DNA of 64,000 nt from positions 1 to 64,000 of the forward strand of contig NZ_BIFH01000023.1 of assembly GCF_003967355.1 (NCBI RefSeq). The letters run 5' to 3'. A program made the position numbers and the translations under genes. Position 1 is the stretch's first letter. Every line of letters begins with the position of its first letter. The stretch is from Embleya hyalina. Lineage in GTDB: Bacteria > Actinomycetota > Actinomycetes > Streptomycetales > Streptomycetaceae. Of this stretch, positions 1 to 64,000 are shown piece after piece. The notes under the pieces are model-generated. The model was not told the DNA's origin. It ran no database searches and was given only the letters and a program-made list of their open reading frames with translations.

Positions 1-23
1 CCGGGGTGCGGTATGGTCTGCGC

Positions 24-206
24 ATGCCTGACAACGAGATGGATCCTGCAGCCAGTACTCAGATGTTCCGGGCTTTTGTCGCCGAGGACCGCCCTGCGGC
101 TCCCGGCGAACCGGCCCGGCGCGGCGCCCCGCCGGTCCTGCTGATCGCCGGAGTCGTGATCGCGATCATCGTGGTCGCGGCGGTCGTGCTCATTGCCGTC
201 AACTGA
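24..206 (+). CDS. small single-pass membrane protein
   Basis: A 60-residue protein, hydrophilic and Pro/Ala-rich in the first 35 residues, then one strongly hydrophobic segment (about residues 38-58, rich in Val/Ile/Ala) that runs almost to the C-terminus, as in a tail-anchored or C-in membrane protein. The ATG at 24 is used; an in-frame GTG at 6 would add six residues, and the window edge hides any ribosome binding site beyond it. The gene converges on the PP2C-like gene and a perfect hairpin separates them. No family is recognised and the function is unknown. Confidence 0.6.
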   Translation: MPDNEMDPAASTQMFRAFVAEDRPAAPGEPARRGAPPVLLIAGVVIAIIVVAAVVLIAVN

Positions 207-256
207 CCCACCCATCGGTCGATATACCGACTGCCATACCAACGGGCCGACATACC

Positions 257-290
257 GCGGGCGGGACCCATCCCTCCGGGTCCCGCCCGC
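257..290. terminator. bidirectional hairpin terminator
   Basis: Perfect 13-bp inverted repeat (arms 257-269 and 278-290, loop 8 nt) lying between two convergent genes. It is GC-rich and has no clear T-tract, as is common in streptomycetes. Confidence 0.75.
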
Positions 291-352
291 GATATGCATT
301 CCGCGAATACTCCGGTATTCGGTATTCACGGTTCGCTGCTCGATCCCTTCGG

Positions 353-2194
353 TCAGGTCGACGGCCACAGCGCGACGACGCAGCCGTCTTCCTCACGCAG
401 TCGCAGGCCCTCGTCCACATCGCGCAGGTAGTCGAACAGGGACGGCGGGGTCCGCCAGTCCTCCGCGAGACGTGGAGCGAGACCGGCGGTCGGCTGGCCG
501 AGTGCCTCGGCGAAGCCGCCGGTCATCATGACCAGTACGTCGGTGGGCCGCCACGTGGTCCGGCAGATGCGGAGCTGGTCGTCGCCGGCCTGGTCGGGAA
601 TCGCCGCCGGCGCGGTCTCCAGCGAGGTGTCCCGGATGCCCAGGGGTGCGCGCCAGCCGCCTTGGGCCAGGCGGAGCACGGTGCTGTCGCCGAGTACGGC
701 CATGTCGACCCGGTCGTCCTCCAGCGGATCCGCGGCGGTGACCAATATCGCCAGACGGGTGGCGGGTTCCGAGCGGCCCAGCTCGTGTGCGCGGTCGGCG
801 GTACCGGTCAGGCGGGAGCGAAGGTCCTCCTCGACCTCGGTCTGCACGCCCGCCCAATCCCAGTTCTCGTGCCGCTCGCGCGCGACCATCCGTGCGACGG
901 TGCGATAGGCGCTGCGGACCGCGATCTGGGCGGCGAGTTCGGAGGCGTGCGCGTTGTCGACGCCGTCGCAGACGATGGCGATGGTCCAGCGGGCGCTCGG
1001 GTCCGGGCCGACCGCGAAGCAGTTCTGCCTGGGCAGGCCCTGTTGCTGGTGCAGTTCGCCCCGGACTCCGGCGGCGCGCACATTCAACCGGCCCAGCCGG
1101 CCGCCGTCGACGACCATGCCGCCGCCGTCGGCGAGGGCGGGAGGTGGGAGCATGCGCAACATCCTTCGCGGGACCTCGTCGGCGGGGTTGTCCGCGGGCG
1201 CGGAGCGGTGGGGCGTGCGCTGGGGCGGGGGCACCTTGAGGAACGAGGTGCCCGGCTCGCCGGCATCGTCGTCGGGGGCGGGCTCGCCACCCACGTCGCG
1301 CCGTCGTTCCGCCGGTTCGTCGCCGAGTCCGGGGCTCGCGTCGATCGACGAGTAGTTGTCCGACTCCACGGCCGGCGCGGGTCGGTGCTTGGGGATCGGC
1401 GGGTAGTTCGGACGGCGTTCGGCGGACGGGCCGGGACCCGGGTCGAGCGGGTCGACCGGATCCATGGGGTCGGCGGGCTCGATGTCGTCGTCGGGCTCCG
1501 GCCGCCACTGCGACGGATCCTCGCGGCGTCCCGGTCGGGTGGCGCCGCGCGACGGCGGGAGTACGCCCTGCGCGTCGCGGTGCAACCGGTCGGGCGGCAT
1601 CGTGTCGCCGGGGATGCTGTCCGACATCGGCGTGCCCGGAGGCGGCGACGAGCCGAGCATCACGTCCTCCCAGTGCGAGGAGCCGGTGCGTCGCCGAGTG
1701 CGGCCCGACACGGGCGGAGCCGGATCGTAGTCGTCGTCGTATTCCTGGCCCTGGTCGCGCCCGTAGTCGTACACCCCGGCGTCGGCCTCGTACGGATCGC
1801 GGCGGCCGAAGCCGGGCCGGCGATCGTACTGATCCGGTTCGTCCTCCTCGGCCGGCGCACCGAACCCGAACCAGTTGGCCACGCGGCGGGCCCGCCCGGA
1901 GCGGCGCCCGCCCTGGTCCGGCGGCGCCGAGTCGGGGAAGCCCGGCGGTCCGGAAGGCGCCTCGACCTCGCGGTCGTACAGCGGCTCCGGCCGACGGTCA
2001 TAGCCCGGCTCCGGCCGACGGTCGTAGTCCGGGTCCGCCCGACGGTCGTAGTCGGGGTCGGGCCGACGATCCCAATCGGGTTCGGGGCGTTCGCGATCGC
2101 CCGGACCGGAGCGCCGGGGACCCTGGGCTCGCGGGACGGGCCGGCCCGGCGAACCATCGCCGGGGGTGTGGCGCTTGCTGGTACCGTCCGGCAC
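353..2194 (-). CDS. PP2C-like protein with long disordered N-terminus
   Basis: A 613-residue protein. The first ~350 residues are Pro/Arg/Asp-rich and low complexity, with near-perfect DYDRRPDP/EP octapeptide repeats around residues 40-75. The C-terminal ~240 residues match the PP2C phosphatase fold: VCDGVDNAHASELAAQ resembles the metal-binding DG motif and GDSTVLRL the central GD motif. The later SDG and DDxT motifs of active enzymes read MTGGF and EEDGCVVAL here, so metal binding may be impaired. The start is the ATG that begins MPDGTSKR. It is divergent from the secreted phosphatase gene. A regulatory or phosphoprotein-binding role is inference; the PP2C fold assignment is firm. Confidence 0.8.
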   Translation of the reverse strand: MPDGTSKRHTPGDGSPGRPVPRAQGPRRSGPGDRERPEPDWDRRPDPDYDRRADPDYDRRPEPGYDRRPEPLYDREVEAPSGPPGFPDSAPPDQGGRRSGRARRVANWFGFGAPAEEDEPDQYDRRPGFGRRDPYEADAGVYDYGRDQGQEYDDDYDPAPPVSGRTRRRTGSSHWEDVMLGSSPPPGTPMSDSIPGDTMPPDRLHRDAQGVLPPSRGATRPGRREDPSQWRPEPDDDIEPADPMDPVDPLDPGPGPSAERRPNYPPIPKHRPAPAVESDNYSSIDASPGLGDEPAERRRDVGGEPAPDDDAGEPGTSFLKVPPPQRTPHRSAPADNPADEVPRRMLRMLPPPALADGGGMVVDGGRLGRLNVRAAGVRGELHQQQGLPRQNCFAVGPDPSARWTIAIVCDGVDNAHASELAAQIAVRSAYRTVARMVARERHENWDWAGVQTEVEEDLRSRLTGTADRAHELGRSEPATRLAILVTAADPLEDDRVDMAVLGDSTVLRLAQGGWRAPLGIRDTSLETAPAAIPDQAGDDQLRICRTTWRPTDVLVMMTGGFAEALGQPTAGLAPRLAEDWRTPPSLFDYLRDVDEGLRLREEDGCVVALWPST

Positions 2195-2774
2195 GGCTTC
2201 CTCCTTCGCGTCGGGCCGGCCGGCGAGCCGGTCCCTTCGGGTCGCCGGTGAGTGGACGTCCTCCCACCCGTGCGACCGGTATCAACAGGTATAGCGTGCA
2301 CGGCCCGTGCCCGTGTGCGCACGCGCGCGTTGGTCCCCACTTTGCACCGGGTCCGCCCGGCGGCCGGGCGGATGGCGGGCTTCTACCCGGAATCCCGTCG
2401 CTCGGTACCTATTTGACGGCGTATCAGGGAAACTCCCGAACCGGGTGCCGGCGTTCCCCGTCGAGGGGGCGGATGTCGGCGATCGGGCGCTCTCGGTGGT
2501 GTGTTCGGTGTGCTTTGCGCCGAAGTGACCTGTGGACGCGGTGGATTCGGGCGACGAGCGCGTCGGCGTCGGATGATCGGCCCGCCCGGTGATCGGCGGA
2601 TCCGGGCAACCGGCTCGTACGGTGACCCATCGCACCATCCCTCCATACGGCACCGTCTGGAGTCGGTGCCCGGTCGTCACTACAGTGTGTCCGTCGCTCG
2701 GCAGCGACGACCGGTTGTTTTCCCAGGTCGTTCCCGGGCGGTCACGAACACTTCCTCCTCGGGAGCACAACCGC
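2195..2774. other. divergent intergenic region
   Basis: About 580 bases between two divergently transcribed genes. No coding frame with actinobacterial codon bias stands out. It presumably holds both promoters, but no confident -35/-10 pair was identified. Confidence 0.5.
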
Positions 2775-3935
2775 ATGCGCATACGCACCACCCGCCTCGC
2801 GACCCTCGCCGTGACGGCGGCGCTCACGCTCGGCGGCACCGTCGCGGTCGCCGCGTCCCCGGCCTCGGCCGCCACGGGCGGCGGCGACTCCGACGTCTCG
2901 GCCCGCGCGGGCCTCGGCTCGATCACCGGGGCCTCGGCCACGGTCGGCCCGGACGGCACGTACACGATCACCTGGACCGACCGTTGGCCCGGTCCGATGC
3001 GCGTGTACGCGTCCACCGACGCGGACCGCTTCACCCGGCTCGTCGGCACGACCGAGGGCACCTCGCTGACCGTGTCCGGCCTGGACCCGGCCAAGCGCTG
3101 GTACTTCGACATCACCCCGGCCGGCCCGCGCGCCGGGGTGGTCACCGCGCCGCGCTCGCTCGGCCTGCAGGGTGCGCCCAACGCCCGGGACCTGGGCGGC
3201 TATCGCGCGGATTCGGGCCGGACCGTCAAGTACGGCCAGGTCTTCCGCACCGACGCGCTCGGCAAGCTCACCGACGCCGACGTGGCCCGCCTGGGCGGTC
3301 TGGGCCTCGACGTGTCGGCCGACTTCCGTACCGACATCGAGATCACCGGCAACGGCGTCAACCGGCTGCCCGCCGGCATCCCGGTCGAGAACCTGCCGAT
3401 CGCGGACGGCAACCTCACCGCCATCACCAACGCCGCGGTGGGCAGCCGGGATCCGATCAGGCAGAAGGAGCTGCTCGGCGACGGCAAGGCCGCCGCCGCG
3501 CTCGAGAACGTCTACCGGGGCTTCGTCGACGACCCGGCCCAGCGCGCACAGTTCGCCACCGTGCTGCGCGACCTGGCGGACGGCAGGACGGTGATCTACA
3601 ACTGCACGGCGGGCAAGGACCGCACCGGGTGGATGAGTGCGATCGTGCTCAAGGCACTGGGCGTCGACGACGCCACCGTGCAGGCCGACTTCCTGGCCAG
3701 CAACGACAACCTGCGAGCGCGCAACGAGGCCACGAAGGCGGGCCTGAAGGCCGCCGGGCTGATGCAGGACCCGAGTCTGATGGACCCGCTGCTGTACGTG
3801 CAGAAGTCGTATTTGGACACGGCGTTCGCCGAGGTGCGGAGCAGGTACGGCTCGTTCGACGCGTATCTGCGCGAGGGTCTGGACATCGACCCGATCACCG
3901 AACTGCGGCTCCGGGCCCGGCTGCTCACCTTCTGA
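2775..3935 (+). CDS. secreted tyrosine-protein phosphatase
   Basis: A 386-residue protein. The ATG at 2775 gives a classic Sec signal peptide (MRIRTTRLATLAV..., Ala-rich hydrophobic core, cleavage near SPASA-AT); longer in-frame starts upstream would bury it. A fibronectin-like segment (about residues 50-130) is followed by the tyrosine/serine phosphatase domain with NARDLGGY, AD-FRTD and the P-loop CTAGKDR (Cys277, Arg283), the CX5R signature of this LipA-like family. The residue before the Cys is Asn rather than the usual His. It should hydrolyse phosphate esters outside the cell; the natural substrate cannot be read from sequence. It converges on the sigma factor gene. Confidence 0.9.
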   Translation: MRIRTTRLATLAVTAALTLGGTVAVAASPASAATGGGDSDVSARAGLGSITGASATVGPDGTYTITWTDRWPGPMRVYASTDADRFTRLVGTTEGTSLTVSGLDPAKRWYFDITPAGPRAGVVTAPRSLGLQGAPNARDLGGYRADSGRTVKYGQVFRTDALGKLTDADVARLGGLGLDVSADFRTDIEITGNGVNRLPAGIPVENLPIADGNLTAITNAAVGSRDPIRQKELLGDGKAAAALENVYRGFVDDPAQRAQFATVLRDLADGRTVIYNCTAGKDRTGWMSAIVLKALGVDDATVQADFLASNDNLRARNEATKAGLKAAGLMQDPSLMDPLLYVQKSYLDTAFAEVRSRYGSFDAYLREGLDIDPITELRLRARLLTF

Positions 3936-3941
3936 GCCGCC

Positions 3942-4017
3942 GTCCGCACCCGGCCCGCCGGGTGCGGACAACCTCGATCGGCCGCCCGCTGGGGCCCTGA
4001 TGATCCGTCAGGGCCCC
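3942..4017. terminator. pair of convergent terminator hairpins
   Basis: Two perfect stem-loops between convergent genes: a 12-bp stem (3942-3953 with 3958-3969) and a 10-bp stem (3991-4000 with 4008-4017). Each is placed just after one of the two stop codons, so they probably terminate the phosphatase and the sigma-factor transcripts. Confidence 0.75.
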
Positions 4018-4057
4018 ACCGGACAGCGGCCGAGGTCGCGGGTCGCGTCGTGGCCGC

Positions 4058-4951
4058 TCAGGCGGACAGATCGGCGCGCAGCCGTGCCAGCGCGCGGGCG
4101 AGCAGGCGTGAGACGTGCATCTGGGAGATGCCCAGGCGTTCGCCGATCTGGGACTGCGTCATGTTGCCGAAGAAGCGCAGCATGATGATCTGCCGGTCGC
4201 GGGGACTCATCCGGGCCAGCAGCGGCCGCAGCGCCTCGCGATACTCGACCCCGTCGAGCGCCTCGTCCTCCTGGCCGAGACGGGCGATCAGCGCGTTGTC
4301 GCGATCGTCGTCGAGGTCGTGCGCGTCCAGCGACGCGGGCGAGTAGGCGTTGGCCGCCTCCATGCCCTCGAGGATCTCCTCGACCGTCAGGTTCAGGTGC
4401 TTGGCGAGTTCGACCACGGTCGGTGCCCGGTCGTACTTGTGGTTGAACTGCTCGGTGGCCTCGGCGAGCGCGAGCCGCAACTCCTGGAGCCGGCGGGGCA
4501 CCCGCACGCTCCACGAGGTGTCCCGGAAGAAGCGCTTGATCTCGCCGATGATCGTCGGCACGGCGTAGGTCGGGAACTCGACGCCGCGATGCGGGTCGAA
4601 GCGGTCGATCGCCTTGATCAGCCCGATCGTGCCCACCTGGAGCACGTCCTCGTACTGGTCGGTGCGGCTGCGGAAGCGGTTGGCGGCGAAGCGCACCAGG
4701 GGCAGGTTCAGCTCGACCAGGGTGCTGCGCACGTACGCGTGCTCGGCCGATCCCTCGACGACGTCGGTGAGGCGGAGCAGGAGGGTTCGGGACAGCGTGC
4801 GCGTGTCCTGGGGGGTGTCGGTGCCGGAACCCCGGAGCGCGTGGGCGCGGGGGATGCCGGTACGGGGAAGGCGCGCGGGCGCGGCGCGGTCGGCGGTCGA
4901 GCCGGCTGTGCCCTCGTGGGAAGCATCTCGCAGCAGCACTGGAGAGCCCAC
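4058..4951 (-). CDS. RNA polymerase sigma factor, SigB/SigF family
   Basis: A 297-residue protein with a ~65-residue variable N-terminus, then sigma70 region 2 (LVELNLPLVRFAANRFR...EDVLQVGTIGLIKAIDRFD, then FPTYAVPTIIGEIKRFFRD), region 3 (VPRRLQELRLAL..., with an LAKHLNLTVEEI helix-turn-helix) and region 4 (LSPRDRQIIMLRFFGNMTQSQIGERLGISQMHVSRLL). This is the stress/sporulation-type sigma-B/F/G class, usually controlled by anti-sigma and anti-anti-sigma factors, none of which is encoded next to it. The long N-terminus leaves the true start uncertain. The setting near a PH-domain gene and upp resembles the sigF/sigN neighbourhood of Streptomyces, recalled rather than checked. Confidence 0.92.
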   Translation of the reverse strand: MGSPVLLRDASHEGTAGSTADRAAPARLPRTGIPRAHALRGSGTDTPQDTRTLSRTLLLRLTDVVEGSAEHAYVRSTLVELNLPLVRFAANRFRSRTDQYEDVLQVGTIGLIKAIDRFDPHRGVEFPTYAVPTIIGEIKRFFRDTSWSVRVPRRLQELRLALAEATEQFNHKYDRAPTVVELAKHLNLTVEEILEGMEAANAYSPASLDAHDLDDDRDNALIARLGQEDEALDGVEYREALRPLLARMSPRDRQIIMLRFFGNMTQSQIGERLGISQMHVSRLLARALARLRADLSA

Positions 4952-5189
4952 CTCCTCGTCGGTCCTGGAGCGGAACCTGTCCGCTGCCGGCCATGGTGGA
5001 ACGGCAGCCCGTCGTTCGGTACCCCCTTACCGGTGCGGGTCACCGCCCCAAACCCCTTGCGACATCCCCGATTTGTCAGGTGATGCGGGTGTATCTAGCG
5101 GCATGTCGACAGTACGAAAGCCGCGTATCACCGCAAAGAAAATTCGAGGTTTTACCAGCCGTTTCGCATTACTCGTCGGTCTTTGGCGA

Positions 5190-5744
5190 TCAGTCGACAT
5201 TCGGGCCGAACAGCTGATCGCACACCTTCAGGTAGACGGCGTCGGGTCGAGGGACGAACTCGACCTCCTTGAGCGGTTGATCCTGCCCCGCGGACTCCAT
5301 CACGAACGTCCCGTGTCCGAGCAATCGGCCGCCCGGGCTGCGTCGGTAGCTCATGTCGGTCACCTGGGTCAGCGGCAGCATGTTGACCCGCCGACCGATC
5401 AGCCCGGTGGCCAGGATGATGCGCTTGTCGGTGACGATGAAGTAGTCGTTGCGCCAGGTCAGTATGTGACCCGAGCACCACAGCAGCAGTCCCGTGCCGA
5501 CCGGCCACACGCCGTAGCGCACGATCAGGTTCGCGGACGTGAAATACCACAGCAGCAGCGCCAGGAAGGCGATCCCGGACACGGTGATCGCCAGCGGGCC
5601 GATGATGATCGCCCAGTGTCGGCGTACGGCTATCGCACAGGTCTCGCTCGGCAGCAGATAGCGGCGTATCGCGTGGGTCTCGGTGGTGGAGCCGTCGACC
5701 GGTGCCGGCTCCGGCCCCGACGCCGCGCTCGCCGCTCGGCGCAC
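5190..5744 (-). CDS. PH domain-containing membrane protein
   Basis: A 184-residue protein with two adjacent hydrophobic segments (about 47-70 and 76-92), followed by a bacterial PH-like domain (bPH_2): NDYFIVTDKRIILATGLIGRR...LPLTQVTDMSYRRSP..., ending in FVPRPDAVYLKVCDQLF. Proteins of this family are cytoplasmic-membrane proteins of mostly unknown role. The GTG start lies 4 bases after the stop of the upstream 55-residue membrane gene, so the two are probably cotranscribed. Confidence 0.85.
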   Translation of the reverse strand: MRRAASAASGPEPAPVDGSTTETHAIRRYLLPSETCAIAVRRHWAIIIGPLAITVSGIAFLALLLWYFTSANLIVRYGVWPVGTGLLLWCSGHILTWRNDYFIVTDKRIILATGLIGRRVNMLPLTQVTDMSYRRSPGGRLLGHGTFVMESAGQDQPLKEVEFVPRPDAVYLKVCDQLFGPNVD

Positions 5745-5748
5745 GACC

Positions 5749-5916
5749 TCAGCCCGTGAGCCTGCTGATCTGGTCGCCGCACCACTTGGCGGCGGAGGAC
5801 ATCGCCTGGAACCACTGCGCGACGAGGTCGGAGGCCTTCTCGGGCGTGGCGATGATCGTGTAGATGACGAAAACGATCAGGAGCAGCGTCAGGATCCGTT
5901 TGGTCTGCCCCGCCAT
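5749..5916 (-). CDS. small membrane protein (55 aa)
   Basis: Begins MAGQTKRILTLLLIVFVIYTII: a short charged start, one transmembrane helix (about residues 8-22) and an amphipathic tail ending GDQISRLTG. The ATG at 5916 is preceded by a purine-rich GGGGAGGCGGGG stretch; the longer upstream frame has no membrane-protein logic. It sits 4 bases upstream of the PH-domain gene and is likely in one operon with it. Unknown function. Confidence 0.75.
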   Translation of the reverse strand: MAGQTKRILTLLLIVFVIYTIIATPEKASDLVAQWFQAMSSAAKWCGDQISRLTG

Positions 5917-6244
5917 GTCCCCGCCTCCCCTATGAGGTGTCGGGGAGAAACAATAGGGGAGAGGGAGCGGCCGCGGGGGGACCGGCCACTCTCTCTCCCC
6001 TGTGGGACCCCCGCCGGAGCAAAGGTGGGTCGTACCTTCGCAGCATCGGCAAACAGTCCCGGGGTGCCTGCGGGGCTCCTGCCCAGCCCCGGGCACATCT
6101 CCAGCATGCGCCGACGCGTGGCCGTGCGCATCCGGCGTTCGGCCTGTCGGGGCAGGGCCTTGGTCCCGCGCGGGATACGGGCCGCGGGATCGGCCCCGAA
6201 CGGCCGTACCCGGGGCGGGGTCTTCGCCCGGGGCGCGGCCCGGG
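5917..6244. other. intergenic region with 17-nt stem-loop
   Basis: No gene is supported in these 328 bases. An imperfect inverted repeat (arms 5956-5972 and 5984-6000, two mismatches in 17) lies just upstream of the small membrane gene. It could be the upp terminator or a 5' leader structure. Confidence 0.5.
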
Positions 6245-6886
6245 TCAGCCCGCGGTGCCGTACAGCCGGTCGCCGGCGTCGCCGAGGCCCGGGACGATGT
6301 AGCCGTGCTCGTTGAGCCGCTCGTCGATCGAGGCGGTGACCACGGTGACGTTGGCCTCGGTGTCCGCGAACGCCTCCTGCATGATCTTGACCCCCTCGGG
6401 GGCGGCGAGCAGGCAGATCGCGGTCACGTCCAGCGCGCCGCGCTCCAGGAGCAGCTTGGTGGCCGCGATCAGGGTGCCGCCGGTGGCGAGCATCGGGTCG
6501 AGCACGTACGCCTGCCGACCGCCGAGGTCGTCGGGCATGCGGGTGGCGTAGGTCGACGGCTCGAGGGTGTCCTCGTTGCGGATCATGCCGAGGAAGCCGA
6601 CCTCGGCCGTCGGCAGCAGGCGCACCATGCCGTCCAGCATGCCCAGACCGGCGCGCAGGATCGGCACCACCAGTGGCCGGGGGTAGGAGAGCTTGACGCC
6701 CGTGGTCTCGCTGACCGGGGTGCTGATCGCGACCGGGTCGACGCGCACCCCCCGGGTCGCCTCGTAGGCGAGCAGCGTGACGAGTTCGTCGGCGAGCCTC
6801 CGGAAGGTGGGCGAGTCGGTGCGCCGGTCGCGCAGCGTGGAGAGTTTGTGGGCCACCAGAGGATGGTCGACGACGTGAATCCGCAT
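6245..6886 (-). CDS. upp: uracil phosphoribosyltransferase
   Basis: A 213-residue protein of standard length. It carries the type I PRTase PRPP loop ([11 protein letters not shown], from Asp130) and the uracil-specific C-terminal segment [15 protein letters not shown]. It converts uracil and PRPP to UMP in cytosolic pyrimidine salvage. The start ATG encodes [10 protein letters not shown], the usual family start. Single gene, divergent from the small basic-protein gene. Confidence 0.97.
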
Positions 6887-7152
6887 GGAGCGACAGTAGC
6901 CCGCCGGCCCCTCCCGCGACCCTGCGGGGTTGTCGGTTTCGGGGTGTGTTCGGTGGCATTCGGCGGTCGTGTGGCGGGCTCGGCGGGCGGCCCGGGCCGG
7001 GCGTTTATGGGAATCCCGGGTAAATTGGGGTCATTGAACCGGTTTGTGAGCGCACAGCCGGCCCGGTCCGGCGGTGCGATGACTGAGCCGGCGTGTCCCG
7101 GGAACTACTGCCACGTCGGTTTCGGTGGATTTTCGAGTCCAGGGGCGTGGTG

Positions 7153-7341
7153 ATGGAGAGTCGGGAACCTCGAACGACGGCGGCCGAGCGCCGCGAGGCG
7201 GAGGCCGCACGTCGGCGCCGGCGCACCCTCTTCCTGCGCGAACTCGCCGAGGCGCGCGAGCTGCGGGCCCGGATCCAACCGCGGCGCGCGCGCAACGAGC
7301 GGCTACGGCAGATGATGCGGATGCGTACGTTCCGTTACTGA
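7153..7341 (+). CDS. small highly basic protein (62 aa)
   Basis: Begins MESREPRTTAAERREAEAAR and is rich in Arg, Glu and Ala throughout, predicting a single charged helix; it ends RMMRMRTFRY-like. A GTG one codon upstream is an alternative start. Similar short basic ORFs stand upstream of tadA in Streptomyces (from memory). Function unknown. Confidence 0.6.
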   Translation: MESREPRTTAAERREAEAARRRRRTLFLRELAEARELRARIQPRRARNERLRQMMRMRTFRY

Positions 7342-7466
7342 AAACGATCCGCGTGCGATCGTCGCGGCGACCTTGTCCGTCAACGTGCGCCAATTCCCGT
7401 CGTGGTGGTCCGGTATCTGCCACGATGCGAGAGACAACGCCGAAGCGAACGATCTTGGAGAGTCCC

Positions 7467-8470
<1,004 letters not shown>

Positions 8471-8480
8471 GCTCTCTCTC

Positions 8481-8567
8481 GGTAGCGTGTCCGAGTGGCC
8501 TAAGGAGCACGCCTCGAAAGCGTGTGATGGTGCAAGCTATCCGTGGGTTCAAATCCCACCGCTACCG
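8481..8567 (+). tRNA. tRNA-Ser(CGA), AICE integration site
   Basis: Cloverleaf read by hand: acceptor GGTAGCG/CGCTACC with discriminator G at 8567, anticodon loop CTCGAAA (anticodon CGA, 8515-8517), long variable arm and T-arm GTGGG-TTCAAAT-CCCAC. CCA is not encoded. The 3' half from 8512 is repeated at 23095, so the present 3' end of the gene comes from the inserted element and restores a full tRNA. Confidence 0.97.
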
Positions 8568-8573
8568 CTCTTG
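8512..8573 (+). repeat. attL core repeat
   Basis: 62 bases identical to 23095-23156. It runs from one base before the anticodon loop to six bases past the tRNA end. Confidence 0.95.
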
Positions 8574-8584
8574 AGCAGGACAGC

Positions 8585-8621
8585 AAAGGACCACCTACTA
8601 GTGCCTAGTAGGTGGTCCTTT
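8585..8621. terminator. perfect 16-bp terminator hairpin
   Basis: Arms 8585-8600 and 8606-8621 pair perfectly, with A-rich 5' and T-rich 3' ends. It lies between tRNA-Ser and the convergent int gene, on the element side of attL, and replaces the native tRNA terminator now found after attR. Confidence 0.85.
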
Positions 8622-8628
8622 GCGTTGT

Positions 8629-8650
8629 GGTCTCAGTTTCGGTCTCAGTT
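8629..8650. repeat. arm-type integrase site, attL side
   Basis: Two tandem copies of GGTCTCAGTT separated by two bases (TC), starting 117 bases from the core start. The int stop codon lies inside the second copy. The related pair near attR (22981-23002) has the same orientation, as expected for arm sites of a tyrosine recombinase. Confidence 0.6.
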
Positions 8651-9907
8651 GGCCTTGTCGGGGCCTTCCTCGTCGCCGTCGGGCGGTGCCCAGAGCAGGC
8701 CATCCACCTGCCGGGCCGCGTCCTTCAGGATCGGCTCGATCGCGTGCTGGTACCGGCGGAGCATCGCTGCGCTCGACCAGCCCATGATGGCCATCACCAC
8801 ACGACCGGGCACCCGCAGTAGCAACAGAACAGTTGCTGCTGTGTGTCGAGCGTCGTGGAGGCGACCGTCCCGGACGCCGGCCGTCGTCAGCAGCCGCTTC
8901 CAGTGGGTGTAGTCGGTGCGCGGGTTGGTGGGCTGCCCGATCTCGGTCGCGAACACCCAACCGCCGTCGTGCCAGAGCTGGGCGGCCTTGTCCCGCTCCC
9001 GGTCCTGCTCCTCCTTGTGCTGCTTCAGGATGGCGAGCAGCGCATCCGGGATCGCGATCACGCGCCTACCCGCCCGCGACTTCGTGCCCTTCGTGTCGGG
9101 CCGGATCGGAACGCGCTCCGGGCAGTAGCCGGCATGCTTCCGTCCGCAGGGCTCCACCTCCGCGCAGCCGTGCCGGTACTTCGGACGGAGCCTGTTCCGG
9201 CGCACCCGCATCAGGCCGTTGTCGAGGTCGACGTGTGCCCACTGCAAGCCGAGCGCTTCCCCTTGGCGCAGGCCCAAGGCGAGCGCGATGGCCCACCGCG
9301 CGCCGTTGCGTTGCTGCTCGGCGATGTGGAGGATGCGGCCGATCTCTTCGACGGAGTACGGCTCAACCTCGGTGTCTTCGTCGTCGTTGAGCCGTGGCGC
9401 GTTGGCCAGAGAGGCGGGGTTGCGCGCGAGATGCCCGCGCCGCACGGCAACGTTGAGCGCGGTTCGGATGGTCCGGTGAGCCTGGTGCGCGGTCGCGGGC
9501 GCACTGCCGTTCTTCTCCATCTTGGCGTAGAAGCGCTCAAGGTGTTCCGGGGTGAGCTTGTCGAGCCGGTGAGCGCCAAGCCCCGGAATCAGGTGGTGGT
9601 AGACAGCGACCCGGTACCCGGCGATCGTGTTCACCCCGACCGACGGCGCCGAGATGTGCTCCACCCAGTGCGTCAGCCAGAGCTTCACGGTCCAGGGCTT
9701 CCCGGGCTTGGGCACGTTCCCCGCGTCCCGCAGGTTCTCCAGCTTGCGCACCTTGTCGATGACGACACCTTGCGTCTGCCCACGCACGTGCCTGCGATCG
9801 GGCGACCCGTCGTCCTTCGTACCCACGGTCACGCGACCGTGCCACGTACCTTCCTTGTCCTGGTAGATGGTCGAAGCGCCGTTCGGGCGCCGCTTCTTGG
9901 CAGTCAT
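8645..9907 (-). CDS. int: site-specific tyrosine integrase
   Basis: 420 residues. The N-terminal ~65 residues form an AP2-like arm-binding region, residues 72-160 a core-binding SAM-like domain, and the catalytic domain holds Arg214 (LGLRQGEALG), His351-x-x-Arg354 (HDARHTAATV) and Tyr386 (RRYQH). It recombines attP with tRNA-Ser(CGA). A Cys/His-rich insertion (C248, C254, H258, C262) sits between the first catalytic Arg and the HxxR box. The ATG at 9907 has GGGGGA upstream; the longer frame is rejected because it would run through xis. It stands 11 bases after xis and converges on the tRNA. Confidence 0.95.
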   Translation of the reverse strand: MTAKKRRPNGASTIYQDKEGTWHGRVTVGTKDDGSPDRRHVRGQTQGVVIDKVRKLENLRDAGNVPKPGKPWTVKLWLTHWVEHISAPSVGVNTIAGYRVAVYHHLIPGLGAHRLDKLTPEHLERFYAKMEKNGSAPATAHQAHRTIRTALNVAVRRGHLARNPASLANAPRLNDDEDTEVEPYSVEEIGRILHIAEQQRNGARWAIALALGLRQGEALGLQWAHVDLDNGLMRVRRNRLRPKYRHGCAEVEPCGRKHAGYCPERVPIRPDTKGTKSRAGRRVIAIPDALLAILKQHKEEQDRERDKAAQLWHDGGWVFATEIGQPTNPRTDYTHWKRLLTTAGVRDGRLHDARHTAATVLLLLRVPGRVVMAIMGWSSAAMLRRYQHAIEPILKDAARQVDGLLWAPPDGDEEGPDKAN

Positions 9908-9918
9908 GTATCCCCCGG

Positions 9919-10134
9919 TCAGGCTGCGGCCGAGTGGTCGGCCGGGTTCATGAGGTCGTGGACGTAGGCGGTCAGCGCTTCGAGGGGCACGCGTCGCGAG
10001 CGACCGATGGTCACGGACTTGAGTTCGCCGGTACCGATGAGCCGGTACACCGTCGTGCGGCCGAGCTTCAGGAAGAGAGCAGCCTCTTCGACCGTGAAAA
10101 CGAAGTTCGTGGGCGGGGGAGCGTGATTCGACAT
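9919..10134 (-). CDS. xis: excisionase / MerR-type HTH protein
   Basis: 71 residues with a helix-turn-helix of the excisionase family (FTVEEAALFLKLGRTTVYRLIGTGELKSVTIGRSRRVP). It binds near att to bias the integrase towards excision. The start ATG at 10134 has TGGAG upstream. It lies just upstream of int in the same direction and is probably cotranscribed with it. Confidence 0.9.
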   Translation of the reverse strand: MSNHAPPPTNFVFTVEEAALFLKLGRTTVYRLIGTGELKSVTIGRSRRVPLEALTAYVHDLMNPADHSAAA

Positions 10135-10212
10135 GGCGACTCCAGGGCCAGCGACGAGCAGGAAAAAGGTGAATTCGCGGAAGGGGCAGGGTGCCGTCCC
10201 CCTCCCTCTCAG

Positions 10213-10460
10213 ATCCGCAACATGCGCAACACCGCAACACCGCAGGTCACAGGCTCGGATTTGTTGCGGATAGCGGTTGTGTTGCGGATAGGTGCCGCTC
10301 CACGCGGGGCGCGGCGGCACCTATCCGGCGGTGCTTCGGCCCGGCGCTCGGCGCGCGAGTGTGGCGCTTTCGCGGGCCGTGTTGCGGACGTCTACGGGCC
10401 ATCCGCAACGAATTCGCCCCTGTTGACCTGCGGTGTTGCGGCGTTGCGCATGTTGCGCAT
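10213..10460. other. putative replication origin: nested inverted repeats and iterons
   Basis: An outer inverted repeat (10213-10252 against 10420-10460, about 90% identical) surrounds a perfect 14-bp stem (10285-10298 with 10314-10327). The motif TTGCGGA occurs at 10264, 10282 and 10382 on one strand and as its complement TCCGCAA at 10214 and 10402. The right arm overlaps the 3' end of the DUF3631 gene. Such a layout beside replication genes suggests an initiator-binding origin; it could instead be an operator region for xis-int. Confidence 0.55.
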
Positions 10461-11576
10461 CTCCGGGGGTGGGGGAGGGCAGTACCGCGTCCACGCGTCC
10501 GTGAGGTCTTCCGCGTAGTAGCCCCTGGGGGTTCCGGAGGCGGTTCGGATGACGCGGGGCTTGATGGGCTTGTTCGCGGGGGTGACGTACCGGCCGAGCA
10601 GTCGGGCCAGCATGCGGGAGGTGAGGGGCTTGTCGTCCACGTCGGCCCACTGTCCGTCGTCCAGGGCGAGCAGGATTTCGAGGATGGCGGTGGTGGGCAT
10701 GCGGTCGGCGCCGCAGAAGACCCGGTCGCGCAGGTCGGTCAGCAGCCGGATTCCGACGGATGCCTCGTCGTCATCGCGGGCGGCGTTGACCAGGTCGACG
10801 CACGCGGCGCGGGCCCGGGTGGGCCAGTGTCCTCCGGCCGCGTCGGCGACGGCGAGCAGGGGTTCCCACACGTCGGCGGGCCTGTCGGTGACGCCGTCGG
10901 GCATCTCCGGCCAGGCGTCGGCGACCGCGTCCCGTACGGTGTCGGCCCACTCGGCGAGGCGGTCCCGCAGGACGTGTCCCTCCTTCTCGTGGAGGCGGCG
11001 CCGGTAGGGCGAGACCTTCTCGTTCGGGGCGCGCTTGCGCATGCGGATGATGACCGAGCGGGTGAGGATCGTGTCCGGCAACGAGCCCAGGCCCGCCATG
11101 GCGACGGCGCAGTACGAGGAGAACCAGCCCGCGACCTGGTTCGAGCCGTCCCCGACGCAGCGCAGGGCCGCTCCGCCGCGCCGGTAGCCGGAGTTGAGGA
11201 ATCCTCGGACCGGTTCGTTGTCTCCGGCCTTGGGTCCGAAGACGGTGTCGATTTCGTCGAAGAGCAGGGTCGGCATGCCGTGAGAAGCCTCCACGAGCCG
11301 GAAGAGGGCGTTGGCGGACGCGTTGACGGTCATCGCCGCGTTCGGGGTCAGCGTCTCCACAATCTCCAGCGCGCGGGACTTGCCCGATCCCGGCTCCGGG
11401 GACAGGAACGCCAGGCGGGCGGTGCCGTCGAACGCGTCGATCAGGTGCGCGTGCGCGTCCCACAGGGCGACGGCGACGTAGGCGGCCTCGGTGGGGAACA
11501 CGTTGAACCTGCGGTGGAACCGCTCGATCTCGTCGAGCAGTTTGGCCCCGTCGATCGTGGGCGGGGTGTCGGTCAT
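10392..11576 (-). CDS. DUF3631 P-loop ATPase, replication helicase-like
   Basis: 394 residues. Walker A EPGSGKSR (61-68) and Walker B TLLFDEID (103-110) lie in an AAA-like core, followed by the DUF3631 C-terminal region (ILTRSVIIRMRKRAP..., then a winged-helix-like segment LLALDDGQWADVDDKPLTSRMLARLLGRY). In AICEs and plasmids such proteins accompany Prim-Pol replicases and probably act as helicase or loader. The start ATG has AGGAG nine bases upstream. The last ~20 codons lie inside the right arm of the putative origin, and the encoded MRNMRN repeat reflects DNA repeats rather than protein constraint. Confidence 0.85.
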   Translation of the reverse strand: MTDTPPTIDGAKLLDEIERFHRRFNVFPTEAAYVAVALWDAHAHLIDAFDGTARLAFLSPEPGSGKSRALEIVETLTPNAAMTVNASANALFRLVEASHGMPTLLFDEIDTVFGPKAGDNEPVRGFLNSGYRRGGAALRCVGDGSNQVAGWFSSYCAVAMAGLGSLPDTILTRSVIIRMRKRAPNEKVSPYRRRLHEKEGHVLRDRLAEWADTVRDAVADAWPEMPDGVTDRPADVWEPLLAVADAAGGHWPTRARAACVDLVNAARDDDEASVGIRLLTDLRDRVFCGADRMPTTAILEILLALDDGQWADVDDKPLTSRMLARLLGRYVTPANKPIKPRVIRTASGTPRGYYAEDLTDAWTRYCPPPPPEMRNMRNAATPQVNRGEFVADGP

Positions 11577-11680
11577 GCGGTTGTTCTCCTGTCGCTGGTG
11601 AGGCGTTGGCTGACGGCGAGTCGGACGGGGGCCGGGGCGGTCGGCGGGTTCGGTGACTCGTCGGCCGCCCCGACGTGGTG

Positions 11681-11893
11681 TCAGACCTTCAGGTCGGCGA
11701 TCTCCTTGGCCCGGTTGGGGAAGAGCACGCGGCGGGACACGGTGCCGAGCACGATGCGCTTGTCGGTGCGGTGCGCGGAGGTGAGCAGGTTGCGTCCGGT
11801 GGTCAGGGCGTGGGTGTCGGTCGGTTCGCTGTAGTACTGGCTGCCGCGTTTGTTGCCTGCGGCGTCTTTGAACTCGATGTGGAACTCGGCCAT
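11681..11893 (-). CDS. small AICE protein (70 aa)
   Basis: Begins MAEFHIEFKDAAGNKRGSQYYSEPTDTHALTTGRNLLTSAHR. It is a polar protein without membrane segment or known motif. It lies between Prim-Pol and the DUF3631 gene in the same direction, so a role linked to replication is possible. No family recognised. The ATG at 11893 is preceded by GAGGAGGGTCG, a good ribosome binding site. Confidence 0.7.
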   Translation of the reverse strand: MAEFHIEFKDAAGNKRGSQYYSEPTDTHALTTGRNLLTSAHRTDKRIVLGTVSRRVLFPNRAKEIADLKV

Positions 11894-11938
11894 GGCGGAG
11901 CGACCCTCCTCGGGTGGCTGGTGTGCAGGTGGGATGGT

Positions 11939-12802
11939 TCAGGCGCTTGCGTGCAGCCCGTTACGGACGGCGCGGCGCGCGTAGGGCTCGGGCACGCCGA
12001 CCGTGACGGCGGCCGAGACGATGTCCTCGCCCAGGGCGTCGAGTCCGCACGGGCCGGGGCATCGGGTGTGCTGCTTGGCGAGGAAGGCCGCTACGCCGTA
12101 CGCGCTGGATCCGGCGCCGGTTTTGGTGTGGCTGCGGACGATGTCGAGTCCGCGTTCGAGGCCGGTTTGAACGTATCGCTCGGTGTGGCGGCATCCGGTG
12201 GCGACCGCGCGCGTCCATGTGTTCTGCGGTCCGGAGGAAGAGTCCACGCCTCCCGGCGGCCGGGTGGTCTCTTGCTTCTCCCGGTCGAGCAGCGCGCGGA
12301 CGGCCGAGGGAACCGGAGCTGTGTGGCCGGTGCCGGGGCCGAGCCAACGGGCGTAGGCCATGCGGGATTTGATGTCGACGCCCGGGCGGACGTGGTTCGC
12401 GGAGCGGGTGGCGCCCCGGTAGATCCAGTGCTCGCCGCGCGTGGTCGCCACCACCCGCGTGGGCGGCAGGGTTGCGCGGGCCCACTCGATCGCGTCGCGG
12501 TCGTCGAGGTCCACGACGGTGTACCCGGCGCCGCCGGGGTGGTAGGCGACGGCGACCGCCCGCGCCCAAGCCCACGCCCAGGACGGGGAGGCGATGACGG
12601 TCGGGTCGGTGGTCGCAGCGGCCCACGCGTGGCACACCCGCTCGCACCGGCAGGGCCCGGCGGCGAGCATGTTGGGTCGGCCACCGCAGGCCGAGCCCGC
12701 GCAGGCCGGGCAGTTCCCGAACGGGACCTTCCCGGCCCGCAGCGGCAGCACCGGGACACCGGCCCGGGCCAGTTCGAGCGCGGTCCGCATCCGCTCGCTC
12801 AC
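11939..12802 (-). CDS. bifunctional DNA primase/polymerase (Prim-Pol)
   Basis: About 287 residues. The fold is recognised from the N-terminal block (LELARAGVPVLPLRAGKVPFG), a Cys-rich insert (CPACAGSACGG...CRCERVC), the catalytic acidic motif VVDLDDRDA, the HWIY region and GVDIKSR. It is the RepPP-type initiator/primase of AICEs, expected to start replication of the excised circle. The GTG at 12802 overlaps the preceding stop as GTGA, matching the operon's coupling style; GTG 12814 and ATG 12790 are alternatives. The C-terminal ~110 residues are less conserved. Confidence 0.88.
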   Translation of the reverse strand: MSERMRTALELARAGVPVLPLRAGKVPFGNCPACAGSACGGRPNMLAAGPCRCERVCHAWAAATTDPTVIASPSWAWAWARAVAVAYHPGGAGYTVVDLDDRDAIEWARATLPPTRVVATTRGEHWIYRGATRSANHVRPGVDIKSRMAYARWLGPGTGHTAPVPSAVRALLDREKQETTRPPGGVDSSSGPQNTWTRAVATGCRHTERYVQTGLERGLDIVRSHTKTGAGSSAYGVAAFLAKQHTRCPGPCGLDALGEDIVSAAVTVGVPEPYARRAVRNGLHASA

Positions 12803-13026
12803 GAGACGCCCCACTGGCGCGCGGTCCGTTCGATGCGCTCCGTCAATGCCGTGTCGGGCGGGAACGGGCCGAACTCGCTGTGGATGATGGCCAGGGCCTT
12901 GTCCGTGTCGTCGGGCCGAACGAACATCAGGGCGGTGGCCGTGAACACGTGTTCGCGGGCTTCTGCGATCAAACGGGTGATCTCGTCGTTGACGTCTTCG
13001 TCGTCGGACGTGAGGGGCGGGTTCAT
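12799..13026 (-). CDS. small acidic AICE protein (75 aa)
   Basis: Begins MNPPLTSDDEDVNDEITRLIAEAREHVFTATALMFVRPDD. It is mostly helical and acidic, with no motif recognised. Start and stop both overlap neighbours by 4 bases (ATGA with the MTase-like gene, GTGA with Prim-Pol), so it belongs to the replication operon. Confidence 0.7.
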   Translation of the reverse strand: MNPPLTSDDEDVNDEITRLIAEAREHVFTATALMFVRPDDTDKALAIIHSEFGPFPPDTALTERIERTARQWGVS

Positions 13027-13652
13027 GCGGCCGTCTCCTCTCGGGTGCGGGTGGTGAGCGCGTCGATGAGGTCGGTGCCGATGTGGTGGGTGTAGGCGGG
13101 TGGGATGGCCTTGCGAGCTTCCTTGTTGGTCATCCAGGTGCAGCCCATGGCGTCGGCGTAGGCGCGTTCGCGGCTGTGGTCGAAGGGGACCAGGTCGCGG
13201 TGGTGCCAGCAGGGCGGGGTCAGTTGCGGTCCGGTCCACGAGGTCTCGAACGCCCTGTGCCTGCGGACGTTGAGGCCGAACATGGAGCCGCACAACAGGT
13301 AGTCGGCACGGATCGGCGCCTCGGGGACGTTCTCGATCACCCACGGCCGACCGGACGCGACGAGCAGCGGTCGTCCGGGGGTGACCAGGTCGGGGTGGGC
13401 GGTGCGGTCGCCGGTGGCGCCGGTGACGTTGGCGAACGTCTCGCACGGCCACGACGCGTGGATGGCGTCGAAGGAACGACCGTGCTCGGCCAGGTACTCC
13501 AAGGCGTCGGCCTGCACGAACGCGTCGCCGCAGTAGTTCGGCTGCGCGACCAGGTCCACGCCGGTGACGTGCCACCCGGCGAGGCGATAACCGTGGGCGG
13601 CGCCACCCGCGCCGCAGCACAGGTCCAGCAGGCGCGGACGACGGCCGGTCAC
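13023..13652 (-). CDS. C5-cytosine methyltransferase-like protein
   Basis: 209 residues, small for the family. SAM-binding motif I is LLDLCCGAGGAAHGYRLAGW; motif IV reads SWPCETFANVTG (PCE in place of the usual PCQ); motif VI is WVIENVPEA, followed by LLCGSMFGLNVRRHRAFETS as in phage-type C5 methyltransferases. A clear target-recognition domain is missing, so specificity is unknown. The GTG start overlaps the PAPS-reductase-like stop (GTGA). Expected to methylate cytosine in DNA, but the short length leaves RNA or a non-standard substrate open. Confidence 0.8.
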   Translation of the reverse strand: MTGRRPRLLDLCCGAGGAAHGYRLAGWHVTGVDLVAQPNYCGDAFVQADALEYLAEHGRSFDAIHASWPCETFANVTGATGDRTAHPDLVTPGRPLLVASGRPWVIENVPEAPIRADYLLCGSMFGLNVRRHRAFETSWTGPQLTPPCWHHRDLVPFDHSRERAYADAMGCTWMTNKEARKAIPPAYTHHIGTDLIDALTTRTREETAA

Positions 13653-14647
13653 GCGGCCTCCCGGGTCTCGTTGTCGCAGCCCCAGGGCGAACAACCGCCC
13701 CGGTCCCCGCTGTCGAGGGCTTCCTCGAACGCCACGTCGAACAGATCGATCTGGTGGTGATCCGACGGGCGGATACGGTCGATCGGGGCCTGCGCGAGGG
13801 GCGTGCAGGAGATGTGCAGGTAGCGGCGGTGCCGCATGCCCGCGCCCACCCGGTACGCCTCGTCGAACGCGACCGCGTCGGCCCACGCTTCGGGGTCGGT
13901 GTCGCGCATCCGCCGCCACTCGGCCGCGCTGCGGTACGGGCAGCCGACGCAGGCGCTTTTCTCCACGGCGGTCCACCCGTGGTGGTCGAGGTAGGCCGTG
14001 CACTGCGTCCGCGACATCCCCAGTTCGAGCAGGGGATGGCGGGAGCGGCTGTAACCGGTGTCCCCGCGCGGGGACACCCGCTCGATCTCGTCGGTGGAGA
14101 AGCCCACCCACTGCTCCGCCCAGGTCCCGCGCGGCGCGTTGCCGACGCGATGGATCACGCCCTCGCCCCGGCACACCGAGCAGGGCCCGACCTCGTGCTC
14201 GCCCCGCTTGGCCCGCCACGGCGCGATCCGCTGCCCGGTGCCCTCGCAGTGACGGCACGGGGTGCTGCGGGTGGACGCGCCGAGAAGGCGCCTGGTCTGG
14301 GCCAGGATCGGCCGCAGCTTGTACTGCTGAGTGCAGGCCCGCTTCTGCATGCCCTTCTCGCCATCGGGGCCGAGGGTGTAGGCGGGAATGCTCCGCATCT
14401 GATCGGGATCCAGCGCGTCATCACGCAGATTCCCGTTCGACACCCGGTGGATCGCGATACCCGCCGGGGCAGCCACCTCCGCCTCCAGCCGGTCCAGGTG
14501 CGCCCCGATCCGGGGCTCCCATCCGGTGTCGGCGAACACCGCCGCGTCCACACGCGGCAGCTCGCCCCGGGCCGACATGAGCAGCAGGACCGTGGACTGC
14601 ACACCCGCGCCGAGTGAGAGCACGCGCAGCGTCGGTTCGCCGGTCAC
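13649..14647 (-). CDS. PAPS reductase-like PP-loop protein with zinc-finger insert
   Basis: 332 residues. The N-terminal PP-loop (SLGAGVQSTVLLLMSARGELP) and ADTGWEP mark the N-type ATP pyrophosphatase/PAPS-reductase fold. Around residues 130-170 two DnaJ-like CxxCxGxG units occur (CRHCEGTG and CSVCRGEG). The C-terminal CVGCPYRSAAEW plus C-terminal Cys residues could hold zinc or an Fe-S centre. Relatives with this fold act in sulfur transfer or nucleic-acid modification (DndC is one). It is coupled by GTGA overlaps to RapZ-like and MTase-like genes. A true sulfate-assimilation role is unlikely in a mobile element. Confidence 0.8.
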   Translation of the reverse strand: MTGEPTLRVLSLGAGVQSTVLLLMSARGELPRVDAAVFADTGWEPRIGAHLDRLEAEVAAPAGIAIHRVSNGNLRDDALDPDQMRSIPAYTLGPDGEKGMQKRACTQQYKLRPILAQTRRLLGASTRSTPCRHCEGTGQRIAPWRAKRGEHEVGPCSVCRGEGVIHRVGNAPRGTWAEQWVGFSTDEIERVSPRGDTGYSRSRHPLLELGMSRTQCTAYLDHHGWTAVEKSACVGCPYRSAAEWRRMRDTDPEAWADAVAFDEAYRVGAGMRHRRYLHISCTPLAQAPIDRIRPSDHHQIDLFDVAFEEALDSGDRGGCSPWGCDNETREAA

Positions 14648-15072
14648 TGGCCCTCCCCGCCCTCGGCGGTGGTGTGGATGCCGGACGGAAGGACGGGCCT
14701 GTCGACGTCGCGGTGCGCGATCGAGATCGCCGCGCAACCGTCGGCGAGGATCTCGGCGATGTGGCGCGCGACGGCGACGCTGCGGTGCCTGCCACCCACG
14801 CACCCGCAGGCGATCGTGATCCGCCCGGAGACGGAGTGGGCGAGGTCGTGCGCGGCGAGCGCCGTTGCGGCGGCGAGGTCGCGCACGCCGGGGGTCTCCA
14901 GGACGTGCGCGTACACGTCCTCGTCCAGGCCCGTCCGCTGCCGCATCGTCGGGTCGGCGTGCGGGTTGCGGAAGCGGCGCCGCAGGTCGAGCGTGATCTC
15001 CGCTTCGGGCGCGGGGTTGTGGCCGTAGCCGAAGGACACGATGCGGATGATCCGCCCGTGGTTGTTTGTCAT
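14644..15072 (-). CDS. RapZ C-terminal domain-like protein
   Basis: 142 residues matching only the C-terminal half of RapZ: VSFGYGHNP, DLRRRFRNPHADPTMRQRTGLDEDVYAHVLETPGV, then ITIACGCVGGRHRSVAVARHIAEIL and HRDVDRP. The RapZ N-terminal P-loop kinase domain is absent. In RapZ this half binds RNA and an amino-sugar ligand. The ATG at 15072 has AAGGGA upstream and a conserved-loop hairpin (15112-15153) lies in the 40-nt leader. It is the first gene of the modification/replication run after the 45-aa ORF. Confidence 0.85.
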   Translation of the reverse strand: MTNNHGRIIRIVSFGYGHNPAPEAEITLDLRRRFRNPHADPTMRQRTGLDEDVYAHVLETPGVRDLAAATALAAHDLAHSVSGRITIACGCVGGRHRSVAVARHIAEILADGCAAISIAHRDVDRPVLPSGIHTTAEGGEGQ

Positions 15073-15111
15073 GCTGGTGGTCCCTTCCGGGTCCTGAAGG
15101 AGCGGGTTGGG

Positions 15112-15153
15112 CCCAGGACGACCGCCTTCCGGCAAGTCGTCGGTCGTCCTGGG
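15112..15153 (-). promoter_or_regulatory. conserved-loop leader hairpin, copy A
   Basis: On the minus strand a perfect 13-bp stem encloses the 16-nt loop ACGACTTGCCGGAAGG. It ends 40 nt before the RapZ-like start codon. Copy B at 19911-19948 has the same loop with one change but a different, also perfect stem, so structure and loop are conserved independently of stem sequence. Confidence 0.6.
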
Positions 15154-15159
15154 GCGGAT

Positions 15160-15297
15160 TCAGCGGTTGGGGATCATGCAGCGGGCGTTGTGCCCGGCGG
15201 GCAGCAGGCACCCCCGCGTCGGGCAGTCGGGCTGCCGGGGCGAGCCGGGCAGGATGATCGTCACGGTGAAGTCGCCCGTGTTGTCGTGGTCGCTCAT
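15160..15297 (-). CDS. 45-aa Cys-containing AICE protein
   Basis: A short ORF starting MSDHDNTGDFTVTIILPGSP and ending RCMIPNR, with Cys in a DCPTRGCLLPAGHNARC pattern that could bind a metal. The ATG at 15297 is preceded by AAGGAG at seven bases, an excellent ribosome binding site. It lies between traB and the RapZ-like gene in the same direction. No function known. Confidence 0.65.
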   Translation of the reverse strand: MSDHDNTGDFTVTIILPGSPRQPDCPTRGCLLPAGHNARCMIPNR

Positions 15298-15329
15298 CGG
15301 CCATCTCCTTGATTACGCTGTGTAGTGGT

Positions 15330-15461
15330 GTGCGGGTATGGGTGTGCGCACGCGTGCGGGTGTGCGCACGGGCGAAAGTGCAGGTCAACGCGCGCGCGTG
15401 CGCGCGAGGGCAACAGGCGTGCGCACGGCTGCCGCACGCGTGCGCACACCTCGCCGCACGG
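15330..15461. repeat. GTGCGCAC repeat cluster after traB, candidate clt
   Basis: Four copies of the palindromic GYGTGCGCAC occur at 15342, 15360, 15417 and 15438, with GTGCGGGT twice between them and an alternating CG/GC run near 15390-15406. The cluster sits directly after the traB stop, where several Streptomyces plasmids carry the TraB-binding clt locus. The assignment is by position and repetitiveness only. Confidence 0.45.
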
Positions 15462-17540
15462 CTACGCGGCGTAGTCCTCGAACGCGTCGTCGCGGGGGAT
15501 GATGAGCCAGGATCCGAGCTGTCCGCCGGGGTTCTCGGCGACCTCTCGGCCGCCGTCGGCGAACTCGGCCAGGCGGCGCGAGACCCAGCTCCGGGAGCGG
15601 CCGACCCGGGCTTCCGGGAAGTCGCGCGGCGCGCACACGGCCCGGTCCTCGGCCCGCAGTTCTTCGAGGATCGTCAGCATCTCGGCGCGGGCCTGGTCGG
15701 CGGGACGCTTGACCCTGAACTCCGGCTCGCCCACCTGCACCACGCGCGAGGGTTCCTCAAGCTCCGCGTCGGGGTCCGCCTGCGCGTCGAGGTCGCTCTC
15801 GTGATCGCTCTCGTACGGGCGCCGTGTGGGCTCGAACTCGGTCTCGCCGTCGATGGGTTCGCTCTCCACGATCTCCGCTTCCTCCAGGCTCGCGGGCACA
15901 CGCGGACGTTCGGCGAGGGCGGTCCGCAACGGCCCCGGGCCGGTGGCCTCTTCTTCCCCACACGCACGGCGGATAGCGCGAGTCTTGTAGGCCGCGTAGC
16001 GAGGCCCGGCGGCCTTCGCCGTGGTCGCGTCCACGCCCTTGGGGCGGACCGCGTCGTAGGCGGCGATCAGGCTCCGTACCTGTTCGTCCTCGGGCAGGCG
16101 GAACGCTCGGGCGGGCACGGGCCAGCGTTCGCGGTCCACGCCCGGGGCCTGGAGGTAGAGCATCCCCGGGCGTTCGGCGGCCCACTGTTCGGGCGATGCC
16201 CCGGCGTCCTTGGCCGCGCCGTCCAGGGTGAACGCGTCGCCGTCGTCCTTGACGCCGAAGATCAGGGATGTCCCGAACTGGGCCCGCACCTCCGTCGAGA
16301 TGCCCGTGAACGAGGCGCGTTGGAGGGAGAACGACAGGACTGTTCCGGTGGAGCGGGCCTGTTGGGCGACCGGGACGACGTTCGGGTGATCGGCGACCGC
16401 GTCGTCGGCGGACTCCTCGAAGTGGATCAGGAGGAGCGGGATCCCGTGTTTGGTCCAGCACTCCGGTTCCCACTGGGCGTAGCCCAGGCGTCCGAGTAGG
16501 TCCGCGCGGGTCTTGACGACGATCGGGAGCACGTCGAGCATCGCGCTCACGCCCTGGGGTGTGGTCTCGCACCAGTCCAGGCCGCCCTGGATGGCGCCGA
16601 TGCTCTGGCTGCCCTTGGACGGGTCGGCGAACCACACCACCGCGTCGGAGCGGGTCATCGCCTCGGTCAGCAGCACTTTGAGGCTTCCGGACTTGCCGGA
16701 TCCGCTCATGCCGGTGGTCAGCAGGTGGGAGAGCGGGCGGGGGTGGTCGCGGTCCTCGGTGCCGGGCAACCAGAACTCCAACGGTTGCGCGTCCTGGTAG
16801 ATGCCCAGGCGGATCGGGCGGGCGATCGACTGGCCCGGCAGCGACGGTCCGGGGTAGAGCACGGACTTGCGCAGGTGATCCACAGGAGTCACCGACAGCG
16901 TCACCCGGGAGTGGTCGTCGCGGTTGGGCGTGACGCGGATCGCCGCAGGCGAGGTGCCCAGCGCGGACGCCATCTGCGGGATCCGGTTCTGCACGTCGTC
17001 CGGCACCATCTCGCCCCGGGGGAGCTGGAGTTCCGCGCTCACCTCACCGGCGACCACCTCGCCCTTGACGACCTGCGTCCGGGCGAGGCCGACCATCTCG
17101 AACAGGCCGTCGCTCACGCTCTCGGCGCCGCTGTTGCGCAGGGCGTGGCGAAGATTCCACCACAGCGCGAGGGTGCCCCCGCCGAGTGCCTGCAACAGGG
17201 CCACGTTCGGCGATGTCGGCCCGGCCACGGTCGCGGCCGTCAGATAGGCACTGGCCGCGCCGGTGGACACCGTGGCCATTGCGCGAAGCCGCGGGGAGCG
17301 CTTCGACGCCTCCGACCAGGCCGCGACCGTGATCCCGGCACCGGCGGCGCCGATCAGGGCGGTGGCGGCCGGGTTGGTGCCGATCGTGTCGTGCGCCAGC
17401 GCCGCCGGAATCGTCAGACCCGCCGCGACCATCCACGGCGGCAACAACGGTGCCGCGCGGCTGGTCAGGTGTTTGGCGGCCTGGTCGAGCGGGGCGGTGG
17501 CCACCGCCGTCGCCCGCGAACGCCTGGATTTCCTTGCCAC
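15462..17540 (-). CDS. traB: TraB/FtsK-SpoIIIE conjugative DNA translocase
   Basis: About 692 residues. A basic N-terminus is followed by hydrophobic segments (about 35-130), then the FtsK-like motor with Walker A TGMSGSGKSG (about 276-285) and Walker B PLLLIHFEES (about 375-385). A long acidic linker leads to a C-terminal winged helix (EMLTILEELRAEDRAVC...RVGRSRSWVSRRLAEFADGG) that in TraB reads octamer repeats of clt. It moves double-stranded DNA between mycelia. The GTG at 17540 has AGGAG seven bases upstream; GTG 17555 overlaps the previous stop and is the alternative. Confidence 0.93.
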   Translation of the reverse strand: MARKSRRSRATAVATAPLDQAAKHLTSRAAPLLPPWMVAAGLTIPAALAHDTIGTNPAATALIGAAGAGITVAAWSEASKRSPRLRAMATVSTGAASAYLTAATVAGPTSPNVALLQALGGGTLALWWNLRHALRNSGAESVSDGLFEMVGLARTQVVKGEVVAGEVSAELQLPRGEMVPDDVQNRIPQMASALGTSPAAIRVTPNRDDHSRVTLSVTPVDHLRKSVLYPGPSLPGQSIARPIRLGIYQDAQPLEFWLPGTEDRDHPRPLSHLLTTGMSGSGKSGSLKVLLTEAMTRSDAVVWFADPSKGSQSIGAIQGGLDWCETTPQGVSAMLDVLPIVVKTRADLLGRLGYAQWEPECWTKHGIPLLLIHFEESADDAVADHPNVVPVAQQARSTGTVLSFSLQRASFTGISTEVRAQFGTSLIFGVKDDGDAFTLDGAAKDAGASPEQWAAERPGMLYLQAPGVDRERWPVPARAFRLPEDEQVRSLIAAYDAVRPKGVDATTAKAAGPRYAAYKTRAIRRACGEEEATGPGPLRTALAERPRVPASLEEAEIVESEPIDGETEFEPTRRPYESDHESDLDAQADPDAELEEPSRVVQVGEPEFRVKRPADQARAEMLTILEELRAEDRAVCAPRDFPEARVGRSRSWVSRRLAEFADGGREVAENPGGQLGSWLIIPRDDAFEDYAA

Positions 17541-17551
17541 GATGCGTCTCC

Positions 17552-17935
17552 TCACGCCTCGAACTTGAACGCGGGCTTGACGGGCTTGGACTTGACCCCG
17601 GCGGCCTGCAACTCGGCCGCGTAGTTCTTCTGGAAGCTCGCGTACGCCTTGGCCATCGACCCGGCCGCGTACTTCAGCGCCTCCGCCGCGATGATCAGGT
17701 GCTTCGATGTGTCCTTCGCCCGCTTGCGCCCGGCTCGCCCGGCGAGCAGGGCGTCGACCGGGGCGATCTGCGACAGGACCGCGTACAACTCCTCAGCGGC
17801 CATGGCCAGTTCGAGGGAGCCGTCCCGGCAGAACAGGCGCCCGCCGTTGCAGTAGTCGCGAATGCTCTTGTTCGTCATGAACTCCGGATCACCCAGGACG
17901 TCCTGGGCCGTGCTCCTGCGCCGCTGCTGGGCCAT
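17552..17935 (-). CDS. small transfer-operon protein (127 aa)
   Basis: Begins MAQQRRRSTAQDVLGDPEFMTNKSIRDYCNGG, then a helical Ala-rich middle and a basic tail KSKPVKPAFKFEA. It ends in GTGA overlap with a possible traB start. Small proteins in this position precede TraB in many Streptomyces elements and are annotated as transfer proteins; biochemical role unknown. The ATG at 17935 has GGGAGGGG upstream. Confidence 0.75.
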   Translation of the reverse strand: MAQQRRRSTAQDVLGDPEFMTNKSIRDYCNGGRLFCRDGSLELAMAAEELYAVLSQIAPVDALLAGRAGRKRAKDTSKHLIIAAEALKYAAGSMAKAYASFQKNYAAELQAAGVKSKPVKPAFKFEA

Positions 17936-18036
17936 CGGGCCCCTCCCTCGTATGTGGTGTGAATGGTTCGAGCAGGGCTGACCCCGCTTCCCCCGCGCCC
18001 GGCCGCGACCTGCGATCCGGGCGCGAGGGGAACCGG

Positions 18037-18342
18037 TCAGAACAGTGCTGTGGTCTCGGAACGAGCCGCGCGCAGAACAGCGGCGGCCTTGCGCGCGGCG
18101 GCAGCGGCCGGGGCGTGGCAGCGCTCGCACCACGTCGTCAGCGCCGCCGGGTCCAGCCCGACCGCGACGGCGAGCGTCGTCGCGAGATCACGCGGCGCCA
18201 CGATCAACCCGTCGTGCCGGGTGCACCGGCCGCCGGTCTCCTTGTGGCGCCGTCCGCACTCCCCGGCGCACCCGCAGGTGCCGCACTCACGATCCACGAC
18301 TGATTGCCACAGGCGACCACCGATGATCGGGGGCCGGGTCAC
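18037..18342 (-). CDS. Cys-rich zinc-ribbon-like AICE protein (101 aa)
   Basis: Contains CGTCGCAGECGRRH, a further Cys near residue 40 and CERCH near residue 72, enough ligands for one or two zinc sites. A helical Ala-rich tail follows. The GTG start overlaps the DUF2637 stop (GTGA). It is conserved in feel with small AICE proteins, but no family name can be given. Confidence 0.7.
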   Translation of the reverse strand: MTRPPIIGGRLWQSVVDRECGTCGCAGECGRRHKETGGRCTRHDGLIVAPRDLATTLAVAVGLDPAALTTWCERCHAPAAAAARKAAAVLRAARSETTALF

Positions 18343-19283
18343 CGTGCACCCTCCACCAGGCTCAACCGTCCGGCGGGGGGTTCCTCACGGAACTCCTGAT
18401 AGCGCGTGGAGACCCAACCGACCGACCAGCCGCACAACTCGGCGGCGGCCCGCACTGGGTGGCCTTCCTCGAACGCGGCCCGCACGATCAGCCGGGCGCG
18501 GTCCTCGGGCAACTTGCCTTCGGCTGGATCGGCCGACAACAGCTCCAGCCGCTCTCGCCGTTCACGCTCGGCGGCCTGTCGTTCACGGTGTTCATGCTCG
18601 GCCCGCCGTTGTTCATCCTCGCGTTCGCGCCGCTCACGCTCGGCCGATTCGGCCCGCTCCCGGGCCCGCTCCGCATCGCGCTCCTCACGGCGCGCGCGCT
18701 CGGCGACCTCGGCGCGTTCACGCTCGATCGCCGCGTCGTGCTCACGCTGTTCACGAGCTACCCGAGCCTCGTACTCGCGCTCCTCACGACGTGCGCGCTC
18801 AGCCGCCTCGCGACGCTCGACCTCGGCCCGCTCTCGCTCTGCGCGCTCGGCCCGTTCACGTTCGTTCAACGCGACCTGCGCCGCCGTGATCGCGCGCCGG
18901 TAGGCGAGTCCCGTCTCGGCGGTGACGATCAGCAGCAGCGGCGCGACCGCGTGAACCGCAGCCCCCACCATGTCCTTGCGCAACGCGCTCTCGGCGACGT
19001 TCAGGGCGAGGGTCATCGCGCCGGTCATCCACCGGAGCACGATCGGCCACGCGCCGCCACCCTCGCCCAGCCGGGCCAAGGTGGCGTCCAGGCGCACCAC
19101 GATCACCACGGCGGCATCGACCACCAACGGCAGGATCGGCGCGGTCCACGCCCACTCGGGCGGGGTGTGCGCGGCGGCCAACGGGGTGACCGTCAGCACC
19201 GAATAGAGCATCGCCCCGGCGACGATCGCCCACGTCCCCACGCTCAACGCCTGCTCCGCCGAACGCACTTGAGCGGTGTTCAT
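18339..19283 (-). CDS. DUF2637 membrane protein, SpdB-like mycelial spread
   Basis: 314 residues. Four hydrophobic segments (about 14-37, 48-63, 80-97 and 105-125) form the DUF2637 domain. Residues ~138-255 are an uninterrupted Glu/Arg/Ala coiled coil or single alpha-helix (repeats such as ERERAEVERREAAERARR). The last ~55 residues resemble a helix-turn-helix (AFEEGHPVRAAAELCGWSVGWVSTRYQEF). DUF2637 proteins of Streptomyces plasmids are spread (Spd) proteins thought to help DNA pass along the mycelium through septa. It is coupled by 4-base overlaps on both sides. Confidence 0.88.
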   Translation of the reverse strand: MNTAQVRSAEQALSVGTWAIVAGAMLYSVLTVTPLAAAHTPPEWAWTAPILPLVVDAAVVIVVRLDATLARLGEGGGAWPIVLRWMTGAMTLALNVAESALRKDMVGAAVHAVAPLLLIVTAETGLAYRRAITAAQVALNERERAERAERERAEVERREAAERARREEREYEARVAREQREHDAAIERERAEVAERARREERDAERARERAESAERERREREDEQRRAEHEHRERQAAERERRERLELLSADPAEGKLPEDRARLIVRAAFEEGHPVRAAAELCGWSVGWVSTRYQEFREEPPAGRLSLVEGAR

Positions 19284-19561
19284 CGACCGCCCCCGTCCAC
19301 CCGACGGACCCGGATCGCGGCGAGCAACCGCACCCGCGACGTGTCGTCACCGGGCACCTCGGCGTCCTCGGACCACTCCCACTCGGCCCCGTCCGTGAAC
19401 ACGAACCCGAGCGCGTTCACCACCCGTGAACGCTGCGCGATGGTCGGCACCACGGCACCCCGGGGGAACCGGTGCTCCGGCCACAGGGACACCCGCCCCG
19501 GCATCGCCACGAACACCCGCCAACGCCCCTCGCGAAACGACATCAACGCCTTGCACGTCAT
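19280..19561 (-). CDS. AICE hypothetical protein (93 aa)
   Basis: Begins MTCKALMSFREGRWRVFVAMPGRVSLWPEHRFPRG and has a beta-rich look with FVFTDGAEWEWSED in the middle. It overlaps the upstream gene (ATGA) and the DUF2637 gene (ATGA), so it belongs to the same transfer operon. No family recognised. Confidence 0.7.
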   Translation of the reverse strand: MTCKALMSFREGRWRVFVAMPGRVSLWPEHRFPRGAVVPTIAQRSRVVNALGFVFTDGAEWEWSEDAEVPGDDTSRVRLLAAIRVRRVDGGGR

Positions 19562-19878
19562 GCCGCCCGCACCCCCTCGAAACCGTCGAAGGTCTCCCGG
19601 GCCCGCACGGCGGCCGAGTCGAGCAGCAGCGCGGCGCACACCGCCGTGCCCGAATCCACCGCCCACAACGACGCGAACATGTCCTCGACGTGCCGGGCGA
19701 GTTCGCGATCCGTTGCCCACAGGTCGGCGAGGATGTCCCGCGCCGCATCCAACCGCGCCGCACGCTCCTGCTCGCTCTCCCCGGGCTCCCCGTCGAACAG
19801 AGCCCAGTCGATGCCGAGCGCCAACTCGGCGAACTCGGCAATCGTGGCCGCGTGGCGACCAGCGACAATGCTTCTCAC
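19558..19878 (-). CDS. first gene of transfer operon (106 aa)
   Basis: Helical acidic protein MRSIVAGRHAATIAEFAELALGIDWALF..., Ala/Glu-rich to the end. The GTG at 19878 is preceded by GGGAG at eight bases. An in-frame upstream extension reads through the conserved-loop hairpin (19911-19948), but that reading is better explained as leader RNA. Most upstream gene of the minus-strand run controlled from the divergent GntR region. Unknown function. Confidence 0.7.
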   Translation of the reverse strand: MRSIVAGRHAATIAEFAELALGIDWALFDGEPGESEQERAARLDAARDILADLWATDRELARHVEDMFASLWAVDSGTAVCAALLLDSAAVRARETFDGFEGVRAA

Positions 19879-19910
19879 GGTCGTACTCCCAGCGTCGGAG
19901 TTGCGACCCA

Positions 19911-19948
19911 CGGGGCGCCCGCCTTCCGCCAAGTCGTCGGGCGCCCCG
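19911..19948 (-). promoter_or_regulatory. conserved-loop leader hairpin, copy B
   Basis: On the minus strand a perfect 11-bp stem encloses the loop ACGACTTGGCGGAAGG, ending 33 nt before the start codon of the first transfer-operon gene. Only one of 16 loop bases differs from copy A, whereas the stem sequence is different and still fully paired. Confidence 0.6.
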
Positions 19949-20168
19949 GCACACATCGGTGTGCCCCGTCTTCAGAGACGAGTGGCCGTGACCCCCGACG
20001 CACGCGTGATGCCGCGCGCCGAGGACCAAAAACACTCGTTTCGATCTCGTTCGTCACTCTGTTGAGTTCTCAAGGACCGAGCTGTCCCGGCGCTTACAGG
20101 CGTACGGCCGAAGCCGTCTTCCCTGGCAGGTCGCGTGGTTCTGACGTGCATAGTTCTGTGGCTCACTG

Positions 20169-20238
20169 CTTCACTAGTGAGGCAGTGGTGTGACAGTAGC
20201 GCCACGGAGCGCGAGACCGCAATACCTCACTAGTGAAG
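20169..20238. promoter_or_regulatory. paired palindromic operators for the GntR regulator
   Basis: CTTCACTAGTGAGG (20169-20182) and its exact reverse complement (20225-20238) share the palindromic core TCACTAGTGA. The second lies 10 bases before ATG 20248 and 18 before ATG 20257. Together they cover the region between the divergent GntR gene and the transfer operon. GntR dimers bind such palindromes, so autoregulation and repression of transfer are likely. Confidence 0.8.
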
Positions 20239-20256
20239 TCGCCTAGGATGGCGTGC

Positions 20257-21024
20257 ATGGCCATTGATCCGACCGACCCGCGCTCTCCGTCGCGGCAGAT
20301 TGCTGATGAACTCAGGGAAGAGATCACGAGCGGGCGTCTGGCACCCGGTGACGCGCTTCCCTCGGAAAAGATGCTGGTAGGACGCTTCGGGACGGCTCCG
20401 GCCACGGCGCGGCAGGCCGTGCGGCTCCTGAAGGAAGAGGGCCTTGTGGTCGCCGAGAGGGGGAAGGGCGTCTACGTGAAGCGGCAGCCGCCCACCATCC
20501 GGCTCGGGTCCCACCGGTTCTCGCGCCAGACCCGCGCCGAAGGCAAGTCGGCCTTCGAGGCTGAGATAGAGCGGCAGGGGCTGGAATGGGGGCAAGAGGT
20601 TCTTGAACTTGCCGAAGTGCCTGCACCCGAGTGGGTCGCCGAGTGGCTTGGCGTGGATGCGGGGGCCACGGTCTTCGTGCGCCGTCGCCGCAACCTGGTT
20701 GGCGACACGCCCACTCAGCTTGCCGACAGCTACTACCGTCTCGACACCGTCGAGGACACGGCGATCCGGACGCCGGACACCGGACCGGGCGGCAGCTACG
20801 CCCGGCTCGAAGAGAAGGGGCTCACCCTTGAGCGCTTCCGGGAAGAGATCCGGATCCGGATGCCAACGCCTACCGAGGTGCAGGGGCTGCGGCTCACTCC
20901 CGGGACGCCCGTCGCCGAGCTGCGGCGCATCGCCTTCGGGGCGAGCGGGCCGCTCGAAGTGCTTGAGTCCGTGGTGTCCGGAGACAGCCACGTGTTCTGC
21001 TACGAATTCGCCGCACCCGAGTAG
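20257..21024 (+). CDS. GntR/UTRA transcriptional regulator, KorSA-like
   Basis: About 255 residues. The N-terminal GntR winged helix (SRQIADELREEITSGRLAPGDALPSEKMLVGRFGTAPATARQAVRLLKEEGLVVAERGKGVYV) is followed by a UTRA-type ligand domain ending ELRRIAFGASGPLEVLESVVSGDSHVFCYEF. In pSAM2-type elements KorSA of this family represses replication and transfer genes. The ATG at 20257 is preferred (MAIDPTDPRSPS is the domain start); ATG 20248 is possible. Operators lie directly upstream. It begins the control operon with the PP2C-like and Nudix genes. Confidence 0.9.
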   Translation: MAIDPTDPRSPSRQIADELREEITSGRLAPGDALPSEKMLVGRFGTAPATARQAVRLLKEEGLVVAERGKGVYVKRQPPTIRLGSHRFSRQTRAEGKSAFEAEIERQGLEWGQEVLELAEVPAPEWVAEWLGVDAGATVFVRRRRNLVGDTPTQLADSYYRLDTVEDTAIRTPDTGPGGSYARLEEKGLTLERFREEIRIRMPTPTEVQGLRLTPGTPVAELRRIAFGASGPLEVLESVVSGDSHVFCYEFAAPE

Positions 21025-21036
21025 ACGGGAAGAACC

Positions 21037-21789
21037 TTGCAGGTCAGCCACATCAGTGAGCCGTCGCCCGGCGGCATCAACGATGACTACATCGTGGCCA
21101 GCGAACGATTCGTCATCGTGCTCGACGGCGCGACCGCGAACGGCCTGGACACCGGTTGCATCCACGACGTCCCATGGGTGGTGAGCCGGCTAGCCGCCCA
21201 ACTTTCGGCCCGGCTCATCACGGACGACGGTGCGCCGCTCAGCGAGATCCTGGCGGACGGCATCGCCGCTGTCTGCGACCTTCACGCAGGTACGTGCGAC
21301 CTGACCAACCCGAACAGCCCGTCGACCACCGTCGCCCTGCTCCGCAACCAGGGCGGCTTGGTCGAATACCTGGTGCTGTGCGACTCGCCCATCGTCATCG
21401 AGACGACGTCCGGCGACATCCAGTTGATCAATGACGATGCGACCGCCCATCTCCCCGGCTACACCCGCGAGGTTCTGCAAGAGGTTCGCAACCAGCCGGG
21501 CGGCTTCTGGGTCGCGAGCACGAAGCCCGAAGCTGCCAAGCACGCGGTCATCGGTTCGATTCCGGCGAGCGATGTTCGGCGCGCGGCAGTGATGACCGAC
21601 GGAGTCTCACGTCTCTTCGAGCGGTACGACTGGGAGCTGAGTCGTCTGCTCGACAGCCTCGTATCCACCGGCCCTGCGGCGCTGGTGGAGGCGGTTCGGG
21701 ACGCCGAGCGGCAGACCCCACCTGGGAAGTTCAGAGGCAAGGCGCACGACGATGCCACCGTTGCCCTCTGTGCTCACTTCGGGGATTAA
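21037..21789 (+). CDS. PP2C-family phosphatase-like protein
   Basis: 250 residues. PP2C motifs are visible in order: NDDYIVASERFVIVLDGAT (metal-binding DG), a central SPSTTVALL strand, VMTDGVSRLF (TDG in the SDG position) and a final HDDATVALCA (DDxT), so catalytic residues look intact. The start is a TTG at 21037 with GGGAAG upstream. It lies 12 bases after the GntR gene and 3 before the Nudix gene. Its presence in the control operon suggests a signalling step in element regulation or immunity; the substrate is unknown. Confidence 0.8.
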   Translation: MQVSHISEPSPGGINDDYIVASERFVIVLDGATANGLDTGCIHDVPWVVSRLAAQLSARLITDDGAPLSEILADGIAAVCDLHAGTCDLTNPNSPSTTVALLRNQGGLVEYLVLCDSPIVIETTSGDIQLINDDATAHLPGYTREVLQEVRNQPGGFWVASTKPEAAKHAVIGSIPASDVRRAAVMTDGVSRLFERYDWELSRLLDSLVSTGPAALVEAVRDAERQTPPGKFRGKAHDDATVALCAHFGD

Positions 21790-21792
21790 GTC

Positions 21793-22242
21793 ATGGTTCA
21801 TCCCGCAAGGCACTCCGTTAGCGTTGCTGGCGTCATCGTGGACGATGCGGGGCGCTGCTTGCTAACGAAGCGACAGGACAACGGCCAGTGGCAGGCACCC
21901 GGTGGTGTGCTTGAGCTGGCTGAGTCCATCCCCGATGGGCTGCGCCGTGAGGTGCGTGAAGAGACTGGTCTCGAAGTCGAGCCGCTGGCTCTGACCGGGG
22001 TCTACAAGAACATGCCGCTTGGTGTCGTTGCGCTGGTCTTCCGCTGCCGGCTTGTGGGCGGTGAGCTGTCGACCAACGATGAGGTAGCCGAGTTTCGTTG
22101 GGTGGATCCGAGCGCCGTCGACGAACTGATGGTCGAAGCCTTCGCAGTCAGAGTGACTGATGCGCTGAGAAGTGCCAGTTCCCCCGCGATTCGATCCCAC
22201 GATGGGGAGAGCGTGACCCTCGAATCTCGCAATGCGCTTTGA
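21793..22242 (+). CDS. pif: Nudix protein, Pif-like conjugal immunity factor
   Basis: 149 residues with a complete Nudix box: Gly38, Glu44 and REVREETG (52-59). Pif of pSAM2 is a Nudix-motif protein that prevents redundant transfer between carriers; position after a KorSA-like gene supports this assignment. The ATG follows the PP2C stop closely, so translation is coupled. Generic Nudix hydrolase activity (for example on oxidised nucleotides) remains the alternative. Confidence 0.8.
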   Translation: MVHPARHSVSVAGVIVDDAGRCLLTKRQDNGQWQAPGGVLELAESIPDGLRREVREETGLEVEPLALTGVYKNMPLGVVALVFRCRLVGGELSTNDEVAEFRWVDPSAVDELMVEAFAVRVTDALRSASSPAIRSHDGESVTLESRNAL

Positions 22243-22329
22243 CGCACCGGAGAGGTCGATGTGATGTCCGTCATAGTAGAACATGGTAGAAGTGCGTAAC
22301 TCGAAGCCCTAAAGGCCATGATGGGCATC

Positions 22330-22357
22330 GAACGTTCTCGAACGTTCCGGAACGTTC
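22330..22357. promoter_or_regulatory. triple GAACGTTC palindrome, 10-bp period
   Basis: Three copies of the 8-bp palindrome GAACGTTC at 22330, 22340 and 22350, spaced exactly one helical turn. Located 88 bases after the Nudix stop and 159 before the 48-aa ORF. It looks like a cooperative operator. It lacks the spacing of an actinobacterial LexA box. Confidence 0.55.
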
Positions 22358-22515
22358 CACGATTGTGCCCTTGCTCGATTTCCGGTCTGTGTCGTCACGA
22401 CTGAAAGTCCCGGGTTTTAGCTGTACTCTCTTCTCCAGCACAACCCTTCTCCTGCCGGGTGTTCGTGACCACCCATGGGGCTTACGAGCCCCGGTCTCGG
22501 GAGGAGGTGACTTCG

Positions 22516-22662
22516 TTGGCGATGCCAAAGTGGCCACGGCGACGAAACGTGCGCAGACATGCCGCTCGGGCCGTTCTTGCGGTCCGTAAGTGGGGTCCAA
22601 TGGCTTACGCGCTCACGCGTGGACTGTGGGACCTCTATGACGGCAGCGACCCCGGTAACTGA
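22516..22662 (+). CDS. small basic protein (48 aa)
   Basis: Reads MAMPKWPRRRNVRRHAARAV and ends LWDLYDGSDPGN: a very basic N-terminal half with a helical hydrophobic patch. The TTG at 22516 stands eight bases after AGGAGG, a perfect Shine-Dalgarno; ATG 22522 is the alternative. Terminator-like stem-loops follow. A separate promoter with the GAACGTTC array upstream suggests an independently regulated transcript. Unknown function. Confidence 0.6.
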   Translation: MAMPKWPRRRNVRRHAARAVLAVRKWGPMAYALTRGLWDLYDGSDPGN

Positions 22663-22742
22663 CATAAGTCGGTTACCAGGGTCACTGTGCACCGTGCAGC
22701 GCGTTGGCCCCGTCTCTGGTTGGCTTGCCATAGGGCGGGGCC
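22648..22742 (+). terminator. two terminator-like stem-loops
   Basis: A 12-bp stem with one mismatch (22648-22659 with 22672-22683), its loop holding the stop codon of the 48-aa ORF, and a 7-bp G/C stem (22706-22712 with 22736-22742) followed by TTCGT. They mark the end of the rightward control transcript. Confidence 0.6.
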
Positions 22743-22745
22743 TTC

Positions 22746-23094
22746 GTGCGTCTTAGATGCCGTTTAAACACTACCACTTCTATTGCTTACCTCTATGCGT
22801 TCTTCTATCGCGGTGGCTATCGCCGTATGAAGCCATGGTTCTATCGCGCCGTGAGAGTCCAAGTACCGCAGTGTTCGTCTATGCGCTATTGGCTGGGCAT
22901 CCGGTATCGCAGCCTTCGCGTCGGCGATGACGTATCTCCGACCATGGTGCGCCGTTGCGAGCTGAGCGTGGACCCGCACCGGTCTCAGTTGCGGTCTCAT
23001 TCGTGGGGGTTCAGAGGCGTTCAGCGTGGCCCGCTCGGGGCGGCTCCGGGCAGGTGGGGAGCGCTCTGGCCTGCGGTGAACGGCCACACGCAGA
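22746..23094. other. non-coding region with CTAT iterons beside attR
   Basis: No gene is supported here; base composition is lower in GC than the element average. CTATNGC-type heptamers (CTATTGC, CTATGCG, CTATCGC, GTATCGC) occur at 22780, 22793, 22805, 22817, 22841, 22879 and 22904, several exactly 12 bp apart. The arm-type pair lies at 22981-23002. Possible roles are integrase/Xis binding, TraB recognition or origin; none can be proven from sequence. Confidence 0.5.
22981..23002. repeat. arm-type integrase site, attR side
   Basis: GGTCTCAGTT, two bases (GC), then GGTCTCATTC; same orientation as the attL-side pair. It ends 93 bases before the attR core start. Confidence 0.6.
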
Positions 23095-23156
23095 CCTCGA
23101 AAGCGTGTGATGGTGCAAGCTATCCGTGGGTTCAAATCCCACCGCTACCGCTCTTG
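23095..23156 (+). repeat. attR core repeat
   Basis: 62 bases identical to 8512-8573, carrying the displaced 3' half of tRNA-Ser(CGA) without its 5' half. Confidence 0.95.
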
Positions 23157-23162
23157 CAGGAC

Positions 23163-23195
23163 GAAGGCGCCATCCGGGTTTCGGGTGGCGCCTTC
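23163..23195. terminator. native tRNA-Ser(CGA) terminator
   Basis: Perfect 10-bp stem (23163-23172 with 23186-23195) directly after attR. It would follow the tRNA if the AICE excised. Confidence 0.7.
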
Positions 23196-23270
23196 GGCGT
23201 TTTCGGGGCTTGGCGGGCCGTGGGCGGGAGCTGCCGCCCCCTCGGGCGTGGGCGGCAGCGGGGCCTTCGG

Positions 23271-23870
23271 TCAGCAGCCGGGGGTTTGGCTGGGCGGGGG
23301 CGGGGGCGGCGGGGCCAGGATGGCGGCGGCTGCCTCCGGGGTGGCCAGGTCGGTCCACGCGTCGCCGATGGCCAGGTCCACCGAGCCGTCGGTGCGCTGG
23401 TCCTCCTTGTCGGTGGCGCCGGCGACCTGGGCGGCGACCACCTTCGCGGGGGTGGCGCCGGGGAAGCCGTGGCGGATCTCGGCGGTGGCCGCGATCGGCG
23501 CGTTCAGCGGGTCGTTGGTGACCTTGCCGATGGTGAACCCGCGCGTTTTGAGCGCTTCGGCGACGGTCTTGGCCAGGCCGGTGCGCTTGGTGGCGTTGTA
23601 GACGTTCACCGTGATCGCCTTGGGCTCGGGCAGCGGCGCGGCCTGGGTGGGCGGCGGGGCCGAGGCGGTCGGCGAGGGGCAGGCCGCGGCGGTGCCGCCG
23701 TCGTCGGACGTGAAGTGGTACACACCCCAGCCGGCGGTCGCCAGGACCACCAGGCCGACCACGATCGCGATCACCACGGGCATGCGTCGCCTGCGCCGCG
23801 TCATCCGCGGATACAGCTTGCCAGTGATCTTGTACTGGCCTCCCATGCCGCGGGGAGTGAGCATGCTCAT
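23271..23870 (-). CDS. LytR C-terminal domain membrane protein
   Basis: 199 residues: MSMLTPRGMGGQYKITGKLY start, one transmembrane helix (about 32-54), a Pro/Ala spacer and a LytR_C domain (ITVNVYNATKRTGLAKTVAEALKTRGFTIGKVTND...). The catalytic LCP domain is absent; such single-domain proteins are anchored facing outward and are thought to work with cell-wall ligases. The ATG at 23870 begins the typical streptomycete start MSMLTPRGMGG. It ends in Pro/Gln. Confidence 0.88.
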   Translation of the reverse strand: MSMLTPRGMGGQYKITGKLYPRMTRRRRRMPVVIAIVVGLVVLATAGWGVYHFTSDDGGTAAACPSPTASAPPPTQAAPLPEPKAITVNVYNATKRTGLAKTVAEALKTRGFTIGKVTNDPLNAPIAATAEIRHGFPGATPAKVVAAQVAGATDKEDQRTDGSVDLAIGDAWTDLATPEAAAAILAPPPPPPPSQTPGC

Positions 23871-24015
23871 CGGTGTGCCCCCGTCCTCCTCCTGCACGGC
23901 ATGGCCGTGGTCCCGGTCGCCATGGAGTCGAGGTTAGCGCCGACCTGGCACCTTGCGTATCCGGGCACGGCCGTACTCGTGACGACCACCTGATCGGGCC
24001 GCCGAGGTTGCGTGT

Positions 24016-24312
24016 TCAGCCGAGTTCGAGCACGCGCGCGTGCAGCACCTGGCGTTGTTGGAGGGCGGCTCGGACCGCGCGATGCAGGCCGTCCTCCAGA
24101 TACAGGTCGCCCTGCCATTTCACGACGTGCGCGAAGAGATCGCCGTAGAAGGTCGAGTCCTCGGCGAGCAGCGTGTCGAGGTCGAGTTGCCGCTTCGTCG
24201 TGATGAGTTGGTCCAGACGCACGGGCCGCGGGGCGATGTCGGCCCATTGCCGGGCACCCGACCTCCCGTGGTCCGGGTACGGTTTGCCGTCACCGATCCG
24301 CTTGAAGATCAC
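24016..24312 (-). CDS. conserved actinobacterial protein, ParB/VapB-like (98 aa)
   Basis: Starts MIFKRIGDGKPYPDHGRSGARQWADIAPRPVRLDQLITTKRQLDLDTLLAEDSTFYGDLFAHVVKW and ends with EDGLHRAVRAALQQRQVLHARVLEL. The EDGLHRA block recalls the ParB/sulfiredoxin GxHR motif. I recall near-identical streptomycete proteins annotated as VapB-family antitoxin, but no toxin gene is adjacent, so that label is doubtful. GTG start. Confidence 0.75.
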   Translation of the reverse strand: MIFKRIGDGKPYPDHGRSGARQWADIAPRPVRLDQLITTKRQLDLDTLLAEDSTFYGDLFAHVVKWQGDLYLEDGLHRAVRAALQQRQVLHARVLELG

Positions 24313-24480
24313 AGGCTCAGCCTACCGGGATCGTGGTCCCCTAACCCCCACCCCGTGCCGAAGCGAGGGAGCGGCGTCGCGGATCGGGGCGGCTCGGATG
24401 GCCGATCCGCCGGGGCAATCGGGATATTTCTTGCGCTATCGGTGTATTCGCTTCCCGGATGCCGGCGAGCGGAGGAGCGC

Positions 24481-26037
24481 ATGACCGAGCAGGACGACAC
24501 CATCGCGACCATCACGGCCGGGTACACCTTCACCGGACCCGCGGTGGAGTTGGGCGCCGCCGTCGTCGCGGGCACCGCGCACCCGCGGGCGCAGGTGCGT
24601 GTCCCGCTCGGGGTGCTCAACCGGCACGGGCTGGTCGCGGGCGCGACCGGCACCGGCAAGACCAAGACGCTGCAACTGATCGCGGAGCAGTTGTCGGCGC
24701 AGGGCGTCCCGGTCTTCCTCGCCGACGTCAAGGGCGACCTCTCCGGCATCTCCGCGCCGGGGGAGCCCGGGGAGCGGGTCGCCGCGCGGGCGGCCGAGGT
24801 CGGCCAGGACTGGCAACCGGCCGGATGTCCGGCCGAGTTCTACGCGCTCGGCGGGATCGGTACCGGGGTGCCGATCCGGGCCACGGTCACCGACTTCGGG
24901 CCGACGCTGCTCGCCAAGGTGCTGGACCTGAACGAGACGCAGGAGTCCTCGCTCGGGCTGATCTTCCACTTCGCCGATCAACGCGGTCTGGAACTGGTGG
25001 ATCTGAAGGACCTGCGCGCGGTGATCCAGTACCTGACGGACGATCAGGGCAAGGCGGAGCTCAAGCGGATCGGCGGCCTTTCCGCGGCCACCGCCGGGGT
25101 GATCCTGCGCGCGCTGATCACGCTGGAGAACAACGGCGGCGCGGCGTTCTTCGGCGAACCGGCCTTCGACACCGCCGACCTGCTGCGCACCACCTCCGAC
25201 GGGCACGGCGTGGTCTCGCTGCTCGAACTCGCGGCGGTCCAGGACAAGCCGCAGTTGTTCTCCACCTTCCTGATGTGGCTGCTCGCCGACCTGTTCCACG
25301 ATCTGCCCGAGGTCGGCGACCCGGATCGACCGCGCCTGGTGTTCTTCTTCGACGAGGCGCACCTGCTGTTCACGGGCGCGTCGAAGGCGTTCTCGACCGC
25401 CATCACCCGGACCGTGCGGCTGATCCGGTCGAAGGGCGTGGGAATCTTCTTCGTCACGCAGACGCCGCGCGACGTGCCCGCCGACGTGCTCTCCCAGTTG
25501 GGCAATCGGGTCCAGCACGCGCTGCGCGCCTTCACCCCGGAGGACGCGAAGGCGCTCAAGGCCACCGTGTCCACGTTCCCGCGCTCGTCCTACGACCTGG
25601 ACCAGGTGCTCACCCAGGCGGGCACCGGCGAGGCGGTGGTGACCGTGCTCGGCGACAAGGGCGCGCCGACGCCGGTGGCCTGGACCCGGCTGCGGGCGCC
25701 GCGGTCGCTGATGGCGCCGATCCCGGAGGAGGCGATGCGCACGGCCGCGGCGAACTCGCCGTTGTTCCCCACGTACGGCGTCGCCGTCGACCGCGAGTCG
25801 GCGTTCGAGAAGTTGACGGCGGCCCAGGTCCAGGCCCAGCCGCCCGCGGAACCGGGGACGACGCCCGCGGCCGACGAACCCGCGCGCGGGCGGGCCCGGG
25901 AGGAGAAGCCGAAGCCCGGGATGGTCGAGCAGATGATGGGCAACTCCGCAGTGAAGTCGATGTTGCGCTCGATGGGCACCCAGATCGGCCGGGAGATCAC
26001 CCGCAGCCTGTTCGGCACCGCCCGCCGCAAACGCTGA
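24481..26037 (+). CDS. HerA-like ATPase, DUF853 family
   Basis: 518 residues. Walker A GATGTGKTKT near residue 60, Walker B LVFFFDEAHLLF near residue 300 and a sensor-like FFVTQTPRDVPADVLSQLGNRVQHALRAF block define the HerA/VirB4 helicase-like DUF853 family. The C-terminus (GMVEQMMGNSAVKSMLRSMGTQIGREITRSLFG) is characteristic. It is a ring ATPase of unknown target in most bacteria. ATG at 24481 after GGAGGAGC. Convergent with the AAA/metallopeptidase operon. Confidence 0.92.
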   Translation: MTEQDDTIATITAGYTFTGPAVELGAAVVAGTAHPRAQVRVPLGVLNRHGLVAGATGTGKTKTLQLIAEQLSAQGVPVFLADVKGDLSGISAPGEPGERVAARAAEVGQDWQPAGCPAEFYALGGIGTGVPIRATVTDFGPTLLAKVLDLNETQESSLGLIFHFADQRGLELVDLKDLRAVIQYLTDDQGKAELKRIGGLSAATAGVILRALITLENNGGAAFFGEPAFDTADLLRTTSDGHGVVSLLELAAVQDKPQLFSTFLMWLLADLFHDLPEVGDPDRPRLVFFFDEAHLLFTGASKAFSTAITRTVRLIRSKGVGIFFVTQTPRDVPADVLSQLGNRVQHALRAFTPEDAKALKATVSTFPRSSYDLDQVLTQAGTGEAVVTVLGDKGAPTPVAWTRLRAPRSLMAPIPEEAMRTAAANSPLFPTYGVAVDRESAFEKLTAAQVQAQPPAEPGTTPAADEPARGRAREEKPKPGMVEQMMGNSAVKSMLRSMGTQIGREITRSLFGTARRKR

Positions 26038-26061
26038 CGGACGGGCCGACCGGGGCCGGGC

Positions 26062-27933
26062 TCAGCGGCGCGGCATCTTCGCGAACGCCTCGATCCAGAA
26101 GCGCTGTTTGTCCACCGACTGGCCGACCAGATAGCTGGAGCGCAGCTTGGGCGGCAGGCCGGCGAGCAACTGCGCGACGGTGTCCATGTGTTCGCGCAGC
26201 TGGGACAACTCGGCGTTGGCCAGCACCTGGTGCACGATGTCGGTGTCGTCGGTGCCCTCGCCGGACTCCTCGTTGGCCGCGTCGAGTCGGCGCACCCATT
26301 CGTCGAGGTTGGCCGAGATGTCGCCGAGGCCGGTGGCCGGGTTCTCCGCGAACCTGGCCTCGAGGGCGTTCAGCGCCACGGGCGCGTATTCGCCGTCGCC
26401 GAGGTAGACCTTGGCCATCTCCAGCGGCAGGTCGCGCTGGTGCAGCTTGATCAGCCGCTCCAGGGTGCGCTTGGTGATCCAGTCGCGGCCCTCGTCGTCG
26501 ATGTCGTTCTTCCACCACTCCAGCACCGTCTCGGCGACCGGGCCATAGGTGGCGATCAGCCACTCGTTGGCCGGGATGTCCTCGGGACGGATGGTCAGCG
26601 ACGCGGTGAAGCGGGTGGCCTGCGCGATGTTGTTGCGCGAGACGAGCATCTTGCGGCCGAGGTGGTACGGCGGGTTCTGCAGCGCTATCTGGGCGCGCAG
26701 GCCGGGGATCGGGCGGCCCGCTATGGACCACTCCTGGGTGACCTCCATCAGCTTGGCGAAGGTGGACTTGTCCTTGGGCCGGTTGTATTCGTCCCAGACG
26801 ATCACCTTGGCGCCGGGATCGGTGAACTTGGCCGCCAGCAGGTTCTCCAGCGAGCCGTCGGGGGTGGGCACGGGCGCGCACAGGTCCTCGACGTTGGTGA
26901 CCGGCAGCGAGAAGTAGAGCGGGTCGTGGCCGAGTTCGGCGCGCACCACCTCGCGCACCACCTCGGTCTTGCCGCAGCCGGGCGGACCCTGGATCAGCAC
27001 CGACCAGCGGCGGTGGATCGCCTCGCGGACGATCCGGCGCACCGCGTCGGGGGTCTGGTCGGGGTTGCGCACGCCCAGGCCGGAGGCGATCCGGTCCAGC
27101 ACCTCGTCGGTGCGGTCCGGGCCGGGGGAGCCGTCCTTCTTGGTCTCGGTCAGCGCCAGCCGCTCGCCGTTGACCAGCGGCAGCCCCCACACCGGCGGGA
27201 AGCCGGCCAGCGCGCAGTCGATCACGTGCTCCAGCGTGCGCGGGGACATCAGTTGGCGCAGCGCCGGGGACAGGCTGGTCCACACCTGGAAGACCTGGGT
27301 CAGGTCGGTGCCGGCGAAGCGCTCGGCGAGCTTGTAGCGCCACGCGGTGTCGGTCGCGGTGATCTTGACCGTGACCATGCGGTCCAGGATGGCCAGGTCG
27401 GTACGCCGGGTCGCGGTCTCGGCCAGCGACTCGTTGTCGGTGAGGAAGACGCCCACGCAGCCGAGTTCGCGCAGGTCGTGTTCGCCGAGCGTCCAGTTGC
27501 AGGCGATCTGCATGAGTTGGGACTGGATCGTCTCGCCCGCCTGCAACGCGTCGTCGATCAGCAGCACGAAGCGTTTGCCGGGCCGCAGTTGACGCATGAT
27601 CAGCTGACGCAGCACCAGTTCGCCGGTGCGCGTGTCCCGGACCGGCGCGTTGATCAGCAGGTCGTCGGGGGTCAGGTTGGCGGCCGGGACGAAGACCAGG
27701 ACCGTGTCCTCGTGCCGGTCCGGGATGTGGCTGAAGAACGTGGCGGTCTTGCCGATGCCGTGTTCGCCGAAGATCTGCCCGGTCTGGCCGAGGTCGATCA
27801 TCGCGTCGATGAACTCCTCGAGCTTGGACACGCCCTTCCACCCCTTGGGGCGCTCGGGAAAGGTGGCGGTGACCTTCCACTTGGGCTCGGACGCGGGTCG
27901 GCCGGCGCGCGTGGTGTCAGCGGTGATCGTCAT
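26062..27933 (-). CDS. MoxR-like protein with two AAA domains
   Basis: 623 residues. The first P-loop GEHGIGKT (about 52-59) and second GPPGCGKT (about 318-325) each belong to an AAA module; the second keeps VIVWDEYNR (Walker B) and ALQNPPY. MoxR-type ATPases act as chaperones that activate partner proteins with a VWA domain. The next gene encodes just such a partner. The ATG at 27933 has GGAAGGA upstream. Confidence 0.85.
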   Translation of the reverse strand: MTITADTTRAGRPASEPKWKVTATFPERPKGWKGVSKLEEFIDAMIDLGQTGQIFGEHGIGKTATFFSHIPDRHEDTVLVFVPAANLTPDDLLINAPVRDTRTGELVLRQLIMRQLRPGKRFVLLIDDALQAGETIQSQLMQIACNWTLGEHDLRELGCVGVFLTDNESLAETATRRTDLAILDRMVTVKITATDTAWRYKLAERFAGTDLTQVFQVWTSLSPALRQLMSPRTLEHVIDCALAGFPPVWGLPLVNGERLALTETKKDGSPGPDRTDEVLDRIASGLGVRNPDQTPDAVRRIVREAIHRRWSVLIQGPPGCGKTEVVREVVRAELGHDPLYFSLPVTNVEDLCAPVPTPDGSLENLLAAKFTDPGAKVIVWDEYNRPKDKSTFAKLMEVTQEWSIAGRPIPGLRAQIALQNPPYHLGRKMLVSRNNIAQATRFTASLTIRPEDIPANEWLIATYGPVAETVLEWWKNDIDDEGRDWITKRTLERLIKLHQRDLPLEMAKVYLGDGEYAPVALNALEARFAENPATGLGDISANLDEWVRRLDAANEESGEGTDDTDIVHQVLANAELSQLREHMDTVAQLLAGLPPKLRSSYLVGQSVDKQRFWIEAFAKMPRR

Positions 27934-28045
27934 GGTTCCTTCCGGGGGCGGCCGCACGGCGTGCTGTCGCGGAGGGCTTTTCGGCCGGGGGTGTCGGCCG
28001 GCGCGGGCATCGGTCGGCGAGGCGGGTCGGCATCGGCGGCCCCGA

Positions 28046-29494
28046 TCAGTGGTCGCCGGTGAGGACGCGGTGGCAGTCCATGGGCGGGTCGTGCCGCTCG
28101 GGCCAGTCGTCGCCGCCCTCGGTGATCAGCCAGATCCACTTGTCGGGGTCGGCGGGGGTGATCGGCGGCGCGTAGCCGTCGGTGAGCATCACCACCGCGT
28201 CCACCGATTCCTCGAACCGGCCCGATCCCTCGATCGTCAGTCGGCCCTCGACGTAGTCGGCGACGTTTTGGAAGTTGGTGCCCCCGCCGCCCAGCACCCG
28301 CTCGCCCGGCTTGAACGGCATCACCGTGCCGTCGAAGCTGAGCCAGTGCGTCTCCACGCCCTCGGCCTTGCCGACCAGTTCGGTCAACCAGGCCACCACC
28401 TGGTCGGGCATCGAGCCCGAGGTGTCGTAGGCGATCACCACGACCTTGGTGCGCTCCAGACCGCGTCGGGCGAGCATCGGGTCGTGGCCGAGCGCGGCGA
28501 GCAGCGCGCCGCGCTTTTTCGGATAGACCAGCCGCTCGCCCTCGCGCAGCTTGGAGGCGAGCACGTCGACCAGCCACTGCTGCCACCACTCGACCCGACG
28601 GGTGCGCTGGGTCTCGCCGCGCAGGAAGCCGGCCCCCAGATCGCCCCAGAGCTTGGAGGTGCGGTCGGTGGCGCCGTCGGTGCGGGAGAGCAGGTCGAGC
28701 AACTCCCGCCGGGCCAGCCGCTCGCCCCGCCGCGCCGCCAGCAGCACGCTGCGCAGCACCTCCGAGGCCACCCGGTCGACCGTCTCGCCGTCCATGCCGT
28801 CGTGGAGTCCGGTGCCCTCGCCCAGGATCACGTGTACGCACAGCGGCGGCGGGACCGGCGGGTGCTTCATCCGCTTGAGTTCGGCGTAGACCGTCGCGTC
28901 GGTGTCCACGAAGTCGTCGTAGGGCAGCGACTCCAGGCCCTGGTCCCGGAGGTCCTCGACGTAGGCGCGGTGGATCTCGCGCGGGTCGATGCCGGTCGGC
29001 TCGCCGATCTGCGCGCCGGTGTCCGGGTCGGTGCGCCGCACGATCGGCAGCGACGTGCGGCCCAGGCGGGTCATCGCGACGTGGTTGATGGTCACCTCGG
29101 CGGCGAGCGTGAACACCGGGTCGGCGCGCAGGTCGGCCTCGGCGAACAGGTGCCGCTGGATCAGGTGTCGGGCCTCGTGGAAGAGCACGAACTTGACGCC
29201 GTCCAGGCCCAGGTCGCAGAAGAACCGCGGGTTGTAGAGCAGCAGGCAGGTGCCGTCGCCGGAGGCCATCACGGCGGCCGTGTCGATCGCGGTGGTCGGG
29301 ATGTGGTGGTGGCACTTGGTGTACAACCACGAGGCGATGACCGACAGTTCCATGCCGAAGTCGAGCAGCGCCTCTTCCTTGAGCTTGCGGGCCCGCGCGA
29401 TCACCTCGTCGTCGGCCGGTCGCCACGCCTCCAGCGCCCGACGGTCGGTCAGGCTCACGATCGGTGCCTGCGGGGCACGTTCGCCGTACGCCAC
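28046..29494 (-). CDS. putative metallopeptidase with VWA-like domain
   Basis: 482 residues. The N-terminal half holds LFHEARHLIQRH, an HExxH-like zinc site (HEARH) of the DUF2201 metallopeptidase-like family. The C-terminal half holds VVVIAYDTSGSMPDQVVAWLTELV (DxSGS MIDAS core) and VMLTDGYAPP, a VWA-like fold. Start GTG 29494 lies eight bases after GGAGG. It is upstream of the MoxR-like gene in the same direction (112-base gap), making a classical ATPase plus VWA substrate pair. Confidence 0.85.
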   Translation of the reverse strand: MAYGERAPQAPIVSLTDRRALEAWRPADDEVIARARKLKEEALLDFGMELSVIASWLYTKCHHHIPTTAIDTAAVMASGDGTCLLLYNPRFFCDLGLDGVKFVLFHEARHLIQRHLFAEADLRADPVFTLAAEVTINHVAMTRLGRTSLPIVRRTDPDTGAQIGEPTGIDPREIHRAYVEDLRDQGLESLPYDDFVDTDATVYAELKRMKHPPVPPPLCVHVILGEGTGLHDGMDGETVDRVASEVLRSVLLAARRGERLARRELLDLLSRTDGATDRTSKLWGDLGAGFLRGETQRTRRVEWWQQWLVDVLASKLREGERLVYPKKRGALLAALGHDPMLARRGLERTKVVVIAYDTSGSMPDQVVAWLTELVGKAEGVETHWLSFDGTVMPFKPGERVLGGGGTNFQNVADYVEGRLTIEGSGRFEESVDAVVMLTDGYAPPITPADPDKWIWLITEGGDDWPERHDPPMDCHRVLTGDH

Positions 29495-29633
29495 GTCCGT
29501 CACCTCCCCTCGGTGTCCCTCGATGATCCCAGTGCCGACCGACACCCGCTCGGGTGGTCCGGACACCGCCGTCGGTTCCACATTGTGGGCCGGACCGGGG
29601 GCGAGGGTCAGCGGGTTTTCCCGCGTTCGCGCC

Positions 29634-30428
29634 TCACCCGGCGGCGATGAACTCGCGGACCCTCGCGACGAACTCGTCCTGCTTCTCGAACATCACCACG
29701 TGTCCGGCGTCGATCTCGACGTACGAGCCGCCCGCGATCGCATCGTGCAGGGCCCGGCTGTGCTCCACCGGGATGGTGGCGTCCCGCGCGCAGCCGACGA
29801 CCAGCGTCCGGGTCCGGATCAGCGGCAGCAGCGGGCGGATGTCGAGGGCCACGGCGAAGTCCACGTGCCGCAGCGTGCCCGGGGTCGGCGTCATGTTGTG
29901 CGTCATCGCCTCGACCGCGTCGCGACCGATCGAGTTCAGGAAGCCCCGGGCGAAGCCGGTCATCGTCACGAACCGGGAGAACGACTCGGCGTCGGTGTCC
30001 CCGAGCCGCCGCCACAGCGCGAAGGTGTTGCGCAGGTATTCGTCGCCCTCGGTGTACGCCCACCCGGCGACCAGGATCAGCCGGTGCACCAGGTCCGGCC
30101 GCAGCGCGGCGACCGCGGCGACCACGGCCGCGCCCATCGAGAAGCCGAGCAGGTCCACGGGGCCGAGGTCGGCGTCCTCGATCACCGCGATCACCTGGCC
30201 GGTCAGGATCTCGACGGTCAGTTCCCCGCCGTCGTCGACGGTGGCGTCGGTCCCGGACAGGTCCACCGCGATGACCACCCGGTCCCCGTCCAGCAGGGGG
30301 GCGGTGGAGCCCCAGGTCACCGGCGCCCCCACGGACCCGACCCCGTGGACGAGCAGCAGCGCGGGGCCGGTGCCGGAACCGGAGACGGCGTAGTGGACCT
30401 GGGCGTCGGCGACCTTGACGACGGGCAT
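29634..30428 (-). CDS. alpha/beta hydrolase
   Basis: 264 residues with oxyanion HGVGSVG, nucleophile elbow GFSMGAA, acid in CARDATIP and catalytic His in DAGHVVMFE. Broad family of esterases, lactonases and related enzymes; the substrate is not predictable. Divergent from the HTH regulator gene, which may control it. Confidence 0.85.
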   Translation of the reverse strand: MPVVKVADAQVHYAVSGSGTGPALLLVHGVGSVGAPVTWGSTAPLLDGDRVVIAVDLSGTDATVDDGGELTVEILTGQVIAVIEDADLGPVDLLGFSMGAAVVAAVAALRPDLVHRLILVAGWAYTEGDEYLRNTFALWRRLGDTDAESFSRFVTMTGFARGFLNSIGRDAVEAMTHNMTPTPGTLRHVDFAVALDIRPLLPLIRTRTLVVGCARDATIPVEHSRALHDAIAGGSYVEIDAGHVVMFEKQDEFVARVREFIAAG

Positions 30429-30587
30429 GGCGAGCTCCTTCACGAAACGGCGGGGTGTCGAGCGACGTCGGGCATCGGCTCCGACCCCTCGAACTCTGCC
30501 GCCGGGGCCTCGGACCCGGGAGAGCATCGCCGACCCTGGGATCGGCGGTCCCAGTCTGCGGACGCGGCGATGCGCGACGATGGGCGC

Positions 30588-31439
30588 ATGAAGATTGTTC
30601 GGGACCAGCTCGCCGACTTCCTGCGGCGCTCCCGGGAGCGGGTCTCGCCCCGGGAGGCGGGGCTGCCCGCCGGGCCTCGGCGGCGTACGCCCGGCCTGCG
30701 GCGGGAGGAGGTGGCGCAGCTCGCCGGGATGTCGGCCGACTACTACATCCGCCTGGAGCAGGCCCGCGGGCCGCAGCCGTCCACGCAGATGCTCGGCGCG
30801 CTGGCCCGGGCGTTGCGGTTGAGCGACGACGAGCGGGATCACCTGTACCTGCTGGCCGGGCATCGCCCGCCCGCGGCGCGGACCGCCGGCGACGAGGTGG
30901 CGCCGGCGCTGCTGCATCTGCTGGACCGGTTGGACGCCACGCCCGCGCAGGTGCTCGACGACCTTGGTGACGTGTTGGCCCAGAACGCGATGGCGCGGGC
31001 CCTGCTCGGCGGGGTGTGTACGGTCTCGGAGCACGGCCGCAACGTGGTGTGGCGGTGGTTCGGCGACGACCGGCAGCGGGCCGCGTATCCGGCCGAGGAG
31101 CACGAGTACTACAGCCGGCTGCACGTGGCCGACCTGCGGGCCGCCGCCGCGCACCGGCCGCACGACGCGGCGGTGACTCGGCTGGTGAGCCGGTTGCGCG
31201 AGGCCAGTGACGAGTTCGCCGAGTTGTGGGATCGGCACGAGGTGGCGGTGCGGCGGCACAGCCGGATGCGGGTGCTGCACCCGGTGCTGGGTTTGGTGGA
31301 GGTGGACTGCCAGGTCCTGATCACCCCCGAGGACAACCGCCGGGTGGTGCTGTACACCCCGCCTCCGGGCGGTGACCTGGCCGATCGGCTGGCTCTGCTG
31401 CGCCGACCGGCGGGCGACGACACCCCGGCGTTCGGCTGA
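30588..31439 (+). CDS. XRE-family regulator with MmyB-type ligand domain
   Basis: 283 residues. HTH_31 region (LADFLRRSRERVSPREAGLPAGPRRRTPGLRREEVAQLAGMSADYYIRLEQARGPQPS) followed by the MmyB-like ligand domain (NVVWRWFGDDRQRAAYPAEEHEYYSRLHVADLRAAAAHRP...). ATG at 30588 encodes MKIVRDQLADF. The divergent alpha/beta hydrolase gene is the probable target. Confidence 0.9.
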   Translation: MKIVRDQLADFLRRSRERVSPREAGLPAGPRRRTPGLRREEVAQLAGMSADYYIRLEQARGPQPSTQMLGALARALRLSDDERDHLYLLAGHRPPAARTAGDEVAPALLHLLDRLDATPAQVLDDLGDVLAQNAMARALLGGVCTVSEHGRNVVWRWFGDDRQRAAYPAEEHEYYSRLHVADLRAAAAHRPHDAAVTRLVSRLREASDEFAELWDRHEVAVRRHSRMRVLHPVLGLVEVDCQVLITPEDNRRVVLYTPPPGGDLADRLALLRRPAGDDTPAFG

Positions 31440-31488
31440 GTCGGCGGCGGCCGGCCCGGCGTGGACCGGGCCGGCGCCGAAGCTCGGG

Positions 31489-32319
31489 TCAGCGGGCGAG
31501 CAGCGCGTTCAGGTCGCCGTACGGGATCGCGTCCGCGAGGCCGGTGTAGGTGCCGCTGTCGTACAGCTCCCGCGCCGCGCGGCGGACCACCGCGTAGGCG
31601 GCCTCGGCGACGGCGGAGCCCAGGCTGACCCGGGCCACGCCGAGCCGGCCGAGTTCGGCGACGTCGGGGGCGCCGGGGCCGACCAGGATGTTGAGCGGGG
31701 CGGTCAGGGACGCGGTGAGCGCGGCGATGGTGGGCGGGTCGATCACGCCGGGCACGAAGATGCCGTCGGCGCCGGCGGCGAGATAGGCGGTCGCCCGGTC
31801 GAGCGTCTCGCGCAGGCGGTCGGCGGGCTCGCCGGTGCCTCGGAGGTAGGTGTCCACCCGGGCGTTGAGGTAGAGCGGGATGTCGGCGGCGTCGGCGGCG
31901 GCCCGCGCGGCGGCGATGCGCTCGGCCTGGTCGGCGATCGGGCGCAGCGGTGTCGGGCCGCCGTGCGAGGCGTCCTCCAGGTTGATCCCGACGGCGCCGG
32001 CGGCGAGCACGCCGCGCACGGTCTCGGCGACGCCGTCCGGGTCGACGCCGAATCCGCTTTCGATGTCGGCGGTGACCGGCACCTCGACCGCGGCGACCAC
32101 CCGGGCGATCAGTTCGAGGGCCCGGTCGCGGCCGAGGAGGTCGCCGTCGGCGGCGCCCAGGCCCCAGGCGACGCCCGCGCTGGTGGTGGCCACCGCGCGG
32201 GCGCCGGCCTCGACGACCAGGCGGGCGCCGGCGGCGTCCCAGACGTTGGCCAGGGCGAGGGGCGCGGAATTCGTGTGCAGGGCGCGGAAGGTCAGGGCGG
32301 TGTCACGCGGGCTCGTCAT
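31489..32319 (-). CDS. isocitrate lyase/PEP mutase family protein
   Basis: 276 residues of the ICL/PEPM superfamily: NVWDAAGARLVVEAGARAVATTSAGVAWGLG, ADIESGFG, GINLEDASHGG and VGPGAPDVAELGRLGVARVSLG. Proteins of this size are usually carbon-carbon lyases or PEP mutase relatives; exact reaction not predictable. It converges on the HTH regulator gene. Confidence 0.88.
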   Translation of the reverse strand: MTSPRDTALTFRALHTNSAPLALANVWDAAGARLVVEAGARAVATTSAGVAWGLGAADGDLLGRDRALELIARVVAAVEVPVTADIESGFGVDPDGVAETVRGVLAAGAVGINLEDASHGGPTPLRPIADQAERIAAARAAADAADIPLYLNARVDTYLRGTGEPADRLRETLDRATAYLAAGADGIFVPGVIDPPTIAALTASLTAPLNILVGPGAPDVAELGRLGVARVSLGSAVAEAAYAVVRRAARELYDSGTYTGLADAIPYGDLNALLAR

Positions 32320-32393
32320 GGTCCCACTCCACCATCCCGACCGGGTCGCGGCCGGCGGTTTTCCGCCGGCATCCCCCTTGGGCGGCGGGGTGC

Positions 32394-32960
32394 CTATCGG
32401 GCCACGCGGGCGCAGATGTCGTCGGTGCCGCCGTGCAGCATGGTCAGGGTCTTGGTGCGGTCGGCGGTGATGTCCAGGATGTACGCGCCGTCGATGGTGT
32501 AGACGCCGCGCGGCAGGGTGCCGCCGTTCGCGCGGAAGGTGGTGAGGACGGGGCCGAGTACCAGCCAGCGTTGGGACCCGTCGAGGCGATACTCGACGAC
32601 GGCGCTGCCGCCGGCGTCGGCGTCGAAGTGGGCGCCGCCGGCGGTATCGGTCACCCGCATGACCAAGGGGCCCTTGTACGCGACCCGCTTCGGGCTGCCG
32701 TCGGGGTGGGTTTCGAGGACACGTTGCACCACCTCGTCGAGGATCGCCTCGGCGTGTACGGGGAAGTCGCAGCGGGCACCGGCCGGGTAGTCGAACGGCG
32801 GTGTGGGCGGGGCGGGTTCCCAGGTGGAGGGGGCCTCGGTCGTTTGGGTGGTCGTGGTCTCGGACGCGGTCGGGGTGGGGTCGGCGGCCGCTGCGGGGGT
32901 CGCGGCGGCGGTGCCGAGGAGGGCGGCAAGTACGGTCAGGGTGACGAAGGTTCGGCGCAT
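32394..32960 (-). CDS. secreted protein of unknown function
   Basis: 188 residues with a Sec signal (MRRTFVTLTVLAALLGTAAATPAAAADPT). A Thr/Pro spacer is followed by a beta-rich domain (CDFPVHAEAILDEVV...GPLVMRVTDTAGG) with two Cys residues likely forming a disulfide. No family recognised. The longer upstream frame is rejected because it would hide the signal peptide. Confidence 0.75.
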   Translation of the reverse strand: MRRTFVTLTVLAALLGTAAATPAAAADPTPTASETTTTQTTEAPSTWEPAPPTPPFDYPAGARCDFPVHAEAILDEVVQRVLETHPDGSPKRVAYKGPLVMRVTDTAGGAHFDADAGGSAVVEYRLDGSQRWLVLGPVLTTFRANGGTLPRGVYTIDGAYILDITADRTKTLTMLHGGTDDICARVAR

Positions 32961-33093
32961 GGGGTTCCTTCGCGAGGTGGGGTCGGGTGCGGTCGGCACG
33001 CCCGATTCGGGTGGCACCGATCCGGGTGGCGCCGCCCAGCCTCGCTCCCCGCGCTGACCGGATTCTCACCACGCGGGCCCGGTGGAGGTGGTC

Positions 33094-34434
33094 ATGGAGT
33101 TTCGGTTGCTCGGCGCCTTCGAGGCGTGCCACGAGGGGCGGAGCGTGCTGGTGGGCACCCGGCGTCAGGAACGGTGTCTGCTGGCCCTGCTGCTGCTCGA
33201 CGCCGGGCGGGTGGTCACCACGGAGCGGTTGATCGACCTGATGTGGCAAGGGGGTTCGCCCGCTTCGGCGCGCGGCACGGTGCACACCTACATCGGTCGG
33301 CTGCGGGCCCGGCTCGCGCCGTACGGGCTGCGGGTGCGGACCCGGCACGGCGGTTACACGGTGGACGCCGACGCGCATGCCGTGGACGTACGGGAGTTCC
33401 TGGACCTGGTCGGGCGGTCGGTCGGCGCGGCGGATCCGGCGGAGCGCGTGCGGTGTCAGGATCGGGCACTGGCGCTGTGGCGGGGTCCGCTGCTCGCGGA
33501 CGTGATCGACGACCGGCTGCGCGGTCGGCTGGCCGGGCGGCTCGACGAACTGCGCGTGTCCGCCCTGGAACAGCGTGCCGAGGCCCGGCTCGCGATGGGG
33601 TTGCACGATCGGGTCCTGGCCGATCTGGCGCCGGTGGCCGACGAGTTCCCGGCTCGCGAGCGACTGGTGGCGGCCCGGATGACCGCGCTGTGTCGCGCCG
33701 GTCGGCGGGCCGAGGCGCTGGAGGCGTACCGGCGTACCCACAAGGTGCTGGTGAGCGAACTGGGCATCGAGCCGGGATCGACGCTGACCGGCCTGCACGA
33801 GCGCATCCTGCGCGGCGACCCGCGCCTGGATCGGCCCTCGGCGCCGGTGTACGCGGTGCGGGTCGGGGAGGAGTGGCTGCCCTGGAACACGAGTGGGCAT
33901 CCGGCGCCGGAGTTCTGCAACACGTACGCGGGCTGGGGCGGCCCCGAGCGCCCGGGCGCGGACTGGTTGCGCGGCTACGCCACCCTCGCGGTGTGGACGG
34001 GGCATCTGGACCTGGCCGACGAGCGGCTGGTCGGGTGGCTGCTTCGGCGGGCGCGGGAGCGGCCGGACGAGGCCGCTGCGGCACTGGCGCGGGCGCGGGA
34101 GTTCCGGGCCGATCTGTACGCCTGCCTGATCGATCCGCAGGACGTGCGCGCGTTCAACGCGGTGGCCGAGACGGCCCGGGAGGCGGCCGGGGTGGCGGTG
34201 TTCCGGCGCGGCGAGGATGGGCTGGGGCGGTGGCGGTTGTCGCCGGCGGCGGGGTTGGCGCTGCCGCTGTACGCGGTGGCCCGCAGCGCGGCCGAGCTCC
34301 TGGCGGATCCGCGCCGGTTCCTCGTCCGCAGGTGTCCGGACGAGGCGTGCGGCTGGCTGTTCCTGGACGCGAGCGGACGGCGTCGCTGGTGCAGTCTGGC
34401 GATCTGCGGCAACCGGTGCCGGGTCGCGCGGTGA
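33094..34434 (+). CDS. SARP-type regulator fused to CGNR zinc-finger domain
   Basis: 446 residues. Residues ~1-90 are an OmpR-like winged helix (MEFRLLGAFEACHEGRSVLVGTRRQERCLLALLLLDAGRVV...RGTVHTYIGRLRARL), followed by a bacterial transcriptional activator domain (to ~245), the usual SARP pair. The remainder matches the ABATE/CGNR regulator type: PAPEFCNTYAGWGG, DWLRGYATLAVWTG and a final zinc finger with CPDEACGWLFLD and CSLAICGNR. Those two DNA-binding types are normally in separate proteins. The ATG at 33094 has GGAGG upstream. Confidence 0.85.
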   Translation: MEFRLLGAFEACHEGRSVLVGTRRQERCLLALLLLDAGRVVTTERLIDLMWQGGSPASARGTVHTYIGRLRARLAPYGLRVRTRHGGYTVDADAHAVDVREFLDLVGRSVGAADPAERVRCQDRALALWRGPLLADVIDDRLRGRLAGRLDELRVSALEQRAEARLAMGLHDRVLADLAPVADEFPARERLVAARMTALCRAGRRAEALEAYRRTHKVLVSELGIEPGSTLTGLHERILRGDPRLDRPSAPVYAVRVGEEWLPWNTSGHPAPEFCNTYAGWGGPERPGADWLRGYATLAVWTGHLDLADERLVGWLLRRARERPDEAAAALARAREFRADLYACLIDPQDVRAFNAVAETAREAAGVAVFRRGEDGLGRWRLSPAAGLALPLYAVARSAAELLADPRRFLVRRCPDEACGWLFLDASGRRRWCSLAICGNRCRVAR

Positions 34435-34661
34435 TCGGCGGGGCGCGGTCGCGTCGCGCGGTGATCGGCGGGGCGGAGCGGGGCCGCCCGGAATTGCGCG
34501 TCGCCGGGCTCGGCGGGACGCTGGACGGGTAAGCCCTGCGGCGTTCGGCGAGTCCTGCAGGCCACGGCGGCGCCGGGGGATGGGCGCATGATTGCTTCCC
34601 GAGGGCCGGTCGGCACGCGACCGGGCGGGTTCGCGGTCCGCGTCCCGTCAGGGAGATGGTC

Positions 34662-36041
34662 ATGGACGGCACAACGCTCGAAGACATGCGTACCGCGCTG
34701 CGCGGGCCGGTGATCGGGCCGCGGGACGCCGAGTACGACGCGGCGCGCGGTATCTACAACGCGATGATCGATCGGCGTCCGGCGGCCGTCGTGCGCTGCA
34801 CGGACGCGGCGGACGTGATGGCCGCGGTGGACTTCATCCGCGACCACGACCTCGAACTCGCGGTTCGCGGCGGCGGCCACAGCGGTGGCGGGCTGTGTGT
34901 GGTCGACGACGCGGTGACCGTGGACCTGCGGCCGATGCGCTGGGTGCGAGTCGATCCCACCGCGCGCACCGCCCGGGTCGGCGGCGGCAGCCTGCTCGGC
35001 GACCTCGACCACGCCACGCACGCGTTCGGCCTGGGCACTCCCGCCGGGATCATGTCGACGACGGGTGTCGGCGGGCTCACCCTGGGTGGTGGACACGGCT
35101 ATCTGACCCGCCGGTACGGGCTGACCGTGGACAACCTGGTGGCCGCGGACGTGGTGCTCGCCGACGGCCGCCTCGTGACCGCGAGCGAAAGCGAACACCC
35201 GGATCTGTTCTGGGCGTTGCGCGGTGGCGGGGGCAACTTCGGGGTGGTCACCTCGTTCCGCTTCCGGCTGCACGCGGTGAACATGGTGACCGCCGGTGTC
35301 ACCGTGTGGCCGGTCGAGCACACGCGCGAGGTGCTGCGGTGGTACCGCGAGTTCCTGCCGCAGGCGCCGGAGGACCTGTACGGCTTCTTCGCGCTGCTGA
35401 CGGTGCCTCCGGGGCCGCCGTTCCCGGAGGAGATCCACGGGCGCGCGATGTGCGGCGTGGTGTGGTGCTGGAGCGGTGATCCGGACGCGGCGGAGCGCGT
35501 GCTCGCCGTGGTGCGCGAACCCGGCGCGCCGGCCTTCCACTTCGCGGCGCCGATGCCGTATCCGGCGCTCCAGTCGATGTTCGACGAGCTGATCCCCGCC
35601 GGCCTCCAGTGGTACTGGCGCGGGGATTTCTTCGATCGCGTCACGGACGACGCGATCGACGTGCACGCCGAGTACGCCGAGAACCTGCCGACGGCGTTGT
35701 CCACGATGCACCTGTATCCGATCGACGGGGCGGCGCGTCGGGTGGATCGCGACGACACCGCGTGGGACTACCGGGACGCGGTGTGGTCCGGGATCATCGG
35801 CGGTGTCGATCCGGACCCGGCCAACGCCGGGACGATTCGGCGGTGGTGCGTGGACTACTGGCAGGACCTGCATCCGCACTCGATGGGTGGCGCGTACGTC
35901 AACTTCATCGGTGAGGGGGAGGGCCACGATCGGGTCGAGGCGACGTATCGCGGGCACTACGACCGGCTCGCCGAGATCAAGCGGAAGTACGACCCGGGGA
36001 ACCTCTTCCACGCGAATCAGAACATCGTGCCCGCGCGATAG
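34662..36041 (+). CDS. FAD-linked oxidoreductase with BBE domain
   Basis: 459 residues. VAO/PCMH-type FAD domain with RGGGHSGGG (His for covalent FAD), GVGGLTLGGGHGYLTRRYGLTVDNLV and ALRGGGGNFGVVTSF, then a C-terminal BBE segment (YVNFIGEGEGHDRVEATY...KRKYDPGNLFHANQNI). The cysteine of bicovalent enzymes is not seen. Such enzymes oxidise sugars, alkaloids or polyketides. ATG 34662 follows GGGAG. Possibly under the SARP-CGNR regulator just upstream. Confidence 0.9.
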   Translation: MDGTTLEDMRTALRGPVIGPRDAEYDAARGIYNAMIDRRPAAVVRCTDAADVMAAVDFIRDHDLELAVRGGGHSGGGLCVVDDAVTVDLRPMRWVRVDPTARTARVGGGSLLGDLDHATHAFGLGTPAGIMSTTGVGGLTLGGGHGYLTRRYGLTVDNLVAADVVLADGRLVTASESEHPDLFWALRGGGGNFGVVTSFRFRLHAVNMVTAGVTVWPVEHTREVLRWYREFLPQAPEDLYGFFALLTVPPGPPFPEEIHGRAMCGVVWCWSGDPDAAERVLAVVREPGAPAFHFAAPMPYPALQSMFDELIPAGLQWYWRGDFFDRVTDDAIDVHAEYAENLPTALSTMHLYPIDGAARRVDRDDTAWDYRDAVWSGIIGGVDPDPANAGTIRRWCVDYWQDLHPHSMGGAYVNFIGEGEGHDRVEATYRGHYDRLAEIKRKYDPGNLFHANQNIVPAR

Positions 36042-36149
36042 GGCCGGCGTCGTCGGGTTCGGGCCGAGGGGGCGTCTGGGGGTGTGCCCTACCCCGAGGG
36101 CCCGGAGTACCCGCTGGGCACGGTCGTTTCCGGCGGCGAGGATGTGGTC

Positions 36150-37472
36150 ATGACCCAGACGACCACATCATCCCCGGTGGCGGCCTCGCCGCGTGAACTC
36201 CCGCGGGGGGCAGGCGCGTTTCGGATGTTCTCGCGCCGACTCGGTTTCCTGCTGGGCGGGTTGCCGCTGGGCGTCGCCGCGTTCGTCGTCGGGCTCGGCG
36301 GGTTGGTGATCGGCTCGGTGGGCTCGGTCCTGGTGTTCGGGATCCCGGTCCTGGTCGGGGTGTTGGCCGCGGCCGGGTGGTTCGCCTCGGTGGAGCGGCG
36401 GCGGGTGGAGGCGGTGACCGGTCGGGCGTTGCCGCCGCACGGCTACCGGGCGTCGACGGGCACGGGCTTCAAGGCGTGGCTGCGCGCGCTGCGGGAGCCG
36501 CAGTCCTGGCGCGACCTGACGCACATGGTGGTGTCCTTCCCGCTGCGGGTGGTGGGCTTTTGCCTCGCGCTGACCTGGACCGTGGGCGGGCTGGGGGAGG
36601 TGCTGTACGTCGCGTGGTCGTGGCCGATCCCGCGCGACGAGGGCAAGCGGGGTCTGCTCGACCTGATGTTCGGCATCTCGTCGCGGGCCGCCGACATCGC
36701 GTTCAACACCGGGATCGGTGTGGTGGTGCTCGCCACGGCGGCGCCGATGGTGCGGGCGCTGGTCGCGATCCAGGCCGCACTGGCCCGGGTGTTGCTGACC
36801 AACGAGACGGCGGCGTTGCAGCTGCGCACCGAACAGCTGGCACAGGGTCGGCGCAGCGCGGTGGCGGCCGAGGCGAATACGCTGCGCCGGCTCGAACGGG
36901 ACCTGCACGACGGCCCGCAGCAGCGGCTGGTGCGGCTCACGATGGACCTGGAGACGGTGGCCCGTCGGCTCGACGACGACCCCGAGCGGGCCCGGCCGCT
37001 GGTCGCCGACATGATCTCGCAGAGCCACGAGGCGCTGACCGAACTGCGGGCGTTGTCCCGGGGGATCGCGCCGCCGATCCTGGCCGACCGGGGCCTGGTG
37101 CCGGCGCTGACCGCGGCGGCGGCGCGGTGTCCGGTCCCGGTGGCGCTGACGGCCGAGTTGCCGGAGGGGCGGCGGTTCGCCCCGGCGGTGGAGAATACGG
37201 CGTACTTCGTGGTGACCGAGGCGCTGACGAACGTCGCCAAGCACGCCGGGGCCGAGCGGTGTTGGGTGCGGGTGCGGGTGGACGAGCGGGCGTTGTCGGT
37301 GGAGGTGCGCGACGACGGGCGCGGCGGGGCGCATCCCGGCAAGGGACACGGCCTGGCCGGACTCGTCGACCGGTTGGCCGCGGTGGAGGGCCGGCTCGAC
37401 GTGGTGAGCCCGGCCGGTGGGCCGACCACGCTGACCGCGGAGGTTCCGTTGAGCGGGGTGGGGGAGCGTTGA
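36150..37472 (+). CDS. sensor histidine kinase (HisKA_3)
   Basis: 440 residues. An N-terminal multi-helix sensor domain with several membrane segments, then the dimerisation H-box LERDLHDGPQQRLVRLTMDL and a HATPase_c domain (EALTNVAKHAGA, DDGRGGAHPGKGHGLAGLVDRLAAVEGRL). NarL-type partner kinase; its stop overlaps the response regulator start as TGATG, so they form one pair. Confidence 0.92.
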   Translation: MTQTTTSSPVAASPRELPRGAGAFRMFSRRLGFLLGGLPLGVAAFVVGLGGLVIGSVGSVLVFGIPVLVGVLAAAGWFASVERRRVEAVTGRALPPHGYRASTGTGFKAWLRALREPQSWRDLTHMVVSFPLRVVGFCLALTWTVGGLGEVLYVAWSWPIPRDEGKRGLLDLMFGISSRAADIAFNTGIGVVVLATAAPMVRALVAIQAALARVLLTNETAALQLRTEQLAQGRRSAVAAEANTLRRLERDLHDGPQQRLVRLTMDLETVARRLDDDPERARPLVADMISQSHEALTELRALSRGIAPPILADRGLVPALTAAAARCPVPVALTAELPEGRRFAPAVENTAYFVVTEALTNVAKHAGAERCWVRVRVDERALSVEVRDDGRGGAHPGKGHGLAGLVDRLAAVEGRLDVVSPAGGPTTLTAEVPLSGVGER

Positions 37473-38116
37473 TGCGGGTGGTTTTGGCGGAGGATTCGCT
37501 GCTGCTGCGGGAGGGCCTGGTCCGCCTGCTGGAGGAGACCGGCGCGGAGGTGGTCGCGGCGGTCGGCGACGGCCCGTCCCTGGTGGAGGCGGTGACCGCA
37601 CACCGGCCGGACGTGGCGGTGGTCGACGTCCGGATGCCGCCGACCTTCACCGACGAGGGGCTGCGGGCGGCGCTGCGGATTCGCCGCGAGGTGCCGGGGA
37701 CGGCGATCCTGGTGTTGTCCCAGTACGTCGAGGAGAGCTACGCCGGCGACCTGCTGGCCGACGGCGGCGGCGTCGGCTACCTGCTCAAGGACCGCGTATC
37801 CCGCCTGGACGAACTCTCCGACGCGCTGACCCGCGTCGCGGGCGGCGGCACCGTCCTGGACTCGGAGGTCGTCTCCGCCCTGTTCACCCGCCGCCGCGAC
37901 GACCCGCTGGCCGCCCTCACCCCACGCGAACGCGAAGTCCTCGCCCTGATGGCGGAGGGCCGCCGCAACACCGCCATCGGCCGCACCCTGTCCCTGACCC
38001 AGGGCACCATCGAGAAACACATCTCCGCCATCTTCGACAAACTCGCCCTCCCCCCGTCCGACGACGACCACCGCCGAGTCCTCGCGGTCCTCACCTGGCT
38101 CCGCACCAACCCCTGA
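37472..38116 (+). CDS. LuxR/NarL response regulator
   Basis: 214 residues. Receiver domain with AEDSLLLREGL, phospho-acceptor in VVDVRMPP and Lys in YLLKDR, then a LuxR HTH (LTPREREVLALMAEGRRNTAIGRTLSLTQGTIEKHISAIFDKL). Coupled to the kinase upstream. Confidence 0.94.
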   Translation: MRVVLAEDSLLLREGLVRLLEETGAEVVAAVGDGPSLVEAVTAHRPDVAVVDVRMPPTFTDEGLRAALRIRREVPGTAILVLSQYVEESYAGDLLADGGGVGYLLKDRVSRLDELSDALTRVAGGGTVLDSEVVSALFTRRRDDPLAALTPREREVLALMAEGRRNTAIGRTLSLTQGTIEKHISAIFDKLALPPSDDDHRRVLAVLTWLRTNP

Positions 38117-38224
38117 CCCGCCGCGGCGCGGCGTCGCCCGCCGGATCGCCGAGGGCACGGCACGAGGTTCGCGGTGCGTGTGCCCTCGGCCCCGGGAAGC
38201 CGAACCGCTCCGCATCGAGGGGGT

Positions 38225-38866
38225 TCAGCGCGAGCCGAGATAGGCCAGGACGGCGAGGACGCGGCGGTTGGTGTCGTCGTCGGGCGGCAGGCCGAGCTTG
38301 GTGAGGATGTTGCGGACGTGTTTGCCGACGGCCGGTTCGGAGATGTCCAGGGCGCGCATGATCGCGGCGTTGGACAGGCCTTCGGCGATCAGGGCGAGGA
38401 CCTGGTGTTCGCGCGGGGTGAGTACGGCGACGGGTTCGGCGCGGCGGCGCAGGAGGCGGGTGACGACCTGGGGGTCGACGGCGGTGCCGCCCGCGGCGAC
38501 GCGGCGCAGGGTGGCGGCGAAGTCCTCGACGTCGACGATGCGGTCCTTGAGGAGGTAGCCGATCGCGCGTCCGCCACCGCCGGCGAGCAGTTCGGCGGCG
38601 CCGTCGGGCTCGATGTACTGGCTGAGGACGACGATCGGCAGGGCCGGGAACGAGGCGCGCAGCGCGAGTGCGGCGCGCAGGCCCTCGTCGGCGAACGCCG
38701 GGGGCATGCGGACGTCGGTCAGCACGAGGTCGGGGACTCGCTCGTGGACGGCGGCGGTCAGCGCCGCGCCGTCCGGGACCGCGGTCACCTCGAAGCCGAG
38801 GCGCTCCAGCAGCCCGGTGAGGCTTGCCCGGAGCAGGACGGTGTCCTCGGCCAGGATCAGGCGCAT
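38225..38866 (-). CDS. LuxR/NarL response regulator, second pair
   Basis: 213 residues, parallel in build to the 37472 regulator (AEDTVLLRASL, TDVRMPPAFADEGLRAAL, YLLKDRI, then LTPREHQVLALIAEGLSNAAIMRALDISEPAVGKHVRNILTKL). It follows its kinase (stop at 38872) by a few bases; GTG 38875 is an alternative start that would overlap that stop. Confidence 0.93.
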   Translation of the reverse strand: MRLILAEDTVLLRASLTGLLERLGFEVTAVPDGAALTAAVHERVPDLVLTDVRMPPAFADEGLRAALALRASFPALPIVVLSQYIEPDGAAELLAGGGGRAIGYLLKDRIVDVEDFAATLRRVAAGGTAVDPQVVTRLLRRRAEPVAVLTPREHQVLALIAEGLSNAAIMRALDISEPAVGKHVRNILTKLGLPPDDDTNRRVLAVLAYLGSR

Positions 38867-38871
38867 CGGGT

Positions 38872-40260
38872 TCACCGGTCGTCCTCCTGTGGATGGGGCG
38901 GGCACGGGATCGTCACCCGCACGAGGGTCGGCCCGCCCGGTGGGCTGGACACCCGGATCGTGCCGTCGACGACCGCGACCCGGTCGGCGAGCCCGGTCAG
39001 CCCGGTGCCGTCGGCGAGGCGGGCGCCGCCGCGTCCGTCGTCCTCGACGTCGACCGTCAGCCGGTCGTGCCGCACTCGGGCGGTGAGCCGGATGTTGTCG
39101 GCGGCGCTGTGCCGGAGCGCGTTGGCCAGTGCCTCGGCGGCGGCGAAGTACGCGGCGGTCTCGACCGCCTGCGGCGGGCGGTGCGGCAGGTCGATGTCGG
39201 CGGCGACGGGCAGCGGGCAGAACTCGGCGAGTTCGTACAGGGCCGCGCCCAGCCCCCGGTCGGTCAGCACCTGGGGGTGGATGCCGCGGATCAGTTCGCG
39301 CAGGTCGGCCATCAGGGTCTTGGCCTGGTCGTGCGCCCTGGCGACGGCCTGTCCCGCGGCGGAGTCGGCGGGCAGGTCCATCCGGGCGAGGCCCAATTGC
39401 AGGGTCAGGCCGAGGAGTTGTTGTTGGGCGCCGTCGTGCAGGTCGCGCTCGATGCGGCGGCGCTCCGCGGCGAAGCCGTCCGCGAGGCGCGACCGGGAGC
39501 GGGTGACCTCGACGAGGCGGGTGGCCAGCGGGTCGGGGCGGGGCTCGACCAGGGTCCGGGACAGGGCGGCCTGCGCGCGGACGAGGGTGATGAGGACCAC
39601 GATGCCGAGGACGCCCGCGGCGAGCCCGGCGGCGCAGTACGGGAGGGCGTCGGGGACGCTGCGCGCGTGGCCGATGCCGAGCGCCACCGGGCCGCCGCTG
39701 CTGCGCGCGACCACGAGCGGCGCGGCGAGCCATATCGGGCACAGGACGGCCCAGGTCGCCGCGAGCAGCACCAGCCCGGGTCCGGCGACGGCGACCAGGT
39801 ACCCGGCGGCGACCTCCCGCCAGGCGCGGGCCGTGGTGTACCTCGCGCGGAATCGAACGGCATGGGGGCGCGGCTCGGGCGCGGTCGGCTCGGTCGGCGC
39901 GGATGCGAGTACGCGCAGCCGGTGGCGTTCCAGGGCGGCCAGCGGAGCCGCGGCCAGGGGCGCGACGCCGACGGTCAGGAGGATTCCGAAGGTCAGGAGC
40001 GCGGCACGGCGGGCGGCGTCCGCCCACGAGGAGATGTCGGCCGGCCGGGCGCACGCCATCAACACCGGCGCCGTGAGCGCGCCGAGGACGACCAGGGCGA
40101 GGAGGCCGACCGGCAGGCCGAGGGCGAGGTACGCGAGCCCGCGCAGCCGCCGCCGCGGGCCCGCGCCGGCCGTGTGGTCGGCCGTGCGGTCGGCGGTCGC
40201 GTGGTCGGCGGTCGCGCGGCTTCCGGACCGCCGGCGGCGAAGCAGGGCGTACGACGGCAC
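38872..40260 (-). CDS. sensor histidine kinase, second pair
   Basis: 462 residues with a sensor domain of several hydrophobic segments, H-box IERDLHDGAQQQLLGLTLQL and HATPase region (EALANALRHSAADN, DDGRGGARLADGTGLTGLADRVAVVDG). GTG 40260 has GAGAGGA upstream. The pair is tail-to-tail with the 36150-38116 pair; the ABC exporter genes upstream on the same strand may be its target. Confidence 0.9.
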   Translation of the reverse strand: MPSYALLRRRRSGSRATADHATADRTADHTAGAGPRRRLRGLAYLALGLPVGLLALVVLGALTAPVLMACARPADISSWADAARRAALLTFGILLTVGVAPLAAAPLAALERHRLRVLASAPTEPTAPEPRPHAVRFRARYTTARAWREVAAGYLVAVAGPGLVLLAATWAVLCPIWLAAPLVVARSSGGPVALGIGHARSVPDALPYCAAGLAAGVLGIVVLITLVRAQAALSRTLVEPRPDPLATRLVEVTRSRSRLADGFAAERRRIERDLHDGAQQQLLGLTLQLGLARMDLPADSAAGQAVARAHDQAKTLMADLRELIRGIHPQVLTDRGLGAALYELAEFCPLPVAADIDLPHRPPQAVETAAYFAAAEALANALRHSAADNIRLTARVRHDRLTVDVEDDGRGGARLADGTGLTGLADRVAVVDGTIRVSSPPGGPTLVRVTIPCPPHPQEDDR

Positions 40261-40451
40261 GGCGGTCCTCTCGTGATCGTCGGCGGCGGTGCGCACACCG
40301 TACCCACCGAGCCGCCGGAGCCGACCGACCGGTTCCGTCGGCCCCCTGCCCGGCCCTCCGGTCGCGGGCCCGACGGTCGTCGGCGCGGATGGCGCGGATG
40401 GCGCGGCCCGAACGACCGGCGCGCTCGGGCCGCACCGACGCGTGGCGACCG

Positions 40452-42413
40452 TCAGGTACGCGCCCCGGCGAGTCGCGCCGGCCGCTCCCGCGTCGCCTCG
40501 CGCGTGGTCACCACGGCGGCCACCACCGTCACGGCGAACGCCCCCAGCACGGTGGTCGCCAACATGCCCCACGGCACCACCACGATCGGCGTCCCCGTCG
40601 CGGCCGCCGTGCTCCGGGCCGTGCCGGCCATCCCGGCCGCCGCGACGAGACCGCCGAGCAGGAGGCCGATCGTGGTCACGGCACAGGCTTCGACGAGGGC
40701 CATCCGTACCACCTGCGGGCGTTCGAGGCCGCTGAGCCGCACGACCGCGAACTCGGCGCGGCGTTCGGCCGTGGCGATGACCAGCGCGTTGACCACGCCG
40801 ATCAGGGCGTAGACGCCCGCGAGCCCGAGCAGTACCGCGAAGATCTTGTCGTTGCCGTCCTGCTGCGCGTCGGCTCGGCCCTGTGCCCAGCGCGCCACCG
40901 TGGTCGACTCGCCGAGGCCCGCCGCGCGGACGCGCTTCGCGACCTCGGCGACGGAGGTGCCCGGCGCGACCGTCAGCACGGATTCCGCCGGCGCGGCGGC
41001 GAGGAGATCGGCGGGCAGTGCCTCGCGCGGAATCAGGAACTCGTCGCCGATGTCCAGGGTTTCCGGAAGTACCGCGACCACCCGCAAGGTGCGCTCTCGG
41101 CCCGCGACGTCGACGCTCACCGTGTCGCCGACGCGCGGGGCGCGGTAGCCCTCGGCGGGCACCGCGGAGCCGACGGCCACGGTGTCGCCGCGAAGGTCGG
41201 CCAGCGAGCCGGACACCGGCACGAGCGTACGGGCCCGTGCGTAGGCGGCCGGGTCGACGGCGATCACCCGCTCGTCGAAGACGTGCGGCCGAGCGGCCCC
41301 GGGGCCGTCCCGGCGAACCTCGGCGGTCACCGGCACCGGTACGGTCAGCCGGGTCGACACGTCCGCGACGCCGGGGATCCCCGCCAGCCGCGCGGCCCGT
41401 GCGCCGTCCGCCGACGTGACGACGAGGTCGCCACGGGTCAGGTGTTCCTGCTCGACACCGATCGACCGCGCCAATACCCCCAGCGCGCCCGACAATCCGA
41501 GGACCAGCGAGACGAGGGTGATCAGCGGCGCCGCGACGGCCGCGTTGCGACGCGCGCCGTCACGGATGTTCGCCTCGGCCAGCGCACCCAGCGCGCTGCG
41601 CCGCAACATCAGCCCGAACACCCTTGCCACGAGCGGCACGACCAGCGGAGCGAGCGCCGACAGCGCCACCGCCCCGACGACCGCGAGCACCATCGCGATG
41701 GTGACCGCGCCGATCATGTCGGCGGCCTGCGCGCCGACGGCGAGCAGGATCGACAGGGCGAGGCACGACAGGCCGACGCACCACCGGCCCGGCGTCATCA
41801 CGCGGGCCGCCGCGCCGGTGTCGTGCATGGCCTCCAGGGGACGGATGCGCCCCGCGCGCCGAGCCGCGTTCCACGAGCCGAGCAGGGCGATGCCGGTTCC
41901 GGTGGCACCCGCGACGAGCACGGCCTTCCAGTCCCAGTACGTCGGGCGGAACCCGGCCGGTACGAAGCCGACGTGTTCCAGCAGTCGCGCCTGGCCCCAC
42001 GTGGCGACCAGCCCCAGCGGAGCGCCGCACAGCGCGCCGACGACACCCAACAGCAGCGATTCGGCCGCGAGCAACCGCCGCACCTGGCCGCGGCCGCCAC
42101 CGAGCACGCGCAGCAGGGCGAGGTCCCGGCGGCGCTGGGCGACCGCGAACGCGCAGGTCGAGCCGACGACGAAGACCGCGAGGAACACCACGAGCGGGAC
42201 CTGAAGCCCCATCAGCATCGCCGCACCGACGAAGCCTTCGCGCATCTCGTTGCGTTCGGCCCGCGGCAGGTCGGACGGGATGACCGGATCGGACACCGAC
42301 ATCAACACCAGCAGCGACGCCTGGACGAGCGCGACGCCCAGCGCGATGGCGACCAGCGCACCCGCGAACAACTGCTTGCGGTCGCGCAGTGTGCTCCAGG
42401 AGAGCGTGAACAT
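40452..42413 (-). CDS. FtsX-type ABC transporter permease
   Basis: 653 residues with two FtsX domains, each of about four membrane helices, and an extracellular MacB-like segment between them. The ATG at 42413 (MFTLSWSTLRDRKQLFAGAL) lies 4 bases after the ATPase gene stop. With the ATPase it forms a MacB/LolCDE-like exporter or signalling transporter, often peptide or antibiotic linked. Confidence 0.9.
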   Translation of the reverse strand: MFTLSWSTLRDRKQLFAGALVAIALGVALVQASLLVLMSVSDPVIPSDLPRAERNEMREGFVGAAMLMGLQVPLVVFLAVFVVGSTCAFAVAQRRRDLALLRVLGGGRGQVRRLLAAESLLLGVVGALCGAPLGLVATWGQARLLEHVGFVPAGFRPTYWDWKAVLVAGATGTGIALLGSWNAARRAGRIRPLEAMHDTGAAARVMTPGRWCVGLSCLALSILLAVGAQAADMIGAVTIAMVLAVVGAVALSALAPLVVPLVARVFGLMLRRSALGALAEANIRDGARRNAAVAAPLITLVSLVLGLSGALGVLARSIGVEQEHLTRGDLVVTSADGARAARLAGIPGVADVSTRLTVPVPVTAEVRRDGPGAARPHVFDERVIAVDPAAYARARTLVPVSGSLADLRGDTVAVGSAVPAEGYRAPRVGDTVSVDVAGRERTLRVVAVLPETLDIGDEFLIPREALPADLLAAAPAESVLTVAPGTSVAEVAKRVRAAGLGESTTVARWAQGRADAQQDGNDKIFAVLLGLAGVYALIGVVNALVIATAERRAEFAVVRLSGLERPQVVRMALVEACAVTTIGLLLGGLVAAAGMAGTARSTAAATGTPIVVVPWGMLATTVLGAFAVTVVAAVVTTREATRERPARLAGART

Positions 42414-42417
42414 CGGC

Positions 42418-43209
<792 letters not shown>

Positions 43210-43395
43210 GCCACCCACGTCGCCCTCCCGGCCCCCGCTCGCCGCCACGGTTCGGGCGGTACCCGAAGTCCATCAACACGGGCGGTCGGGGGCACTCCGG
43301 GAGGCAGGCGGATCCCGGGTATCCCTAGGCATACCGCCGGGGCGATCGGTGTGGGCGACGGTCCGTGCGGACGCGTCGGCGTCCGCGCGTCCGTG

Positions 43396-43893
43396 CTACC
43401 GGTGCGCGCCGTGCACGATCAGCGCCCAGGCCAGGCAGGCGAACGCCGCCGTGTGCAGGAACGCGCGGACGATGTTCCAGGTGACCCACTTGCCCTCGAA
43501 GTCCGCGCGGATCGCCGCCGATCGCCCGGTCCGGTCGGGATCACCGGCGTCCGCGAGTCGGTTGTTGAGGGGCACGTTGACGCCGGCGGTGACCACGAAG
43601 CCCACCAGGTACAGCGCGAGCGCCGCGAGCACCCAGGGCAGCACGGGCCGACCCTGGTCGCGCCAGGCCTGGACGGCGGCCAGACCGAGGAGGGGGATCG
43701 TGCCCATGAACGGAAGCATGAAGACCGGGTTGAGGATGGCCTTGTTGATGTCCCGCATCGCCTCGACGAACGTGTGGTCGGACGACCGGCCGAGACCCGG
43801 CATGACCGAGTAGGAGAAGGCGGCGAACAGTCCGGCCATCAGCCCGGCGGTGACGAGGGCGGTGAGCAGCACGCCGGTCTGCAGGTGTTCCAT
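43396..43893 (-). CDS. DUF1772 membrane protein (anthrone oxygenase-like)
   Basis: 165 residues with four predicted helices and the motif SYSVMPGLG plus VPLNNRLAD of DUF1772. Some relatives act as anthrone oxygenases; function here unknown. Monocistronic. Confidence 0.85.
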   Translation of the reverse strand: MEHLQTGVLLTALVTAGLMAGLFAAFSYSVMPGLGRSSDHTFVEAMRDINKAILNPVFMLPFMGTIPLLGLAAVQAWRDQGRPVLPWVLAALALYLVGFVVTAGVNVPLNNRLADAGDPDRTGRSAAIRADFEGKWVTWNIVRAFLHTAAFACLAWALIVHGAHR

Positions 43894-44084
43894 GGTGCGT
43901 CCTCCTGGTTGCGAGTCACCTCGACGACGCGGCCACGAGGGCGTCGCCGCAGGTCAACCATCCGATCTCGGGTGGATCGTCGGCAACGGCCGTTTCCGCA
44001 AGGCGCGTTAACCTGACGGTTAACGTCACGGCCGTGACCCGGGGAGGCACCGGCTGCGTCGTATGCTCCGCGCCACCGCGCGCT

Positions 44085-44717
44085 TCAGGCCGCGGCGGTG
44101 ACCGGGGCGTCCCGGCGGACCCGCGTCACGGTGTCGGCGCGGGTGAGGGGGACGAGGGCGACCCAGATCAGGGCGGCGCCGATCGGGAGGAGGTTCAGGT
44201 CGGCCATGATGGCCACGAAGCCCACGAGGACCAGCACCGGGGCGGCCGCCGAGGCGAGGCCGCGCCGGGGGCCGACGACCGCGTACTGGACGAAGAGCGC
44301 GAGCAGGCCCAGCATGAAGAACACCGGGCCGATCTCGTAGAACGCCTGCGGGATCACGGCGGGGACGTCGGCGTACCGGTCGGACAGCGCGCTCTTCTCG
44401 GCCGCGTCGGCCGCCTTCAGCCCGACGACGATGTCGACGACGGCGACGCGGACGAAGGCGGCCAGCCCGACGGCGGCCACGGTGGTGAGGGCGCCGGCGG
44501 TGATCCGGCGGGCCCGACCGCCGCCTTCGGTGTCGAGGATCCGGCGTCGCAGTCCCGCGATCACCACGCCGTACAGGAGCAGCGACCCGAGGAAGAGCAG
44601 GTGGCCGACGGTCCAGGCGGGGCCGGGACCGTGCTGCCCGTCGATGCCGTCGATGAGGCGGACGACACCGTAGGCGCCCATGAGGGCGGGGGCGAGGTGG
44701 AAGGCGGTCCTGGTCAT
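44085..44717 (-). CDS. multi-pass membrane protein
   Basis: 210 residues with about five or six hydrophobic segments and polar stretch LKAADAAEKSALSDRYADVPAVIPQAFYEIG in the middle. Start ATG 44717 follows GGGAG. An upstream in-frame start is less likely. It lies downstream of a two-component system in the same direction across a repeat-rich gap. Family not recognised. Confidence 0.75.
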   Translation of the reverse strand: MTRTAFHLAPALMGAYGVVRLIDGIDGQHGPGPAWTVGHLLFLGSLLLYGVVIAGLRRRILDTEGGGRARRITAGALTTVAAVGLAAFVRVAVVDIVVGLKAADAAEKSALSDRYADVPAVIPQAFYEIGPVFFMLGLLALFVQYAVVGPRRGLASAAAPVLVLVGFVAIMADLNLLPIGAALIWVALVPLTRADTVTRVRRDAPVTAAA

Positions 44718-44873
44718 GAGCGGTTCTCCCGGGATTCGGAACGGGGTGTTTCCCATGTCCTCAATCCTGTGGAGAACGACGGTTCCGGAGATCGCCGCCG
44801 GCGGTGATCTCCGGGTATGGCCGGCGCGGGGGAGAAGGGGCCGCCCTGCTCCCCCGCGCGACCGATGGCCGTG

Positions 44874-44968
44874 GGTCCGTCGGTCCGTCGGTCCGTCGGT
44901 CCGTCGGTCCATCGGTCCGGTGCGCCCGGGCGCCCGATGCACCCGGTGCGCCCGGTACACCCGGTGCG
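44874..44968. repeat. octamer and 9-10-mer tandem repeats
   Basis: Five tandem copies of GGTCCGTC (last with one change) from 44874 to 44913, followed by an imperfect CCCGGTGCG-type array to 44968. Intergenic between a response regulator stop and the membrane-protein start. Confidence 0.75.
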
Positions 44969-44986
44969 CGCCCTGCCGAAGGTCGG

Positions 44987-45640
44987 TCAGGCCGGCTCGA
45001 TCAGCCGGGTTTCGTACGCGGCGATGACGGCCTGCACCCGGTCGCGGAGGCCGAGCTTGGACAGCACGTTGCTCACGTGCGTCTTGACCGTGTGCTCGCT
45101 GACGACCATGGCGGTGGCGATCTCCGCGTTCGACAGACCGCGGCCGAGCATGCGCAGGGTCTCGCGTTCGCGCGCGGTGAGCACGGCCAGGCGTTGGGAC
45201 TCGGTCGCGCCGGCGCGCGGCCGGTTGCGGGCGATGTCCGAGATCAGCCGTCGGGTGACGGCGGGCGCGAGCAGCGACTCCCCCGCCGCGACCACCCGGA
45301 CCGCGTGCACGAGATCGTCCCGCCGCACGTCCTTGAGCAGGAAGCCGCTCGCCCCCGCGTAGAGGGCGTCGTAGACGTAGTCGTCCCGGCCGAAGGTGGT
45401 GAGCATGATCGCGCGGGCCGGGGTCTCGGCACACACGATCTTCGCGGCCTCGATGCCGTCCAGGCCCGGCATGCGGATGTCGAGCAGGACCACATCGGGG
45501 ACGTGCTCGCGGACGGCGGTGACGGCGGCGGTACCGTCCGCCGCCTCGCCCACGACCTCGATGTCGGGCTGCGCGTCCAGGATCATCGCGAAGCCGCTGC
45601 GCACCAGTTCCTGGTCGTCGGCGAGCACCACTCGGATCAC
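44987..45640 (-). CDS. LuxR/NarL response regulator, third pair
   Basis: 217 residues. ADDQELVRSGF, phospho-acceptor in LLDIRMPG, FLLKDV and LuxR HTH (LTARERETLRMLGRGLSNAEIATAMVVSEHTVKTHVSNVLSKLGLRDR). ATGA overlap with the kinase gene. Confidence 0.95.
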   Translation of the reverse strand: MIRVVLADDQELVRSGFAMILDAQPDIEVVGEAADGTAAVTAVREHVPDVVLLDIRMPGLDGIEAAKIVCAETPARAIMLTTFGRDDYVYDALYAGASGFLLKDVRRDDLVHAVRVVAAGESLLAPAVTRRLISDIARNRPRAGATESQRLAVLTARERETLRMLGRGLSNAEIATAMVVSEHTVKTHVSNVLSKLGLRDRVQAVIAAYETRLIEPA

Positions 45641-46833
45641 GAGGCCACCGCCGCGGCCGGGGTGTAGGGCAGACGCGCGTGTACGCGGAACCCGCCTTCG
45701 GGCAGCGGACCGGCCTCGGCCGTTCCGCCGCAGGCGAGAGCACGTTCGCGGATGCCGATCAGGCCGTCCCCGCCGCGCCGCCAGCCCGCGGGATTCGCTT
45801 CGCCGCCGCCCCTGCCGTCGTCGGTCACAGTGATCTCCAGTTCGTCGCCGGTCCAGCTCAGCCGTACCTCCGCCGTGGAGGCGCCGGCGTGCTTGACCGT
45901 ATTGGTGAGGGCTTCCTGGACGATGCGGTACGCGGCCAGGTCCGCGTCGGCGGGCAGGTCGCGGCGGTCCCCTTCGACGACGAGTCGCACCCGGACGTGC
46001 GTGCGGTCGACGTGTTCGATGAGCTGGGTGATCGTGTCGACGGTCGGTTGGGGTGCGCGGGCACCGACGTCCTGCTCCTGGTCGTCCTTGAGGACGCCCA
46101 GCATGCGGCGCAGTTGCTCCATCGCGTCGCGTCCGGCCTCCGCGATCGCGTCGAAGGAGCGTTCGGCCCGGTCGGGGTCGGTTCGCACCACCACGGGTCC
46201 GGCCTCCGCCTGGACGATCATGATGCTGACCGCGTGCGCGAGTATGTCGTGCATGTCGCGGGCGATGCTCGCGCGCTCCTCGGCCGCCGCCCGCGCGGCC
46301 TCGGCCTCACGTTCACGTTCCAGCTGGGCGGAACGTTCCATCAACGCATTCGACCTCTCTCGAGCGGCGCGGGCGAGCATGCCCATGAGGAACGCCGTGA
46401 CGGGCAGGAGCAGCGTGAACATGAACTGCCCCGCGTTGTTGTCCTTGACCAGCAGCGCGCCGAACGGGGTGGTGGCCGTGAGCGTGCCGATGAACCCCCA
46501 GCGCTGCCACCGGTGCCGCCCGCGGTCGGCCAGCGTGTAGATCGCCACCAACGCGCCGTACTGCAACGTCTGCCCGGGCCGGTCGTGCAACGACACGGCC
46601 GTGGCGAAGAAGGCGACGATCAACGTGACCGCGAACGGCGCCCGGCGACGCCAGATCAACGGCACGACCGTCCCGAGGTTGACCACGAAGCCGAGCACCG
46701 TCACATCGGCCGCGGTCGAGAACGGCACGAACACCGCCGCGGCGACCGCCCCCGCGACCAGCACATCCAAGAGCCGACTGTCCCCACGCACAGCCCGCAA
46801 CCGCACGACAACGCCGCCGAACCAATCTGACAT
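45637..46833 (-). CDS. sensor histidine kinase, third pair
   Basis: 398 residues with an N-terminal membrane domain (several helices to about residue 150), short coiled linker, H-box IARDMHDILAHAVSIMIVQAEAG and HATPase motifs (EALTNTVKHAGAS, DDGRGGGEANPAGWRRGGDGLIGIRERALACGG). ATG 46833 encodes MSDWFGGVVV. Typical NarL-type kinase of unknown signal. Confidence 0.92.
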   Translation of the reverse strand: MSDWFGGVVVRLRAVRGDSRLLDVLVAGAVAAAVFVPFSTAADVTVLGFVVNLGTVVPLIWRRRAPFAVTLIVAFFATAVSLHDRPGQTLQYGALVAIYTLADRGRHRWQRWGFIGTLTATTPFGALLVKDNNAGQFMFTLLLPVTAFLMGMLARAARERSNALMERSAQLEREREAEAARAAAEERASIARDMHDILAHAVSIMIVQAEAGPVVVRTDPDRAERSFDAIAEAGRDAMEQLRRMLGVLKDDQEQDVGARAPQPTVDTITQLIEHVDRTHVRVRLVVEGDRRDLPADADLAAYRIVQEALTNTVKHAGASTAEVRLSWTGDELEITVTDDGRGGGEANPAGWRRGGDGLIGIRERALACGGTAEAGPLPEGGFRVHARLPYTPAAAVAS

Positions 46834-47003
46834 CCAGTCAGTATGTGCCCCGAACCCCCACCGAACCTCAGTCGCCAGAGGGATTCCCCACCCCCGACAC
46901 ACGACCAACCGTCGCGCACCGAAGCCCGGCATCGCTCCGGCAACCACACGATCGGTGTCGGCGTGCCGTGGGATCCTGAGCGGCGGCGGGGAGGGAGCGC
47001 GCG

Positions 47004-47984
47004 TTGCCGAAGAGCAGGGTTCGCAAGAAGGTGGGGCGGAAGGCCGGGCGGAATACCTCACGCGAGGTGAAACCGGTGGCGCTCTACCACGACATGGCCG
47101 TATACGAGAATTTCGAGCGCTGCGCACCACGCATATTCGAGATGCTCCACAAAGCACAGCAGGGTGCGCCAGGGGCGCCCCGGGTGTTGTTCTTCGATGT
47201 GCAAGGCCATCGGAACAACGAGGGCGACTATGACCGCGATGCCTGGGAGATGCTCAAGGATTTTCTGCCCAGGAAGGTCCTCCCTTATCTGACCGAGCTC
47301 AGCACTCCGCAGTATGTGATGAAGAATCAGCGTGGGCAGGACGACCTGGTCCCGGAGCAAGTGTTCGTGGGCTACCCGGAAGGGGAGGAGAAGTCGTTCT
47401 GGTACGACATCGACTCTCTGCCCTTGCGCCCGCGGGAGACCGAGCAGAGCAGTCGCAGAAGCTCCCCGTCCAAGCAGTCGATCATGGAGTACCTGGGGAT
47501 CGCCGACGAGTGCCTGATCTGCTGGGGCTCACCGGTCGAACGGGCGCACGTCGTTCCCGCTTCCCTGGGCGGCTCGATGGACGTGCGGAACTTTGCCCTG
47601 CTCTGCGTGGAGCACCATCGACAGGCCCCGGACATTGCCGACGCCGAGGCATTCTGGGCCTGGGTCGACTATGCCGAGTTGCGTGATTCGGGCAGCAAGT
47701 GGCAGCGAGCACCCGAGGAAGTAAAACGATGGGTGGAGGCCGGCGGCGGCCGGATCGAACCCGTGGACCGTGAGGAGACGGCCTTCCTGGCCGCCGTGGC
47801 GTTCGAACTTCGCCACCTCTACAACTGGTCCGACGAGGACTTCACCAAGGTGTCCTGGGCGTTTCTCGAGGAGTATCACCACGTGCTGGACCGCGCGACC
47901 GGGCGGCACTTCGGTGTCGAGCGGAAGGTCGCCACCCACGCGTGGGCCTACCACGTGGCTCTGCTGAGACTCACCCGATCCTGA
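47004..47984 (+). CDS. HNH endonuclease domain protein
   Basis: 326 residues. A very basic start (MPKSRVRKKVGRKAGR) leads into an unrecognised N-terminal domain, then an HNH core: CLICWGSPVERAHVVPASLGGSMDVRNFALLCVEHH, with CxxC and CVEHH as metal ligands. The C-terminal ~110 residues are helical and unassigned. TTG 47004 follows GGGAGGGAG. Codon use is less GC-biased than neighbours, so recent transfer is likely. It could be a restriction- or defence-type nuclease; no partner gene is visible. Confidence 0.75.
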   Translation: MPKSRVRKKVGRKAGRNTSREVKPVALYHDMAVYENFERCAPRIFEMLHKAQQGAPGAPRVLFFDVQGHRNNEGDYDRDAWEMLKDFLPRKVLPYLTELSTPQYVMKNQRGQDDLVPEQVFVGYPEGEEKSFWYDIDSLPLRPRETEQSSRRSSPSKQSIMEYLGIADECLICWGSPVERAHVVPASLGGSMDVRNFALLCVEHHRQAPDIADAEAFWAWVDYAELRDSGSKWQRAPEEVKRWVEAGGGRIEPVDREETAFLAAVAFELRHLYNWSDEDFTKVSWAFLEEYHHVLDRATGRHFGVERKVATHAWAYHVALLRLTRS

Positions 47985-48156
47985 CCACGGGTGCGACGTC
48001 GGCGAGCCGGTCCCCGCACAGGGTGGGAGAAGTGCGAGGCCAAGGTCGAGTGCCCCTCGACCCCACCCGCAATCCCTCTGCCACCAACACTTCGCCGAGC
48101 AGGTCCAGGGCCTGTCCCCAGGCGTACGGCGCCGGTGTGGCCGACCGGCCCGAAGC

Positions 48157-48525
48157 TCACGAAACCGCTCGCGCCGCTCGGCGACCTCGCCGCTCGCGCA
48201 ACCCGCCCTCCTCGACGAGCGTGAGCATGGGCTCGCCGGGGACCCCGACCATGACCACCACGAACCGGCTCCACGCGTCCGCGAGGTTGTTGCCCGCCCG
48301 ATAGTGGATGACGTCGCCGCCCGGCTCCCGGAACGCCTCACCGGCGCGAATGATCCGTGCGGGCTCGCCTTCGACCATGTAGCCGAAGACCGGGCCCGAG
48401 CGCCTGTGCGGCGGCGTGCCCGCGTCGCCCGGCGGCAATCCGACCGTCATCGTCATCACTTCGACCGACGTCGGCAGGAATGGCGCAGTCTGATGGAGGA
48501 GGGTGGTCGGTACGGCCCCCCGCAC
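48157..48525 (-). pseudogene. cupin domain protein with internal deletion
   Basis: The frame reads like a small cupin: VEVMTMTVGLPPGDAGTPPHRRSGPVFGYMVEGE followed directly by PARIIRAGEAFREPGGDVIHY. Family members have an additional strand (about 8-10 residues) between EGE and EGEP, and PPHRHSGP instead of PPHRRSGP. Both a metal-ligand His and a beta-strand appear lost, as if by recombination between EGE-coding repeats. The N-terminal start is unclear. It is probably non-functional; sequencing is assumed correct. Confidence 0.55.
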
Positions 48526-48620
48526 ATTTCGGTCACAGCCGAAACGGTAGGCGCGAGCTGGCCCAAGCGAGGGATCCACTCACCCCCGAGCCCGCCGGAC
48601 CGGCCGCGCGACACGCAAGA

Positions 48621-48739
48621 ACCGACAACGACGTCGCCCCAGCCGCATCGCGACCGGGGGCAACGTTTTGCCTGTTCAGGCTGGCGGAGGATACGAGATT
48701 CGAACTCGTGAGGAGGGTGAACCCAACACGCTTTCCAAG
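48621..48739. repeat. distal att copy with 3' half of tRNA-Ser(GGA)
   Basis: Matches 52534-52652 with four or so differences. It ends one base past the anticodon loop (minus-strand sense), then diverges. The tRNA 5' half is absent, so this is no functional tRNA. Confidence 0.85.
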
Positions 48740-49094
48740 GGGTCATCCGCTGATCCGGCGACGCTCGCCAACGTCCTGACATGCGGTGGAGTACGCGGCC
48801 GTCAGCCTTGCGAACAGCGGTGTACGCCGGTGAATGCAACCAGAACTGCAACCAGGGTGATGACTCTTGATTGCGTTGATCAGGCTGACAACCTCCCCTG
48901 CACCCTTGGGGTTCTCGGGCCCGCGCCTTACGACTCGGTGGTGCTGCGGGCGGTCTGTGGCAGCTTTGGGATGGAGGGGCGTACAGCGCCACTGCCGGCG
49001 GGTGAAGGCGGCCGCCGTGCCCAGCGGGTCGAGTCTCCCCATGCCCGTTGCGGACAATCCCACGCCGGTACACGTGAGAGCGCATCCGGTTCGG
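48740..49094. other. island end region without gene
   Basis: About 355 bases with no supported gene. It contains the arm-type repeat at 48832-48853. No integrase remnant was recognised in any frame. Confidence 0.5.
48832..48853. repeat. arm-type site of island, distal side
   Basis: On the minus strand GGTTGCAGTT, two bases (CT), then GGTTGCATTC. It matches the AICE attR-side pair at 16 of 22 positions including all the flanks of each unit, and lies 93 bases from its core, the same distance as in the AICE. Confidence 0.6.
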
Positions 49095-49844
49095 TCACGT
49101 CGCCTGGGCGAGTCGGACGGCGTCGGGGCCGGCTGGGAAGCGCAGTCGGCCGGTCGTGTCGTGGGCGGCGCGCCAGACCGTCTCGGCGACGTCGCTCTCC
49201 TGGGTGAACAGATCCTGGCCGGTGAAGTCGGCCATGGCCTTCCTCGCGAACGGCGCGTAGGGCGGCGGGACCAGTTCGTCCAGCGGCCCGCCGTTCATGG
49301 CCTTGCCCGCGAAGTTCGTCGTCAGACAGGCGCCCGGCTGGACCGTCTTGGCCCGTACGCCGAAGGGTGCGAGTTCGAGCGCGAGGGACGAGGTGAACCC
49401 CTCGACGGCCGCCTTGCTCGCCTTGTAGACGGCCGAGAGGGGCATGTCGCCCAGCACCACGCTGGAGGTCACGTTGACCACCACGCCGGATCCGCGCTCG
49501 CGGAACTGGGGCAGCACCGCCTGCGTCGTGGCCATCACGCCGAACGTATTGGTCTCGAAGACCTCCCGCACGCGGGCCATCGGGGTGCCCTCGAACACGC
49601 TGATCGAGGGGACACCCGCGTTGTTGACCAGGGCGTCGATCGGCCCGGCGAGCTCGAGCGCGGCGGTGATCGTGTCGGGCTTGGTCACGTCCAGTTCGAC
49701 GATGCGCAGCCGGTCCGACTCGGGCAGGACGTCCGGGCGCCGGCTGCGCATCGTCGCGATGACGTTCCACCCCTGTGCGTGGAAGTGGAGGGCGGTCGCG
49801 CGGCCGTAGCCGGACGAGGTCCCGGTGATCAGAACGGTGTTCAT
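49095..49844 (-). CDS. short-chain dehydrogenase/reductase
   Basis: 249 residues. Rossmann TGTSSGYG near the N-terminus, NNAG, and catalytic Ser (VTSSVVLG) with YKASK. Classical SDR using NAD(P)(H). ATG 49844 begins MNTVLITG; longer frames add no domain. The AraC regulator follows upstream in the same direction. Confidence 0.92.
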   Translation of the reverse strand: MNTVLITGTSSGYGRATALHFHAQGWNVIATMRSRRPDVLPESDRLRIVELDVTKPDTITAALELAGPIDALVNNAGVPSISVFEGTPMARVREVFETNTFGVMATTQAVLPQFRERGSGVVVNVTSSVVLGDMPLSAVYKASKAAVEGFTSSLALELAPFGVRAKTVQPGACLTTNFAGKAMNGGPLDELVPPPYAPFARKAMADFTGQDLFTQESDVAETVWRAAHDTTGRLRFPAGPDAVRLAQAT

Positions 49845-50001
49845 GCTGTGCCCCTTGCGATGTGGTGGGATCCGCGGACTGGAATGTTCATTCCTGCTCG
49901 GCGGTGGTTTCGGTGATCCCATTGAATCGCTCTGAACTGGGAAAACAGTAGAACTATCCTCGCCCGTACTTGCACGATTCTCCCGTTCTGCCCAACCGTG
50001 C

Positions 50002-50907
50002 TTACAGCATGATGCTTGCCGGGGTGCGGGCGGCGTCCCGCAGGCGGACCGCGTCCCGGCCCGGGGGCGCGCCGAACCGGCGGCGGTACTCGCGGCTGAA
50101 CTGCGACGGGTTGTCGTAGCCGACGCGCCGGCCGACCCCGGCGACGTCGCCCGGGTGGGTGGCCAGCAGCAGTCGTGCCTCCTGGAGCCGGATCTGCTTC
50201 TGGAACTGGATGGGGCTCATCGCGGTCACCGCCTGGAAGTTGCGGTAGAACGCGGAGGCGCTCATGCCGGAGAGGCGGGCCACGTCCTCGACCCGGAAGG
50301 GCTCGGCGTAATGCTCACGGATCCAGCGTGCGGCACGTGAGACATGACTGAGACCGCTGTCGGCGATGCCCAGTTGGCGCACCGTCGCACCCTGCTCGCC
50401 GGTGATCACGCGCCACAGGATCTCGCGTTTGACCAGCGGGGCCAGTACGGCGCGGTCGCGGGGTTCGTCGAGCAGGCGCAGCAGCCGGACCACCGCGTCC
50501 AGGAGGGCGGGCGGGGCGTTGCTGACGGCGATCCCCGATGGCGGGCCGCCGCCGGTGCGGGGCATGTCTCCGGGGCCAGCCTGCAGCAGGAGCTCGGCAA
50601 CGGCGGACGGTTCGAGAACGAGTCCGAAGCCCAGCGCGGGGCGGCCCGGGTCGGCCTGGGTGAACTGTCCGGTGACCGGCAGGTCGACGGAGGCGACCAG
50701 GTACTGCCCCGGCCCGTACTCGTAGACCCGATCGCCCAGCGCGAGCCGTTTGGCGCCCTGGGCGATGACCGCCAGGACCGTGCCGGACATGGAGGGCGCG
50801 GGCGGGTCGGGCCGGTCGACCTTCGAGATCAGGACGCCGTCGACGGCGGTGGTCCAGTCGGGGCGGGCGTGCCGGGCCAGGAGGTCGCGGAACTCATCGA
50901 GGGACAT
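50002..50907 (-). CDS. AraC-family transcriptional regulator
   Basis: 301 residues. An AraC-N type cupin sensor (residues ~20-150) followed by two HTHs (ARWIREHYAEPFRVEDVARLSGMSASAFYRNFQAVTAMSPIQFQKQIRLQEARLLL... and GVGRRVGYDNPSQFSREYRRRFG). Divergent from the ABM-like/hydrolase genes and upstream of the SDR on the same strand, so it likely controls this cassette. Confidence 0.93.
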   Translation of the reverse strand: MSLDEFRDLLARHARPDWTTAVDGVLISKVDRPDPPAPSMSGTVLAVIAQGAKRLALGDRVYEYGPGQYLVASVDLPVTGQFTQADPGRPALGFGLVLEPSAVAELLLQAGPGDMPRTGGGPPSGIAVSNAPPALLDAVVRLLRLLDEPRDRAVLAPLVKREILWRVITGEQGATVRQLGIADSGLSHVSRAARWIREHYAEPFRVEDVARLSGMSASAFYRNFQAVTAMSPIQFQKQIRLQEARLLLATHPGDVAGVGRRVGYDNPSQFSREYRRRFGAPPGRDAVRLRDAARTPASIML

Positions 50908-51051
50908 GCGCCCATTTCAGCAGCAATGCGCGAAAGCACTCCCGGGTTCGCGAGGATCGTGCAAGAGCGGGAGAGGATCATTCTAACGTTTCCGCAGGTC
51001 AGGGGCATTGAATGGAGGAAGTCCACTCCACCGAAACGAAGAAGGCTCCCC

Positions 51052-51369
51052 ATGATTGCCAACTACGGATTCAACGCCACGCTGACCGCCGCTCCCGGGA
51101 TGGGCGGCCGGCTGGTCGATCTGCTGTCGACCGGCCTGGACGAGGGCAGCCCCGGCGCGAGCGAGCACTGCGTCGTCTACCTGGTCTCGCGTTCCGCCTC
51201 CGACCCCGACGTCGTACACGTCACCGAGGGATGGAACAGCGAGGAGGACCACCACCGGACGTTCGCCGGCGAGGCCGCCCAGGCGATCGTGGCGCGGATC
51301 GGCGAACTGCTGGCCAAGGAGCCGGAGAACACCGACTACGTCCCGATCTGCGGCAAGGCCGCCTTCTAG
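51052..51369 (+). CDS. ABM-type monooxygenase-like protein
   Basis: 105 residues (MIANYGFNATLTAAPGMGGRLVDLLS...VHVTEGWNSEEDHHRTFAGEAAQ...LLAKEPENTDYVPICGKAAF), matching the small dimeric alpha/beta antibiotic-biosynthesis-monooxygenase/YgiN fold. Quinol oxidation or reactive-carbonyl handling is typical. First gene of the divergent rightward unit. Confidence 0.8.
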   Translation: MIANYGFNATLTAAPGMGGRLVDLLSTGLDEGSPGASEHCVVYLVSRSASDPDVVHVTEGWNSEEDHHRTFAGEAAQAIVARIGELLAKEPENTDYVPICGKAAF

Positions 51370-51468
51370 GCCATGGGGAGGCCGCCCCGGCGCCTGCCGA
51401 GGCGGCCCTCGCTCCACCCGGAATCCCGCCCGAACGCCCCCGCACCACCCCGCGAAAGGCCGACGACC

Positions 51469-52428
51469 ATGACCACAGCGCGCCCCGCCCTGGACCCCGA
51501 ACTTCGCGTCCTCCTCTCCGACATGCCGCTGATGTCCGAGCTCGACCCGGAATTGCTCGCACAACTGCGGCAGTACCCCTCGACGCCGGTCGAGTCCCTG
51601 CTCGCCGACCGGCGGGTCGACCGGCGCGAGGTCACCGTGCCCGCCAAGGACGGCACCGCGATACCCCTGTCGGTCTTCACCCCCGGGAGCGCCGACCGCA
51701 CCACCGCCGCGCCCTGCGTGTACTGGATCCACGGCGGCGGCATGGTGATGGGCGACCGTTTCTCGCAGATCGACATCCCCCTGGAGTGGCTCGACGAGTT
51801 CGGCGCGGTCGTGGTGTCCGTGGACTACCGGCTGGCGCCCGAGGCCACCGGCACCGTCCCCGTCGACGACTGCTACCAGGGACTGCTCTGGGTCGCCGAA
51901 CACGCCGAGGAACTGGGCGTCGATCCCGCCCGGATCATCGTCGCGGGAGCCAGCGCGGGCGGCGGCCTGGCGGCCGGTGTCACCCTGCTGGCCCGCGACC
52001 TCGGCACTCCGGCGATCGCCGCGCAGATACTGAACTGCCCCATGCTCGACCACCGCAACACCAGCACCTCCAGCCTCCAGTACTCCGGCGGCCCCGGCGT
52101 CTGGACCCGCGAGATGAACGACTTCGGCTGGCGCTGCGTTCTCGGCGACCTCACCGATGACGACGTGCCCGCGTACGTCTCACCCTCGCTGGCCGACGAT
52201 CTCTCGAACCTGCCGACCACCTACATCGACACCGGCTCCGCCGAAGTCTTCCGCGACGAGGACACCGACTACGCCACCCGGATCTGGGCGGCCGGCGGAC
52301 AGGCCGAGCTCCACGTCTGGGCAGGCGGTTTCCACGGCTTCGACGCCCTGTACCCGCAGGCGCACATCTCGGCCACGGCCCGCCGCACCCGCACCGACTG
52401 GCTCGCCCGGCTCCTACACGCGGCATAA
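51469..52428 (+). CDS. alpha/beta hydrolase, HSL-type esterase
   Basis: 319 residues. Oxyanion HGGGMVMG, nucleophile GASAGGG and catalytic His in GGFHGFD, with the acid in the SAEVFRDED region, mark the hormone-sensitive-lipase branch. It sits 99 bases after the ABM-like gene and is probably in its operon. Substrate unknown. Confidence 0.9.
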   Translation: MTTARPALDPELRVLLSDMPLMSELDPELLAQLRQYPSTPVESLLADRRVDRREVTVPAKDGTAIPLSVFTPGSADRTTAAPCVYWIHGGGMVMGDRFSQIDIPLEWLDEFGAVVVSVDYRLAPEATGTVPVDDCYQGLLWVAEHAEELGVDPARIIVAGASAGGGLAAGVTLLARDLGTPAIAAQILNCPMLDHRNTSTSSLQYSGGPGVWTREMNDFGWRCVLGDLTDDDVPAYVSPSLADDLSNLPTTYIDTGSAEVFRDEDTDYATRIWAAGGQAELHVWAGGFHGFDALYPQAHISATARRTRTDWLARLLHAA

Positions 52429-52514
52429 CGCCGCAACCCGCGGCGCCGCCGGTACGCCCGACACCGACGCGGCGTGCGAAGGCCGGGAACGGGAGCGAGG
52501 GGCACATGCGCTGC

Positions 52515-52536
52515 AACCGAGACCGAAACTGAGACC
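52515..52536. repeat. arm-type site of island, tRNA side
   Basis: On the minus strand GGTCTCAGTT, two bases (TC), then GGTCTCGGTT: one mismatch in 22 with the AICE pair at 8629-8650. It starts 63 bases from the tRNA end, against 62 in the AICE. Confidence 0.65.
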
Positions 52537-52652
52537 GACAACGACGTCGCCCCCGGCCGCATGGCGACCGGGGGCAACGTTTTGCCTGTTCAGGCTGGCG
52601 GAGGATACGAGATTCGAACTCGTGAGGGGGTGAACCCAACACGCTTTCCAAG
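52534..52652. repeat. tRNA-proximal att copy
   Basis: Covers the 3' half of tRNA-Ser(GGA) and 62 bases beyond, including the terminator-like stem 52549-52556 with 52568-52575. Repeats 48621-48739. Confidence 0.85.
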
Positions 52653-52683
52653 CGTGCGCCCTAGGCCACTAGGCGAATCCTCC
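52596..52683 (-). tRNA. tRNA-Ser(GGA)
   Basis: Acceptor GGAGGAT/ATCCTCC with discriminator G, anticodon loop TTGGAAA (anticodon GGA), long variable arm, T-arm ACGAG-TTCGAAT-CTCGT, and CCA encoded at 52596-52598. 3' half shared with the distal att copy. Confidence 0.96.
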
Positions 52684-52751
52684 GTGCGGAAGCTTACAGG
52701 AGGTCCGTGGGTGCTCGCGCACCCCTATTCGAGTGCGGGTCCGGGATGCAG

Positions 52752-52842
52752 TGAACCCCCCGTGCACCCGGCAGAGCCTCCCTATCCTTGCTGCCTTCCG
52801 GCCCTGGGGAGGTTCAGGAGGATACCGCCGCACGGGGGGTCC
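52752..52842 (-). ncRNA. ffs: SRP RNA, small bacterial type
   Basis: Minus strand carries the universal SRP apical domain GGGCCGGAAGGCAGCAAGG, flanked by CTGAACCTCCC, and the ends pair as ACCCCCCGTGC with GCACGGGGGGT. Position upstream of dnaX is the usual one in streptomycetes. Boundaries accurate to a few bases. Confidence 0.95.
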
Positions 52843-52944
52843 GGGGCCTACAGTACCCGACTCGGGTCCCGGTTCGGGCACGGGTGGCCGCGGGGGTGGT
52901 TCGGTGTTCCGCGTCTGTCGTTCGGCCCGGCTATCGTCGGGGGC

Positions 52945-55086
52945 GTGTCGCTCGCCCTCTACCGTCGCTATCGACCCGAGACCTACGCAGAGGTCATCGG
53001 GCAGGAGCACGTGACGGAACCCCTGATGCAGGCCCTGCGCAACAATCGCGTCAATCACGCCTACCTCTTCAGTGGGCCGCGAGGGTGTGGCAAGACCACC
53101 AGTGCGCGCATTCTCGCCCGGTGTCTCAACTGTGAGCAGGGGCCCACGCCGACGCCCTGTGGCGAGTGTCGGTCGTGTCGGGATCTCGGGCTCGGCGGGC
53201 CCGGCAGCATCGACGTGATCGAGATCGACGCGGCGTCGCACGGTGGTGTGGACGACGCGCGCGACCTGCGCGAGAAGGCGCACTTCTCGCCGGTGAGTTC
53301 GCGCTACAAGATCTACATCATCGACGAGGCGCACATGGTCACGTCGGCGGGCTTCAACGCGCTGCTCAAGGTGGTCGAGGAGCCGCCGGAGCACCTGAAG
53401 TTCATTTTCGCCACCACCGAGCCGGAGAAGGTCATCGGGACCATCCGGTCCAGGACGCACCACTATCCGTTCCGGCTGGTGCCGCCCGGCGTGCTGCGCG
53501 ATCACCTGGCGTCGGTGTGCGAGGCCGAGGGGATCAAGGTCGAGCCGGCCGTGCTGCCGCTGGTCGTGCGGGCGGGGGCCGGGTCGGTTCGGGACTCGAT
53601 GTCGGTGATGGACCAGTTGCTCGCGGGGGCCGCCGACGACGGGGTCACCTATGCGATGGCCACCTCCCTGCTCGGATTCACCGACCGGTCGTTGCTGGAC
53701 GACGTGGTCGAGGCGTTCGTCGCGCAGGACGGCGGGGCCGCGTTCGAGTTGGTCGACCGGGTGATCGAGGGGGGCTACGACCCGCGCCGGTTCGTGGCCG
53801 ACCTGCTGGAGCGGCTGCGCGACCTGGTGATTCTGGCCGCGGTGCCCGACGCGGCCGACAAGGGCCTGATCGACGTACCTGCCGATCAGTTGGCGCGGAT
53901 GGTCCGGCACGCCGCCGAGTTCGGTCGGGCCGGGCTCACCCGGGCCGCGGACATCGTCAACACCGGCCTCACCGAGATGCGCGGCGCCACCGCGCCGCGG
54001 CTGCAGTTGGAGCTGATCTGCGCCCGCGTCCTGCTGCCCGCCGTGGACTCCGGTGAGCAGGGTCTGCAGACGCGCCTGGAACGCCTCGAGCGCCGGGTCT
54101 CCGTCGGCGGCCTCCCCGCCGCGCCCGCCGGCTCGGAGCCCCCGCGCGCCGACGCGCCGCCGCCCGCGCCCGCCGCCCGACAGCAGGCCGCCGCCCCGGC
54201 CCCGTACCAGGCCCCGCCGCCCGCCGTACAACAGCCCCAGCCGCAGCCCCCACAACCTCAGCCCCAGCAGCCCCAACAACCCGGCGCTTGGCCCCAGGCC
54301 CGCGCCGCCGGCTCCGGCCTGCCCCCCGCCCAGGGCCACCCGCAGGCTCCCCAGCAGCCCCAGCAACCGCAGCCCCGGCAACCCCAGGCCCAACAGCCCA
54401 CGCCCCAGGCGCCCCCCGCCCCCGCCGGCGACCTGACCCGCGTCCACGAGATGTGGCCGCAGATCCTCGACGCCGTCCGAGCCCGCAACCGGGTCGCCTG
54501 GATGATGCTCCAGACCGTCACCGTCGCCGGATTCGACGGCACCACGCTCACCCTCGCGTTCGAACAGGCCGGCACCCGCGAGGGCTTCCGCAGCAGCGGA
54601 CGCGACGAGATCGTGCGCCAGTCCGTCCTGGACGCGTTCGGCCTCGACTGGCGGATCGACTGCGTCGTCGCCGGCGAGGGCGCCGCCGCCCCCACCCACC
54701 GCCCGGCCCCCGCACCGACCCCGGCCCCGGCCCCGATGCCCCAGGCCGACCGGCAGCCCGCCGCCCCGGCCGCCCCCCCGCCCGGCGCCTGGCCCGGCAC
54801 CCCGCCGCCGGCCCCCGCGGCCACCCCCGCCCCGCCGCAGGCCCCGACCCAGGCCGCGCCCCCGCCCCGTCCCCCCGCGGCAGCCCCGCCGCCCCAGGCA
54901 CCGCCCACGCGCCCGCAGCCCCAGCAGGCCCCGCCCCCGCCGCCCCCCGAGCCGGACTTCGACATCCCCGAGGACTTCGGCCGCTACGACGACGAGGACC
55001 TCGCCGACGACGGCGGCCAGTCCACCCACGAACTGCTCGCCCGTGAGCTGGGCGCGACCATCATCGACGAGTCGCCGACCACCTGA
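52945..55086 (+). CDS. dnaX: DNA polymerase III subunits gamma/tau
   Basis: 713 residues. P-loop GPRGCGKT (44-51), zinc-binding Cys cluster (63-78), IIDEAH (125-130) and the AAA+ clamp-loader core to ~370; then a ~310-residue Pro/Gln/Ala-rich tail with a folded insert (VHEMWPQILDAVRARNRVAWMMLQTVTV...) that binds the polymerase in tau. It loads the sliding clamp. GTG 52945 encodes MSLALYRRYRPETY, the conserved start; upstream frame is rejected because it crosses ffs. Confidence 0.97.
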   Translation: MSLALYRRYRPETYAEVIGQEHVTEPLMQALRNNRVNHAYLFSGPRGCGKTTSARILARCLNCEQGPTPTPCGECRSCRDLGLGGPGSIDVIEIDAASHGGVDDARDLREKAHFSPVSSRYKIYIIDEAHMVTSAGFNALLKVVEEPPEHLKFIFATTEPEKVIGTIRSRTHHYPFRLVPPGVLRDHLASVCEAEGIKVEPAVLPLVVRAGAGSVRDSMSVMDQLLAGAADDGVTYAMATSLLGFTDRSLLDDVVEAFVAQDGGAAFELVDRVIEGGYDPRRFVADLLERLRDLVILAAVPDAADKGLIDVPADQLARMVRHAAEFGRAGLTRAADIVNTGLTEMRGATAPRLQLELICARVLLPAVDSGEQGLQTRLERLERRVSVGGLPAAPAGSEPPRADAPPPAPAARQQAAAPAPYQAPPPAVQQPQPQPPQPQPQQPQQPGAWPQARAAGSGLPPAQGHPQAPQQPQQPQPRQPQAQQPTPQAPPAPAGDLTRVHEMWPQILDAVRARNRVAWMMLQTVTVAGFDGTTLTLAFEQAGTREGFRSSGRDEIVRQSVLDAFGLDWRIDCVVAGEGAAAPTHRPAPAPTPAPAPMPQADRQPAAPAAPPPGAWPGTPPPAPAATPAPPQAPTQAAPPPRPPAAAPPPQAPPTRPQPQQAPPPPPPEPDFDIPEDFGRYDDEDLADDGGQSTHELLARELGATIIDESPTT

Positions 55087-55215
55087 CCCGGCGAACCGTG
55101 CCGTCGCCGCGCGTCGGCCCCGCCCGGAGCCGTAGGCTCGACCGCAGGACGGGCACGCTGAAGCGGGCCGCCCGAGGCGGTGCGAGGCCGCGTGCGAGCG
55201 ACGAAGGGTGTCCAG

Positions 55216-55560
55216 GTGTTTCCCGGTGGTGGCCAGCCCGACATGCAGCAGTTGCTGCAGCAGGCGCAGAAGATGCAGCAGGACCTGATGGCGGCGCAGG
55301 ACGAACTCGCCCGTACCCAGGTGACCGGGAGCGCCGGTGGCGGCCTGGTGACCGCGACCGTATCCGGGGCCGGCGAGCTGCTGGCTCTGGAGATCTCGCC
55401 GTCAGCGGTGGATCCTGAGGACACGGAGACCCTCGGCGACCTGATCGTCGCCGCGGTGCGCGACGCGAACCGTGCCGCCCTGGAGATGCAGTCCCAGCTG
55501 ATGGGCCCGCTCGCCCAGGGCATGGGTGCCGGCGGCCCGCTGGGCCTGCCCGGCATGTGA
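55216..55560 (+). CDS. YbaB/EbfC nucleoid-associated protein
   Basis: 114 residues: [24 protein letters not shown], then [42 protein letters not shown]. Conserved between dnaX and recR. GTG 55216 follows AAGGG. Binds DNA as a dimer in other bacteria. Confidence 0.95.
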
Positions 55561-55588
55561 GCCGGATCCGCCCGACCGTAAGCCGAAC

Positions 55589-55665
55589 CCACCGATCAAG
55601 AACCCCCACCGATCAAGAACCCACCGATCAAGAACCACCGACCGAGAACCCACCGACAAGAACCC
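55589..55665. repeat. degenerate tandem repeats before recR
   Basis: About five copies of a CACCGATCAAGAACC-like unit with 15-17-base spacing, the later copies degenerate, in the gap between ybaB and recR. Confidence 0.7.
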
Positions 55666-55712
55666 GTCGACAACGGACCCACCCACAACCAGAGCGAGCA
55701 GGGAGACGGTAG

Positions 55713-56312
55713 GTGTACGAAGGCGTCGTACAGGACCTCATCGACGAGCTGGGCCGACTGCCCGGTGTAGGGCCGAAGAGCGCGCAACGCATCGCCTTCC
55801 ACCTCCTGGCGGCCGACCCGGCCGACGTCCGGCGCCTCGTGCACGCGCTCACCGAGGTCAAGGACAAGGTGCGGTTCTGCGTCACATGCGGCAACGTGGC
55901 GGAATCGGAGCAGTGCCGAATCTGCCGCGATCCGCGACGCGACGCCGCGGTGATCTGCGTGGTCGAGGAGTCCAAGGATGTCGTGGCGATCGAGAAGACC
56001 CGCGAGTTCCGGGGCCGCTACCACGTGCTCGGCGGCGCGATCAGCCCGATCGAGGGTGTGGGCCCCGACGACCTGCGGATCCGTGAGCTGATGACCCGGC
56101 TCGCGGACGGCACGGTGACCGAGTTGATCCTGGCCACCGACCCGAACCTGGAAGGAGAGGCGACCGCGACGTATCTGGCTCGCCTGTGCAAGCCGATGGG
56201 TCTGCGGGTGACCCGGTTGGCCAGCGGGCTGCCGGTGGGGGGCGACCTGGAGTACGCCGACGAGGTCACGCTCGGGCGTGCCTTCGAGGGGAGACGACTG
56301 CTCGATGTCTGA
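55713..56312 (+). CDS. recR: recombination protein RecR
   Basis: 199 residues. HhH motif [22 protein letters not shown]4 zinc finger (C56, C59, C68, C71) and Toprim domain ([32 protein letters not shown]..., [15 protein letters not shown]). Acts with RecF/RecO in gap repair. GTG start; overlaps the DUF5063 gene. Confidence 0.97.
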
Positions 56313-56925
56313 CGACCTGAACGAATTCACCAGTGAGATCGCCGACCAGATCGACAGCTTCGTCCTGGCCGTCGCAGAGGTGGCCAAGGGCGAGGAGCCG
56401 GAGCAGGCGGTGTCGATGCTGCTCCTGGAGGTCTCGCAGCTGATGCTCGCGGGCGGCCGGCTCGGCGCGATCGCCGACGTGGTGCCCGACGACCGATTCG
56501 AACCCGACTCGGGCCCGGACCCCGACGTCGACGCGCTGCGCTCGGCGTTGTCCCGGCTGCTGGAGCCGATCGACGTCTACTACGAGGTCTTCGACCCGTA
56601 CGTGCCCAAGTCCAAGCCGGTCGCCGCGCGTCTGTCCGACGACGTCGCCGACGTGGTCGCCGACCTCGCGCACGGGCTGGCCCATCACCGGGCCGGGCGC
56701 AATCGGGAAGCGCTGTGGTGGTGGCAGTTCTCGTACCTGTCCAACTGGGGCGCCACCGCGAGCGCCGTGCTGCGCGCGCTGCAGTCGGTGGTCTCGCACG
56801 CGCGGCTGGACGATCCGATCATGGAGAGTCTGGACCCGGCCGGACAGGCGCTGGCCGACGAATTGGTCGACGAACTCGCCGAACAACTCGACGAGGCCGT
56901 GGTCCTCGGCGGCCCGCACACCTGA
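56305..56925 (+). CDS. DUF5063 protein
   Basis: 206 residues, acidic and helical, with [35 protein letters not shown] and [29 protein letters not shown]. Conserved downstream of recR in streptomycetes; function unknown. ATG 56305 lies inside the recR 3' end (8-base overlap). Confidence 0.88.
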
Positions 56926-57085
56926 ACACGCGCACACGCGCACAGCCGCAACACACCCGCGCACGGGGGGAGTCCCACCCCGGGCCCGGTGTACGGCGGG
57001 TGTCGCCGCATCCGGCGTCCCGACATGGGCGTTCGGTTCCGACTGCCCGCTTAGTGATACGTACGTCTCACAATGTGAATAAAGC

Positions 57086-57113
57086 TTTGACCACTGTGCG
57101 GCCTAGTTAGACT
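57086..57113 (+). promoter_or_regulatory. putative aspartokinase promoter
   Basis: TTTGAC (57086-57091) and TAGACT (57108-57113) are 16 bases apart and lie 35 bases before the GTG start, matching the housekeeping-sigma pattern of streptomycetes. Confidence 0.6.
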
Positions 57114-57148
57114 GTGCCGACCGCACAGATATCAAGCGAGGAGCGCAC

Positions 57149-58413
<1,265 letters not shown>

Positions 58414-58417
<4 letters not shown>

Positions 58418-59481
58418 CCCGCAAGGACAAGCCCACCCTGGCCGTCGTCGGCGCCACCGGCGCGGTCGGCACGGTGATGCTCGAACTGCTCTCCACCCGC
58501 CAGGACGTGTGGGGGGAGATCCGCCTGATCGCGTCGGCGCGCAGCGCGGGCAAGAAGCTCGTCGTGCGCGGCGAGGAGGTCGAGGTGATCGCGCTGAGCG
58601 AGGAGTGCTTCGACGGCGTCGACGTCGCGATGTTCGACGTGCCCGACGAGGTCTCCGCGCACTGGGCGCCGATCGCCGCGAGCAAGGGCGCGGTCGCGGT
58701 GGACAACTCCGGTGCGTTCCGGATGGACCCCGAGGTCCCGCTCGTGGTGCCCGAGGTCAACGCCGCCGCGGCGCGCGTACGGCCGCGCGGCATCATCTCC
58801 AACCCGAACTGCACGACGCTGACCATGGTCGTCGCACTGGGCGCGCTGCACGCCGAACTGGGCCTCAAGGAGCTGGTGGTCGCCTCGTACCAGGCCGCGT
58901 CCGGCGCCGGTCAGCCCGGTGTCGACGCGCTGCGTGAGCAGATCGGCAAGGTCGCGGACAGCCGTACGCTGGGCACGCAGCCCGGCGATGTGCGCCGCGC
59001 GGTGGGCGACTTCGGCCCGTTCCCGGCGCCGCTCGCGCTCAACGTGGTGCCGTGGGCCGGCTCGCTCAAGGACGACGGCTGGTCGTCCGAGGAGCTGAAG
59101 GTCCGCAACGAGTCGCGCAAGATCCTGGGGCTGCCCGACCTGAAGGTGCACACGACCTGCGTGCGCGTCCCGGTGATCACCACGCACTCGCTCGCGGTGC
59201 ACGCCGTGTTCGAGAACGAGGTGTCGGTGGCCCGGGCGCACGAGATCCTGGACGGCGCCCCCGGCGTCGTGCTGTGCGACGACCCGGAGAACGGCGAGTT
59301 CCCGACGCCGGCCGACGTGGTCGGCACCGACCCGACCTGGGTCGGCCGGGTGCGTCGTTCGATCGACGACCCGTTCGCGCTGGACATGTTCATGTGCGGG
59401 GACAACCTGCGCAAGGGCGCGGCGCTGAACACCGCCCAGATCGCCGAGGTCGTCGCCGCCGAGCTGACCGAGCGCGACTAG
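58414..59481 (+). CDS. asd: aspartate-semialdehyde dehydrogenase
   Basis: 355 residues. NADP site VVGATGAVG, catalytic Cys133 in SNPNCTT, and C-terminal HTTCVRVPV. Second step after aspartokinase. ATG overlaps the lysC stop. Confidence 0.97.
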
Positions 59482-59577
59482 GGCCTGTCCGCGAACCGAC
59501 GCGGCAGCCGGCGCCCCCCGGGTGGGGACGCCGGCTGCCGTGCGTGCGGGCCGCCGGCCGCGATTGCGGTCGCGCCG

Positions 59578-59697
59578 AGCGTCTTGCCGCCAAGCGTCTT
59601 GCCGCCACGCGCCTTTCCGCCACGAACCACTCCGTAGCGGACGTTTCCGTCACGAATCTTTCCGCAACGGACCGTCCCGTCGCGGACCTTCCCCGCC
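59578..59697. repeat. eight 15-nt degenerate repeats
   Basis: Exactly eight units of 15 bases, first two identical (AGCGTCTTGCCGCCA), later ones of CGNNCNTTNCCGNCA type, filling 59578-59697 in the gap between asd and the sigma factor gene. Confidence 0.8.
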
Positions 59698-59819
59698 CCG
59701 AGTAGCTGACTGCATCTCATCCGGCCCACTACGGTGGGCGGACGTGTGGCTGAAGCCGACGACCGTCCCCGGATCGCAGGCGTATACAACCTTCCCGGGG
59801 GGTCGGGTGTCCAACAGTC

Positions 59820-60416
59820 GTGGCAGAAATGGTCGTGAGGGCGGAATCGGTGCTGCGCCCGGTTCGCATGCCCGTGGTCGGCGCGCTGGAACCGGACGTT
59901 TCGGGAGCTTCCGTGTCCTCTGACGCGGGCGTCTCCATCGACGTCCTCACCGAGACCTACCGCGCGCACTATGGTTCGTTGTTGCGCTTGGCTTCCCTGT
60001 TGCTCGACGACACCGATTCGTGTGAGGACGTGGTGCAGGAGTCGTTCGTCCGGGTGCACACCGCCCGACACCGGTTGCGCGAGGCCGACAAGACGCTGGC
60101 CTACCTGCGGCAGACCGTGGTGAACCTGTCCCGGTCGACGCTGCGGCGGCGGATCATGGGCATGCGGCTACTCTCCAAACCGGAGCCGGACTCGACGAGT
60201 ACCGAGGACGGTTCGCGACACGTACTGGAACGCGACGTGCTGGTAAGGGCGTTGCGCGAATTGCAACGGCGGCAGCGGGAAGTGATCGTGCTGCGCTATT
60301 ACGCTGATCTGACAGAGGCTCAGGTGGCCGATCTGCTCGGGCTGTCGGTCGGCTCGGTGAAGGCGTACGCCTCACGCGGACTGGAAGCCCTCCGGGCCCG
60401 GATGGAGACGCCGTGA
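59820..60416 (+). CDS. ECF sigma factor, SigE family-like
   Basis: 198 residues. Sigma region 2 (TYRAHYGSLLRLASLLLDDTDSCEDVVQESFVRVH) and region 4 (ALRELQRRQREVIVLRYYADLTEAQVADLLGLSVGSVKAYASRGLEALR). GTG start and GTGA-type overlap with the next gene, which may encode its membrane regulator. Confidence 0.92.
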   Translation: MAEMVVRAESVLRPVRMPVVGALEPDVSGASVSSDAGVSIDVLTETYRAHYGSLLRLASLLLDDTDSCEDVVQESFVRVHTARHRLREADKTLAYLRQTVVNLSRSTLRRRIMGMRLLSKPEPDSTSTEDGSRHVLERDVLVRALRELQRRQREVIVLRYYADLTEAQVADLLGLSVGSVKAYASRGLEALRARMETP

Positions 60417-61402
60417 AGAACGACCCGGGGACCCTCGGTCCCGACCCCGACGACCTCGCGGCAGAGGTACGCCGACGGCTGCACCAGGCCGTGTCCGACG
60501 TGCAGCCCGCGCCGGACGCCCTCGACCGGCTGCGCGCCGCCGTGCCCGCCCGCCGCAGACAGCGTCGGATGGCCACGCTCGGCGCCGCCGGGCTGGCCGC
60601 GGCGATCCTGGTCGGTACGCCCGTCCTGCGCACCGCGGTGACCGGTGGCGAAGACTCCAGGTCGAATGTCGGCGGCGTCCACCCGTCCTCGTCGGTGGTC
60701 AACGCGACCGAGCCGCTGCCGGGGCCTAGCGACGGGGTCAGCGCGGGCCTGCCGGGCGCCGGGCAGACCCGTCCCGCCTCCCGGGGCAGCAGTCCCACCA
60801 GCGGGTCCGGTTCCTCGACCGCGCCCACCGGCGGGCAGACCGCGGGCACCGGCACGGGACAGAGCGTGCCGCCGTCCTCGAGCGTGTCGCCGAGCGAGAC
60901 GGCGCCGCCGGTCAAGCCGCCGCCCGCGTGTCGGACCGTCGACATGTCCGGGGAGGACGCGCGCCTGGGCCCGGTCCGCGCCGACGGGCTCGCGTACGGC
61001 GTGCTCCAGGTGCGCAGCAACGCGGCCAAGGACTGCGTGGTGACCGGCCCCGGCGTGGTCGTCGTGGTCTCCCCGCCCGGCAATCCGATAGTGCAGGTGA
61101 CGGTGGTCCAGGCGCCGAGCCCCGACGCCGCGACCGCGCTGCCGGTGCCGTCCTCGTCCGCCCAGGGCATCACGCTGCGACCGGGGCAGGCGTACGAGTT
61201 CCAGTTCGCGTGGAAGCCGCAACCCCCGGGCGCGGACGGCACGTGTGCCGCCGACGCGCCCAAGGCGCCGGTGCCCGCGCTCGGCTACGCGCTCGCCGCC
61301 GACGACTTCAACGTGGCCAAGGTGACCCTCACGCCGACGTGTGGCGGCACCGTGTACCGCACCGACATCTACCGGACCGGGGAGTACGCGCGCGTGGGGT
61401 GA
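60413..61402 (+). CDS. membrane-anchored protein paired with ECF sigma
   Basis: 329 residues. A cytosolic N-terminus of ~60 residues with a basic ARRRQRR stretch, one transmembrane helix (about 66-85), a Ser/Gly/Pro-rich linker and a beta-rich extracytoplasmic domain with paired Cys. Coupling to the sigma gene suggests an anti-sigma or surface-sensing role, although no zinc anti-sigma HxxxCxxC motif is present. Confidence 0.7.
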   Translation: MKNDPGTLGPDPDDLAAEVRRRLHQAVSDVQPAPDALDRLRAAVPARRRQRRMATLGAAGLAAAILVGTPVLRTAVTGGEDSRSNVGGVHPSSSVVNATEPLPGPSDGVSAGLPGAGQTRPASRGSSPTSGSGSSTAPTGGQTAGTGTGQSVPPSSSVSPSETAPPVKPPPACRTVDMSGEDARLGPVRADGLAYGVLQVRSNAAKDCVVTGPGVVVVVSPPGNPIVQVTVVQAPSPDAATALPVPSSSAQGITLRPGQAYEFQFAWKPQPPGADGTCAADAPKAPVPALGYALAADDFNVAKVTLTPTCGGTVYRTDIYRTGEYARVG

Positions 61403-61445
61403 CACCCGGGATCGGCCCCCGTCGGCGGACGGTTACCGTTGGGGG

Positions 61446-62237
61446 GTGTACCGGTTCCTGCTCCAGCCGCGCTGGCTGGTCTTCCATGTGATCGTGCTCG
61501 TCGCGGTCCCGGTGTGCGCGGCGCTGGGATTGTGGCAGTTCCACCGCTACGGCGAACACAAGCGGAGCGGGGACGGCGGCGAGAAGGTGTCGGTGGCGCC
61601 CGCGGTGCCGCTCGCCGAACTGCTGCCCCCGGGGGGCCGGGTCGAGGGCGGCGACCGCGGCCGCTCGGTCACGGTGACCGGGAGCTATGACCCGGCGCAC
61701 CAACTGGTGGTGCCGGGGCGGCGCCACGACGGGCGGACCGGGTCGTACGTGGTCACCCCGCTGCTTGTGGCCGGCGCGCCCGCGGTGGTGGTCAACCGGG
61801 GCTGGGTCGAGGGCGCGACCGTGCCCGCCCCGCCCGCCGGCACGGTCACCGTCACCGGTCGACTGGAGTGGTCGGAGGCCGAGCACACCTCCGACGTGGA
61901 TCGGGCCACCGACCTGAAGCCGGGTCAGCTGTCCATGATCAGCACGCCAGAACTGGTCAACGTGCTGCCCTATCCGCTCACCGACGGCTTCGTCGCGCTG
62001 ACCGCGCAGACCCCGGCCGCCGACTCGGCCGCGCTGGTGCCGATGCCGCGGGCCAAGGCGTCCGGGGGCGGCGGCATCTCGGGGCGGGCGTGGCAGAACC
62101 TCGGATACACCGCGCAGTGGTTCGTGTTCGCCGGTGCCGCGGTGTTCGTGTGGTGGCGCGTGGTGCGCCGGGAGGCGGACGAGCGCGCGGAGGAGCAGGA
62201 GGCGAAGCTGCTCGCGGAGCTGGGCGTCGAGACCTGA
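61446..62237 (+). CDS. SURF1 family protein
   Basis: 263 residues with two terminal transmembrane helices (about 14-35 and 215-235) and the SURF1 core (VTGSYDPAHQLVVPGRR..., VVVNRGWV, LEWSE). Involved in assembly of cytochrome c oxidase. GTG 61446 encodes MYRFLLQPRWLVFH. Confidence 0.9.
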   Translation: MYRFLLQPRWLVFHVIVLVAVPVCAALGLWQFHRYGEHKRSGDGGEKVSVAPAVPLAELLPPGGRVEGGDRGRSVTVTGSYDPAHQLVVPGRRHDGRTGSYVVTPLLVAGAPAVVVNRGWVEGATVPAPPAGTVTVTGRLEWSEAEHTSDVDRATDLKPGQLSMISTPELVNVLPYPLTDGFVALTAQTPAADSAALVPMPRAKASGGGGISGRAWQNLGYTAQWFVFAGAAVFVWWRVVRREADERAEEQEAKLLAELGVET

Positions 62238-62516
62238 GGTCCGGGCGCGGCGCGAGCCGAGGCCGGGCGATCGGGGTGGGGCGGGACGAGCGAGCCCGAG
62301 CGACCGGGGGTGGGCGAGCGGAGTCGCCGGAGCAGCCGCGGAGCCCCGGCGAGCGGGTGTCCCGGTGCACGCCGAGCAGCCGGGCCCTCGGGGTCCGGTG
62401 CTTCACCGGGCGCCGGGCCCGCGCCGGGTGACAGACCAGGTGGGCGGGTGCGCCGCACGGAGCCGAGCGACCCGGCACGTCGGTCGCCGGCCCCGCCCGG
62501 CCCGACCGGAAGACCG

Positions 62517-62549
62517 CGCGAGCGGGCCGACCGGTTCGGCCCGCTCGCG
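62517..62549. terminator. terminator between convergent genes
   Basis: Perfect 14-bp stem (62517-62530 with 62536-62549) with a 5-base loop, between the SURF1 and peptidase stop codons. The rest of the 317-base gap shows no gene. Confidence 0.8.
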
Positions 62550-62554
62550 GCGAC

Positions 62555-64000
62555 CTACGCGGGGTTGCGCACCGGCAGGCCGATGACCCCGTCGACGAAG
62601 GCGAACTCCTGGCGCATCTGCCGGATTCGCTCCTCGACGACCAGCGAGCCGTGGCCCGCGTCGTAGCGGTATACCTCGTGCGGCTTGCCCAACTGGGCCA
62701 GCCGCTCGACGTAGTTCTCGATCTGCTTGATCGGGCAGCGCGGGTCGTTCTCGCCGGCGCTGATGTACACCGGCACCCGGACCTGCTCGACGTAGGTCAG
62801 CGGCGAGGAGGCGGCCCAGCGCTCCGGGACCTCCTCGGGCGAGCCGCCGAGCAGCGTGCGGTCCATCGCCTTCAGCACGTCCATCTCGTCGTGGTAGGCG
62901 GTGACATAGTCCGCGACCGGCACCGCGGCCAGGCCCAGGGCCCACGCCTCGGGCTGCACACCCAGGCCGAGCAGGGTCAGGTAGCCGCCCCACGAACCGC
63001 CGGAGAGCACGATCCGCTCCGGGTCGGCCAGGCCCGACTCGACGGCCCACGCGCGGACCGCGCCGATGTCCTCCAGCTCGATCAGGCCGATCCGCACCCG
63101 CAGCGCGTCGGTCCAGTCCTTGCCGTAGCCGGTCGAGCCCCGGTAGTTGACCCGGACCACCGCGAAGCCGTGGTCGACCCAGGCCGCGACGTCGGCGGCG
63201 AAGTGGTCGCCGTCGTGCGCGGTGGGCCCGCCGTGGATGTTGAACACGGTCGGGAACGGACCCTCGCCCACCGGCTTGGACACCAGCGCGTGCACACGGC
63301 CGCCGGGGCCCTCGACCCACGCGTCGGTGACCGGGACCGACCCGGGCGGGCGTTCGCCGGGCGGGGTGAGCAGCGCGCCGCCCGCGGTCGAGCGCAGTTC
63401 GGCGGGGGTCGAGCCGCTGGACCAGTGGTACTCGACGCTGCCGTCGGGCCGCGCGCCGGAGCCGCCGATGGTGCCGGGCGGGGTGTCGATCCGGGCGAGT
63501 TCGCCGCTTTCGAGGTCGTAGCGGTACAACTCGGAACGCCCGTGTTGCTCGTGGTCGACCAGCAGCGCGCGGCCGTCGGGATACCAGTCGGCGGACAGGT
63601 CGCCGGGCAGCCCGAGGTCGAGTTCGGTCTCGGTACCGGTCAGCGGCTCCCACAGCAGCACCTCGTCCCGGCCGCGCCGCTGGTGCACGACCAGCAGGCG
63701 CTGGTCGCCGGCGACGGGGGAGAAGCCCATCGAGGACAGGTCGAAGTCCGGCCGGCCCCCCTCGGGGCCGTCGTGCAGGTCGGCCACCGGCGTGCCGTCC
63801 AGACGCAACACGCGCAGCGACGAGCGCATCGCGTCGCCGTGCTCGTTGTGGGCGACGACCAGGTGCGTGCCGTCCTCGGACAGCCCCGACAACCAGGCCG
63901 ACTCGGCGTGCCGGTATACGGTCACCGGCTCGGCGCCGGGGCGTACGACGTGGATCGAGGAGCCCTCGTCGTCGCTCATCCGGCCGACCACCACGGTGCC
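62555..64000 (-). CDS. S9 prolyl oligopeptidase-like peptidase, 5' partial
   Basis: At least 479 residues, with the N-terminus beyond the window. The visible part holds beta-propeller repeats (FSPVAGDQRLLVVHQRRG..., ADWYPDGRALLVDH) and the alpha/beta hydrolase domain with nucleophile GGSWGGY, acid in ENDPRCP and catalytic His in DAGHGSL. Likely a dipeptidyl or acylaminoacyl peptidase. Confidence 0.93.
   Translation of the reverse strand, partial: GTVVVGRMSDDEGSSIHVVRPGAEPVTVYRHAESAWLSGLSEDGTHLVVAHNEHGDAMRSSLRVLRLDGTPVADLHDGPEGGRPDFDLSSMGFSPVAGDQRLLVVHQRRGRDEVLLWEPLTGTETELDLGLPGDLSADWYPDGRALLVDHEQHGRSELYRYDLESGELARIDTPPGTIGGSGARPDGSVEYHWSSGSTPAELRSTAGGALLTPPGERPPGSVPVTDAWVEGPGGRVHALVSKPVGEGPFPTVFNIHGGPTAHDGDHFAADVAAWVDHGFAVVRVNYRGSTGYGKDWTDALRVRIGLIELEDIGAVRAWAVESGLADPERIVLSGGSWGGYLTLLGLGVQPEAWALGLAAVPVADYVTAYHDEMDVLKAMDRTLLGGSPEEVPERWAASSPLTYVEQVRVPVYISAGENDPRCPIKQIENYVERLAQLGKPHEVYRYDAGHGSLVVEERIRQMRQEFAFVDGVIGLPVRNPA

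Follow-up and report, generated by a model that had tools for sequence, protein, structure and literature searches.

The four-gene island at positions 48739-52652 of the window (the whole 64,000-nucleotide stretch of Embleya hyalina DNA that was analysed) lies behind tRNA-Ser(GGA) and is likely to be an integrase-less, att-bounded module of the CIME type, i.e. one unit of a tandem-array system; no excision or transfer has been observed. Such a system is probably common at tRNA-Ser(GGA) in Streptomycetaceae, and the island is in all likelihood the sole clearly bounded array unit remaining in this strain. It shows two of the features expected of a CIME: integration and transfer genes are absent, and attL and attR sequences are retained. 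Pfam and NCBIfam searches on its genes revealed no integrase, replication or transfer gene within 48740-52533; the Pfam matches are to a short-chain dehydrogenase/reductase (SDR), an AraC-family regulator and an alpha/beta hydrolase (Table 1), and the product of the 105-aa ORF has no family match in either collection. There is no recognisable integrase stub in the island. All four cargo genes are open, and base changes are mostly silent in three of them. The same four-gene operon is present in many Streptomycetaceae genomes away from such att sites. That the operon might itself be the mobile element was considered and ruled out: elsewhere homology ends at the genes, and neither core nor arm pair was found at any of the 18 operon loci read outside an att context.

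Both ends of the island bear a copy of the 3′ half of the tRNA, and internal to each copy lies a tandem pair of GGTYKCA arms. The preliminary description had claimed 119-bp direct repeats starting at the anticodon loop of tRNA-Ser(GGA), an arm pair within each repeat end, a distal arm-to-core distance of 93 bp in both the island and the AICE located at tRNA-Ser(CGA), a proximal arm beginning 116-117 bp from the core start with one difference in 22 bases between the two elements, and the absence of integrase, replication and tra genes from the island. Most of this held. The repeats do start at the anticodon loop and are identical in 116 of 120 aligned columns, with two 1-base indels, but they are not att core throughout. 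An att core of 119 bp is ruled out, as modules have in common only the ~57-bp tRNA part, which is the core; the remaining ~62 bp belong to the module and consist of a spacer and a palindrome that vary between modules. The left repeat copy probably represents the proximal end of a neighbouring, older module with decayed arms. The distal gap is indeed equal in island and AICE, its value being 95 bp and not 93 bp; the proximal arm starts 116 bp (island) and 117 bp (AICE) from where the core begins, and its 22-mer differs by one base between the two elements. The arm pairs were confirmed, and because the 12.05-Mb genome has no more than four GGT(CT/TG)CA-N5-GGT(CT/TG)C(A/G) pairs, all of them at the att sites of the island and the AICE, and because a stricter distal arm pattern, which matches 124 of 298 family genomes, has no match when reversed as a control, they are beyond chance. 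The arm pairs and cores at both ends of the E. hyalina island are intact, as are all its boxes, and the family consensus of its CATGTCAGGACG box is CAGGTCAGGAC (59 sites). Its two arm pairs differ in sub-type (GGTCTCA, GGTTGCA). A functional requirement for the same sub-type at both ends is not upheld, since integrase-bearing elements also mix GGTCTCA and GGTTGCA arms.

Table 1. Features of the island and of the AICE (window coordinates)
Feature	Position	Strand	Evidence or remark
tRNA-Ser(GGA), target gene	52596..52683	-	ARAGORN, Rfam RF00005
tRNA-side core copy (tRNA 3′ half)	52596-52652	-	ARAGORN, Rfam RF00005
Right copy of 119-bp repeat (core, spacer, palindrome)	52534..52652	-	alignment
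Palindrome (terminator-like hairpin) directly behind tRNA	52546..52579	-	
Proximal arm pair GGTCTCAGTTTCGGTCTCG	52518..52536	-	
Alpha/beta hydrolase (hormone-sensitive-lipase type), cargo	51469..52428	+	PF07859 6.8e-53
105-aa protein, cargo	51052..51369	+	no family assignment; 92% identical in relative's copy
AraC-family regulator, cargo	50002..50907	-	PF06719, PF12833
SDR, cargo	49095..49844	-	PF00106 5.7e-43
Distal arm pair GGTTGCAGTTCTGGTTGCA, 95 bp before core	48835..48853	-	
Remainder of distal half-site: phased ATTCA/GTACA/GTTCG boxes and CATGTCAGGACG box	48740..48834	-	sequence
Left copy of 119-bp repeat (distal core 48682-48739 and palindrome)	48621..48739	-	alignment
AICE at tRNA-Ser(CGA)	8512..23156		cores 8512-8573 and 23095-23156; att layout as in island
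AICE arm pair GGTCTCAGTTTCGGTCTCA	8629-8647		
AICE arm pair GGTCTCAGTTGCGGTCTCA	22981-22999		
AICE integrase	8645..9907	-	PF00589 2e-20
AICE excisionase	9919..10134	-	TIGR01764 2.6e-13
AICE transfer protein TraB	15462..17504	-	NF041214 1.3e-169, under the model's 800-bit cut-off

Arrays were surveyed in 15 other Streptomycetaceae genomes, picked for arm hits or kinship, which makes 16 genomes in all. In those genomes, modules stand in tandem at tRNA-Ser(GGA), as many as 13 to an array. Six of the 81 modules possess a full integrase and 75 do not; the latter have a median size of 3.15 kb, some being merely 0.8-1.3 kb long, and cargo differs from module to module. Five of the six integrase-bearing modules sit directly behind the tRNA: an AICE with an intact integrase is often found there, while most modules are without any recombinase. 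The array integrases match the AICE integrase HMM, and AICEs inserted at tRNA-Ser(GGA), for which the preliminary description had proposed to search, exist in the genus and in the family. The integrase-less modules of six array genomes gave no PF00589 match above cut-off and no PF00239 match; C-terminal stubs of integrase genes remain at the proximal ends of some other modules. At the start of each module, a copy of the 3′ half of the tRNA makes the gene whole again; behind it comes that module's own version of the palindrome (a perfect stem of at least 10 in 55 of 97 junctions vs 2 of 400 random windows), and the additional tRNA copies begin at anticodon-loop position 33, repeatedly across the family. 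At the end of nearly every module there is a ~115-bp half-site, 95-96 bp before the core, made up of an arm pair, phased boxes and a CAGGTCAGGAC box. The distal arm pair was found at 75 of 83 junctions, 66 of them with one exact spacing, and this array-defining element, 95-96 bp ahead of the tRNA-Ser(GGA) core, is present in the island (48835-48853 to 48739). The tRNA-side arm pair is retained in only 17 of the 75 integrase-less modules; the E. hyalina island has both.

Two observations would have spoken against the preliminary description: the four genes lying in a related strain without att repeats, or arm-like repeats being common elsewhere in the chromosome. Such repeats are not common, which favours its reading, and in Embleya scabrispora att repeats likewise flank the same four-gene island, which lies at tRNA-Ser(GGA) there too and has 95.3% DNA identity from att to att. 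There it is third in an array, two more modules lying between it and the tRNA, and its proximal arm pair is damaged or lost. Its identity compares with ~90% at the chromosomal flank, with blocks of 93-98%; the island is thus about as similar as the chromosome, consistent with vertical inheritance without recent movement. The island is absent from a closer relative (94.5% identity at the flank) and present in a more distant one (89.7%), which implies at least one loss or movement. An empty tRNA-Ser(GGA) locus was also looked for, but no homologous left joint with an empty site was found in the genus relatives, and all four genus genomes have extra core copies. For the modules in general, the att-to-att unit recurs between genomes at other positions, in changed order and with other neighbours, and therefore moves. 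Two species share one module at 98% identity, against ~80-94% for the nearby chromosome, and the homology of shared modules ends at the att sites.

The most serious alternative is that the island is a dead remnant, i.e. a former AICE that lost int, rep and tra and became a fixed, immobile chromosomal stretch with att scars. Its divergence between the two Embleya species resembles that of the chromosome, the E. scabrispora copy has no proximal arm pair, and the integrase stubs in other modules show a route of decay. Against this stand the intact arm pairs, boxes and cores in E. hyalina, the open genes with mostly silent changes in three of four, the distribution among the closer and the more distant relative, and the clear mobility of other integrase-less modules. 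We lean against a dead remnant, without being able to dismiss it.

Two further explanations retain hardly any support. One is that illegitimate or homologous recombination simply duplicated the 3′ end of the tRNA in the chromosome, with an unrelated operon enclosed by the copies. The operon is common in Streptomycetaceae off att sites and so is not a mobile-element gene set, but this reading is already largely refuted by the arm pairs, with fixed spacing at both ends and only four in the whole genome, and by the arrays in relatives, where the extra tRNA copies recurrently start at the same loop position and shared homology stops at the att sites. The other is that the module encodes its own unknown recombinase and is an autonomous integrative element. 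The 105-aa protein without a family leaves room for it; however, cargo changes with every module, the smallest modules offer only 0.8-1.3 kb, no tyrosine or serine recombinase was detected in the integrase-less modules tested, and the SDR, AraC and hydrolase genes are metabolic or regulatory.

The CIME-type module remains the preferred reading, and the preliminary proposal of a probable CIME with AICE-type att sites is supported, with the amendment that the island is one of many array modules. The accompanying statement that CIMEs are known in firmicutes also needs amending: CIMEs and accretion are already known in Streptomyces. The CIMEs that define the term, of the ICESt1/ICESt3 type in Streptococcus thermophilus (PMC5704250), likewise lack integration and transfer genes, keep attL and attR, form tandem accretions with related elements and are predicted to be mobilised in cis; the arrays described here, in contrast, comprise tens of different modules at a tRNA, mostly with the distal arm pair only, and use an AICE-type tyrosine Int and tandem GGTYKCA arms. 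XSAM1, adjoining pSAM2 in Streptomyces ambofaciens (PMC4891641), is a CIME beside an AICE, but a single 42-kb element rather than many small modules, and no array family is described in that work. TR1 of scab-causing Streptomyces is a CIME (PMC8369830, with reference to Zhang and Loria 2017): this integrase-less module is reported to excise and to depend on TR2 for its mobilisation, although its att site is short (8 bp in related islands), its target gene is a different one and only one module is involved. In the AICE/DAICE accretion of a Streptomyces population (PMC9513070), a single tRNA-Arg hosts a number of elements and remnants separated by direct repeats; at most three of the elements are functional, and integrase-less cargo modules were not analysed as a class in that work. 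Tandem islands punctuated by RNA-gene 3′-end repeats also occur at ssrA in Dehalococcoides, where 15 of 31 lack an integration module and were proposed as CIMEs (PMC3146451), but these involve a CcrB-type serine recombinase, a tmRNA target and a 20-bp repeat, and arm-type sites are undescribed. Integron cassettes are recombinase-less, have one orientation and a site at one end, and lie behind a recombinase platform. The modules share these features, but they use an AICE-type tyrosine Int and arm and core sites at a tRNA, without attC or IntI; as their integrases match the AICE HMM and an arm pair together with the tRNA core makes up the site (attC folding was not scored), the criterion for an integron cassette array is not met. 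In the literature searched, which excluded most subscription journals, we found no description of arrays of such size and regularity at tRNA-Ser.

How the modules move can only be inferred. Int and Xis of an AICE would bind the arm pairs and phased boxes, and strand exchange would take place in the 7-nt anticodon loop (TTGGAAA at tRNA-Ser(GGA)). Single modules or neighbouring blocks may then be excised as circles and re-insert at the tRNA or at another core, and transfer between cells would ride on the AICE, alone or as an AICE-module composite. An AICE carries int, rep and FtsK-type tra genes within the element. The AICE of the window does so (int, xis, TraB, Prim-Pol); the island contains none of the three kinds and hence is not itself an AICE. 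Judged from sequence alone, this AICE is the only candidate helper in the strain; its integrase is closely related to those acting at tRNA-Ser(GGA), and no other in the genome is. The anticodon stems of the two tRNAs are identical (CACGC/GCGTG) and the loops read CTCGAAA in tRNA-Ser(CGA) vs TTGGAAA in tRNA-Ser(GGA). The Int of this AICE targets a different tRNA-Ser, which, like the differing arm sub-types of the island and its lack of an integrase stub, counts against the preferred reading. Help in trans is possible because a tyrosine recombinase needs its two overlaps to match each other; we regard it as rather doubtful and it is untested. Present-day mobilisation of the island by AICE Int/Xis is plausible, though equally untested. 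A bolder reading, which we consider less likely than not but by no means remote, is that Streptomycetaceae have a cassette system at tRNA-Ser(GGA), in which recombinase-less modules with a one-sided (distal-only) ~115-bp half-site are collected, shuffled and exchanged in long arrays by Int/Xis of AICEs docking at the array head; it would be integron-like in function, with the integrase of a conjugative element.

If the array interpretation is true, much of the gene content that varies behind this conserved tRNA in Streptomycetaceae would consist of interchangeable modules, the cargo of which includes toxin-antitoxin pairs, restriction-modification and abortive-infection-like genes, pyrophosphatases and regulators. 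Such modules would escape searches based on integrases or tra genes. A module can be recognised by a short DNA pattern, so that prevalence and helper dependence are directly testable. The system would account for the spread, among antibiotic-producing actinomycetes, of genes that have no mobility functions.

Tandem arrays of att-bounded modules lie behind tRNA-Ser(GGA) in the Streptomycetaceae. The distal arm pattern matches 124 of 298 genomes of this family (the reversed pattern matches none), and in many of the 124 the matches cluster within tens of kilobases; outside the family it was found in 9 of 137 genomes, with at most two matches each. Loci were fetched from 15 genomes and, because these were picked for their many matches or as relatives, the sample is biased towards large arrays. 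The tRNA gene heads the locus in the window and in all 13 fetched genomes where it lies inside the fetched DNA, and the chromosome upstream of it was alignable in the pairs compared. Extra tRNA matches, mostly starting at nucleotide 33 (anticodon loop), occur in 43 of 61 sampled family genomes, and the remaining 18 show a single match, i.e. an apparently empty site. Between consecutive copies of the core (the tRNA 3' half) we counted 81 modules, in a single orientation throughout and up to 13 per array; core and arm calls depend on score thresholds. A full integrase is present in only six, of 13.5-37.8 kb, five being the first module after the tRNA and the sixth adjoining one of those five. 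The other 75 have a median length of 3.15 kb and a minimum of 0.83 kb; seven retain integrase fragments, several of them located proximally, in the position at which a complete AICE has the end of int. Full integrases were called with a profile of this family of integrases and, in six genomes, also with Pfam: in the array stretches of these six there was no Phage_integrase match over the cut-off, head AICEs excepted, and no Resolvase match. In the array of genome G099 the integrase of the module next to the tRNA (L176) is intact, and that of the third module is split into two frames.

Module ends follow a regular plan. The distal arm pair was found at 75 of 83 junctions, with one exact spacing in 66, and the consensus of 59 distal sites is GGTctCAGTTcTGGTctCATTCAcCccCGTcCa..cGTtCa...CAGGTCAGgAC...TTGGAAAGCGTG. 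The three boxes behind the arms lie about one helical turn apart; excisionase sites are often spaced in this way. At the proximal end the tRNA 3' end is restored and a palindrome added, with a perfect stem of at least 10 at 55 of 97 junctions versus 2 of 400 random windows. All six integrase-bearing modules have the proximal arm pair, versus 17 of the 75 others, and both pairs occur in six of six versus 14 of 75 (Fisher p = 1.2e-4); proximal arms are also more frequent in first modules (10/14) than in later ones (13/67). In AICEs of this clade (that of the window and L102-L110) the proximal pair overlaps or closely trails the int stop codon, and would thus be easily lost when int is deleted. 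The arm sequence is CGTCTCA in the tRNA-Ser(GGA) AICE clade and AGTCTCA in Amycolatopsis. Module anatomy, site specificity and the absence of recombinases can be regarded as shown.

It is likewise shown that att-to-att units have moved over evolutionary time. Five module sets are homologous between arrays over >85% of their length, and the order of two of them in G058 is opposite to that in G062 and G099. Between G148 and G036, whose chromosomes near the locus are ~80-94% identical, one module shows 98.4% identity, and its homology begins and ends at att sites. A 3.14-kb module has three copies in one array and two in another, some resembling a copy from the other genome more than one another; its products are a 425-aa WXG100-like protein and two unknown partners. 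Array cargo varies widely: PIN, YoeB and Phd toxin-antitoxin genes, type I restriction-modification, AbiLi- and SduA-like proteins, H+-pyrophosphatase, sigma factors and two-component systems. A 1.3-kb module that pairs a Phd-like antitoxin with a small partner has different surroundings in Embleya scabrispora and Streptomyces sp. SID3343.

Coordinates of the features discussed (L-numbers are loci fetched for comparison)
Feature	Location	Strand
tRNA-Ser(CGA)	window 8481-8568	+
AICE	window ~8512-23156	
Proximal arm pair of AICE	window 8629-8650	
Variable stretch	window 44063-52595	
Part left of island	window 44063-48620	
326-aa HNH-like protein	window 47004-47984	
Direct repeat, left copy	window 48621-48739	
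Palindrome of left copy	window 48621-48681	
Direct repeat, right copy	window 52534-52652	
tRNA-Ser(GGA)	window 52596-52683	-
3.14-kb WXG100-like module	L156 5761-8293; L160 1991-4523; L172 9017-11561; L173 14249-16778	
1.3-kb Phd-like module	L049 4358-5694; L053 2807-4141	
Split integrase, G099	L155 7101-8393	

The island of the window is among the 14 integrase-less modules with both arm pairs. The direct repeat claimed in the preliminary description held, with identity in 116 of 120 aligned columns; immediately inside both ends there is a tandem arm pair, and the AICE is arranged alike. The claim of an equal core-to-distal-arm distance in the two elements held as well, the measured gap being 95 bp in both and not 93 bp, as did the offset of the proximal arm from the start of the core, 116 bp in the island and 117 bp in the AICE. 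It could be objected that such repeats are common elsewhere in the chromosome, but GGT(CT/TG)CA-N5-GGT(CT/TG)C(A/G) pairs occur at four sites only in the whole 12.05-Mb genome, those of the island and the AICE. With a looser pattern the remaining matches were mostly CG-rich variants, and its reversed control also matched often. On sequence features, and in the absence of excision data, the island meets the definition of a CIME, in which integration and transfer genes are lost and attL and attR retained (PMC5704250), as first proposed; the placing of CIMEs in firmicutes has to be amended, XSAM1, adjoining pSAM2 (PMC4891641), and TR1 (PMC8369830) being described examples from Streptomyces. In the left repeat copy the palindrome is almost the same as at the island's own proximal end and unlike that of the left neighbour in E. 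scabrispora; a former second island copy or gene conversion are possible reasons.

The four island genes encode an SDR, an AraC-family regulator, an alpha/beta hydrolase and a 105-aa protein that matched no family. All or most of this conserved operon is found in ~20 other Streptomycetaceae genomes at 75-85% DNA identity. Since homology there stops at the coding ends and neither core nor arm pair was seen at any of the 18 such loci read, an ordinary chromosomal operon has become part of an att-bounded unit in this strain. A relative carrying the four genes at this place without att repeats would have spoken against the CIME reading; the copy in E. scabrispora DSM 41855 (G001) spans the whole unit between att sites, at a DNA identity of 95.3%, with its proximal arm pair damaged and two more att-bounded modules separating it from the intact tRNA. 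In G002, a nearer relative of the window strain (flank identity 94.5% versus 89.7% for G001), the island is missing and other modules are present, including a type I restriction-modification module. An AICE at tRNA-Ser(GGA), for which a search of relatives had been suggested, was found in Streptomyces sp. SID3343; its integrase and that of the window AICE share 58% identity. Left-hand synteny with G002 ends at ~44062, and hence the entire DNA from there to the tRNA is a variable stretch. Its part left of the island, where no additional core copy was found, is likely an older, decayed portion of the array; it holds a two-component system, an HNH-like protein gene and a cupin-like fragment.

Accretion at RNA genes has precedents: AICEs and remnants at a tRNA-Arg in Streptomyces (PMC9513070), and tandem ssrA islands in Dehalococcoides, 15 of 31 without the integration module (PMC3146451). 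No description of arrays of such size and regularity, or of a one-sided half-site, was found in the literature searched, which left out most subscription journals. As to the mechanism, we may only infer that AICE Int and Xis would act on the arm pairs and boxes, with strand exchange inside the anticodon loop, and that modules would be excised as circles, singly or in blocks, and re-insert at the tRNA or another core. The window strain has just one related integrase, encoded by the AICE at tRNA-Ser(CGA), which also carries xis and TraB. Its help in trans is possible, because relatives of this integrase use either tRNA-Ser(GGA) or tRNA-Ser(CGA), whose anticodon stems are the same and whose loops differ at 2 of 7 positions; on balance, we consider it less likely than not for this island. 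Transfer of modules between cells would, by the same inference, depend on an AICE as carrier.
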